Assembly: GCA_033439265.1 (NCBI GenBank)
Contig: JAVTVX010000027.1
Location: 2,743,001 to 2,807,000, forward strand
Length of the DNA stretch: 64,000 nt
From: Dillenia suffruticosa
Taxonomy: Eukaryota > Streptophyta > Magnoliopsida > Dilleniales > Dilleniaceae
Direction: 5' to 3'
The position numbers and the translations under genes are program-made. Under the pieces are notes generated by a model. The model saw only the letters and a program-made list of their open reading frames with translations. It was not told where the DNA came from and made no database searches. Shown here piece after piece: positions 1 to 64,000 of the stretch (position 1 is its first letter; every line of letters starts with the position of its first letter).

Positions 1-1782
1 TATCCTACAACTAGACCCATAGGACATAGAATTTGATTTCTAATATACAAAATTCCTATAATTCTAATAATTTGCTTAAACAATGGGTTATTAGAAAAAA
101 AAAAAGTACCATATTTATTATTATCAGTATTTTATCCGAGGAAGAACCAATGTTGGGTTGGGTTGTTCCATGAAATCTTAATTTCAATTTTCATTATTGC
201 GAGGGTCCTAATGAATTGGGTTAGAATGTGGGAACATCAAACTTAATTTTTTATGTGATTTTACAAAATCACCAACAACAAAATCTTTCAAGATTCAGAA
301 TGTTTTTCCCTTGTCACATTATGAACTGCAATCAAATATTAAAAAAAAAAATTAATAATTACTTATATTATTAAAACATTCTTTTCAAATTTACACATGG
401 GCAAAGGAGGGAAGTGTGCATGAGAGCGTGACATTAAAATTTTTTTCAAAAAAATTATTATATATATAATTTTAAAGATTTATAATTTAAAATATTTCAA
501 AATGATAATTTTAAAATCTTAAAATTATAACTTAAAATATATATTATATTTTATATTTCAAATATAAATTTTATTTTTTGTTATCTATATAATATATATC
601 GTATCGTACTCGTCGAAAACCAGAAAACCAGAAAACCAGAAAACCGAGGGCTTGTGTTTTGTCTGCCGTGGGAAAAGTTCTTTTGGGGTGTGAGAAACAG
701 CGGAATCAATTTGGAGATGCCCTACAAAATAGAGGTCCGATCAAAATTCAGAAGTGGATAAGTTTGCGACCCCCAGACTGAGAGGTAATGTAAGATACGT
801 GTTGTTCATTCTGTCACCTTATGCTGTGACCTCTAAATAAGACAGTTTCATGTATAGACAGCTGGGACACCTTAAAATTAGTGAAAAAAAAAGGAGGGAT
901 TATTTTCTTCTTTTTTGAATTTTCACTTATCAGTTATTTCGATTAATTTAATTTAAATATTACGATATTCATTATAAAATTGAATTTCTCAAATCTCATT
1001 TTTTTACTGGGATAATTCAAATTCAAAATTTATAATTAAAAATATATAAAATTGTGGTTGTGGGGTCTACACAAAAGCAATGGACTCTTCATTGTCGCTT
1101 TAGGGTTACACTCCCGTGGTTTTTGTGCCACTTGTTTTTCAAGTCCCCATGGTTTCCTTCTTTCTTCTGTGGGTTTAATTTTATTTAATGTCTCCTTTGG
1201 TTCGACACGTTGTTTCTTCTCAGATATTGTTGAATATATAAGAATGATATCATGCCATGATTGATTGTATCCCAAAAGCTTTTCTATATTTTCTACGTGC
1301 TATATATTGTCTGGGATCAAACAATGAATCTACTTTGAAATGTTCATTAATCACTATGACATTGATGTTTGATTTGATGTCTATACAAAAATATTTGAGT
1401 GGAGATTTACCAAACCAAAGCTTTTGCTACGGAGAAAATTGGGTTTCTTTCGTATTGTTTTTCTTATGTATCCATGTTATATTTTAACTGAGGTTTGATT
1501 TCGTCCGTAAATATTATGAGATGTTTCATTAACGACTCATTTTCACTACACTTGACAATATGAAAATGAAAAATTTTAGAAATTATATAGTATACTCAAA
1601 GTTAGGAGCAGATTAGAGCAAACCCCCTTGCAATTTGTTAGTTTTCGTTGCTCAAACCAAGTCAGAAATGTTCTATTTTAAATTATTAATGGCAATCTAA
1701 TGAATTATAACTTTAGTTTCGTATAATTTTCTTTAAAAATTTCAAATTACGGTCTCTTCTATATAAAAAGAAAAAAAATATA

Positions 1783-1813
<31 letters not shown>

Positions 1814-1944
1814 CAATTAAAATTTAATATAAATTTCAAAATATGAGTAGTATTTGAAAATTCCTTTCTATATTATGAATGTATGAAACATGCTCTAGGA
1901 ATTTTTATTTTTGATATATATATATATATATATATATTTTGGTA
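1..1944. other. AT-rich intergenic, no gene seen
   Basis: No convincing coding region. The DNA is AT-rich with short simple repeats: four copies of an 8-bp GAAAACCA-like unit near 613-648, and (TA)n at about 1786-1812 and 1912-1938. The short open frames have no recognisable family signature. Confidence 0.6.
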
Positions 1945-2120
1945 TATTGGCTTGCCACCCTCAACGTTTGAGATTTCGTTTCGACTAATAAAATCGATTA
2001 GCTATGAGACCCACATTAGATGAAGGCGGGTCTCTCAACAAAGGTCTCTTCGTTCCCATGCCGAGTCGAACTCGGGCATGGTTAAGGGTCGCACCTCCCC
2101 TAACAAGCTGCGCCAATATT
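1945..2120 (-). mobile_element. tRNA-derived SINE
   Basis: Read on the minus strand, the right end has a pol III A-box-like TGGCGCAGCTTGTTAGG (about 2118-2102), followed some 30 bases later by a B-box-like AGTTCGACTCG. The body continues leftwards and ends in a (TA)n tract. This is the layout of a tRNA-headed plant SINE. It is not a tRNA gene, because no cloverleaf with paired acceptor arms can be drawn. Target duplications are not clear. Confidence 0.6.
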
Positions 2121-2309
2121 TGTTGGTAGTTTTTGACATCTATTATGATGATGATGTTGGGTGTTCAAGAGTGTCATATTTTCGTTTTCCTATAATAAGC
2201 TGAGCGAAAAATGTAAAATAAAATTATTTATTTATTTATTTATTATATTAATATTTTTCATGAATTTTTTGTGGTGGCTTGATGTAATTGCAATATTAGC
2301 AATCGAACC

Positions 2310-2438
2310 AATTAGTGGGAAGAGGCGGCTTGAAAAACCTATTTCGTTTGCAGCCTACTCCTTTGGCACCTTTGCTTGGAATTTTTTGGCACCCTATTTC
2401 ACGAAATAGGATTTTCAAGCAGCCTCTTCCCACTAATT
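2310..2438. mobile_element. Hairpin MITE-like element, ~38-bp TIRs
   Basis: The first roughly 38 bases (starting AATTAGTGGGAAGAGG) are the near-perfect inverted complement of the last 38 (ending CCTCTTCCCACTAATT). The spacer is only about 50 bp. The unit can fold into a long hairpin. A fragment of the spacer (TTGCTTGGAAT) recurs just outside, at about 2450. It codes for nothing. Confidence 0.65.
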
Positions 2439-3235
2439 ATGGAGCAGCCTTGCTTGGAATGAAGGATTGTTACGTGAGGCATGGGGGATCCCTCAGCTTG
2501 TTTTGATAGATTACAAATGGGAGGGGACCATCAAAGATTACAAATGGGAGGAGACAATCAAGAGATAGTTGATTGAGTGAGATATGATATTAAATTTTTG
2601 AACTAAATATCATATTTAAAATTTGAGAATAAAAAAGATTATATTAGAAAAGTTGTTGCTTAAATAGGATTTTTGTGAATACTTAACTAAATTAATCTGA
2701 ATATAAATTTGGATATCCGTGATGAAAAACAAATGAAAGGGAGGGGACCCATGCCCCCTTTGATTGCGTTTCTTCAAATTAAGGGTTCTTCCATTATTTT
2801 CAAATCAAAGCCATCCACCCAAAGGTGGGGGGGAATGTCCTCTCTAAGAGGAGGACCAAAAGGTAACAATCAAACCCTTTTTTTCTTGGAGTGCGGTGGA
2901 CTGAAATAGAGCCTAATTTGAAATGTATTTACAAAATGGAATGTTAAAAGGTAAATTGTGAAATTTCTTTATGGTTTTACCTTCCCTTAGATAAATTATT
3001 CAAGAAAAAGATTTCATGCGCAAATTCTTTTATTTTTTGATGATTTAAAAGATTATACTTTTGGTGGAGTTAAAAATGAATTTTTTATTTTATTTTTTCA
3101 AATAACAGAAATTAGAGTTAAAAATTAACGCCGCAACATTTCGTTTGAAAATTACATTTGGTTTCTACTATAGCCCCATAATTATTTTTAGGGCGTGAAA
3201 GTTACACAACTAAGAAATTCAATTATTGTCCGTGT
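2439..3235. other. Intergenic, no gene seen
   Basis: AT-rich sequence with short purine-rich stretches. No open frame here resembles a known family. Confidence 0.5.
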
Positions 3236-3450
3236 GTTAAAATATATTATATATCAAAATCAAATCAATGATTTGATTTTGAAAATATTTAATTTTCTCT
3301 ATTTTTATATTTTCATATTTGTAATATTATATTTCTATATACATGATAATAGATTTTCTATGTAAACTCAAATTATTATAATAATTCATTAAAACAATTT
3401 AAATTAGAATTATATTTATATATATTTTTAATATGGTATCAGTATCATAT
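3236..3450 (+). mobile_element. LTR remnant (copia-like) with primer-site-like end
   Basis: A very AT-rich block starts with TGTT and runs to a TGGTATCAG motif near 3436, which resembles the initiator-Met primer-binding site that follows a copia 5' LTR. A related block lies at about 11366-11560. It is an old, broken fragment without coding parts. Family assignment is by inference. Confidence 0.4.
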
Positions 3451-3638
3451 TCAATTTCTTTTGTCATCTTGAAATTCAAGGTATCTTAAGCTAACCTCTT
3501 CTTATTTCCTAGGATTACATATATGCCTCCACACAATGAAAAAAGGAAGGACTCCCAACTAAGTACACCCTAAATAACAATATCGGATCACAAAATTAAG
3601 GGAAAAAGGACCAAAATTGTGACATATTGTCCACCAAA

Positions 3639-4131
3639 CTAACAGCAGTTTATGCCCATGGTAGAAAACTGGCTAGACAATAAAGACCCACCGCCTAAAT
3701 CTCTTCTCTTAGGATTCACAATTGGAAGTGTCCACTTGGTCACCTTAGAAGACCCACTTGAACTAGACTTGGCTTCTTTGTTTCCTCTGCTAGTTGGGAG
3801 TTTTGTGCATTGAGAGAGCCATTTGGAGTGCATATAAGTAGTTCTTCTCCATGGTGGTATATGCAGACCCCTCTCTTTAAGTGACTGCTCGGCTGCTGAG
3901 CAAAGGAGAGAAATGATCCTTCTAAGCTTGTTTTCATCTCCAACAAAGATTGGTGGCAGAGTGTCTGAGAGCTCAGTGTATGTTGCTGTTGGCCTTGCTA
4001 GCTCAAATTGAGACTTGAAGTCTGTGTCTACTATTAGCCTTCTTGAGTTTCCATCCTTCTCTTTGATCATTATGTCAATGTATTCATAATCACCTGTTTT
4101 CAATAGCATAATCAACAAAGAATTAGGAATT

Positions 4132-4165
<34 letters not shown>

Positions 4166-4588
4166 CCACCAGCAGGACAATCCATGGAAGTAATCCAAGA
4201 GGTATGACAAAGAGAGGCATTGAAGCCATCACGTCTGAGACTCGTGACAAGCCACTTTTTCACACTACCTGAAGTGGTTTCCTCTGATTCCTTTTGCATT
4301 CTCATACGCCTCTTGACATTCTCAAGAACATCAGCCTCAGCATCTGTGCCACTCCCAAGTATCTCCTATAAAACATCATAGAATTTCAATAAGCCTATGA
4401 AGTAACATAATCATATAAAAAGAAATAGAAATGAACACATCAACACAACATACCTGTAATGCAAAATACTTTGTTCTCTGATTTAAAGAGAGATTATGTG
4501 AATCGGAGAAACTGGGTAGTGTTGATGATTCTGATTCAATAAACTCGTGAACCATTTGAACTAGTCTCTCTTCTTCCAAACTTCCCAT
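3639..4588 (-). CDS. DUF506 / PDDEXK-like family protein, three exons
   Basis: Spliced on the minus strand as exons 4588-4454, 4365-4170 and 4093-3639. All junctions are GT/AG and the phases agree, giving 261 aa. The protein begins MGSLEEERLVQMVHEFIES and carries the hallmarks of the plant-wide DUF506 (PDDEXK-like nuclease fold, unknown function) family. These are a central EYIDIMI segment (exon 3 start), then FVGDENKLRRII, then the conserved HIPPWRRTTYMHSKWLS block. The C-terminus is Ser/Lys-rich. Family members are stress- and hormone-responsive in several plants, but their biochemistry is unknown. The intron between exons 2 and 3 holds a (GA)n run. A CT-rich 5' leader precedes the ATG. The gene looks intact, and the family call is firm. 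Confidence 0.92.
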
Positions 4589-4654
4589 CTCTCTCTCTCT
4601 CTCTCTCTTCTCTCTCCCTCTCAGAAAGCTTCAGATGTGAAGCATCTTGAGGGA

Positions 4655-4664
4655 CTAATATATA
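4655..4664 (-). promoter_or_regulatory. Candidate TATA box of the DUF506 gene
   Basis: On the minus strand an ACTATATATTAG motif lies about 70 bases before the start codon, followed by a CT-rich leader. Position and sequence suit a plant TATA box. This is inference only. Confidence 0.45.
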
Positions 4665-5795
4665 GTTGGTGCACAGTGGCGGTGGGAATTATTGATGAGA
4701 GATGATGTCATGATAAGAACGTTTCTGTACACTCATGCTAACTATGGTAAAATTTTAATGATGTTGCAGAGAATATTTTTGTGGGATGGTAGAATGTGCT
4801 GGACAAGATAATTTCTCATGTTGGGAAAAACCTTGGAATGTGACAATTTTTACCTTAAAGTGCCCTTATTAATATTCCAACTGCTTCTGGGATATAGTCT
4901 AAAATCCGAACAAATCCAAAAATGTTCACTTTTTTTCCTCATTATAGAAAGTAAATCCCTGTTGTCACAGTGACAGAAATAAATGCTTTGGTATGTTCTT
5001 AATTTATGCTCCATATGACAATTATGAAATTGAAAAATATGATAAATGAGATTTAAATTTCAAATTTAAAGTATTTATTTCTTCTAATTTAGCTTGAGTT
5101 GAGTTAGTTCTTGTTTTTATAGCATGTGCTATAAGTATCACATTATAGTTTTTGTTAGGCAATTAATGGAGTAGAACAAATTTGAAAATCAATTAAATGG
5201 CACTGTATTTAGGAAAAGTTGCTTTAATTTCGCAATTTAGCCTAATTTTACTTAAATTTTTATAATTCAAAGAGGGTGAAGCCTCCCTTTGTAGCTGCAT
5301 TTCTTAGTAAAATGTCCTTCATTATTATTTTTATTAAGGGGGAACAAGACAGAAGGTGTTGTCACACATATGGCTTGGCATCCCCCCCCCCAAAAAAAAA
5401 ACTGCAGTTGTTGGTAAAAACTAAAAAGAACCTATCTTGATTCCAACCTAAAACATGATATTCTCAAAATGTCAACATTGTTGCACTAAAATGACAACTT
5501 CGAAGAGAGATTATGTCGTCATGGTAAAGACACTTCTGCATAACCATCAATTCAGAGATTCAACTTCCGTCACAAAGAATCAGTCTATACTAGTTTCATA
5601 GAAATTGCACTGACAAGTTAATCAACATAGTTTCTTCGGAAACAAAACTCTAATTACCAATAATCATTGATTATTAATCAAGATGTCTCATTTTAAACGA
5701 AAGAAAAATGCAAAAGAGAAAAATCCTAGACAACCAGTCAAGCACACAACACATGAATTTTCTTTGCTACTTTGCAGACAACGTTGCCAAAGGGC
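4665..5795. other. Intergenic, no gene seen
   Basis: AT-rich spacer between the DUF506 promoter and the 3' end of the CHY1-like pseudogene. A C(10)A(10) homopolymer junction lies at about 5382-5401. Confidence 0.5.
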
Positions 5796-8700
5796 TTAGA
5801 GTTTTGATTTGAGGGTTGCAGCTGCGCATGACCTATCTGGAAGTTGTAGATCTTTCCAGTCATCAAAGACAACTTTGGTATAAAATTGTTCAATCATTTC
5901 TTCGGTGAACAGCTCTAGCATAGAAGGCTTCCACTGTCCTCAAAGAAAAAAGGGTGGATAAGGAAATTAATAATCGAAGTGTTAACATTTGTAACATCAA
6001 GCATTGAAAAGAAAAACCTCATTCACAGTACAATATGAATTGTGAGATCCTTAGTATAACTGAGCATGACCAAGACTGCCCACCTTTTTAGTGGACTTCG
6101 TAACATTTTTAAGCCGATGTGCCAAATTGGGCTTGAGCTGCTTAAGCTTGAATTGTCATAAGGGGATTGGGCTTGGTTTCTTTCCCTATGTTGAAAAGAC
6201 TGATCTACCCAGATCTTAGGAAACACCTAGCTCAGACCTCTCAATAAGAGGTCTTGGGCAAACAGTTCTCAACCGTCTTGTAGGGCAGTTCAAAATACCG
6301 GTGAAGCATCTAGGTTAGAGGCATATTGCCAATTTGAAGTCCTGGGTGTTTTCATTTTACAACAGGACATTCTCTCTTAAGCCAAATAAGTTGCGGTAAG
6401 CACTAAATGCCAAAACATGGACAAAATTATTAGTTCTCTTGTTCTGAAAAACTTCTATTTAACTCCTAGGTTTTATGAGAATTAATCCAGAATGGGATGA
6501 TTTGTGCAAATTATATCACCTCAGTCTAGTGCCTGTTGTTGTTTCCTGCACAATTATTTCCCCCTAAATACCTATACCTTAACTGTTATGCTAATGCTTG
6601 AGTTCAGCTCCTCTCTAAACAAATTCAATTTAACGAGTTACCAATCTCAAAGATATTCTTCACTATGCATGTACCAATGTGCACGCTTTGCAACCTTGTT
6701 GAGGATTTGAGAGCCTATTTCTACTATAGATTTTCTATTATAAGATTCGAACATGGACATGGTGATAGACAAATCTAAAGGGGATAGGAAACCACTAGGA
6801 CATGATAGTCGAATCTGTACTTGGCTTCAAATACCTTCTTGCAAAGGTACACCAACCAGCCAGCAAGTTTCATGGAATACTGCTCAATTGGAAGAACAAT
6901 AAGTTTAGAAACTCCATCACTCAATCCAATTTTGCTATTATCTCATCAACTGAGGAACTCACTGTGCTAAAATTGTCAATGCATGACATATAACAATAAA
7001 AGTAGAAGAAAGTTGGGGTGTTAGTGTTACCAAAAAGCCGGGAAGTTTAAAAAAAATACGCTGCACCAACATCTGGGATGTGGCCAATTGATGCTTCTGG
7101 CATGGCAAATATCTGAGCCGTTGTAGAAAAAAATATACATGTCAAAATCATGATATTAGTGCATGCCATTTTTAACATCGTGATTAGTCCATGTGAGTAA
7201 GATTCATCTAATTGTGTTTATTTAAAGTTAAGCATCGGCATTTTTACCCACTAATGTTCAATCAGCAACATTTAATGATGAATAGCAAAGAACAGAAATC
7301 AGTGAAGTTACACAAGGTCTATCGCATTACCTCACTTTTAAGTGCAATTAGGATATATTAACAATACTGGCTCATGAACTTTATGTCAAAGTGCAATTAA
7401 GTGCAGAATGTATCTTTTTGTATTCTTTCCTAATCAAGTTCCCAAAGTTTCCAATGATGTGCACTGAGAAATGTACGAGAAGCCTTCTAAAAGCTCTTAA
7501 TTATTGTTCACATGGCATTAACTAGTTCATTGCTCTTGATGAAAAAGTCTACTGGATAATCTGAGTTGACTGCAAAATAAAAAGCTTTACAAAAAAGAAG
7601 TCCTGCACTAAAGACAGTTATTGCCCCATCCTATTAGCATAGGTGATTTAAGCATCATTGAAATTGAATTATGATGCTTAGAATGGTATATAATGAACTA
7701 TAGGGTATAAGAATATTTTCAATCCTTACAGTTTTCTCAGTGACAACTTGGAACCTTCCGTGCAAGCATAGTCCAGCACCTCCTTCCATGACGATCCCAT
7801 TGATGATTGAAACCTTTCATCCACATTAGAAAAATATGGATCATCCAAACCGAAAAAAAAAAAAAAAAAGGAATGGAGTCGGGGGGGCTAAGAAAGGATA
7901 TCATTTAAAGCAATGAAAAAATTAGCAAAATCAATGACTTCTCCACCAGCAGATAAATGATTACATGCTCACCAATGGCCCTTTATATGTGGCCACCAAA
8001 TAGTTTAAGGCGAGTTGTGCCCGGTAAAACTTAGCAACAATATACTTGTTTCCTGATGCATTAATAGCTGATTAAGATAAAAATCATATCCCTTTCTTTG
8101 TGCACCCATAATAACTTACTATCCAATGATATTGTTAGGATTTTGTTGCTTCTGCAGATAAAATATGAAGATCCTTAGCTTGATTGGTGAACATACCCCT
8201 AGCAAAACATAGATAACATTTCTTCAATATCACCACCAGAGGAAAATGCATTTTCTTTACCCTGCATTAATAAGATTAACATCTATCTAGGTAAATGTAT
8301 TTGAAAATACTAATAACATCTCGTGATTTCAAGTAACAATATCATTATTAGATCAAATATGCTGATTGAAGTACATAAACATTTTCAGATATTTTATTGT
8401 GGCACCATATCATGTATTTGTACACAGTGATAGAGCTTGGCAAGCCCAGGCTTGAGGGGCCATGGCCCTGTGCAGAATATTGTACTCTGAAGTAAATATG
8501 TTTAAAATGGAATAATATGCCGCATCCCATAACGTTTTTTTTTTAATTCTCATTCCATTAGTCTGTTTTTGGGAGGATTAGGAGATTAGATTCAGGATTT
8601 CTGTTAAGATGTTGAAACCTAAAACACTGCATGAGGCCGATTCCTTGCAAAAAAAAAAAAAAAAAATCACACCAACACTAACCATAGAAAATTCTAATGC

Positions 8701-9159
8701 CACAGACTTAGTCCAGTGCAGCATTTAAATCGCAAAAAGAACTCTTAATGAGATGCATATCCTTTTACCTTAATTTTCTAATTACCCAAGAGAACAAGCA
8801 GTAAATCCATATGTGATGAAAAATTCTTCTATGGACTTAAGCATCAGCAGAGACACCTATATGCAGTTACTGTTGACCAAATGGGAAATGAAACAAAATT
8901 GACAGCTCCAACCTCTTCATCATCAGAGGTTAAGGATGCAACAGAAGATGCTTACATCTAAATCTCATTGAACAGACCACTTCAGTCTACAACCAGGCAA
9001 AGAATATAATGAACTAATACAATGTTTATCTTGAATTCAGTAAATGGATGTAACAGTTTTTTTATTCTGTCCAAGAATAGTTATTTTCACCTGTAAAATC
9101 ACAAGGTGGACGGTTGGATCAGTCTCATACTTCTCCAGAGTCTCCAAAAGTTGACGAAT
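5796..9159 (-). pseudogene. 3-hydroxyisobutyryl-CoA hydrolase-like (CHY1), decayed
   Basis: Several minus-strand exons match peroxisomal CHY1, a crotonase-fold hydrolase of valine catabolism. Exon 9159-9091 encodes IRQLLETLEKYETDP. Exon 8261-~8190 encodes GKENAFSSGGDIEEM, the GGD oxyanion segment. Exon ~8073-7986 encodes LALNYLVATYKGPL. Exon 7813-7730 encodes INGIVMEGGAGLCLHGRF. Exon ~7115-7030 encodes FAMPEASIGHIPDVGAAYF. A weak match, NFSTVSSSVDEIIAKL, lies near 6980. The last exon, ~5937-5796, ends TLKSKL-stop, and SKL is a canonical peroxisomal targeting signal. Signs of decay: an in-frame TAG directly after the GGD segment (MLSMFC-stop), a one-base shift after GAAYFF, splice phases that fail after the GGD exon, and no recognisable first exon or middle exons. 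A functional gene with unusual splicing is not excluded but is less likely. Confidence 0.78.
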
Positions 9160-11365
9160 CTGCAACAGCAGGAGGGAGCTTCAGTGAAATGGTGAATTTT
9201 TGAGGCGGCAATATTGTCAAAGAGATGAGGATCAATGTGCCATTTCATGGCCTAGGCAGTACAGTTTCTCTGGTCTATTCAGGATCACTTACTGCACAGG
9301 TGCTGTCCCCTCAATGATAACCTGCTAATACAACAGTAATAAAAAATTTATTAGGAATAAGGATCCCCCCCCTCCCCCGGGGGAGCGGGGAAAATAAAAG
9401 GAAAAAGGGCCAGAGACAAATGATGTTGCTAGCTAATATAAGAAAATAACGCAAGTGATCAAACATCACCATCTCCCTAATTAAGTTACATCTTTGTGCC
9501 GCAGCCAATTTAGCTGCATATTCTCTTTCTCATTACATCATACACTCATTTTTCAGCCAAGTGTCTCATGTAACCAGGTAACGCGTATAGAAGACATCCT
9601 GCTCAATCGATTTTTGGTAGGAGTCAAATACAATAGTCTATTTTCATATGATTGGAAGCATACACCATGGTAAATCATCATGATAGATATAGATGTTGTG
9701 ATGTGTAAGTATGGATATGATGCTGCAGATGTAACTAATTATTACTTGGTCACTCACTGTCCAGTTGACTATGCAAAACTATAAAACTTTCACGTTTCAA
9801 ATTTCCCATTACAATAAATGTAAAATAAAGATAATAATATGGTAAGCACCAGGAATGAAACTCATTTTGATAAAACAAAAATATGGGTGATTCTCATTTA
9901 CCTTCGTTGAAAAATAAGTCATATGCGACCAAGTCATCTGGCTTTATGGTTCTTGTCAATTCACATCCTAATCCCAAAATGAAGGAATGAAATATATATA
10001 TACACATACATACGTATATATATATACAATAGCAGGGAAAACACCCAGATCACCATTGGCAAAGAGATCAATCAACTCCCGAAGTTCACTATCAAAACCC
10101 CACTTGAGAATGAACAAACCATGATGAATTTAAGTTCCTTAAGCTAAACACCAACAGATTTTCCTTGAACCACACCGATGTAATCCGAAGTATTGAATTT
10201 CCAGGATTGCCTAGATCAAATCCCTAAGGGAACTCAGTATAAATCTAATCCAAAATTTTGAATTCAATCATTGCGCATATCAGGGCGTTTACCCTTAAAC
10301 CTTTCAGCATTTTAAACACAAATAAGGCCTCAAGGAAACGCCCTATTTGGTAGAGGCAAATGCACAGACAGCATAAGGACTAGCAAATTTTGGTCAACAA
10401 TTGAGGTCCCATTACAATCTCAACCCATGTAAGATTTCTCTTTTAAAAGCTTGACCCCTTTGGGTTTTACCAAGATTCTCTTCCATCTGGTTTTCTTCGT
10501 GCTGCTTCCAAGAGACCCCTCGAACCCCACGAGTTAGGGTTTCTATTTCATTAATGTAATCCCAAATTTGGCTTGCTGCAATTTTTTTGGGTAAGATTTT
10601 AACCTCGGATCAGGAGGGAAAAATCGTGACCACCGTCTCCTTTGACAGGCTTGTTGCATTCTACGAGTAAATCAACTCGCACTCAGTTTTTGATGTAAAT
10701 GAAAATTTTTCATCGTATACTCAGTTTTCTTTTTGTAAATTCTTATAATGCGCCGACGTATTTGTTAAAAATTTCTAACAAACGATTCTTTGTAACATCA
10801 CAATAATCAAATATTCTCAAAAGAATATTTGTGAAATTTCTTATCCAAATCACGACCTTCGGCATCCCCCTGATGTCTCATTCACCCAATTAGTCTATAT
10901 TATTTGTTACAAATTTCATTTAAAAACTTTTAATTTAAATATTCTATTTTCATATTTTTATTAAAAAAACCTTAAATCAAAATAGGGTGTGTTTTTATGA
11001 TTATAGAAACACAAAGACCAAAACGTTTAAAATCAAGGGTTTTTAAATGAAAATTACAACAAATAAATATTAAGAACAAGATATAAAAACACACACCAAA
11101 AGCAAACAAACATTTATTTTCTCTTATAACTTAATATTATCCTATTACAGTAAAAATGATTAGACGAGATCATATTTCTTGTCGAACACAAAGATCTAAT
11201 CGAGAAAATTAAATTAATTTTGGCAATTCAAAATACTTTTTTTTGAGACCAAATGGTTATGATGTGTCATTTTGGTTAACAAAGTGAAAATTTTTACCAT
11301 GTATCTTCAAACTATGCATACTTTTTTTTAGAGATATCTGGGGTCACGATAAAATTTATCAGAAG
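9160..11365. other. Intergenic, no gene seen
   Basis: Upstream flank of the CHY1-like pseudogene. No first exon, transit peptide or family match was recognised. It becomes strongly AT-rich after about 10,700, with a C-run/G-run patch at 9366-9384. Confidence 0.5.
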
Positions 11366-11560
11366 ATATCGTATATTTTAAATATATTTAAAAAATATTA
11401 TATATTAAAATTGAATCAATTATTGATTTGATTTTAAAAATATTTAATTTTTTATTTATATATTTATAATTTTTATTTTAATATTTATAATAATAGATTT
11501 TTTATATAAACCTAGAGTGTTGTAATATTTCATTGGAGTATTAAATGTTCATATTAATAT
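11366..11560 (+). mobile_element. AT-rich LTR remnant, related to 3.2 kb copy
   Basis: It shares the string TTGATTTGATTTT(A/G)AAAATATTTAATTTT and the following AATAGATTTT(T/C)TAT segment with the block at 3236-3400. It is probably an old, broken LTR piece. No coding parts remain. Confidence 0.4.
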
Positions 11561-11663
11561 TATTGATTCCCATTTTTAATAGAATTAAATGTTGTGGAGA
11601 TCTATTGCCTGTTAGGAAAAGATTTCTCCTAAACAAACATGCTAGCTATGTATGCAAAAATGC

Positions 11664-11771
11664 CCCCCCCCCCCCCGCCCCCGGGGTACACATTGCCTTA
11701 ATGAATGGATAATTAGGAGGAAAAGGGGGGGGGGGGGGGAAACAAAAACAAAAACAAAAACAAAAAAACGA
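11664..11771. repeat. Homopolymer and (ACAAAA)n cluster
   Basis: A C-run (about 11665-11678), a G-run (about 11726-11739) and a short ACAAAA tandem array follow one another. The G- and C-runs are complementary and 50 bases apart. The open frame across them is low-complexity. Confidence 0.7.
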
Positions 11772-11910
11772 AAAATAAAAACCTTATTTCCTGCTGGGAG
11801 AATTATTTGCAGAAGCCATGCGAATTTGAGTGGAAATACTAGTTTCTCCAGAAAGCATGCACAGCAAATTCAAACAGGTCTCAAGGTTTATCAAAATTAC
11901 CACGTATAAC

Positions 11911-12111
11911 CAACGTCTGATGGCTCAATTGGTTTGGAAACTGACACCCCTAAACAATGATCGGGAGTTTGATCCCCTATGGGAACAGAAAAATCAACAC
12001 CGGGAGATCTGCCTCTCAATTGGGCCCTGTAAGCGGTCGTCCCAGATTAGTCGGGACGAAATCCTGAATACTGAGATGGTGGTCTAATTATCGTACCAAA
12101 AAAAAAAAAAA
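11911..12111 (+). mobile_element. tRNA-derived SINE with poly(A) tail
   Basis: An A-box-like TGGCTCAATTGG at 11921 and a B-box-like GAGTTTGATCCCC at about 11964 head a body. The body contains GTCGTCCCAGATTAGTCGGG, a segment I recognise as recurrent in plant SINEs. It ends in a 14-base A run. The length of about 200 bp fits a full-length plant SINE. Target duplications are not obvious. Confidence 0.75.
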
Positions 12112-15508
<3,397 letters not shown>

Positions 15509-18500
15509 TCAGACAAAATGTTGAGTTGGGTACTCATGCTCAGATCCATTATAATCATAATACAGCCTCTCTCCAGCGGCAATATCGCGAGTAGCAACCA
15601 ATAACACACGGGCTTCACCATTTACACTGTACCTCACACATTTAAGATTCTCTCGCTTCCTACCATCCCTGCACAAAATAATATAGGGCTCAAGCAAAAC
15701 CGTGGTTTACAGATATATCAGCTTAAAACAAATTAACAAAAAACAAAGACAAAGATTTCATAGTGTGAAATAGTAATGACATTGAGCTTTATAACTAGAC
15801 TGAGTAGTGGGGAAAGCATGCACAAAGACATAAAAGAGAGAGGGCAAGAGGCCACTGTGGTATACAGCCTTACACAGTATGATTGTTGATTCCACTGATA
15901 AAGCGGGCTATGTTTCCACGTTTATCAGGACAGATGACAAGGCTTTTAGATGGGTCTGTGGCTGAAAGAAGTGTCATCAAGCTATCACAGTCATCATGTT
16001 CCCGGTTCTTAATGTAATCCACATCACCTGCGTATTCTGCAATAAATGTCATGTCTTTGATTGGGCCATCAGCATGCACAGTGTAACTGCATCACAGAAT
16101 TAATAAATTCAATAGCAGCGTATCTAAAATGACGTCAGCACTGAAATAACAAGTTTAAGATACACATACCCTTCGTGAGAGTCATGGACCACCATAAGAG
16201 GAGGGCATTCACCACATCTTGCCATCTCTCTGCAGTATTCTACAGTTTCTATATCTTCTTTGCAAAGAACCTGAAAGTGAAGGGAAAAAAATGCGCGTGC
16301 ACACACACACCCCCCATGCAGACCGAGCAGAGATTTAGTAAGCAAACTAGCTGTTCAGAGCAAAAGAAATAGAAATCAAGTTTCTAGTACAAACCTGCAT
16401 ACCACCCTTCTCAAATTTTCCTTGATTCGCTGATCTGGGAGCCATGTCTGACTGGTAAATGAGATCATCACAGAACTCCACGCCTAATGCTGTTAAAGCA
16501 GTAGCAAGAGATCTCAATTGTGCAAGCCTTCTGCCATGATCATCAGTAGGAGTATATGGCACTAACCTCCTTCTCTTTTTCTGCAACACCAATGATGCAG
16601 AACGTCTTCTGTGCCTTTTTGTATCTGAAAGAAAATCCAGTTAACCAATGAAATTTAAATCATCAATAGTCAGATGCAAATAACTGGAGCATTGAGTACA
16701 CGGTCCCCCTTTCCCCCTCGGAAGCAACATGATCCCAGAGTACTTCACTTTAAATTGTTTCATAGCATGCCAAAAAATGAATTAGCCCAGTTTGGAAAAC
16801 CTCTACTTGTCTCTACTCTCCTCTAATTACCTCTATTTTGTCTTATTCCACTTGCTACATTTGTTAGGTGGAAAGATAGAGTTTTGCAAGTAGAAGTCAA
16901 ATTTATGTGTTAAAAAAAATAAAAACATAAAAAATTCCCATAATATCACTTCCTGTTAGCATTGAAAATCTCACATAAACTCTACTCAACCTCTACTTTC
17001 CCAAACACCACCTAAGTGATTTGGTAAATGGTATCAGAACAGGAAGATAGCACGTAGGCAACAGGCATTCATCAGAAAATATGTGGAAATCACAGGCCAG
17101 GAAAGCTCTGCTCTTTATGCATATATATTTTTTCTTTACTATTGGCTTGTAATGTTTATTTCTTTTGGATGATTTAACCATAAGCTTTGTTCACAGCATG
17201 CTATGGAAAGCCATCAAGCACAATATATGATAAATGAAAAACAAGACACAGTATTGCCAATCAGTCATAAGAAAGATGTTTGCTCTGCTTATTCTTGCAA
17301 GCAATGTTTGAGAATATGCTTAATTGAGAACAACCTAATCTGGAGAAAAGAAAAATACACAGCTACGCTTACTTTTTCTCCTTATCAGTCCAACTGCAGG
17401 TGAACAGAGAGTGAAACTTATGCTTCTTACCATGGAAATCTATGGTTACATGACATGCATGGAAAGTATGCCCTTTCTAAACATAAGCTAGGCCTGTGGA
17501 TAATAAAATCAAGAAAACTGTTGGAAGGTACAGGTATGGAGCAGATATTTGAAGGGCAGTAAACTTGATCAATACATTCGGTTGTTTTGGAAAGTTTGAA
17601 TTAACCATATCATTAGCACCAAAAAGATGAGTGTGACTTTAAGGTCATAATGCTAACATGGATAAGTGGAATTCCAAGAAAGCTAACATTAGAAGTAAAT
17701 ACGTTATTGCTAATTTAAGGGTAGACCCAACTGGAAAAATGAGAGAAAATAGGTTAAGATGGTTAGATCATGTACATTGAAAGCCACTGAATGCCTCAGG
17801 AAAAGAGGATAGAGCATTAATTAACTGGAGTAGGACTAAGAACACCCTAGGAGAGATAATGAAATACGACCATGGGTTTCAAGTAGCTGAACGACTTAGG
17901 GAAGAACACTCCATCAGTAATGTTGAGGATCATTTATGACAATTTGAAATAACTCAAGGACTTTCCTGTCTTTGATCTCCACCACAGTGGGATTTAGAGG
18001 AATAATACTTCACTCTCATATAAGGTAAGCTAATTTTATTGGCATTCCGATGTATATAATATGTGTTTTGATAATTTGTGTAACGGTAGAATAGCTTACT
18101 ATTCTAGTATAAACAAACTTTAGAAGCTTATCTAATTTTCTCTTAGTTGATTTGAAAGTTAATATCATATTTACTTGTACTAGTGTTGCCACGTAATGTT
18201 AATTTGTGACTTAACATTGATATGGGCAGTAAAAAGAGCAACATGGTAAAACAAATTCATCTGGTTGATTCCAACTACAATGGAGTTTTAAGACTTAGTT
18301 GAGTCATATTTATGGAATCTCCCACAAAAAATGGAGTGAATACAGTTTTTGCATTCAGTTAGAACGTCACAATCGAAAAGCAACCACCTCTGTGCTCTTC
18401 CAGTGTTTGATAAAACAGTGACGAGATATCTATCTCCAAAAATAAAAGAGGTCATTCTATACCTTAACAAAACATTTGCTCCTCAGGATGATTAGAATTT

Positions 18501-20493
18501 TCTATCCATAATCTATACCACATGTAATTTGGGAAAAATTAACCCCCCACAAAAAAAAGAAAGAAAAGAACAACAGACTGCTGTCAATTAAGATGGCAAT
18601 TATACATTTGTGAATGTTACCATTGTTGGGACCAATATAATGGTATGAAGATGGTTTTAGATCTGAAAACATCTGGACTCCACAAGAATAAAAATTGAGA
18701 ATGTCAAATGTCAGAGTTCTCATTTTGCATTCAATCATCAATTAATTCCCGAACACAAAGGTTCATCTCAAAATATGCATGGCAAGGAAAAGCAAATATT
18801 AAACACGAAAACGGCTGTAATGATTCATACACAAATATAGGACAGTATAGTGTAAGATCCTCGTGGTTAAAGCACATTAAAATGCATATTACACAACAAA
18901 TATAAAATATAGAATATCTTTCATCAATAAGCCCTAGCTCTATCTTTCTCAAGGTGAAACCAATATGCTTAACCGACTGAAATTGAACTATTTGTATGAA
19001 TAGGATGAGAATTATGAAGCCACATTGCATCAACTCTGCATAAATCACATTAATGTTTCCAAAAAACAAAACTTGATTGCCTAAGATTTCAGGTCGACAA
19101 GTTTTCATTAGTCCATAACAATTATGAGGTGATACAAAGAATCTACATTCTGCTCATGAATAAACTAATCTCTAAGGCAATGATGGATGCAAAATAGGCC
19201 AAACTTTCATAGTCTCAGGTTAGAACTTGAGTTGCATGGCAATCTAAACCTAAGAAAAGCACCTGACCTGTGCTAAATTGATGACAAAAATGCTTAAGGA
19301 AACAAATCCGAATCTCCGCTTACCTTCAATTAATACTTTAAATTATCATCTAAAATATTCTTTAAAAACATCTCGTTCCCGCGCCTACCACATCCAAATC
19401 AGCTAAATTAAATAATGCCAACATTGAACATCGAAGTCAAATCCTAAAACCTGTGCAACCCTAACATACCTGCAATTAATTCTTTAAATTTTCATCCAAA
19501 CATTCCTTAATGACATCCCTTTCCCCGCACCCGCCAGATTAAGTAATGCCAATATTCACAGCCTCAGTCAGATCATAAAACCCAAAATTCACATAAGTAT
19601 GAATCCAAATACAAATCAAAAGTAACATTTACAAGGTAATAAGCAAATTTTCAATCTGAAATTAAATATGAACTCATGTAAGGGTCTGCTTAACTAGAGA
19701 AACAACAAGCCTTCTGTTTTGAATCAATTTAATCATCCAACTATAACCCAATTCATGCAAGAACCAACGTCAAAGAGATATTCATTAATTTGAATTCAGA
19801 ATCAACTGATCAAATGTTCTGCTAAACAAAAATCAACTTCCCTTTTAATTCATGTTTTGCATTAATTTTTTTTTTTTTTCAAAAACCATTGCACCATAAA
19901 TTATATCTGAAATATACCTGGTTGAGGAGCATCTTTGCCGCTAGCGGAATACTTCTTTATTCCAAAAAAATCAATAATTTTCTTCTGTGAAAAAACTATC
20001 ACAAAAAACAAATAAACAAATGAATAACCCAGAATATACATTGTGAGGGGGGAAAAATATCAATGATCAAATTCAAATAAAACAGAAAAAGAAAATCAAA
20101 GTTTTCAAAATTCGAAACCCTACTTTTCACAGGCTTCTGAACGGAGCAGCTAGGGCAAAACCATTGCCCAATGGGAATCCTCACGACCACCGGTCGGAGA
20201 CACGTCATGTGATATCCGCGATCGCATTTGTCGCACAGCAGAATCTCGTCATCTCTTTCTCCGGAGCCGCAAGAATGGCACCTGACCTCACTGTAATCGT
20301 CTCTCGGCACAACGGCGTACTTCGCCACCGCCATTATCTCCGCCATTGACCGGTACTTCTTCGGCGGCGGAGAGGGAGAGCGTGATGATGGCAGGGAAGG
20401 AAGGCGAGGAGCCTCCGTTCGCTTCGTGATGAAGCCGTTGACGGCGGCGAGCTTCTTCGCCGGCGACGACGATGGCGACGACGACGGAGCCAT
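15509..20493 (-). CDS. ATXR5: Histone H3K27 monomethyltransferase, PHD-SET (ATXR5-like)
   Basis: Six exons on the minus strand: 20493-20124, 19995-19918, 16624-16395, 16270-16170, 16086-15874 and 15668-15509. All phases agree, giving 383 aa (Arabidopsis ATXR5 is similar in length). The N-terminus is Ser/Pro/Lys-rich. A PHD finger follows (RCHSCGSGERDDEILLCDKC through FCPSC, about residues 66-113). Next comes a PCNA-interaction box, QKKIIDFF, at the start of exon 2. The SET domain contains MAPRSANQGKFEKGGMQ, DMTFIAEYAGDVDYI, RFISGINNH and ERLYYDYNG. The family deposits H3K27me1 on replication-dependent H3.1 at the fork, silencing heterochromatin and limiting re-replication. The start at MAPSSS gives the family's usual N-terminus. 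An in-frame upstream ATG at 20760 would add 89 low-complexity residues and is judged 5' leader. Intron 2 is 3.3 kb and holds repeats. Confidence 0.95.
16788..17014. mobile_element. Possible MITE in ATXR5 intron 2
   Basis: Both ends read GTTTGG(A/G)AAA inward and are followed by related CTCTAC-rich sequence. The total is about 227 bp, with no coding content. Only about 10 bp of the ends match cleanly and no target duplication is evident. Confidence 0.35.
17700..17935 (+). mobile_element. LINE C-terminal tail fragment
   Basis: The plus strand encodes MRENRLRWLDHVH, close to the KMRENRLRWFGHV signature found near the C-terminus of many plant non-LTR reverse transcriptases. A stop follows in frame, and only this tail remains. 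It lies inside ATXR5 intron 2. Confidence 0.5.
19319..19583. repeat. Tandem duplication, ~146-bp period, ATXR5 intron 2
   Basis: TACCTTCAATTAATACTTTAAA at 19321 recurs as TACCTGCAATTAATTCTTTAAA at 19467. The following sequence also repeats in order: CATCTCGTTCCCGCGCC/CATCCCTTTCCCCGCACC, AATGCCAA(C/T)ATT, and AAATCCTAAAACC/AGATCATAAAACC. It is degenerate, so old. Confidence 0.75.
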
Positions 20494-21100
20494 GAGAGAG
20501 AGACAGAAGAGATGAAAGGGTTGTTGGTTGAGGAAAGAACAGTAATTTTGAGGGTAAATTTCACCGCATTCTTGTTTACCGTGATTTTGTCTGAAATTTA
20601 TAAGAGATGAAGAAGATTGAAATGGAAAAAATCGGAAGAGAGAAAGCAGAGAGTGAAGAGAGAGAGCGAGGAGGGGGGGAGGAAGGGAGGGAGGTGACGT
20701 GGAGAGGGTTGATTGGTGCTTACAACGCATGTCCAGTGCACTGAATGTCAAGGTAAGCACCCTTTGAGAGCCAGCTGATTTTGGGACGTTTTTTAGCCGT
20801 TTGGGTTCTCAATGACTAAAATGTCCCTCGCGGGAAGGGTAATTTAGGGTTTTAAGTCAGTTTTGATTTATCCAAAAAGTATCTGTGCTCAACAAAATCA
20901 ATTATTAATTATTTTTCATTATATATTACTGATATCCGATAATCAAGTTAAGTCAACTAAATTTATTTTAAATCGTGTTTAATTTTTAAGGGTCAACTTA
21001 TTTTTATCATACACAATACTCGAACATAAATAAAATTTTAATATATTATAAGAGAAAAATAATCAAAATTAAAAATTTTTTGTGGTCTAAATTTCTTTAT
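20494..21100. other. ATXR5 5' leader and upstream flank
   Basis: On the minus strand the first 200 bases before the start are CT-rich, typical of a plant 5' leader. Farther upstream the DNA is AT-rich, with a (TA)n run beginning near 21107. No TATA box stands out. Confidence 0.45.
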
Positions 21101-21103
21101 AAA

Positions 21104-21146
<43 letters not shown>

Positions 21147-21539
21147 TTAAGTATATTTGTAAAAGAAACTAGTTTGTTTGAATAGAGATTTTGTCATCAA
21201 AACTTGATTTATCTTTTTTTTAGGAGATAGCGTGACCATAAAAAAAAAAAAAAAGGAAAAAAAAGATACTTGGAAATAGAGTGTCGGATTTCTTGCAGAT
21301 TGACAATTTTTTGAATTTTATTTTTTCTCTTTTGGTGAATATTATTGTTTTGCTTTATAATATAAAAATAAAAGGACAGTTTTATTATTTTAATCACCTA
21401 TTTTATTTATGGGAAGAATTATAATAAAACTTTTTAAAGTTGATTCATGACTGGTACAATATCATGAAATGGAAATTGACAATATTTCCAAATAAAATTA
21501 TCTTCCATCTATGATCAAATTAGGTATTAGACAATGTAA

Positions 21540-22240
21540 TTAATTTATATGTCCAAATCATATAGGGGGCTTTATTCAATTAATTCCTACGAGCAAAGTG
21601 GATACAAGACTCAATCCACCTGACTTTTATAATTAGATAATCAATTCAATTAACTTTTATGATCAAATTATACAAGAGACTCAATTCGTTTAATTTTCGA
21701 TTCAATTCAATTAATTTTTATGATTAAACTAAATGGAGAGTTAATTTAATTTAGTTTTTTTGGTACAACAAGAGATAATCAATCAGAATCGAATCAAAAA
21801 AAGAATAATAGAATTGGGAAAACTCTGCCACTTGAGATGTTTCTGAGAGATAATTCACTTAATTTTTATTAACAAATTGGCAAGAAAATTTCAAATCATG
21901 GGTACGGGAGGAGACATGATTCAATTAATTTTTATGATCTAGGAGATTCAATTCAATTAATTTTTATGATCAAATTAAATAGGTGACTGATTCAATTAAT
22001 TAATGTGATCAAATTATACAGGAGACTAGATTGAATTAGTTTTTACAATCAATTTGTATAAGAAACTCAATTTGCATAATTTTTATAATCAAATTTGATA
22101 TGATACTCAGTTCAATTAATTTTTATCAATAGATTTGATTAAATTATTTTTTATGATTGAATCGGATAAAATATTAAATTTACTTAATTTTTATGATCAA
22201 ATCGAATAAAAAACTCAATTCACTTAATTTCGTATCATTC
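21540..22240. repeat. Degenerate AT-rich minisatellite
   Basis: A motif close to CAATTAATTTTTATGATCAA followed by an ATANGAGACT-like segment recurs roughly every 40-60 bases across about 700 bp, with many substitutions and length changes. No coding function. Confidence 0.7.
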
Positions 22241-22501
22241 TTTGCACATTTCACATGGAGGGTACCTTTAGCGTTGCTTAAATTAAGGGATAAAGGGATG
22301 GTGTTCCCTTTGGATATAGTCATTTTCCAATTTGCTATTTGTAGCCATTAGCAATCTACAAACTGTGAAAAGAGGGAGAGAAAGGATTTGAGTTCATTGT
22401 TAAAATATGGTGCATTAGGATAACAACTTAGGAGGTGATAACTTATTTAAGGTAAGGTATGTTTCAGAGATATATGATAAGACACAAAGCCTGTTTGGGA
22501 G

Positions 22502-23186
22502 ATACATTTCTTAGCCTTTTGGCTAATATCAAGTGTAATATCTATTCTTTTCGGTTTAATGTCTCGTACGTAGATCATTAGCCCAAAGGATGTTAAATTA
22601 ATTTTTTAATGGGGAAGGTCAGTAGTTTGCCACTTGAGCCTTAACGCATCATCAATGTGTTGCACTCAATGTTATCAGAATCGTGTCGTATATTGACCTG
22701 TAAAATTCAAAAATATGATTGAACCGATTGGACCATGGATCAATATAATCGAACCGCTGATTTTTTAATAATAATTAAATATATATATATATAATCAATA
22801 ATTACTTTTAAAACTCATATTGATAATTAAGAACTAAATAATTAAATTATAAAGTCATATAAAATATAAATTAAAATTATAATATCAAAAATTGATAGTC
22901 TCACATCTCATAAAAATTAAAAAAAATAAAAAAAAAATCTTAAAAAAAAATATTTTTTTAGGTTTTAACCTTAGACAGCGGTTTTTTAAAACCAGCGGTT
23001 CAACCTCGGTTCACGGTTGAACCGCGGTTGAACCGTCGGTTCAGTCTGGTTCAATTGTAAAATGATATTTTTATTCAACCGAACCGTAAAATTATTATAA
23101 GAAGGGTTAAACCGGTTAAATCCGCAGTTCGGTCCGGTTTTAATAACATTGGTTGCACTACGACATAAGCCTAGCGCACCCTCCAA
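22502..23186 (+). pseudogene. U2 snRNA pseudogene, interrupted by a MITE
   Basis: The first 65 bases follow the U2 5' domain closely: CTTAGCCTTTTGGCTAATAT, then AAGTGTAATATCTATTCTT, then CGGTTTAATGTCT. The Sm-site region is seen as TTAATTTTTTAATGGGGAAG. The branch-point-pairing GUAGUA is changed to GTAATA, and stem-loop positions are also altered. No upstream sequence element of plant snRNA genes (TCCCACATCG) or suitably placed TATA is visible, so this is a pseudogene. The 3' stem resumes at 23160 with ACGACATAAGCCTAGCGCACCC, after the insertion at 22667-23151. Confidence 0.85.
22667..23151. mobile_element. hAT-type MITE (485 bp) with 8-bp target duplication
   Basis: The ends are CAATGTTAT and ATAACATTG, perfect 9-bp terminal inverted repeats with further imperfect matching inward. 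The flanks are identical 8-bp copies, GTTGCACT at 22659-22666 and at 23152-23159. An 8-bp duplication plus CA...TG ends fits hAT. The interior is AT-rich, then rich in GGTT/AACC inverted motifs. It encodes nothing. Confidence 0.85.
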
Positions 23187-23729
23187 AAAAATAAAAAACA
23201 CAAAAAATTCTATCACAGGGCATAATTTTGCTCCAGTTTGTTTCCAATTAGACCATCCGATTAGAGCATGATGCTACAAGCTGACATCCTACCACTTTGT
23301 AGGGCTTGCTCCAGATGTAAAGACAGATAAAATACTAAAGACAACATGACAGTATGCTCCGAGGTCTAATTAACCGTAGTCAAGTCCCCTCACTTACGCA
23401 CTAAAGAATTCTCCTCTCGTTGAAAATGCCCAGCCGTAGATGCCAATAAAGGTTTCTACAAGGAGAGGAAATTGCAACAACACAGAGTAATTGGTACAAA
23501 CCCATGACCAGTAGTAATTGGTACAACACAGAGAACAGTAACAGAGAGCTGAAAAAGTAGGAAGCAAGTCTTTTAAGTTCTATTACAAACACTGTGGCAA
23601 GACAATATTGCTACAAAATTGAGATAACTGATCTCCAGAAGTAACATAGGTAATACATCGTTAAGTTTGATGATATTCTCCATTTTGATTAAGTTGTTGT
23701 TGCATTGGGAACTTGGAACTTTGTTCCTC

Positions 23730-23732
<3 letters not shown>

Positions 23733-23813
<81 letters not shown>
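23733..23813. repeat. Compound (GT)n(GA)n microsatellite
   Basis: About 16 GT units run directly into about 24 GA units. The open frames on both strands across it are artefacts of the repeat. Confidence 0.95.
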
Positions 23814-23814
<1 letters not shown>

Positions 23815-23879
23815 ACATGAGTAGATCCATCGCTGCCAAAATAGAAGTGGAGTTCCACTTAGAAATGCAGACCTCATCT

Positions 23880-26255
23880 TAGCTTAAACATACACTGCAG
23901 AACATTCACTGGCATCTAGAACAACAGCTAAACTTGGGCAGCGCTTAAGTAGGTCCAAAGCATATCTTGAGAACATAACATGCAAAAAGAGAGGATAGTG
24001 AGAGTGCCATTACAGTTTCATAATATAGCACATTAACTATGCTTTTGCGAAACATGATCCACATTCAACAGGTAGTGCTCCAAAGACAAGATATGAGGTT
24101 AAACTAATTAAAAGATTAGTTTACTGCCCATATGAAGGTCTCAGATTTTGATTGAACAAAATGATTGCTTGCATAAAATGACTTGAAAGGCATGGATCAA
24201 CCCCAAGATATGCAACTCTTACCATAGATTTCTGCAAGGATGCAATTGGTAAGAAGTATAACACCATTCTTGCCTCTTTCCGGTAAAAGTTCCTCTATTG
24301 GGGTAAGAGCATACAGATAACAGGCCATATCTGCATGGCCAGTTCCAGAAGCCAGTAGAACGGGAAGTTCCTGAAATTCAGTTTGAATATTTACCAAATC
24401 CATTTTCTTTTCCAATAAGATCTTTGCAATTTTCATTGTTCCACCACGAGTAGCAATAGCTATAGGAGTGTAACCATCATTTTCTACTAGTTCCAAATAT
24501 CGTGGTTCCATCTACTTCAACAAGTCCTCCCACAATTTTTATATGTTCTGCTGCAACTGCAAAATGAAGGGCTGCCTTCCTTGTATGTGATATTACGGCA
24601 CTTACTGCATCTTCATCTGAATCAAGGAATGCTTTTGTGGCTTCCCAGTCACCTCTAGTGACAGCATTGTAAAGCTCCACATACGTTTTAAAGGCTGTCA
24701 TCTTTCACACTTGTATACCTTGAAATGTGAAAGAAGAGAGCATCGACAATGCAAAAGACAAGGAAACTACCATGGGTGCAGAAGGTGATGAAATAAACCC
24801 CCATGGTTGTAGATCTTTAAAACCTAACCGAATGAAGTACTAATAATATGATAAAATGGCTAGTACAAAACCACAAAAAAAAAAAAGCTAAGTCCAAAAC
24901 CATGTAAAGAAAAGAGCAGTCATGGGAATAATTTGGACCAATCTAGATATCCAATTGACTAGCAAGAGATCCTTGGAAACTCATTAGACATTACTTCTCA
25001 AATTGATGCTGAGAAAGCCCTTGAAGGAATTAACTTGAAAAAACATGCCTAATCAGAACCAGAAATTTGTGACTGTTAACATTCAACTAAGTTGCAAGTA
25101 TGAATGAACCATATGCCCATCCGAAATACATAAGTTACAACATTAAAGGACATTATACACGTGTCCTAAATTCAAGTTTGTGTGGTCATGTTTGAGTTTC
25201 AACCAGAATAAGTAGTGTAACACAACCAAGAATTGAATTGAATTACCTGGGTCATTTTTATTTTCTGCATAAATGAGTCAAAGACTAAGCAACGAAAATA
25301 AACATGATTATTAGCAAGGATATGCATTAAAACACCAAAAAATCAAAATCTGCTCGCTACATTAGGAATTATGATGCAAAATTGCCAAAACAACATGTGG
25401 GTATTCCAATTTCAGGTACTTCAAGCCCTTAAAGGCAATCAAAAACAGAAATAATAAAAGACCCAGATACTGAAAATGGTAAAATGCAAGAAAGATATCA
25501 ACTTACGAAGGGGGATTTCCTAATCTGCTCAAGTAGCTCAAACGAGTACCAGTGCAGAGCTGACTGAGCTGAATGCTGGTGAATATACACAAATTCCAAA
25601 TTCTAGATCACAGCTTCCAAAGCCTCAATTTCTCGTTCTGTTGCATTCATAAAAGTTAGACCAAATGAGTTCAGAATTAAGATCAAAACTAGTCACCCTA
25701 GGTGGCATCTTCATTCTTCATTGAGGTGCCACATCAATTAATATGAGTCTAATAAGAAAATTTGTGGTGTCTAGGATTGTTAATGTGGCACCTTAATAAG
25801 GGCCGCATGAGTGACTGCCCCCCTCCTTAAGTAGAGCAAAGCCTTGTTGGAAATCCCACTTGAAAACTATAATTTTTAATAAAAATTTCTTTATTTAAGG
25901 TAGCTGAGTTTTGTTACAGCAAAAGTACCTTCTTCTTTTTCCTATTTTCTTTTTTTTTTTTCCTTTTTTTTTCCTCCCTTCTTGCTACCCTTTCATTGAG
26001 GCCAAATGATCCCAAGCAGCTTTGGCCAAGTCAAGCTCCACAATTTGATCAAGTATATTTGGTGAACAAGAAATTTGGATTAGGTATAAAACCTTGGCAT
26101 CCTTCTTTTCCCATATTTTGAAGTTCTTGGCATTTTCTCGGTCTGGTCTCCTCATTTAGAACTTCCCATGAGCCTTCACCTTGAAGATAGTTTCTCATGC
26201 AGGCACTCCATATTACCTTGAAAAACATCACTGACAATGCCAATTTTTGGTTCAT
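23880..26255 (-). pseudogene. Truncated ankyrin/PGG-family gene copy
   Basis: Pieces of the gene at 47.4-51.5 kb occur here in the same order. At 26255-26049 there is a gag-like segment (CMRNYLQGEGSWEVLN, compare CLRNYLKGQDLWDVIQ). At 24701-24477 there is the first ankyrin repeat (ELYNAVTRGDWEATKAFLDS). At 24511-24197 there are later repeats (NDGYTPIAIATRGGTMKIAK, then LLTNCILAEIYGK). Near 23960-23880 there is YALDLLKRCPSLAV. The two ankyrin pieces lie in different frames around 24,500, and the Pro/Gln-rich part, later exons and PGG domain are missing. An open stretch at about 25660-25500 (SALHWYSFELLEQIRKSPF) is not recognised. Confidence 0.8.
25691..25816. mobile_element. MITE-like inverted repeat (126 bp)
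   Basis: The left end, AGTCACCCTAGGTGGC, and the complement of the right end, AGTCACTCATGCGGCC, are related. An inner inverted pair, GGTGCCACAT...ATGTGGCACC, is nearly perfect. Small and non-coding. No clear target duplication. Confidence 0.5.
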
Positions 26256-26259
26256 GTGA

Positions 26260-27960
26260 CTCCATAATTATACACAAGTTCTTTGTGCGTCTCTAGGAAA
26301 CAATGAAAATATACTACTAGATGAGACAACTTTGCTGCTATGAGGATTAGAGGTTCAATCACCATTGAATTGCTCAAGTTTCAAAGGAAACCTAGATCCA
26401 TCGTATAAATGATGTATTTGGGAAGACGAGGGAAAAGAAATTCCATGAGTCCAATAATTGTTACACCACCTCCAATTTTTTTTCTTTTTTTGACTAGATG
26501 TTTAAAATGTGTGATTGCAAGATAAAGTCAGTCTTATTAATTAATTATGTGGCTTTCATGGGCTGTTAGGGTGTTTTTGAGGAATAATAATGGAAAAATT
26601 AATAAACTTCAAGATTTAATGTAATGTAACACCACAAATATCATTCTAAGATCATTGTCATCGCTAATGTAACTCAACAATATTTCCCACCATCACTTCT
26701 GAAATAAATTGGTGTCTGTACCATATTCTTGTTTTGGCTAGGCACTTTGAGCCCAATGGGAAAGTTCTTTTTTTTTTTTTTTGCCGTTTATGTTGCTTAA
26801 ACTAATTAAAAAATAAATTTAAATTATATTAATTAAAATTTTTAATTCTGCTTATTTAACATTAAATTTTTTTAATATAGTAACAATATAAAAAGTTTTG
26901 ATTTTTATCTATACATTTAAAAAAACATTTCATTTCAATTAAAACTATTATAAATAAAATTAAATAAAAATGAAATGAGAGTGAGTAAGGTTTACAAAAA
27001 AAAACCCAGCACTCTTGATTGACTGCATCACAGCATTCAAACAATGAGGAGAAACAGTGGGTGTTATGCAGACAAAAAAGAAAACAATTAAGGGTATGTA
27101 GAATAAAATTAAGGACAAGTGGCATAATCAAATTCATTCAACTTTCAATGCACTCAACAACCCAATCCCAAGACAAAATCTATAAATGAAGTAATGTGCT
27201 TTGTCACATCTTAGGGAGAGAGAGAGAGAGAGGGAGAGCAACAATTACCTAATATTAATTCACTCTCTCCGAGGTGGCTTTAATATAGTAGCGTAAAAGA
27301 TGCACTGCATAGAAAAGATTCAAAGAAAGAAAGCGACAATGGCCTAATTCACTTCATTAGGGGTAGCTGTAGTTCTAGGAGAAGCCTAATGCTTTATTTC
27401 ATGCATGCTGAAGGAACAAAGGAAGAAAGATAACAACTTTTTTGTTTTTGAACGTGACAAATTGTATGGACAAAGATTATGGTGAGGGTGAATGCATCTA
27501 TTTGGTAGTACTTTCTATCTCATTTCTCTCTCTGATCGGGTTGTGCATCTTGTCTGTCTATGTGCATGTGTAATGCCGGGCAGTGGTTGCATTAGCCTAT
27601 GTTTTGCGAATTGAACAGGGGAGAGATGGAGGAATGAAAAGGGAATTGTAACAAATGCTTTCTTTTGTGTGCCACAGGTTTAGGGACATTTTGTACGTGT
27701 GTTGGGAAAATACGGAGAGAACGAAATACCCAAAATGTCGGAATCAAATTGAAAGGTGTTGCCAATGATTACTTCCCAAACATGGAAGACATCCATGTTT
27801 ACTTATAAAAGGCTGATATCATGTAATTTTGCACAAGTATCCTAGATCAATCTGGACATCCTACATCTCTACTTATAAACATTCTCAACATCAAAACCAG
27901 GATTTAATTAGGAGGAAAAGAGGCAAGGCTTCATGTGAAAACAATATACAACTCCACTTT
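26260..27960. other. Intergenic, nothing recognised
   Basis: AT-rich with T-runs (about 26766-26783) and a (GA)n patch near 27217. No coding match. Confidence 0.45.
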
Positions 27961-30900
27961 ACCTTGCCAATGTTCGTTTGGGCTCTCAAAGGTCTTTGGT
28001 GACCAGATCATCAATCAAAGTACCAACTGCTTTCCCTCTCAAGAACTACGAGGGACTTGCCGTCTGAATGCCTGGCAGCCTTAATTCCAGAAATGATACC
28101 CATCCAACAAAATAAGAATATAAAATCAAAAAAGGGCACACCAAATACATGCAGCAAGCCACTTTCATGGCTTTGAAAAATTCATGAGCAACCAGCTATG
28201 GTGAACAATCAAGAAACAAAAATGTAGAAGATAATGGCAGGAAAGACAGAGGAGATAAGAAAACAATGTAGGACACAAAAACCTGTGCTGCAGCTTCCTC
28301 ATAGCCAGTTATCCCATTTATCTGATCAGAGAAGAAAAGCCCCTCAATTTTCTTTGTCATAAGAGATCTGGAGCACTGGTAAGCAGGCAAATAGTCATAC
28401 TCCACAGCATAAGCAGGCCTCAGGATTTAACAGTTCTCTACTCCATGCAATGTCCTCAACAATGGCAACTGTAGTCGCTCAGGTAAGCCTGTTATGAACC
28501 CCCTATAGAAGGTCAAAATATCTAATGAAGTAACAAGTAGTATGGAGTATGCATAACCATTTGGAAAACCATTTTTTTTCCCTCTTTCATATCAATGATG
28601 CTATCAGTTTATACAAAGATGTGAATATTTGATTGGACTAGCAGAAAGTAGCAAAGAGTGTAATGAAACTCACCATCATTGGTTGACAAAATTGAGGCAC
28701 AAGAATGTCCCAACAAGGTTTCTAGTTATTGCAGCTCAGAATGTGATTATAGCCCATAAGGAATATAATTGACAGTTCTGAAAGTCCAATAGTTAGAAAA
28801 AACAAGTGACTGATTCTCTTCCTGGATACTGTAGAGCAATGACAGCAATGGCTTTCCCCTCAGTGACATTCTATGGGGAAAAGACTATGCCCCTCTCTGT
28901 ATACTCCAGCCACTCTACCATGAGTTATGCACATCCTACACAGAGGTGCTTCTTGGGGTCGCAAATATTGCTCAGAAGTGAATGCCTTGCACCCAAGTCC
29001 TTCAAACTTTCAGAGCCCTGCCACCATAGCATCAAGGTGCCTTCGCTTCACTGGTGCATCAATGGCCTTTTCTTGTCAATCTAAGGCACATTACTACTAG
29101 ACAGGGATCTCAGTCTCGGTGTCATCACTGGTTTGTTGTGCTATGGCAAACACCATGGTGTGGTTGAGATTGAGGAGCGTTAGGTCATTCCAAGTAGGCA
29201 GTTAACAAGATTGTCAATGCTGACTTGATGAAACATCATGGGTCCTGGCATGAGCGAACCATATTAACACATCTTTCCCATCAAGAGAGGGTTGTGAGAA
29301 CTATTTAAATTTCATCACAGGAAAGGTTTCGATTGAGTAGACTACTAAAAGCACAAACTCAACAAGCAAATCCCAACAACTGTCCTGCTAACAGCACGGT
29401 TCACAAATCTATTTATGTCAGCAATATTAGTTAATGCACTTACATTGATTTTTTTGAGGATGTAGTACTGGGAAAAACCCTAGGAGGGTGGGTCCACACC
29501 AACAGAAAGGAGGATGAGCATCATGTTACAACAGGCCCCCCCCCCCAAAAAAAAAGTGGATGTGGAAAATTTTCCCATTTATGTAATTTGAAGAGATGAA
29601 AAAGTGCATACGAGAAGATAAAATGTGCATAGAGAAATATAAGCCAAGTGCATAGATGAAGCTGAGTCAGATTAAAAACTTAGGCTTGTGCTATGATAGT
29701 TTGAAGACTTATCACATGCAATGCAACCAAGCAAAATATAAACCATGACTCAATCAAGTGCTGTGAAATGCAATGGACATGCATATAAGATTAGGAAGAA
29801 GGACCTCTTCATCTCCATGCTGTCCAACCGAGAGAAATCTACAGTAGACAATCCACACATGCTGGGGTTCCAGTTTTTAGCCGATTAGTTTCAAATCCTA
29901 GCTGCCGTAAACTTTCAGTAAGTCCAAGTCATGCAGATTCGCCAGCTCTTCCAGCAGGCATAGAAGTTCTTCAAACACAAATCTTACCACTCATAAGAGT
30001 TCCGATAGTGAGAATGACAGACCGTGCATAAAGTTCATCCCAAAGAATGTGCGTACACCTTCAACGTTATCATTCTTCCCCCAGTAAAATATCTGTCACC
30101 ATTGCCTCCATCATAGGAAGATTTGGAGTTCTGAAAAATTAGTAAATGCAAAATTAAAGATAGTGGAAATTCATTAAGAGCCTTTAAGAATGATCCTCAT
30201 GAATCGATAATATGTAATGCATAGAGATAGACTTGCCTTTGCACAATATTTTTCATTTGCAGAGCATATTCCCTCTTATCAGTTGACCACACAATGTTCA
30301 AACAGCTGGACCCCTGGAAATGTTGAGAACACATCTATAGATAACACCTAAATCATCACTATAAATCAGAACATTAGTTGAATATCAGCGAAAAAGAAAA
30401 AGAATCTAAATGAGTTTGCAAAAACTACCTGCCGGCAACCTTTTGAATTTCACCACCACGTGCATCCACTTCATGTACTAGATGAGACTTGGCTGGTCTA
30501 CCCACTGCTGGATTACAGGGTTGCATAGAACTGGCCTTAGTTATAGAGCATTCCAAAATATTTTTGTGTCTTCATGGACAGAAAGGGTAATGATAATCAT
30601 TTCAACCATTTCATGAACAGAAAACTACACAAACACATATGAACAGGAATGCCTTGGCAGGTAGTGGACAACCATTTTCAACATGAAGTCAAGATGAAGA
30701 GCTTACAATCATCAAGAGATTAGAAAAAAAAAAAAGAAACATATAAAAAATTGGAATACCATTAATACTCTTAACTATTGTAGTAGTTCCCATGATAAAT
30801 AGAAGAAAAGTAGGTATCAGGTTCAATGTACATAAACAAATTAATTGATGATAGGAGAGAGGCCTATACAGGTTTAAGCTGAAAATATATTCAGGTCATC

Positions 30901-31892
30901 TTTTTAAGTCTAAACAAAACTCTAAGATCCGAACAGTGTTATCTGTGCTAGCAACATTTCTGGAGCTGATCCATACATCCCAGGGTAAAATCTCCCAAAA
31001 GCCAAGCAACAATAGCATCGCTTCATCACTCAACATGACATCCAAGCAATTATCTAGGAAAGAATAGCCCTGACATCCAAGCAGTTATCTAAGTAAGAAT
31101 AGCATTATGTGTGCAAGAACTATACCGCTAGTGCAGCCAGTGGAAAGCCATCAAAAGCTGAATAAACCAGCTCACTATTCAAAAATGCTTCATAGAGTTG
31201 TCTATAGAAACAAGGAAAAGGGAGAAAAAATAACGTGAGAACTTGAAACTGGAGATGAAATGACTACAACTATAAAACCTGCTTTCCTGGCAATGAGTCA
31301 ATCTAAGCCATATAATAATCTCACATTCTTTTTGGAGAGTCCAGAAGTAGTTGGATCATTTTCATGAAACACCTCAATTTTTAATAGGTGCAAGAAGTTA
31401 GATTGGATGCGTTGGATTAACTCTGCCAAATACTTATTACACTAATTAAGCATGAGTAACTAAACTAGAATAACTAACTAGTGTTAGCTAATTTAGCTAG
31501 AAAAAATCCTTGAGGTAGTATCAACAATGTGAAAGAACAAACAAGTGGTGCTTACCTTAGCAACTGCAGAGCCTATTTCCTTTTCCCTACCTGTGGCACT
31601 TTCGTAGTTTCCACATAGGATGGAACCTCACATCATTGCTTGAATCTTAAACAAAGTTAAGTGTCACACAACAAGAAGACCAACACAGTAGGGTTAAAAA
31701 AAAAAAGAAAAAAAAGAAAAAAAAGTCAAGTGAGATGGTTACCCATTCCTGTCACCCAATAAGTCAGGAACAAAAGTTCAACAGGGCCCAAAGTTCCAAA
31801 TCAGAAGGCAGGGAAACAAAACAGTAAACAACACACATTTAAATATTATTTAAAAACATCTACATCTACAATATAAATATGATTGAAGCAAC

Positions 31893-32060
31893 AACAATAA
31901 CAACAACAAACTGAACCTTAATCCCAACAATTTGGGGTCGGCCACTTAACATTGTTCCGTAAGGGTGTACCCACTTATAATGATGCTATGAGCAGTTGAG
32001 ACTAATTAACAAGATCGAATGTGGGCCTCTTTGTTTTTTTTTTTTTTTACACCTTTCTGC
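31893..32060 (+). mobile_element. Retroposon fragment ((AAC)n CTTAATCCCAA...GGGGTCGG)
   Basis: The string AACAACAACAAACTGAACCTTAATCCCAACAATTTGGGGTCGG, given here from about 31895, is a motif I associate with dispersed plant retroposons. A second short copy lies at 63360-63400. The family is uncertain. Confidence 0.4.
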
Positions 32061-32235
32061 TCTACCAAGTTTTTTCATCTGAAAATAATTAAGAGATTAA
32101 TCAATGGCGGACATTAGAACCCTAAAACAATAGCAATAGCAAAACTGTAGAGAGAGAATGGAATCATTGATTATGAAAGAAAATTAGGGTTTGATAGAAT
32201 CAGAAACCAATAATTAAAAGAGAGCATATATTAAC

Positions 32236-32268
32236 CTTCATGGTCAGCCTTTAAAGTATTTTGTTCAT
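32236..32268 (-). other. 33-bp mini-exon-like cassette, copy A
   Basis: On the minus strand, TTTACAG precedes a 33-nt block containing CTTTAAAGGCTGACCATGAA, and GTTAAT follows. It is flanked like an exon and is a multiple of three. Related blocks sit at 32426-32457, 36902-36934 and 37253-37289, so the unit (block plus about 170-bp spacer with an AATTTAGGGTTT motif) is tandemly repeated within each large duplication. Whether it was ever spliced is inference. Confidence 0.45.
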
Positions 32269-32658
32269 CTGTAAATAGTGAAAAGATTAGTCCACTAGAA
32301 CTAGTAGAACCTTAAAAGAGTAGAATTAAACAAGAGAGAGAAATAGAGAAATTAATCTGAGAAAGGAAATTTAGGGTTTTCAAACCAAAAACCAATAAGG
32401 ACGGATTAGAGAGGGCTTGTTTTATCTTCCTACTCAGCCTTGGGAGTATTTCTTCATCTGTAAAAATTTGAAAGTGTATTCCAACACGGCCATTAAAACA
32501 ATGAAATTAGAGAAAATAGCTACAAGGAGAAAGCGCGTGAGAGAGAGAGAGAGAAACTTCAAGTGCAGAGTACTATGACTGCTTTCCTTCACCTGTGATC
32601 ATTCAACAGTAGATGAGAAAGAGAGAAAGAACAAGAGACCAAGCAACAGGGAGGGAGG

Positions 32659-32699
32659 GAGGGAGGGAGGGAGGGAGGGAGAGAGAGAGAGAGAGAGAG
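32659..32699. repeat. (GGGA)n(GA)n microsatellite
   Basis: About six GGGA units are followed by about nine GA units, at the end of duplication copy A. Confidence 0.9.
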
Positions 32700-35600
32700 G
32701 TGTTAATACCTGGGAGAGGAAAATCAGAATCAGCGATTCCAGTAAGTCCAAGTGATAGTAAGCTAAGTGCACAGATGACTCATTAGATCAAAGACATGGG
32801 CTTGTGCTATGATAATTTGAAGACTTATCACATGCAATGCAACCAAGCAAAATATTAACCATGACTCAGTCAAATGCTGTGAAATACAATGGACATGCAG
32901 ATAAGATTAGGAAGAAGGACCTCATCATCACCATTTTTGGGTTCCAACCGAGAGAAATCTACAGTACAACAATCCACACGTGCTGGGGTTCTGGTTTTTA
33001 GCTGATCAGTTTCAAATCATAGCTGCTGTAAATTTTCAGCAAGTCCAAGTGTTGCAGACTCACCAGCTCTTCCAGCAGTCATAGAAGTTCTTCCAACCCA
33101 GATCTTACCGCTTGTAAAAGTTCCAATACTGAGAATGACAGATGGTGCATAAAAGTTTATCCCAAAGAATGTGCGTACACCTTCAACATTATCATTCATC
33201 CCCCAGTAAAATATCTGTCACCATTGCCTCCCTCATAGACGATTTGGAGTGCTGAAAAATTAGTAAATGTATAATTAAAGATAGTGGAAATTCATCAATA
33301 GCCTTTAAGAATGATGTGCATCGATAATATGAAATGCTTGGTGATAGACTTGCCTTTCTACAATATTTTCCATTTGCATAGTGTATTTCCTCTTATCAGC
33401 TTCAGCATGCAATTATCGAAGCTGGGCCTCAGGAAATGTTGAAAACATGCTTCTGTAGATAACACTTGGCTCACCATTAAAAATATGAAAATTAGTTGAA
33501 CCAAAAAAAAAAAAAAAAGAAAAAAGAAAAATCTAAATGAGTTTGCAAAAACTACCCCTCGGCAACCTTTCCAATTTCACCACCAAGTGCATCCACCTCT
33601 TGTACTAGCTGAGACTTGGCTGGTACACCCACTGCTGGATTACAGGGCTGCATAGAACTGGCCTTAGTTATAGAGCATTCCAAGTTGTGTCTTCATGGAC
33701 AGAAATGTTAAGGATATGAATGTACATGTGCAGAGATGAATGTGAACACTGCATTATTTCAATTTAAAAGTGATACAACCTAAGACCAATCTTATTCGGG
33801 AAGCACTCAATAACCAGAAACAGAAATACCATCAACAACACCTACTCAAATCAAAAATATTAGAATCACTTCTACCAGCGAGTCTATACACTCCATTGGA
33901 AAATTATGCACCATTACTCATAAGTGCAGATAACTAATATAAACCCACAAATAAAAGCCGAATGCTATATTATAAATGATACTACCTCTTTATATTACTC
34001 CTTAATCCTCCAAGCTTGATCGACTACAATAACACATTTAGCTTCTGTTAGGGTGAGGTCCAATCCCACCACCTGGATGTCAATAGAAAATTAAAAGCCC
34101 CACTACCCTCTTGAAAATCCTGTAATAAGTAAAAATGGAAAACACTGGGTGAATACATAATCCCAAAATAATAAGAGATTCTAATTTCAAAATAAATGTC
34201 TAGAGCTGACCTTGACGATTTTTACTTTGTCATTGGCTTTCAAGGTACCATCGATGTATAGGTGATCATAACCTTTTGATAGCAGAGAGTCCCAAATATA
34301 AAAGGAGTTAGAAAATGTGCAGACCAGAAAGGAAATAGTCACTTGTACTTATTTAGGATAGCAGAGCAAAGCATCTAAGTGTTGCACTGACTTGAATTAG
34401 GTCTAGCATTTTGGGAGCTATGCCCCTCTCTATCCTGTATGCTAGATTTGATAACTAATACCAATGTTACAAAATAACAAAACTAGCATTTCAAAAAACA
34501 TTAATTGTACTCACCAATAGAGATAAGATGAAATAAAGCTTGCAAGAGAAATTATCATAATTCTCCTGCGAGGTTACCGTATCATGGGAATCTGCTATGT
34601 GCATTGCAAGTTTCTCTGCAGCATCACGTTCTTCCTGATTTAGCATTGTATCCAACCACTCCAGCACATCAGCAGCAGCTCCTTTCGTTAAGAAAAATGC
34701 ATGGTTATATATTTTCTTTAATATCTACTCAAAGAAAAGGACAACTCATTATCTCTTTCAGACACAAGGAAAGCAAACTAGAACATCTGATAAACAACTT
34801 TATATCATGTAAAAGACAGAAAACTACACAAGCAGATATAAACAAGAATGCTTTGGCAGGCAATGGACAACCATTTCAACATGAAGTCAAGATGAACAGC
34901 TTACAATCATCAAGAAATTAGAAAAATGAAACATATAAAAAATTGGAATACCTTTAAAACTCTTAACTAGAGTGGTAGCTCCTATGATAAATAGAAGAAA
35001 AGTAGGCATCAGGTACACTGTACAGAAACGAATGAATAGATAAAAGGAGATAGGCCTATATAGTTTTAAGCCCAAAATATATTCAGGACATCTTTATAAG
35101 TCTAAAAAAAATTCTAAGATCCAGACAATGTTATCTGTGCTAGCAACATTCCTAGATCTAACCCATCATCCCGGAGTAAAATCTCTCAAAAGCCAAGCAA
35201 CAATAGCATTGCTTCACCACTCAACATGACATACAAGCAGTTATCTAGGAAAGAATAGCACTGTGTGGGACTATACCGTTAGTGCAGACAGTGGGGAGCC
35301 ATCAAAAGCAGAATAAACCAGCTCACTATTCAAAAATGCTTCATAGAGTTGTCTCTACAGAAATAAGGAAAGGGAGAAAATAAGAATGTGAGAACTTACT
35401 CGAGATGAAATGACTACAGCAATAAAACCTGCTTACCTAGCAATGAGTCAATCTAAACCATACAATAATCTCATATTCTTTTTGGAGAGTCCAGAAATAG
35501 TTGAATCATTTTCATGAAAAATCTCAGCTTTTAATAGGTGCAAGAAGTAAGATTGTACGAGTTCAGTTAACTCCTACCAAATATGTATTACACTCATTAA

Positions 35601-36100
35601 GCATAAATAACTAATCAAGAATAACTAACTAGTGTTAGCTAATTTAGCTAGTAAAAATCCTTAAGGTGGTATCAACAATGTAAAAGAACGAACAAGTGGT
35701 ACTTACCTTAGCAACTGCAGAACCTGTTTTATCTTAGCAACCGCAGAACCTGTTTCCTTTTCCCTATCTGTTGGCACTTTCATCGTTTCCATTACACCAT
35801 TGCTTGAATCTGCAACAAACTCAAGTGTCAGACAACGAGAAGATCAACACAATAGGCAAAAAAAAAAAGAAAAAAAAGAAAAGAAGTCAAGTTAGATAGT
35901 TATCCATTCTTGTAACCCAATAAGTCAGGACAACAAAAGTTGAATAGGGCTCAATGTTCCTAATCAGAAGGCAGGGAAACAAAACAATAAACAACACACG
36001 TTTAAAATTTATTTCAGAATATCTGAAAATAATTAAGAGATTAATTAAAGGTGGACATTAGAACCCTAAAACAATAGGAAAGCTAGAGAGAGTAGAGAAT

Positions 36101-36805
36101 CATGTTCCGAAATAACTCAAAAAATAAAAAAAAAATTTAAAATAACCCAAATAGAAAAATATTTCCGTTTCTGACCCGCATTTGTCGGGAGTTGAAGACG
36201 CGACATAGTGTGTTGCGTCTTCAACCTGCGACAAAGTCCTGAGAGAGAGAGAGAGAGGAGTCCGTGGGGGAGGCAGAGAGAGGGGAGGAGAGCGGCGGGG
36301 GGAGGAGGGGGGAGGGAGGAGCGCGGCAGGGGGAAGGAGAGAGAGAGGGGAGGACCGCGGCGGGGTGCGGAGGGGGGGAGGGAGAGAGAGAGGGGAGGCC
36401 GTGGGGGGCGGAGGGGGGAGGGGGAGGGCGGCGGCGGCGGCGCCGCTGAGCCCCTCCCCTCTCTCTCCTTTCCCCCCTCCGGCCCCCACCGCGTCCTCCC
36501 CTCTTTCTCTCTCTCCCTCCCCTGGCGGACCCCCCCCGCCGCCCTCCCCTCTTTCTCTCCCTCCCTCCCCCTCCGCGGCCCTCCCCTCTCTCTCCCTCCC
36601 CCTCCGCACCCCGGTGCGGTCCTCCCCTCTCTCTCTCCCTCCCCCGCAGACTCCTCTCTCTCTCTCGGGACTTTGTCGCGGGTTGAAGACGCGACACACT
36701 GTGTCGCGTCTTCAACTCCCGACAAATGCGGGTCAAAAACGGAAATATTTTTCTATTTGGGTTATTTTAAATTTTTTTTTATTTTTTGAGTTATTTCGGA
36801 ACATG
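36101..36805. mobile_element. Fold-back palindromic element (705 bp)
   Basis: The whole unit is close to one inverted repeat. The left arm begins CATGTTCCGAAATAACTC, and the right arm ends with its exact complement. Each arm carries a smaller hairpin, GTTGAAGACGCGAC facing its own complement (about 36190-36228 and 36681-36718). The middle is a purine-rich (GGGAGG/GAGA) arm facing a pyrimidine-rich (CCCTCC/TCTC) arm, meeting near 36440 at a GCGGCGGC core. The flanks GAGAGTAGAGAAT (left) and GAGAGTAGAAT (right) look like a target duplication. Copy A of the host duplication lacks the element. Arg/Gly/Pro/Ser-rich open frames in all six frames are artefacts. Confidence 0.8.
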
Positions 36806-36901
36806 ACTCGAGAGTAGAATCATTGATTTTCAAAGAAATTTAGGATTTGACGGGATTTGACGGAATCAGAAACCAATAATTACAAGGGAGGGGTTGTCAA
36901 C

Positions 36902-36934
36902 CTTCATGGTCAGCCTTTAAAGTTTTTTGTTCCT
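36902..36934 (-). other. 33-bp mini-exon-like cassette, copy B
   Basis: The same 33-nt block as at 32236-32268, with TTTACAG before it and GTTGAC after it on the minus strand. Two substitutions near its start distinguish it from copy A. Confidence 0.45.
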
Positions 36935-37587
36935 CTGTAAATAGTTAAGAGATTAGTCCACTACAACTATTGATAATACCTTAAAGAATAGAATTGAGAG
37001 AGAGAGAGAGGGTACCAATAACGACAGATTAGAGAGGGTTCCTACTCAGCCTTTAAACCACAGAGATAGAATTAAAGTAAATTAATCTGAGAAAGAATAG
37101 AATTAATCTGAGAAATAACCACAGCTAGATAGAGAATAGAATTAAACGAGAGACAGAAACGGAGAGATAGAGACAGAGACAGAGAGATTAATCTGTGAAA
37201 GAAAATTTAGGGTCTCAAATCAAAAACAAATAACTATAGAGGGTTTGTTTTCCCTTCCTGCTCAGCCTTCGAATAAGGTATTTCCTCATCTGCAAATAGT
37301 TAAAAGCTATTATTCCAACACAGCCATTAAAACCCTAGAAATCAGAGAAAATTGCGAAATGGATAAAGTGGGCGAGAAAGAGAACCTTCAAGTTCAGTGT
37401 ACTTTGACTGATTTCCCGCACCCGTAATCGTTCAACAGTAGATGAGAATGGGAGAGAGAGCGATCGACAGAGCGAGAAAGAGAGAGAGATGTTAATACCG
37501 GGGAGAGGAGAATCAAAATCATCGATTCCAGAAAATCGGGGTTGATTCTCTCGACATTCTCCTTTTTACGATTTTTCCTCTCGACAT

Positions 37588-38226
37588 TCTCCTCCTCTTC
37601 TTCTTCTCCATAGGCTTTACAGGGTATGTCGTCTTCCTTCGATCTTCACCTCCGATGGCCTCCTCTGGAAAAATCACAAAACAATCAAATGTCGAGAGAG
37701 AGAGAGAGAGAGAGAGAGAAAGATAGATAAAGAAAGTTTTAGAGAAAGAAAGAGAGAGTAGTAGGATGACAAGACTGAGAAGCGGAGAGATATTCGTAAT
37801 CAATGTTCTCCTCGTCTTCTTCTTCTTCTCCATAGGCTCTACAGAGTCGTCGTCTCCCTTCGACCTTCTACTTCAACGGCCTCGATTCCGCTGGAAAAAT
37901 CATAAAACAGTCAAATGTCGAGAGAAAGAGAGTAGATAAAGAAAGTTTTAGAAAGAGAAAGAGTAGTAGTAGTAGGATGACGAGACTAAGAAGCGGATAG
38001 ATCTTGGTAATCGATGTTCTCCTCCTCTTCTTCTTCTCCATAGGATTTACAGAGTCGTTTTCTTCCTTCGATCTTCACCTTCGACGGCCTCGATTCCGCT
38101 GGAAAAATCATAAAACAGTCAAATGCCGCGAGAGAGAGAGAGAGAGAGAGAGTAGATAAAGAAAGTTTTAGAGAGAGAGAGAGAGTAGCAGTAGGATGAC
38201 GAGACTGAGAAACGGAGAAATCTTGG
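37588..38226. repeat. Three tandem ~213-bp repeats
   Basis: Units begin near 37588, 37805 and 38014. Each reads TTCTCCTC(C/G)TCTTCTTCTTC, CCATAGG, ACAG(A/G)GT, CGATCTTCACCT-like, GGCCTC, CTGGAAAAATCA(T/C)AAAACA, (GA)n, GATAAAGAAAGTTTTAGA and GTAGGATGACNAGACTNAGAA. A partial fourth unit precedes them. Not coding by any convincing frame. Confidence 0.85.
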
Positions 38227-38639
38227 AGCAGACGACTGTGACACTCGTTGGAACTCGGAGGTTTCTTCTTGTCCTCTCCGCCATTAGAGAGAGAGAGATG
38301 TTTCTTTGGGGCTCGTTGGATTCATGTTTAAACGCAAGGGGTTTTCTAATTTTTTTGGAGGAAAGAGCCGTTGCTTGTTTTAAATTTTTGTTTCTATTTC
38401 TTTTGGTTCTAATTTTTTTTTTTTATGCCTCTCAATTTGATTTAAGACTATATAAATAAATCATTATATTGAAGTGATATTAAATTCGGATTTTATCAAT
38501 AATGTAAAAATTTATTTTTATCCCGTAAACAGAAATGAAAATTTTATCTTGTAATATGAAAATTTTACCCCACTTGTTCCCCCCCCCCCCAAAAAAAAAT
38601 TCCTACTTTTGTTCCGTTCAGATCTTCTCATATCCCACC
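38227..38639. other. Spacer, no gene seen
   Basis: T-rich stretch ending in a C(12)A(9) junction at about 38579-38599. Confidence 0.5.
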
Positions 38640-41400
38640 CCCTCTCTCTACCTTCCGTCGGAAGCTTTGGCATCCTTTCGAGAGAGAGAGGAACCATTGC
38701 TGGTGGCCTTCCAAATCATTGAGTCCTCCACTCCTTCATTCCTTGGGATTAAGATTCCTCTTTTCTCCTCTACTTTGTCTCTACTAATCCAATCCCTCAG
38801 ATCATGCTGCTTCCAATGGCCCTCATTATCGATGAAGTCGATAACTTTGAACTAGGGGTGGTTTCTCGGAAGAGAGGCGATGGCATGGTCAATAAGATAG
38901 CTTCTACTATTCATAATGCCCCTCCACATGCTAGAGCTTCTAGACTTATTCCTGCAATGTAGTAAGTTGCTCCTACTTAAATGCTTGGCCTCAGCACTTG
39001 GCACCAAAGAGAGTTGTCGCCTTTAACAAGCTGCCACCCCAATTTGGTAAGCATGGCCATATTACTCTTCGAATCCTTAATCCTAAACCTCCCTCCCTTT
39101 TGGATTTGCAGGCTGTCCCCCAATTTACCAAGTGGATTCTCTTTTCGCCTTCTCTACTCCCCCGAAGGAAATTTCAGTTCATTCGTCCAGCTTGTTGCAG
39201 ATGTCTTTCGGAAGCTATGCAATCTGCATATTGTACATGGGAATGACCGTGTTCACGGATTGAATAAGGACTTTTCTACCCACTGAACTTAGTACCTTAG
39301 CCTTCCAATCGTAGAGCTTGTTTTGAACTCTTTCTACTAAGTAATTAAAGTGATTTTTCCTGGCTCTTTTATGGATCATTAGGACTCCTAGATACCTACC
39401 AAGGTCCTCCGAGGGGGTGAATTTGCTTATGGTTGTAAGAGAGCTTTTGGTAGTCCAAGGAGTCTTGGGAGAATCAAATCCTTAACTTAGAGGGATTGAT
39501 CTCCGGGCCGTTTTCCTCTGAAAATTCTCTAAGACAATTAAGGATGGTACTTAGGTTTAGGTGCTCAGTCTCGGCAAATAAGAGCAGGTCATCTGCAAAG
39601 AAGAGATACGAGATCGGGGGGCTTCTCTTGCTAGGCTTGATGGGATTCAATCTTCTTTTTCTAACTTTTTCCTGAATCATGTGGGACAACCTCTCCGTAA
39701 CCAGCATGAACAAGTAGGGAAACGATAGGTCGCCTTGTCTTAGGCCTTGGCCACTCTTCATGGCTGAGAGGATTTCGCCATTCCAAATGAGGGACACTTC
39801 TCTGAATGTGATGGCAAACATGATAAGCTTAATCAAGGAGGGAGGCATATTAACGTTGACCAGCACCTTATCAAGGTACTCCCAGCTCACATTATTGGAA
39901 GCATTCCTTAAGTCCACCTTTAAATTCATACCTCGCTTTTCTATTAGGCTTGCAAAGCGATTGGATGCTTCTTGGGTTACAGCTATGTTGCTGGCGGTGC
40001 CTCTTCTCAGAAGGAAGCTGCTTTGGTGGGGCCCGATGATCTTTTGAAGAATAGGCCTTGGTCTATGGATTATGACCTTAGAGAGCACTTTATAAGAGGT
40101 GTTGAGTAAACTTATAAGTCTGAAGTCACTTACTCTTTTGGGGTTATCTCTTTTAGGGATTAGCACCGTGTAGGCGTTAGTTAATTCAAGGAAGAAAAAT
40201 CCATCTTTCAGCACAGCATTCACAAAGTTACAGGAGTCTTTACTAGCTGCCAATACTTCCAGTAAAAAATTGGCTGGAGACCATCAGGGCTAGGGGCTTT
40301 AAGACCAAACATAGAGAAAACAGTATGCCGGACTTCTTCTTCATTGATCAGACTGAATAAATTCTCGCGGTGAATAGATTCATCCTTCTGGATGATGTGG
40401 TGAAATCTAGAGCTAGGATGAACCACAGCCTTTCCCCTAAACATGTCCAAAAAATGACCTCTAACATGAATCTTCAGGCTTTCCGGTCGGTGCATCAATT
40501 TCCATCCACCATAAGAGCTGTGATTCTATTCTTCTATCTCCTAATCTCAGTTGTAATGTGGAAAAACTTGGTGTTTCTGTCCCCATTGATTAGCCAGTTT
40601 ATTCTTGATTTTTGTTGTAAAAAAATTTTCTCCTCTTCTGGCACTTTGTCATATTCATTTAAGAGCTCTCTCTCTAAATCTTGAAGAGCCACCAATTGAT
40701 TGTAATAATTGGAAGATTGGAGCCCTTCAGCCTTGCTTCAAGCTTTCTTTTCCTCCCGAAGATATTGACAAAGACCATCTTATTCCAAATCTTGAGCTCT
40801 TCAACAGTTTTCTTAATAGACTAAGGGAGGAAACCCTCACCGGTTGCCCAAACTCTTTAGAAAATTCCACTGAAGTCCAGGTGGGAAAGCCCAACAGCTT
40901 CACAACGGAAGGGTTTCTTATCAGGACTAGGAGGGACTGAAAGTCTTGTATAGAGGATGATTGGACGGTGGTTGCCATAGACGCAAGGGAGATTGATGAT
41001 ACGCATTTCAGGGATGGAAAGCTTGGCCTCAAGATTCCCTGGAACTCTATCAAGCTTACTTTGCAGAACAATTTTACCTTCTTGTTTCTAGTCCAAGTGA
41101 ACTTAAGGCCGAGGGAACTACAGTCAATTAGATTACAATCTTTCCCCCTATTTCTGAACTTCTCACCTTTCTTCCAGCCTCTAACATTTCTATTTGAAGT
41201 TTCATTATCTCCTGCATGATCATTGAAGTCACCCATTACAAACCAAGGGCCTGCATTCCTCGTGCTAACTGCTGCACATCATTCCAAAAGGCTAGCATAT
41301 GGTGTTCATGGGGGTGTACATAAACACGTGACCTAATACGTAGGGTTATACTAAATCTCTTCTCCTTCAACAATTCCCCCAGCAACCCTCTCAAATTTTC
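38640..41400 (-). mobile_element. L1-type LINE, 5'- and 3'-truncated, decayed
   Basis: On the minus strand the order is endonuclease, reverse transcriptase, C-terminal region. The endonuclease part shows LAFWNDVQQLARGMQ, a frame break, then MGDFNDHAGDNE (about 41380-40730). The RT part (40498-39474) has LIPKRDNPKRVSDFRLISL, GLRQGDLSFPYLF and the YLFFADDLLLFA catalytic block. The rest (39300-38640) shows KVLIQSVNTVIPMY, KSNMAMLTKLGWQL and VIDFIDNEGHWKQHDLRDWI in shifting frames. A first ORF (gag-like) and a poly(A) end are not seen. Stops and frame changes show that it is dead. Confidence 0.9.
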
Positions 41401-41497
41401 CATCAAATTTGAATTTCTTGTATCGGGTCTCAAATTGTGTTTATTTTTGTGCAACTTGACAATTCCTTATTCATGTATATTGAAGTTGGGAGAGAGA

Positions 41498-41581
41498 GGT
41501 CTGATAAGTCAGTCTTGTGATTACATCCCCTTCGTTAGTTTTATGATCCGAGATTCAAACTTTGTTATAACAAAAAAAACA
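41498..41581 (+). mobile_element. Short tRNA-like SINE with target duplication
   Basis: An AAGTTGGGAGAGAGAG copy on the left (about 41483) and AAGTTGGGGGAGAGAG on the right (about 41582) flank an 84-bp body. The body has an A-box-like TAAGTCAGTCTTGTGA and a B-box-like GAGATTCAAACTTTG, and ends in A-rich sequence. Family unknown. Confidence 0.5.
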
Positions 41582-42066
41582 AAAGTTGGGGGAGAGAGAG
41601 AGATAGAGAGAAATGGTCAAATGTTTTGGTTCGCTTTGTTTACAAATTTCATGGACAAATGTCAAGCCAAAATTGAGAAAGAAAGATATAAAATGAAACA
41701 AATCAAAATTGGCCACTAAAGCTAATTTTTGCGCGAATGACAAAAATAGAGTGCTGGTTTCTACCTGCAGAGAAGTCTCGTTGAAAGCTCCCGTCAATGC
41801 AACTATGTTGGATTTTTCAAGAGCGATAGGGAGCGCCGCAAAGCGTGGTATTGCTTTGTTTTGATTGAGGCAGAGAAATTCAATCATGATGTCTATGAAA
41901 TGTTTGCACACAATATTCATGATTGCAGCTAAGGAACGACAAACCACATTTTTATCCTTCTTCATGAAGATCCTGAAATTCGATATAAGGCAGGATCTTT
42001 CATTTAGCTGCCACGTTAGCTCCTCCGTCTAAGCTTGAAAGAATTCCTGGTGCAGCTTACAGTAGC

Positions 42067-42068
<2 letters not shown>
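41582..42068 (-). other. Unrecognised open frame region
   Basis: A 136-codon minus-strand frame (41965-41555) includes IPRFAALPIALEKSNIVAL. It runs into the SINE, so its 3' part is not a native gene. No family is recognised, and it is probably chance or a fragment. Confidence 0.3.

Positions 42069-42114
<46 letters not shown>
42069..42114. repeat. (GA)~23 microsatellite
   Basis: A pure GA run of about 46 bp. Confidence 0.95.
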
Positions 42115-42116
<2 letters not shown>

Positions 42117-42859
42117 TTATGGCCGGTTGATGGTTTTGGCTTTAGCCCACTTCACTGTTCATCCCTTTTTTTTTTTTTTCCTATAACAAAAGGGAACGCT
42201 ATTTGTTTAGGGCAAATAGTCAATAGCCTTCTTCCCCAGTACCAAAAAGAATAATAAAAAAAAAACAATAGTCAATAGCCTGGTTTTATGAGATCCAAGC
42301 ATGCTCGGGCTGAACCTTGTTGGACATAGCCATTTAAAAAGTCTCGAAGCCCTCAAAATATTTTAGCCAAGCCAGGATTAGCTGGACTAATGCTCATAAC
42401 ATGTGAGTTTTTTTATTTTTTTATTTTTTTTAATTATATGATATTTGAATCTCAAATCACGTTGAAGTAATGGATTATGATTAATAATCTGTTTCTCGAA
42501 AACAAACCTGAGTTTTAAATGAGAAGGATTATGACAAACCCATTTAAAGTATTTGGGCCCTAGTGGAGCAGGGCTAAACTAGTCCACCTAGCCCGGAAAA
42601 ATGACCGCTGGCTGATTGGGCTAGCGCGGGTAGCTCAGCCCGTGCCCGTGTCTATTTGCAGGCACTAGGCCTTTTGTTGCTACCATGAGTCCAACAGCAT
42701 TCCAATTCTCCTTACCATACTAAACTTGCCATCTTTATAATGTACAATGCGTTGTCGCACTTTTCCACAACTTCATGTTAAGAATCCTTAAATCATTGCC
42801 CACCTAGTTAATTCTTATGATTCAGAGGGAAGAAGCAAGGATTTTGACTCTATTAATTA

Positions 42860-43070
42860 TTTGGCAGCATCCAGGTTGCCACTTCTGCTCTGTTCCAGTT
42901 TCCTCTCATAGTAATGGTCAACAACGTACTGATCAGTATCTTCGAGAGGAAGAAGTAGAAGATCTTCATTTACTTCTTTCCTAAGTTCCAGCCCTGTCTA
43001 AGCATGATACTTACGAATAAACACCTTCATGGTTTGTCTTTTTGGAGCATCTTTGTTCCTAGTGGAAAAA
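42860..43070 (-). pseudogene. Unrecognised gene fragment with one in-frame stop
   Basis: The minus strand reads KRQTMKVFIRKYHA, a TAG stop, then LELRKEVNEDLLLLPLEDTD and YVVDHYYERKLEQSRSGNLD, ending in consecutive stops. The composition looks like real protein rather than chance. I do not recognise the family. Its upstream exons are not visible between here and the mTERF gene. Confidence 0.45.
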
Positions 43071-43520
43071 ACAAGTAATAAATAGAAATGGTGGTTGCGA
43101 GATTTCCACAATAGTGTTAAATGATTCCAACAAAAGAAACAGTAATTTGTACACATCAAAGACCCTGGTTGTTTTCTGGTAATTTTTCTTTTTATTTCAA
43201 GCCACTAGAACGCCAAGCATGTTATGATTTCAGTTCCAGCTAGGAAGAAAAACAAAAGCTGTGGAACACAACTTACATGGACAGGCTTCGAACTTGCAGC
43301 TCATGTTCACACAGAGTAGCTGTTGTCGATGTTCATATCTACTGGTTCTTAATCCCTAATAAGATCAGAAAACAAAGACTTCATCCACACAAGCCTTTCT
43401 CAGTCCACTGAAAATGGTTCAAAATGGCAAAAACATTATCACTCAATAACAAAAGCCATTAAACTACCAGGATTCAAATCTACCACATGCAAAAATCAAA
43501 CTGGAGTCTCGGATGAAATC

Positions 43521-44564
43521 TCAGACGAGCCCTTCAATTAATCCAAACTTCAATAAGAATTTCTTTTGATTACAGTCAAGCATTTCACTCAAGCTACAGT
43601 CTATGTTCCTTTGATTCAGAAGTTTTTGCCTCAATTCTATTCTCTTTCTAAAAGCATGGCGAAAGAAGTCAGGATAATCAGCAACTTCATCGAGTTGTCT
43701 CCCCATTACTTCTACCAAGAATCTGATCCTTGGACCAAGAGAATTTTTTATGCTCTTGATGAGAACAGGAGGATAACCTGACACCAATGCTACAATCTGC
43801 CTATCTCCAAAACCCAACCTCTTCAAATATTCCAAATTGGGTCTCAGTATTTTCTCCGCGTCTCTGCATAATACCTCAGGAAAAGTTACTACCACTCGTT
43901 GCAGATCCAACTCGGTCAGGCCTAATGATTTAAGAAATTCTGAGGTAGGTCTTAGCCTTTTATCAACACTATAGCCCATAATGAATGGATTCTTTGCTAA
44001 AACTTTACCGATCATCCCATCTTTATTCAAGCCAAGACTGGCTAGGAACTCTACAATCTGTGCAAGCTTTGTTTCAATGCTATAACTGATGAGCCTTGGA
44101 TTGAGAAAGAACATCTTACCTAGTTGCTTTTCAGAAACGCCAAGTGACTCAAAGAAAGCAAGGAGGGGACAAAGCTTCTCTTCCACACTGTGTGAGAGTA
44201 TATGAGGAAATTTGGTTATAGTAGCAGCAACCTCACTGGGTCTTGTTCCGAGTGTACCAAGACACTGAACCATTGGAACAATCTTCTCATTTAACCCTAT
44301 GGCCAGAATTTTAGGGCACTTTGAAACAACTGAAGGAATTTTCCTCTCTTCAATGCCAATGCTTTTCAAGTAAGCCCAGTTTTCCGATGCCCTTTCTCTT
44401 TGAACCGTTTCCAAACGCTTGCATTTGGTGAACATTTCCTTGATGCTGTTGTCATCAAACCCTTTGTCCCTAAAGAACCACATAATGCCACTACCCCTTT
44501 GGCTGCTAATCTCCATTTTACCTGAGAAGATTTGCACAAACCTAAGCTCCATTATTTTTAACAT
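43521..44564 (-). CDS. MTERF6: mTERF-family organellar factor (MTERF6-like)
   Basis: One uninterrupted 347-codon coding exon. It carries tandem mTERF repeats of about 36 residues, each with the leucine/proline pattern: IPSVVSKCPKILAIGL, VAATITKFPHILSHSVEEKL, GKMFFLNPRLISYSIETKL, IGKVLAKNPFIMGYSVDKRL, LQRVVVTFPEVLCRDAEKIL and IVALVSGYPPVLIKSIKNSL. The C-terminus (EVMGRQLDEVADYPDFF, SLSEMLDCNQKKFLLKFGL) is characteristic of the MTERF6/PDE191 group, nucleic-acid-binding factors needed for organellar rRNA/tRNA expression. The coding region starts 8 bases after a TTGCAG acceptor, so the gene has a 5' leader exon. The first ATG was chosen, but the conserved region begins near MEISSQRGSGIMWF, so residues 1-16 are uncertain. 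It appears intact. Confidence 0.94.
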   Translation of the reverse strand: MLKIMELRFVQIFSGKMEISSQRGSGIMWFFRDKGFDDNSIKEMFTKCKRLETVQRERASENWAYLKSIGIEERKIPSVVSKCPKILAIGLNEKIVPMVQCLGTLGTRPSEVAATITKFPHILSHSVEEKLCPLLAFFESLGVSEKQLGKMFFLNPRLISYSIETKLAQIVEFLASLGLNKDGMIGKVLAKNPFIMGYSVDKRLRPTSEFLKSLGLTELDLQRVVVTFPEVLCRDAEKILRPNLEYLKRLGFGDRQIVALVSGYPPVLIKSIKNSLGPRIRFLVEVMGRQLDEVADYPDFFRHAFRKRIELRQKLLNQRNIDCSLSEMLDCNQKKFLLKFGLIEGLV

Positions 44565-45180
44565 AATTGCTGCAACTAAACGCGTTAAGTCTTATAAATT
44601 CCAAGCAACACACAAAAGAAACGAACTAATCATAGCTTGAGAGGAAGAAAATTAGGATACCAAGATTCAATTGAACGATGAAATGAACAATTAACATGAT
44701 TTCATGATGTGGGTAGATAGTATCCTGGGTCATTGATACCAGATCTTCTCACTTACTGTTCCAAATTTAACCTTAAACGAAAGTACGCCCTTTTTGCTGA
44801 ATGTTTGTGGCTAAGAATTGATGGCTAAAAAGCAAAAGGCGACATTGCAAAACCCTTCATTGAGCAATTCAAGAAACAACTTCGCGTACTATTATCAACA
44901 TTCAATTAGAAGCTTAAATGGGAAAATTTTCAATTAACTCAATTCTCAAGAGACTTCATGACCAAACCATGCACCTAAATTTTATGAAACAAAGTAAAAA
45001 ATCAAACACATGGTGGGTTCAGATAAGAGACGGAAGATTACCTTTATGATATTTCAGAGTTAAAACATCAGTTGAATTGGGGGTGTGAGAGAGAGAGAGA
45101 GGGAGAGAGAGAGTAATTCAAAACAGAGAGGTTTGGTTCTCTTCTCTCAATCTGACGGCCTCTGTTTCTTGCCTGGAGCT
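44565..45180 (-). other. MTERF6-like 5' leader exon and intron
   Basis: Reading the minus strand, a CT-rich leader (about 45180-45043) ends ATCATAAAG at a GTAATC donor. The intron runs to TTGCAG just before 44572. Inferred from splice signals only. Confidence 0.5.
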
Positions 45181-46639
45181 GGACCAGCCGGCATGGTGGA
45201 TTGTAGATAGGGTGCGTGTGTGTTCTCTCTCTCTCCTTCTCTCTCTCACTCCCTCCCCGACAGTAATTCTGCCTCCGGTTATCTCTTGTGCGGTTGCTCG
45301 TGCGATTCGCTTTCCTTGATTTTTTTTTTCACTAATTATTCAAACAAATTATTATTTTTTTAAACATGTAAAAAGAAGTGTTTGCTCCGAGGGGAAAATT
45401 GTAAAATTAGAAAAAAAAATTATAAGGCTTTCGAATTGAATTATTTATAAATCTTGTCCGAATTTGTAGAAATTATACTATAAATCTCAAACAAATATTA
45501 ATTTAATTTTATTTTTTCATAAAAATACTAAACAAACTCGCATTAACACTAATATTTTATTATGACTCTTAAATTTTTTTTTTTTACTTTATACAAGAAT
45601 TTATTTATTATAATTTAATTATTAATGTTGTCTCATTTATTATATAGCATCATATCAAAACTATTATTTAAGATTTATAATTATAAAAGTAAAAAACTAT
45701 CCGACAAAGAAAGAGATTTTGTCCGATATCCAAGTAACTTGTTATTCACAATTTAACCATTGTAGTTAAAATGAATTTTTACCTTCAATATCTTCCTGCA
45801 TAGGCCTTTTATACTTTTCAAATGTTTTTATCATTAAAGTGTCAATAATTTTTTTTTTTTACTTGAATTTGAATTTAGTGTTTGATCTTATTATTTGGCA
45901 ATTGATTAAATGTCTTAGTTTAGAGACGCATACACCTTGCTCTTGAATGTAAAAGACTATTAATAAGAATCGAGGAGTTGATGAGTTATAATTCAATTAA
46001 TATCTTTTTTCTTTTCGATAAAGGTTCGAACATCGTATATATCTAAATAAAAAAAAAAAGAAAGAAACACTGTTACATGAAGAGTCTCACTAATGGGGGG
46101 TTGTCGACAAGTATGTTTTCGAGTTTCCAGAATTTTCGTCTAATTTGCTTGAGATATTCACCGAAACCCAAGTGGGTATTGATGAGTTGCATTTTGAGTA
46201 TGGTCATGCTAAGGTTGCTACTGAGGTTTTTTAACATGAGAAATTAACATGTGTAAATTGATATTCACCGAAGTGGGTATTGGTGATTTGGTGGTGTTGT
46301 GAGGGATGGGGAGAAGCCGTTCGATGAAATGAGGGAGAAGGATTGAGCCCGATATTATTAGTTTTGTAATCGAGCCGACTATTCAAAATCTCAAACTCCA
46401 CTCGTTATAAAACCCATACATGTGAGATTGACTATGGTGAGTGTTTCGAATATCAAGCCCATTAACCACATCCACTATGTCCCGCGCCCCCTGGTTAAAG
46501 ATTTGAACCAATTATCCTGAGTTCTATCAAACCCTAGTTTTCAACTTCCCAATATTGAAACATCATTTGGGGTTCAATTAGTTTCAAGCTTTACAATCTC
46601 TCTTTCTCTCTCTCTCTAGAAATGTAGACATTTCCAGAT
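45181..46639. other. AT-rich intergenic; possible gene scrap
   Basis: Mostly AT-rich. At about 46107-46230 the plus strand encodes KYVFEFPEFSSNLLEIFTET followed by GIDELHFEYGHAKVATEVF before a stop. This is protein-like but unrecognised, perhaps a gene fragment. Confidence 0.35.
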
Positions 46640-47160
46640 GCTCATTTTTGCTTGCCAGAGAATCCAATTAGCTCCATGGACAAGTGTTGATAACCAGAAC
46701 TCTATGTATGCCGATGTTCTGGATCACACCCTTTATAATTTTCATTAAAATAGATGCAATCTATCTCTCTCTCTCCCTCCTCTTATATGGAATCCCCACT
46801 AAGACGATTTTCTCTGGTCTATTCCGAATAAGAATATAGCATTCCATGCTTGTAAATGCGTCAAGAAACAGTAGATATGGCTATTTTACATAATTGTTAT
46901 CCTGGACAGGTGTTTTTGGTATTATATCAATTAGTATCAAAGTCATATTCTGATTAATTTAGTTTGGGATTTGTAGTGGTCGATTTAAAGAAACTATTTT
47001 CTCAACGTAGTTTTTCCATACCTAATCAGCGAATCGAATTTGAGAATTTAATTAAAAACCCTAATAATACATTCTACTTAGCCAACTAACCGGTTTATTG
47101 TTACCCTGTTTGCTTGTTCTTTCACGGGCCTAGCGTTTTTAACAGGAAAAGATTAAACCG
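46640..47160 (+). pseudogene. PGG-domain relic, paralogous to 63.05-63.35 kb
   Basis: GATAACCAGAACTC (GDNQNS, the PGG core region) followed by ATCTGGATCACAC-like, TAGATGCAATCT, GAATCCC(C/T)ACTAAGACGATT and TTTGCTTGTTCTTTC segments parallels 63048-63345. It is heavily decayed, and lies tail-to-tail with the intact minus-strand ankyrin gene. Confidence 0.6.
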
Positions 47161-47423
47161 CGGCCATGCCATGCACCATTTGATTTGGCCAACACTGCCC
47201 GCCAACTGACAGAATAGCACCAATAGAAGAGAGAGAGAGAGAGAGAGAGAACAAGCCTCATTATGCACCAAAACAGCTTTTTATTAAAAAAAAAAAAAGG
47301 TTCTAAACAATTTGGTACATTGGCTGGAAATGTAACAATGAGCTTATTTTGTAACGCACTTCTCAATAAAATAATAATAAAAAATAATTCTTCTCAATAA
47401 AATAATAATAAAAAATTACATTG

Positions 47424-50400
47424 TTACCATGGCAATCTTTTTTTGTTGAAAATGCTAGGACCGTACGTGGAAAGAGCAATCTCAACGAGAAGAGGAAACT
47501 GCAACAGAGCGAAAAGGGTAATGGGAATGCTGCCAAGCAAAATAATTGGTATAATAATCCAATCTAGTCTTTCATGTAGCATCATGTAGAGTGTTGCACC
47601 AAAGGCTATCATCATGGTTGCAATAGAGACGAAAAGCGTAGACAAAGCAATAATCAATTTGTTGGGTAGAGATTTGAGAAAATCATCTTCTGCATAGCGG
47701 GTGGTGAGAATTCCTAAGAATATTAGTATGGATGTTGTAGAGGAGAAGAGAGAGATTGCAACTGAGATGATGAAAACCATGAATGGGGTGACAATGCCTG
47801 CTTCCTTTCCCAAGAACACAGGCAAGCCCGAGTTTTGGTCATTACCACCTGGAACTGTAAATGCTGCGGTAAACATGATAGTAGCAATGAGAGTAGCCAC
47901 AACCATACCAAATGTTGCTGTGTCTTTCATCCACTTCTCTCCTTCTTTAACCAAGTTCTCGTGTTGCACGGTAAACAAGTCTCTCGGTGTCCTTCCCTCG
48001 ATGTTTCTTGCTTCCTTGAACTTGGGCTCCACAATTTTTTCCACCTCCTACAATTGTATCATTGACCACATTTGATTATAGTTCTTTTATGACCGATATG
48101 AAGTATAAGAAAGATAAACTAGACTAATGAACAGTTGATCTAATGAAATATTATATTGCTTAATCAAGTTTTAGATTTAAAATTTAAAAATAAAAAAAAT
48201 TATATTATAAGAACTATCATATAAATAGGATTCTCACAAATGTTCGAATCGAAATAGTTGGAGTATGATTTTTGATATCTTGACGGATTAAAAAAAAAAA
48301 ATAGGAAAGATAGACAAAGCATGGGACGGCCTTTTCAATATATCTAAATATAAAGCAATCCTGGGATTTAGCTCCTTTGAAGCTAGGCTTGCCCGGAGCA
48401 TGTTATGAAAGCTCAGCCCTTCTAGGCCTGGGCCTAATTTTAGGTCAGACTAGGTTTGACTGCATCTGACCTTTTTTCCTGGTTATTGCTAAAGAAAAAC
48501 ATATGCAAAGCACAAAAAAATCGTTTCAACTTATTTTTGAACACTCAATGCAAAGTAAAAAATTGAAAACCTTAAACCATTGTAGCTCCCTTTGCATTTG
48601 TAAAGCACCACCCGACTTTCGACCTAGCTGAGAAGAGGGAGCTAGCATTGCGGCATGATGTAACATATTGTTACCAAATGCGTCTCTGTAGCCCACTATA
48701 ATATACTTCTTTGTGCCCATTTCGTACATAAGGTTGAAAATATTTTCCTGGCGTTGGAGCACTGCATAATTAAAGGGATATCTTCCATGCTCATCAAAGA
48801 ACCATATCAAATCAGGATAAGACTTAAACACCTCAATGACAAACTCAATCAGCCCATATTCAACAGCACGGAACAATGCCTGTGATATCCCACTCTTCGA
48901 AAACTCTGACCAGTCCAAAACGGATATCTCTTTACAAAGTTTATTTAGCAATTCAAGAGCTTGAGCATGTATCAGCTTTCGCTCTTCTATATGTTTAACA
49001 CCTGGAACTATGATGACCAGAAACACAATTAGGGCAAATTGGCTGAGTGGAAGGTATATACTCAAATTAAGAAAGAAGAATTAGGCGATCATATTTTGTC
49101 ATCATGCATACCCAAAATTTTTGTGATTCTCCAAAACTCTCCAAACAATTTGCCAAGTGCTGCATATGAAAATTTGGACAAACATGTTAACTTCCTCTAA
49201 CTTGTGTGTGTGTGTGAGTGAGAGAAAGAGAGAGAGAGAGAGAGCATACATTGGACTACAATGTTCCTATGATCGTCTTGACTTCCTCCTGGAATTTGGA
49301 TGTTGATTTGGAGATTGCTTTGAGCATAAGAAGATTGTATAGGTATACCTTCCATATTAAACATGGCTATGTTACTAATGTGTTGGACATCCCTTAGATA
49401 AGTATCAAAGAGAGGGACTATAATCGCTGTCTAGGGACAATTTTGTTCTTGGGGTACTCACAAGGATAGATAAATCTTTCCCAGAAAAGAAGGTGATCAC
49501 CACTGAAAAATGAAGTGGTTGTTCGAGCCAACACATACACACCAGAACGTTCCTCTGAGTCCCAACCAAAAGCCAAACGGGGGCATCGTTGAAGTAAATC
49601 CAATGCAACATCTGATACATGGTATTGCCAAACAGCACTAATAGTAGTTGGCATAATACTTTTCAAGAATTTTTATTGAGTCTAACTTTGAGGCCTAAGA
49701 TGTTCTTACCAAGAATATCAGCAGCAATGCAATTAGTTAGAAGAGTCGTACCATTCGTGTTGCCTTGCTCTGGGGTTAGGTCTTCTAGAGGAGTAAGAGA
49801 ATAAAGATAGCGGGTCATATTAGTATGCCCAGTTGCAGAAGATAATACAACCGGGATTTCATTGTACTTGGTTCTGATTCTAACCAAGTTCTTATTCTTT
49901 TTTGTCATTATTTCTGCAATTTGAGTTGTTCCACCTCGCGCAGCAATAGCAAGTGCTGTGTAGCCGTCAACCTCTTGTACTGCCAAGTCTTGTTCTGACA
50001 ACGATTTCACCAACTCTTCCACAATCTCCACGTGCCCTGCAGTTACTGCAAGGTGGAGCGGTGTTTTTCCCGGGTGTGAAATTTTCATTCCTACTAGGTG
50101 GGGATGCAGGTCAAGAACCTCTTTGGCAGTCTTCCAATCTCCACGATCCACAGCCTTGTGAAGCTTAACAAAATGAATGTTCATATTTTCCTGCATCCCT
50201 GCCAAGGGTTGCTGATTTAAGACAAGGACCAAGTAAAGTCTGCAGGGTCCTTGAACGGCGATCTTGAGTTCAAGGCATTTATTACTCATAAGCAACATGG
50301 GACAATATACAACTTTGTTTATTCTACGTTTTTGGAGTCATGGATATGAGCTATGAAGAATTTGCTGCCAAGATTGGGATATAAACAGGTGAAGTTATAT

Positions 50401-51456
50401 TGTGCACCTGTGAAAATCTAGAAGTAGACAAATACCTGGCTGAACAGCCGAGCTAGCTTGTCCTTGAGGTTGTGGACCTTGCAGTACTTGTTGTCCCTGT
50501 GGCTGTGGCTGTAAGTGGTGCTCTTTTTGTGATTGCAGGTCCTGTGAATCTTGTGGTGGCTGGGGCTGTGACTGAGGTTGTACCTGCGCTTGCCCTTCTG
50601 ATTGAGGTCGAGGTTGTTGTATCTGAATTTCTTCTCGTGACTGAGGTTGTGGCTGTGACTTAGGTTGTACCGGCGCTTTTTCTTGCCACTCAGGTTCTGC
50701 TTGATCTTGTGGCGGTGCCTCCGACTGAGACTGAATCAGCACTTGTTCTTTTGTCCGAGGTTGCTCTTGCTGTGACTGAGGCTGTATCTGCATTTGTTCT
50801 TGTGACTGAGGTTGTGGCCGTGACTTAGGTTGTACCTGCGCCTGTTCTTGTGACTGAGGCTGCATCTGCATCTGTTCTTTTGTCTGAGGTTGTGATTCCT
50901 GTGACTGAGGCTGCGTCTGCTTTTGTTCTTGTGACTGAAGTCGTGGTTGTAACTTCGGCTGAGGTTCTGGTAGTTGTTTCTGTGCATCTGACTGAGACTG
51001 TATCTGCACTTGTTCTTGTGACTGAGGTCTTGGTTGCAGGGTCTGTGGCTGTGGCTGTGGCAGCTCCGACTGAGGCTGTATTTGCGCTTGTTTTTGAGAT
51101 TGTGCACCTTGTGACTGAGGTTGTAGCTGTTGTTGGGGCTGTAGCTGTGGTTGCTGCCCACAAGTCTGTTCCAGGAAACCCCACGCAGCTCTGGCAGAGT
51201 CATTGCTGATAATCCGAGCAAGTATATCCGATGAACATGTCATTTGAATAGCGTGTAAAGCCATAGCATTTTTCTTTTGCCAAGTCTTGAAATACCCTTC
51301 GTCTTCTCCTGGTTTAGACTCCGCTGTGCCTTGAATGACATCCCAAAGATCTTGACCCTTTAGATAGTTTCTGAGGCATCTGCTCCATGTCATGTAGTTG
51401 TCCCCTTTTAGAGGTTCCGGAACTATTGCATACCGCACTCCTTGATTTGTCTGCAT
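47424..51456 (-). CDS. gag-like/PQ-repeat/ankyrin/PGG membrane protein
   Basis: Seven minus-strand exons: 51456-50436, 50198-49710, 49611-49458, 49374-49250, 49159-49112, 49001-48571 and 48047-47424. Phases agree throughout, giving 963 aa. Residues 1-110 resemble the copia-gag-derived DUF4219/UBN2 region (VPEPLKGDNYMTWSRCLRNY, ARAAWGFLEQTCG). About 110-335 is a Pro/Gln/Ser repeat. About 345-520 holds ankyrin repeats (GKTPLHLAVTAGHVEIVEEL, DGYTALAIAARGGTTQIAEI). About 630-756 holds further repeats, ending QMQRELQWFK. The last exon is a PGG domain (FTVPGGNDQNSG) with four hydrophobic helices. Exons 2-7 are the ITN1/ACD6-like layout of plasma-membrane ankyrin proteins used in stress and defence signalling. 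The fused gag-like N-terminus is the unusual part. A transposon sits about 115 bp upstream of the start. Expression is not shown. Confidence 0.85.
50470..51120 (-). repeat. Coding minisatellite, Pro/Gln/Ser-rich
   Basis: Imperfect repeats with a QPQSQEQMQIQPQSQ-like theme inside exon 1 of the ankyrin gene. The other frames on both strands stay open across it, which is a side effect of the repeat rather than evidence of overlapping genes. Confidence 0.8.
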
Positions 51457-51986
51457 AATTGATCCCGAATCTTTGCTGCTCAGATGATGATAGTAGAAAA
51501 GCTAAGCTAAGATTAAGTGAGATGAGGAAGAGAGATGATAATCCCAGATCTGTCAGAAGGGTATAGTGTTTGGTTAATTACATGTTTGGTTCCAGAACTT
51601 TGTCAAAATTTACAAATTAGTTCTTATATTTAAAAATATCATATTACAGTGCTCAAAGTTTTAAAACCGTAACTTATTGATCCTTCCGTTATAAATGTGA
51701 TAGAGTATCTGTTAACTGATGACAATGACGTGAAATAAAATGACAATTTAGATGGAGGTATGGATACTGATGCTGACGTGGTAGTTATTTTTTGGGATTC
51801 TGGTCTTTACATTCTTCTCAATAAATTTATAACTTCTCTCAACTTTGTTGCTCCACCGTGCCTCTCTCTCTCTCCCAGTCCTCAGATCACCCGTTTTTTA
51901 AGATCAAAGATAGAAACAACAAATTAAAAAAAAAAAAAAGAACAGCGAAATAATTTGAATGGGCAATTTTTGAGACAGTGAAACAA

Positions 51987-51990
<4 letters not shown>

Positions 51991-52029
<39 letters not shown>
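51991..52029. repeat. (TA)~19 microsatellite
   Basis: A pure TA run just before the copia 5' LTR. Confidence 0.95.
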
Positions 52030-52032
<3 letters not shown>

Positions 52033-52034
52033 TT

Positions 52035-52499
52035 TGTTGGTTTACGAAGTGATCGCGTGGGGCATAAAGTAAAAATTTTGAATTTTTATTTAAGGGGATA
52101 ATGGGTGGTTAAACCCTATTATCACATTCAAACAAAACACTCCTAATTTCTCTCAAAGATTTCAACTCCAACACAACCTACAACCTACGTGATGGGAATG
52201 TAACTTCTTGATTGAAAGCAAGAATAACGGATTTTTCTTAGAGAGAAAAAGAGAGAAAATACACCGATTGAGGGAATTTTCGGATCATCGGACTAAAGAT
52301 TGAGACGTTGTGATTCTGTGGTGATAGTTTGTTATACGTGACTATCATCCCGACTACGAGTTGTTCCCTTTCAGAGTTTGCGGTTTTCGAGATCTTCTGC
52401 ATCACCGATTGAGATATATCGTGAACTTAATATTTTACGATTCCGAAAAAATTATTTATTATTGCTTCCGCTGCGTGACTGAGTCACCATAATCTAACA
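52035..52499 (+). repeat. Copia 5' LTR
   Basis: 465 bp, TGTTGG...TAACA, ending immediately before the primer-binding site. It pairs with 58683-59140. Confidence 0.95.
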
Positions 52500-55400
52500 T
52501 TGGTATCAGAGCCAAGGTTAGAAATTTTTTTTAATAATTTTTTTTTCAGAATTAAATTTGGGTATAAATATATAGGGTATAAAATTTGGGATTCGGATCA
52601 CGGATGAGTTTCGTAAATCCAATTATACCACTGTGTTACCTAACTCACGTAGAACACGAAAAAAATTTTTTCGTAATTTTCTGAGCACGATTAGACCAAG
52701 AAAATTCCGGTTGAAACATTCGGCCGTGAATAGTGACAAAACCCTTCAACCCCAGATTTGGCGAGTTTTTAGGTCAAATCAGAACATGAAAATGGTAGAT
52801 ATGTATTTGTCTCTGCTAGATCTATATTTTGATATATATATTGCATGTTGTTTATACCGGAATGTGAGGATTTCGGAGATGGGTTGAAAAAACCCAGTTG
52901 CAGACAAATTCGGGTGAAGATGAAGCCCAACAATGGGGCGCGTGCACAACATGCGCGCGGAGGTGCGTTTGTGCCTAGGGACGTAGCGCGTGTTCCTCAC
53001 GCTCGCGTAGGCGCGTAAGGTCAACCGGTCCAAACCGGGTCTGGACCAAACTGGGTCAGACCCGACCCGCTACCGGGATCTGGGTTCTGACCCGCGCCCG
53101 CGTCCGGATCCGACCCGGGGATGCGGACTGTGCTCGTGCAGGCACGTGCCTGACGCGCTGCTCGTCTTGCACGCGCCCAGGCACATCCCCGGCGCGTGAG
53201 AGCGCGTGGGACGCACCGCCGAGGGTCTGGTGGCGCGTGAACCCTCATGGCAGCACGTAGGTTGTCCAAAAATTGGATTTTTCTAATTTTTGGGGAATTT
53301 GTGATAAAAAGTGACTATTTGTGGGTCTTTTATAGACCGTATCCCAATTCGAATGGTGAGAGGCAATCCCGGATTGTGGTGTATGGTGTCCGTTGACTCA
53401 TACGCTCGTCTTGGGGTCTGTACTCGAGTCATTTTGGTTTTGGTGATTCGTAAGGTACATAAAATTGTAAATTTAAGTATCAATTGTTACTAATGTCTTT
53501 TTTCTGTGTAACAGAGACATGACTGCTACGAAAACTGTCGTTCTAGATCTCGTTAAGAGAGATAAGCTGAACGATGACAATTATGATATTTGGCACCGGA
53601 AAGTTCAGTTTGTCTTCGAGGAACAAGAACTCGGGAAAGTTCTTAATAACGAGATGGTGGATCCCGGGGAGGGTACCACGGCACAAGCACGATGGGATCA
53701 GGAGGTATATTGTGCTTGGAAAAATAAGGATAGCCAAGCGAGGGTGATCCTTCTTAGCTGCATGCACGATGAGCTGATTCAGATTTACGAGCAGTATCCT
53801 ACTGCACAGTCGATTTGGCATACTCTGAGAGAGCAATATGGTGCCCCGTCAGCTCCTAAGGCGAGGATGCTGACCTATAAATTCATCACTTACAAGAAGA
53901 TGCACGATCATACAATGAAACAGCATTTAATGCACATGTCGAGTATGATCGCCTCTCTGAAAAATATGGGGGAGCCAATGTCTAATGAGTTTCAGGTACT
54001 GGGTGTGATCCAGTCCTTGCCTAACTCCTGGGATGTGGTTAAGACCTATCTCACGCACACTGAGAGTATTCATACTTTCACGGACGTGAGTAGGCACTGT
54101 GAGCTCGAGGAAGAGCGTCAGGAGGTGGCAAGGTCTTCTTCTGCTCATGCTAATATTGCGGAGTCGAGTAAGGGCTCTCGGGGTTTAAAGCGTAAGTGGC
54201 GCAAGCATGAGAAGAAGGCCAAGGGCCAAGGCAAGAAGAAGCAACCTGCCAAGACCGACGACAAAGAACAGAAGCGCAAGAAGAAAGAGCTCGATAAGAG
54301 CAAAGTCCAATGCTATGTTTGTGGCAAGCTTGGACATTTCGCACTTGAGTATGGTGAGCGAATGATATGTCCTTTTTCTTTACATGGTTTGAGTTACGTG
54401 TCATCTAGTGTGATACTCATTAACTCTTCTCTTTTGTGGATTGTAGACTCAGGAGCCACGGACCATGTAGCTCGGGACAGGAGCGCATACGTGGAGTTCC
54501 GCCTTTTAAGTCCTCAGGCGAGGAGGCTGTACGTGGGGAATTAAGCATTTGTAAAAGTGAAAGGGATTGACACTTGCAAGCTATTGCTACGAAGTGACCA
54601 AGTCTTATATCTTCATGATGTTCTGTATGCTCCTGAGATTAAGCAGAATCTAGTATCTGTCCGATCTTTGGATTTGCTAGGATATTCAGTATTGTTGGGA
54701 AACTCTAGAGTTTCCATTACTTATAGCAGTTCTTTAATTTGTTCCAGTTTGGTCCATGAGGGAGTTTATGTACTGGATATGATTTCATCTTATGAGATTA
54801 TTTTTCTACTACTATTGCTTTTGCATCAGATAGTGTAGTGGATGATGTGAATGTATAACATAATAGGCTTGGCCACATAGGGCAAGAGAGGATGACCCGG
54901 TTAGCTACCAGTGGCTTGTTGGGCCCGCTAACCAAGATGTAGTTGTCCGTATGTGAGTTTTGTCTTGTGGGCAAAGCCACTAGAAAACCATTTGGGAAAG
55001 CAATTAGAGCTGAGACTCAATTACAATTGGTCCATTCCGACATTTGCGAACCCATGAATGTGAGATCCCGAAACGGAGCCACGTATTTTATTACGTTTAT
55101 AGACGATTACACGCGTTTCAGTTACGTTTACCTGATTTCGCACAAGTCTGAGGCACTAAAATACTTTACGAGGTTTATCAGTGAGGTTGAAAATCAGCTA
55201 CACTTAAGAGTCAAAACTCTCAAAACCGATCGGGGGCGTGAGTATCTGTCTGAACAATTAAAAGAGCTTTGTTCTGATAGAGGTATTACGAAACATTTAA
55301 CTATTTCTGCTACTCTTCAGCAGAACGGAGTAGCCTAGAAAAGGAATAGGACTCTGTTGGAGATGGTGAGGTCGATGATGGCACAGGCCAACTTACCTAT

Positions 55401-58400
55401 CTCTTATTGGGGGGATGCGTTGTTGACTGCGGCCTATGTCCTTAACCGCGTTCTGACAAAGTCTGTAGTCAGCACCCCATACGAGCTTTGGACAGGGAGA
55501 TAGCCTGATTTTAGCCACTTCAGACCATAGGGTTGCGCTACGTATGTTCGTGATTCCTCGCACCAGTACGGCAAGTTAGGCTCGCGAGGAAAGAATTGTA
55601 TCTTTATTAGATATTTTGAACAATCCAAAGGATATGTGTTCCTAAGAAAACATACGGACGGCACTGTCACTGAGATAAAATCTCGTGATATTACATTTCT
55701 CGAGAGTGATTTCCCTAAAAGAGGAGAAATCGATCAAAATCTTACCTTCTACGAGATGGATGAGCCTAGTGGCTCAGCCGAATCCAGTGACGGGACTCAA
55801 GAGCCGATTATGGATCTTGGTCTTAGTGGGATCAATCCATCTAAAGGTATGAGATCTCTCTCTCCTCGAAAGAGTAGTCGGGGACAAGTGCCACGTCGTT
55901 GTTTCCCGATTGAGGATAAGATCCTCATTGTGACTCCTGAGGACGATAAAGAGTCGAGGACTACACATGAGTCTCTCGAGGGTTCAGCAAAGGACCAATG
56001 GTTACAGGCCATGCACGAGGAAATGGAATCAATGAGAGTCAACGAAATCTGGGAGCTAGTTGACTTACCTGAGGAAAGAAAGGCCATTGGAAACAAGTGG
56101 GTTTTCAAAATTAAAAGAAAAGCCGACGGATTGATTAAGAGATACAATGCCAGTCTGGTAGCCAAGGGTTACACGCAAACTAAGGGCATTGACTACGAGA
56201 AAACTTTCTCCCCAGTAGTCAAATTTACTTCAATCTGTTTACTTTTGGCGATTGTCGCTAGTATGGATCTTGAGTTACACCAGATGGACGTTAAGACCGC
56301 TTTTCTTAACGGGAGCCTAGATGAAGAGATCTACATGGAACAGCCCCCTGGGTTTGTTTTGGTAGGTCAAGAGGACAAGATCTGTCGACTTCGGAAGTCG
56401 ATATACGGTCTAAAGCAATCATCTAGGCGGTGGTACCTAAGATTTCACAAGGAGGTGATATCTTACGGTTTTACAATGGTCGAAGAGGATCATTGTGTCT
56501 ATCTGATTCGATCCGATAACTCCTTTGTGATTCTGTCGTTGTATGTGGATGACATAATGTTGGCTGGGAACAACATTAAGTATTTAATGACCATCAAAGC
56601 ATGGTTGTCATCCAATTTCGACATAAAAGACATGGGTGAAGCTGAATTCATCCTCGGAGTTAAGATCAAGAGGGATCGCTCGAGAAAGATGTTGGCTCTT
56701 TCACAAGAGACCTACATTAAGAAAATTCTCGAGTGTTTTGAGATGAATGATTGTAATCCCATAGATACTCTGATCGCCAAAGGTGAAGGCCTGAGCTTGG
56801 ACATGTGTCCGAAATAGGAATAAGTAAGGGCAATGAGTAAAATACCTTACTCCAGTGCAGTAGGAAGTTTAATGTGCGTAATGTTGTGTACTAGACCGGA
56901 CATTTGTTATGCAGTTGTCTGGTGAGCAGATATCAGGCAAATCCTGGAAGGGGTCACTGGAGAGCGGTGAAAAGGATTTTCCGATATCTAAAAGGAACTG
57001 CAAACTTCTCCTTGAGTTACGGAGGAGGCGATTTGTGCCTTGTAGGCTATTCAGACGCCGACTGGAGAGGTGATTTGGATAAGCGCAAATCGACATTAGG
57101 TTTTGATTTCTTGCTCAATGGCGGGGCCATCTCTTGGAGCAGTAAGAAGCAAACATGTGTTGCTCTATTTACAATAAAGGCTGAGTTCGTGGCATGCTCA
57201 GTTGCAGCTCATGAGAGTGTTTGGCTCCGGAGACTACTAAATGACTTAGGAATTGTAGCGGATAGTGGGAGATCTGTAATGATTTATTGTGATAATCAGG
57301 CCGCTATCGCTTACACTCGAGATCCTAAGTTTCATAGTAGGACTAAACACATCGACACCAGATACCATTATGTTAGAGACATCATCGAGAAGGGTGAAGT
57401 GACCGTCAAGTACATTTCGACACACAGCATGGTGGCTGACCCCTTCACTAAACCCATCACTAAAGACTCTTTTTTAGGGCATAGAGAGTCATTGGGTTTG
57501 AATATTTACTGGCATTTCTCAGTTTGTACTTATTGATGACGTTGATGTTTATTGATTTTATATATATGATTATAGTGCATTATTCAGTCACTTTTGTATT
57601 ATATTTTTCATTTAATGCATTTACTTTTAATTATCATATATATGTTCTGTGATATAATAATAGATATGTCGGGCAAGCGAGGTCGACTATCTCACACGAG
57701 TGACCACCTCCAACTTTGAGTGAGCGAGGATGAAACGGTTTTTAGCTGTAAGAGGTTTTGAGAGTGGCCCTACTAGAACATAAGTCGCCCTGATACGTGT
57801 TCAAGATGAGGTCATATGTGATATGAACGACATGGAAGTACCCACATCCATGTTGCCTGTGAGTAGCCAGGTTTGAGATCTCGGATATCACTTGTTATTT
57901 GTGATATTGTCTCTTAGGTACTCTTTTTAAGATTTCTGGATAAAGTTTTATGTGTGAACTGCGTCCCCATACCTGCACAGTGTTAGAGAAATCTGACATA
58001 TGTCCCTTTGAGAGATGGGGGAATAACACTGTGGCACGTATTTCATATCACGTGTGAAAAGACGACTTGAGATAGTGAGAGCTATATTACTTGAGACAAT
58101 AACTTAAAATTTATCCCCAAACCCCACTGTGTGAGAGTCGAGATCCATTGGGTGGGATCTCTTGTACTCTTATTACTTTCGACTGTCTCTTGAGATTATG
58201 ATTCAGTATTTGTTACTTTAGTCTGTTTACCAATGGTCCGGAAGATAAATTGAGATTTGAGGGACAGATTTAGGAAATCAGCTGAATTGAGATCGATAGA
58301 TTCGAGTTTGGAAAAATGAAAACCAATTGACATTGCATTATTATGTTGTATTCACCGACCGGTCTTTTATGTTCATCTATGTAGAGATTTGAACATAATA

Positions 58401-58682
58401 GTGGATACATAGTCGAATGATATTTGGAGATTACTTTTAGTGAGGAAAGTAGCTCGATAGATGTAATTAGTCTTGGATCTGGGGTACAACGAGCTTTCTT
58501 ATGATGCTAACGGTGACTACTCGATCATCCTAATAGGTGTGTCGAGAAGTCTTTGTTTGCAGGTGTACTCGCTAGTCGCACGACGTCCAATCTTGTATGA
58601 AAGTCCAGTAGGATGATATAGTAGATCGCATGAGTTGTGATCTCGTGATAGATGAAAAATACCCTCGTGTGTAAGTGGGAGA

Positions 58683-59140
58683 TGTTGGTTTATGAAGTGC
58701 CCACATGGGGCATAAAATAAAAATTTTGAATTTTTACTTAAGGGGATAATGGGTGGTTAAACCCCATTATCTCATTCAACCAAAACATTCCTAACTTCTT
58801 TCAAAGATTTCAACTGCAACACAACCTACGTGATGGGAATGTAACTTCTTGATTGAAAGCAAGAATAAGGGATTTTTTTTAGAGAGAAAAAGAGAGAAAA
58901 TACACCGATTGAGGGAATTTTCGGATCATCGGACTAAGGATTGAGACGCTGTGATTCTACGGTGATAGTTCGTTATACGTAGCTATCATCCCGACTACGA
59001 GTTGTTCCTTTTTAGAGTTTACGGTTTTCGAGATCTTTTGTATCACTGATTGAAATATACCGTGAACTTGATATTTTACGATTTCGAAAAAATTATTTAT
59101 TATTGTTTCCGCTGCGTAATTGAATCACTATAATCTAACA
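58683..59140 (+). repeat. Copia 3' LTR
   Basis: 458 bp, preceded by the purine tract AAGTGGGAGA. It differs from the 5' LTR at about 38 positions by eye, mostly transitions, plus a small length difference in a short internal repeat. The flanks GCATT and TCATT agree at four of five target-site bases. Confidence 0.95.
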
Positions 59141-59542
59141 TCATTACATTACATTAATTTGCATCATCATCATATGTTCAGAATCTTGATCATTTTTTTG
59201 TTACATAATAAACCCCAAAAAATTACAAAACGGAAGAAAAAAGGAACAGAATAATCCGGTGAAGTCATCCGCATCGTCACCCGCTACCCCAAGATTTCTA
59301 TACAAAAAACAAGCGCTGATAAATTTTTGAATATTTTTGTAAATCAGAAAACCCCAGCACCACCCCCCAAAAAGAGTTCTTCACTCTCTTCAACCAATTT
59401 GTTTTTTTTTACTCCAGATTATATACAATGTTTTCTTCGTTCTTGCCATTCTCTTTTGCTACCCACCACTCGTAATACAATTTATAAAAATGCGATGGGA
59501 AAAACCGAAATCCCTAGAAGGCCACCGATCCAAAATCCCACA

Positions 59543-59846
59543 TCACATAACAAGCTCCAAAACCCAATCCACATCAGGACCCGAAGAATTAACGTTAGGA
59601 GAAGGCTCAACCTTTCCAAGAGAGTTCTCCCTTCTCAGCTTATCAAACATCTTCGCCCGTAAATCCTTACCCGACTCGACCCGCTCCATAACAGGTTCTT
59701 CCTCGATCCCATTCTCCCCAAAATCCAGATGGCCAACTCCGTTCGGTTTCCCAGTTGGTGTAGATGGAAGACTACAAACCCATTTCTCAAAACCGACATC
59801 CTGGGAGACGTTCCAAACGGCCGACTTAACTGCAAATGCCTGATAG
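59543..59846 (-). pseudogene. Captured host-gene fragment inside the DNA transposon
   Basis: From a TCAG acceptor-like site at about 59847 the minus strand is open for some 100 codons to a TGA: AFAVKSAVWNVSQDVGFEKW, then VCSLPSTPTGKPNGVGHLDF, then SGKDLRAKMFDKLRRENSLG, ending VDWVLELVM. Codon use and composition look like a real terminal exon. I do not recognise the protein. Its position inside terminal inverted repeats suggests transduplication. Confidence 0.55.
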
Positions 59847-60385
59847 AACCCACCATCTCATCAGCTGATTTTTATTACAAGGAAGTTGGGTTTTTTTCCC
59901 GAGGGGTTGGTTTTGTGTTCAGCGGTGGTTTGGATTTACGATGAGGAGGAAAAGGTTAGGAGAGGTGGTATCCATGGTAAGGAAAAGGGAGGGAGAGAGA
60001 GAGAGGGAGAGACGGTGGAGCAATAAAGAATAGAGAGGTAACAAACTTATTCGGAAGATGGAAAGCCCAGAATCCCAAAACACAAACGACGTGGAACATC
60101 ATGTCAGCAATAAAATGGTTTGGCACTGCCACATCAGCTACATGCTGATGTGGCAACATGAGTTGCCTTTTGAAGTCGGCACGACAATAACACGTCAGGA
60201 TCCACATTTCCACCTAAGTTGTCACATTATTTCATGACAGCGCTTCACGGAAAATCTGTCATCGTCTATACGGAAGGACCAGTTTTAAGTTTGAGGACCA
60301 TAATGTAATATTTTTATCTACATAGACTAATTTATGAAATTCAAGTAAATTCAGAGGACTAACATGTAATTAACCCATCGCTGTT

Positions 60386-61020
60386 TGTTTGGTTCCCCCA
60401 AAGATAAAATGATTAAAAAATGACCTTGCAGTGACGTTTAGCAGACACAATTAGTATATTCCAAACAAATTAAATTAACTGTTGGAATGGTTAACCAGCT
60501 GTTGTTTCAACGCCAGTGAACTGGCCAAAAATAAATAAAAAAGAATCCAGTTGCAGTGGTTCACATCCTGCACCAGAAATTTTGAACCCCAGAAGATACA
60601 TTCACCAGGCAAAATCACCAAAGTCCTTCCCATGGCTATCTGTTTGAGAAAGCTTAATTTTATTTAATTATTTTATTAAAACTCAAAAGATTTTTTTTGT
60701 AGAAAACGAGAAATTTTTGTAAATAAAATTTGAAAATTTTATATTAAAAAATTAAATTATTACTCTAGAATAATATTTCATTGAAAAATTGCTCGACGTT
60801 CCCCCAAAAACGACCTCAAGACGATATTTCTGTAATAAATTAAATAGTTTAAATCACTAAAACGTGCAGTATTTTTTATTTCCCCCGCTTATATGAGCTG
60901 ATAAAGGACTCCCCAATAATCTCTCTCTCGGGCAGGCAACAACGGAAGAGTATTATTTAATTACATTTGTGATTCCAAAATTCAATCATCATGCTTGTAG
61001 TTTAATAGAATGTGCTTTAA
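60386..61020. other. Intergenic, no gene seen
   Basis: Short AT-rich spacer. No domain or repeat signature recognised. Confidence 0.5.
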
Positions 61021-61129
61021 CGTCCCTCAAGGACAGCTCAAGGACAGCTCAAGTGGTAAAATCTCCCCACTTTCATCATTCCTTTTCTAATTCGAACCTG
61101 CTTAGTTGTATCCACTTGTAAAAAAAATA
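61021..61129 (+). mobile_element. Short SINE with perfect 12-bp target duplication
   Basis: AATGTGCTTTAA stands at both 61009-61020 and 61130-61141. The 109-bp insert has an A-box-like AGCTCAAGTGGTAA, a B-box-like AATTCGAACCTG, and an A-rich tail. Near its head CAAGGACAGCT is tandemly doubled. This is a tRNA-derived SINE, not a tRNA gene. Confidence 0.8.
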
Positions 61130-61389
61130 AATGTGCTTTAATAAAACCGATCTACTTGACATTGAGGCAGCCCCATGAACTAGTTCTCGGTCGCAGCTTT
61201 CTCCTTTCTGTGTCTTTGGCTTGAATTGGAATCTTCTTGCAGGATAAGCACTTTGGCACTAAAAATTCTCTGCATTGTACTTAAGAAAGATGGTTCTTCT
61301 CATATTATTGCTTCTCTTCACATCATTGTCTTGCAAAATCAGAAAAAGAAAAAGAAAAAGAACACAGAGGAAGATACATGACATAAGTT

Positions 61390-62340
61390 AGCAGCACCAA
61401 CATTTTCCATGCATGTCAAACATGCTACTCCAAAAGTGGAGACGAAAATCTCAACGAGGAGTGGGAATTGCAAAAGAGCAAAAAGGGTGACAGAAATACT
61501 AGCAAACAACATTGTAGGTAACAAAGCACAATGACAATGTAGTAGGTAAGGATCTGAGGAAGTCGGCTTCTGTTTAGCGTGATGTGAGAATTCCTTGGAA
61601 CATTTGTACACATGTTAAGAGAATAGAGATGATGCATCTCATCCGACATTATGAAAACCATACGGTGGTCCGTACGAGTTTGACAGTTGGTTCCGTTAGG
61701 AATGGTAATGGCTGCAGCAAACATGATAGGAGCGATAAGAGCAGCCCCAACAGTTTAAGGTGTTGCAGTGTCTTGCATCCATTTCTCATCTGCTTTGGGT
61801 TTTGTGTGTTGTTCCGTGAACAAAACCGGGGGTGTTTTCCCTGCGGCATTCCCTTTCTCCTTGAACTTTGGCCGCACAATGCCCTATGCTTCCTACAAAT
61901 TAGAATCCAAAGAACAAGAGAGAGAGAGAGGATTTTTTTTTTTTTTAATTATGACATTAATACTAATACCTTATACCATTGGAGTCCTCTTTGCATTTGC
62001 AGGGCAGCCCCAGAAATTCCATCAAGCTGATTGTAAGCTGCAAGAATTGCGACTACATGCAATATGCTGTTTTCCTCTTTGTCAACATTAGTAGCTACAA
62101 ATGGCTTCTTAGTAGTCATTGTATACAATAGGCTCAAGACTTTGTCTTGGTGCCTAAGAGTTGCATGTTGTATTACACTACCACCATTAGGATTGTTGAG
62201 ATCCATGGCTTCAGCCTAGAATTTCCTGACCTTGATGACCAACCCAATAATACCATTTGAAGCAGCATCAGAAATGGCAGGAAGAAATTCGATTTGATTG
62301 AGCCGTTGAGGGTCCAAAACCAGCAACTCTAGGCATATGC
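61390..62340 (-). pseudogene. Ankyrin/PGG gene relic, minus strand
   Basis: About 62206-61975 encodes MDLNNPNGGSVIQHATLRHQ, ILHVVAILAAYNQLDGISG and AALQMQRGLQWYK, matching exon 6 of the 47.4-51.5 kb gene. About 61895-61430 carries PGG-exon pieces in changing frames, ending FALLQFPLLVEIFVSTFGVA. Other exons are absent, and frame breaks and stops show a dead copy. Confidence 0.8.
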
Positions 62341-62859
62341 TAGGGCTTCAACATGCTTCAACTTTGTGTCCTATCTATGCTTAAATCATGAAATTTTAAT
62401 TTAAACTAAAACATAAATTTTATCATTCTTCATGAAAATGATATAAAAAAATTTATGAAAATAATGAAATTTCCATAGCCAAAGAATCCAATTAGCTCCA
62501 TGATGCTCACAGGATATAGATCTCACTATGGATTGAGCGAACTCAACACAAACTAAACAGTAGTCTCAAACTAGATATAGAATTGGCTACATCAACTATA
62601 TCATGCTTAGAGAAGAGAAACAAGTTGGACAAGCCCTTTTGTCATTCCAATCATCTCGAGCTATGATTGTAGCGTCTACTCTTCTTATTGCAACTAAGAA
62701 AATCCAAGGGAAAAGGGGCAATACAATGATTAGAAGGCTCCTATTTCATTTCATATATAAAGGAAGCTATAATCGTTTGAGGTATTTAATTTTGGCTGCG
62801 GTCCTCAAAAAATGGGTAACACCATCCCTCTTGTGAAAAGGATCCAACTAAACATTTCA

Positions 62860-63345
62860 TTTGTAGGGTCGAGAATATCGTAGAGCCAAAGTTCATAAAA
62901 TCAAGAGATAATGAAGGCAAAACACCAAGTGACTCATCCACCATGTAGCCTAAGAACTTGATTAAGGAAGGCGAGAAATGGATGAAAGACAAAAGTACGC
63001 ATGTGGCTGCTCTTATTGCCAGAACATTTAAGATTTCCAAGCGGTGATAACCAAAACTCATGTATGCCTGTGATCTGGATCACACATGTCCACCCCCTTT
63101 TGATATTCATTATAGTAGATGCAATCTCTCTCTCCTCTTCTACGGAATCCCTACTAAGACGATTTTCTCAAGTCACTTCCGAACAAGATAATAGCATTCT
63201 GTGCAATGATCCATGCAAATGCTTCAAGAAACAATAGGTATGGTTGTTTTACCTTTTTTTTTTGCTGCTACCATTATTATTGCCCGATTTGCTTGTTCTT
63301 TCAATGCATAGGCCTAGCACTTTTTAACGAGAAAAGATTGAAAAG
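62860..63345 (+). pseudogene. PGG-domain relic, plus strand
   Basis: The plus strand reads VENIVEPKFIKSRDNEGKTP, a stop, NLIKEGEKWMKDKSTHVAAL, then GDNQNSCMPVI and AISLSSSTESLL, matching the last exon of the intact ankyrin gene. It faces the minus-strand relic at 61.4-62.3 kb head-on. Broken by stops and missing helices. Confidence 0.75.
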
Positions 63346-64000
63346 AAATTTCTATTACAACAACAACAATAACAATAATCTGAACCTTAATCCCAAATTC
63401 TGAAGTTGAACATTTGATAAACAAATATAAAATAGAAGAAAAAAACATAAATTTAAGTTTGAAAACAAAAATAAAGAAAATAACATTAAAAAAATAAATT
63501 ATCTATAAAAACTTAAAATAATAAGAGAGAGAATTTAATTGTTTCAGATTTTCATACGTCACTCATTCCTATTTAAAATTATCTTTTCAACTAAATTCTT
63601 GACACTCATATTTTTACAGATAATTTGCATCCAGTTTTCAACTTATCTCGACGTTTCATAAAATCTCCTACATTTAAAGTGTCGTTTCTCCTATATGATG
63701 CATTTTTGGGTCTTTGTTGTACATGTTCAAATCATTTCAAACGATACTCTCATATTTATCCACAATTGAACCCACAATTGAATTCACTCCTAATTTCGTA
63801 TGTATTTTTTCATTTTTAATTCTATATTTTCTAGTTTTACTATACATCCATCTAAATATTTTCGTTTCAATTACAATTATTTTATACTCTTGTTATTGTT
63901 TAATAGTTTAACACTTGGTACCATACAATAATGTAAATTTTATTACAATTCTATAAAACTTTCCATTCAATTGCAATGGTATCGTGCAATTGCAAAAAAC
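63346..64000. other. AT-rich intergenic, no gene seen
   Basis: An (AAC/AAT)n patch with CTTAATCCCAAATTC at 63357-63402 resembles the retroposon motif at 31.9 kb. The rest is AT-rich without coding signal. Confidence 0.5.

Follow-up and report, generated by a model that had tools for sequence, protein, structure and literature searches.

The stretch of Dillenia suffruticosa DNA analyzed here (64,000 nucleotides, hereafter the window) carries a predicted ankyrin-PGG gene on its minus strand, from 51456 to 47424, whose model comprises seven exons and 2862 nt and encodes 953 amino acids with no internal stop. Exon 1 (50436..51456) opens with an ATG and holds, according to its translation and to Pfam, a copia-gag-like N-terminal segment at approximately residues 10-98, followed by a Gln/Pro-rich tract at residues 106-340. 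Exon 2 (49710..50198) encodes ankyrin repeats. Exons 3 (49462..49611), 4 (49250..49348) and 5 (49112..49159) were placed by reading frame and GT-AG borders, and exon 3 has a homologous piece at 23961-23785 in a decayed copy described below. Exon 6 (48571..49001) contains further ankyrin-like repeats, with weak Pfam matches below the curated cut-off, and exon 7 (47424..48047) encodes a PGG domain and hydrophobic segments and ends with the stop codon. All the introns are of the GT-AG type and the exons end in phases 1, 1, 1, 1, 1 and 0 over a continuous open frame, in agreement with the seven-exon gene of consistent phases previously proposed from the letters alone. This exon chain was picked among the open chains by its likeness to the ankyrin-PGG family. 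Since 1260 open GT-AG chains exist among the candidate sites supplied, exons 3-6 are not settled by frame alone. The ORF adjoining the gene (43524-44591, minus strand) gave a nearly full-length match to mTERF (3.2e-59, profile positions 3-314 of 314).

Exons 1, 2, 6 and 7 were scanned against Pfam, with the curated cut-offs as threshold. We observed matches above these cut-offs in exon 1 for DUF4219 (3.5e-8), Retrotran_gag_2 (1.1e-7, profile positions 3-72 of 172) and Retrotran_gag_3 (7.5e-6), which bears out the copia-gag-like, DUF4219-type N-terminus claimed by the sequence-only reading. The Retrotran_gag_2 match goes no further than position 72 of the 172, and a zinc knuckle (zf-CCHC) was absent from the Pfam matches of exon 1 at E values up to 1; the gag part is therefore an N-terminal fragment representing less than half of the profile. 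A structure model of residues 1-108 was all helical, with low confidence (mean pLDDT of 60.7), and its structural matches were uninformative. The ankyrin and PGG part said to follow the gag part was likewise recovered, with Ank_2 in exon 2 (2.5e-18, above the curated cut-off) and PGG in exon 7 (3.7e-25, 88.4 bits compared to a cut-off of 24.1). At the C-terminus, six hydropathy windows merged into four stretches between residues 793 and 928 (residues 793-811, approximately 823-847, 877-902 and 910-928), so that several C-terminal transmembrane helices are predicted by hydropathy alone. In terms of layout, PGG lies C-terminal to the ankyrin repeats, as in the ACD6/ITN1-like family, and DUF4219, joined in frame to the repeats through a predicted splice, lies N-terminal to them, as in the ankyrin-DUF4219 class. 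Ankyrin-PGG membrane proteins form a family linked to stress and disease resistance.

The splice that would join the gag exon to the ankyrin exons (50436/50198) is a prediction made from the DNA. By splice-site weights, donor 50436 ranked first of the 52 GT sites in 51600-50200 and acceptor 50198 ranked eighth of the 34 AG sites in 50436-49900. All 1260 open chains use acceptor 50198 for exon 2, the candidate set offering 50436 alone as donor for exon 1, and 50198 or 50190 as acceptor for exon 2. An in-frame ORF (49663-50337) spans intron 1 sequence into exon 2, and ATG codons are found both where exon 2 begins and in the open frame that precedes it. Taken together, the mediocre acceptor and this in-frame ORF make an unfused transcript possible.

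The remainder of exon 1 (50437..51141, minus strand) is a degenerate repeat tract rich in Gln, Pro and Ser, as characterized by composition, repeat lags, Tandem Repeats Finder and a repeat search. It amounts to 235 residues, including 88 Q, 38 P and 23 S. The repeat search recovered a 129-nt unit four times in 50536-51096, at spacings of 165, 129 and 138, with the three other copies 60-78% identical to the reference copy; Tandem Repeats Finder marked just 50820-50945. The term PQ minisatellite, applied to this tract beforehand, is thus supported by four degenerate copies and is fair only if the word degenerate is added to it. Among the ungapped repeat pairs above the score threshold (best segment per lag), all 14 had lags divisible by three, which is consistent with the frame being kept in the tract, the pairs overlapping and hence not being independent. 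No third-position excess was observed among the mismatches between repeat copies (51, 43 and 49 of 270 per codon position, again from overlapping pairs). These values would fit a translated linker tolerant of changes in both length and sequence. The open frame of the tract was rejected as evidence of coding, because other minus-strand frames are also open over parts of it. Elsewhere in the window, a tandem-repeat stretch at 36103-36814 has several frames open on both strands, with no Pfam match in the one frame scanned.

Next to the gene lies a copia LTR element on the plus strand (52035-59141), with LTRs at approximately 52035-52500 and 58683-59141 (421 of 466 aligned columns identical), whose gag and RVT_2 ORFs are spread over several open pieces. 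The element and the gene are arranged head to head, with the 5' LTR beginning upstream of the gene at about 580 bases from its ATG, and the element may affect the promoter of the gene. We considered exon 1 as a piece of this element and rejected the idea: the element lies on the opposite strand and its gag ORF (53477-54544) is about 26% identical to exon 1, which is therefore not derived from that insertion. Exon 1 has Retrotran_gag_2 and DUF4219 profile matches in common with copia-type Gag proteins such as that of this element, but it differs from them in the short part of the Retrotran_gag_2 profile that it covers and in the lack of a zinc knuckle among its matches. Around exon 1 itself, no LTR-like pair was detected: within 45000-53000 there was no direct repeat family of at least 50 nt besides the Gln/Pro-rich tract, in a search that pairs with indels or below about 65% identity could escape. 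The LTR pair found in 51400-64000 flanks the separate plus-strand element. Exon 1 thus shows a partial gag match where a copia retrotransposon would have a complete gag with zinc knuckle, and within 45000-53000 it has no flanking LTR pair. A further reverse transcriptase fragment is present at 39477-40283 (minus strand, RVT_1 7.3e-27).

A decayed relative, announced at 24-26 kb with both the gag-like and the ankyrin parts, was confirmed on the minus strand. By tblastn, it consists of a frameshifted, gag-like exon 1 remnant (25982..26216), also seen by DNA alignment, and of ankyrin exon remnants with stops and frameshifts (23785..24683), so that from 26216 to 23785 the gag part comes before the ankyrin parts, with order and strand as in the intact gene. 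The DNA alignment of exon 1 with its remnant, covering approximately residues 23-92, scored 116, whereas none of 50 base-shuffled controls exceeded 32. Between the gag segments of the two copies, 26 of 67 third codon positions differed versus 35 of 133 other positions (one-sided p 0.051), a borderline excess at third positions. Since gag and ankyrin sequences occur in the decayed copy with matching order and strand, the fusion appears older than the split of the copies, provided that the gag part was inherited together with the ankyrin parts; under this assumption, the earlier claim that the fusion predates the duplication is supported by sequence. For the PGG exon, no significant tblastn match was obtained in the decayed relative (best at 23480-23433, E 0.28). 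The Gln/Pro-rich tract gave no tblastn match in 24-26 kb, and the DNA alignment of exon 1 stops at approximately residue 92. Within the window, the 235-residue tract is particular to the intact copy; it may have been lost from the decayed relative or may be of later origin. Near this relative, we also observed a match to the full model of the U2 spliceosomal RNA (22502-22690, plus strand, 66.4 bits for a gathering threshold of 46), which is a gene or a pseudogene, and an ORF with a PHD-finger match (20002-20808, minus strand, 2.7e-12).

Two other remnants were detected by tblastn toward the end of the window: ankyrin-PGG debris with stops, equivalent to exons 6-7 (61429..62338, minus strand), and a decayed exon 7 (PGG) fragment (62868..63193, plus strand). 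Assuming intact-gene spacing, the gag part belonging to the debris would lie at approximately 64479-64793, beyond the end of the window, and the gag search above 59 kb within the window returned chance-level matches alone (best E 18). The intact gene and the three remnants somewhat resemble the grapevine Rpv12 locus, for which the available excerpt of PMC10200900 describes three ACD6-like genes clustered in about 221 kb.

The association of DUF4219 with ankyrin repeats has been described in plants. According to the excerpt of a UniProt survey (PMC12062965), there are 362 ankyrin-DUF4219 proteins, all 362 from Streptophyta and with similar architectures, which its authors attribute to a likely single fusion event. 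Among the fusions in which that survey found a multicopy domain joined to a transposon or viral domain, the pair ranks in the top five, and DUF4219 is among the domains driving the N-terminal bias of the transposon part (PMC12062965). No function is given for the class in this excerpt. As in the present gene, these proteins (IPR036770 with IPR025314) combine an N-terminal gag-type DUF4219 with ankyrin repeats; in contrast, neither PGG nor a long Gln/Pro-rich tract is mentioned in the excerpt, a comparison made by description only. The gene is a further member of this published class, found in hundreds of plant proteins, and since such an architecture is already in print, the surprise that the sequence-only reading attached to it is not upheld. 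In the excerpts of the literature on the fusion, the ankyrin-PGG family, domesticated gag and ACD6 channels, the ankyrin-DUF4219 fusion is named only in PMC12062965. The ACD6/ITN1/LR14A family, likened here by domain layout, shares with our gene the ankyrin repeats and, C-terminal to them, a hydrophobic (PGG) region; our gene differs by the addition of the gag-derived exon 1 and the Gln/Pro-rich linker, as judged from domains. ACD6 has a role in defence and raises calcium influx upon expression in oocytes and human cells, and LR14A is a possible channel, according to the excerpts of PMC11387256 and PMC7878491.

Considering these results, the locus probably encodes an ankyrin-membrane protein of the ACD6/ITN1 type, with an N-terminal module of old gag origin that would serve binding or oligomerisation and is carried on a Gln/Pro-rich linker. 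An ancient capture in the plant lineage would have turned the N-terminal portion of a copia-type Gag into the first exon; the flexible linker after it is long in the present copy, and the exons would be spliced together into one fused protein. Its C-terminus would be seated in the membrane, where, as has been reported for ACD6, it may act as a cation channel or as the regulator of one. The gag segment, which retains under half of the Retrotran_gag_2 profile, could serve as a helical module for protein binding or oligomerisation on a long tether rather than as a capsid. Domestication of this segment is plausible because the pairing recurs in 362 Streptophyta proteins with one inferred fusion (excerpt of PMC12062965). 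A bolder version seems to us unlikely: here the gag lobe would act on an ankyrin cation channel as a functional module for sensing or clustering, and the Gln/Pro-rich tract, able to expand, would be a tether of variable length that sets gating or clustering.

Other explanations were weighed against this one. The gag exon and the Gln/Pro-rich tract might be translated without contributing anything, in a gene that works as an ordinary ankyrin-PGG protein. The tract free of codon-position constraint and the borderline constraint on the gag exon (p 0.051) are in line with such passengers, but the DUF4219 pairing has been kept, with similar architecture, in 362 plant proteins (excerpt of PMC12062965), and we hold this explanation to be a minority possibility, somewhat unlikely overall. 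The fusion would, instead, be a modelling artefact if exon 1 were an independent ORF of retroelement origin, with the ankyrin-PGG gene beginning at an ATG of its own within exon 2 or shortly upstream of it. The exon 1 donor, which ranks first of 52 and agrees in phase with exon 2, argues against such a division, as do the decayed copy, where ankyrin follows gag in unchanged order and strand, the absence of an LTR-like repeat pair in 45000-53000, and the known plant ankyrin-DUF4219 proteins, in which the transposon part tends to be N-terminal (excerpt of PMC12062965). Even with the ATG codons at the start of exon 2 and upstream of it in open frame, and with the weak acceptor at 50198, both of which speak for two units, we consider this division very unlikely.

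A role in pathogen perception was also envisaged, in which the gag-like domain would be a bait for pathogen effectors, as proposed for the extra domains of NLR immune receptors. DUF4219 and UBN2 occur among the extra domains of plant NLRs, and AT4G00980, an Arabidopsis protein with DUF4219 and UBN2_2, is given as an interactor of an effector group (excerpt of PMC4759884); NLR extra domains are also reported to include DUF4219 and, separately, ankyrin and PGG (excerpt of PMC11734081). However, some of the NLR cases may be transposon sequence annotated in error, and of the explanations considered here an integrated decoy appears the most improbable.

Returning to the ACD6/ITN1-like protein with a gag-derived module, a functional gag part would mean that a fragment of a retrotransposon coat protein has been turned into part of a plant membrane signalling protein. 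Should the module further act as a tethered sensor, a retroelement part would have come to regulate a channel of plant immunity or stress. To the published class, the locus contributes a copy with a long Gln/Pro-rich linker and a decayed sister that would date the fusion before the local duplication. At the other end of the window, an ORF at 3642-4130 (minus strand) showed a PDDEXK_6 match (1.1e-41).
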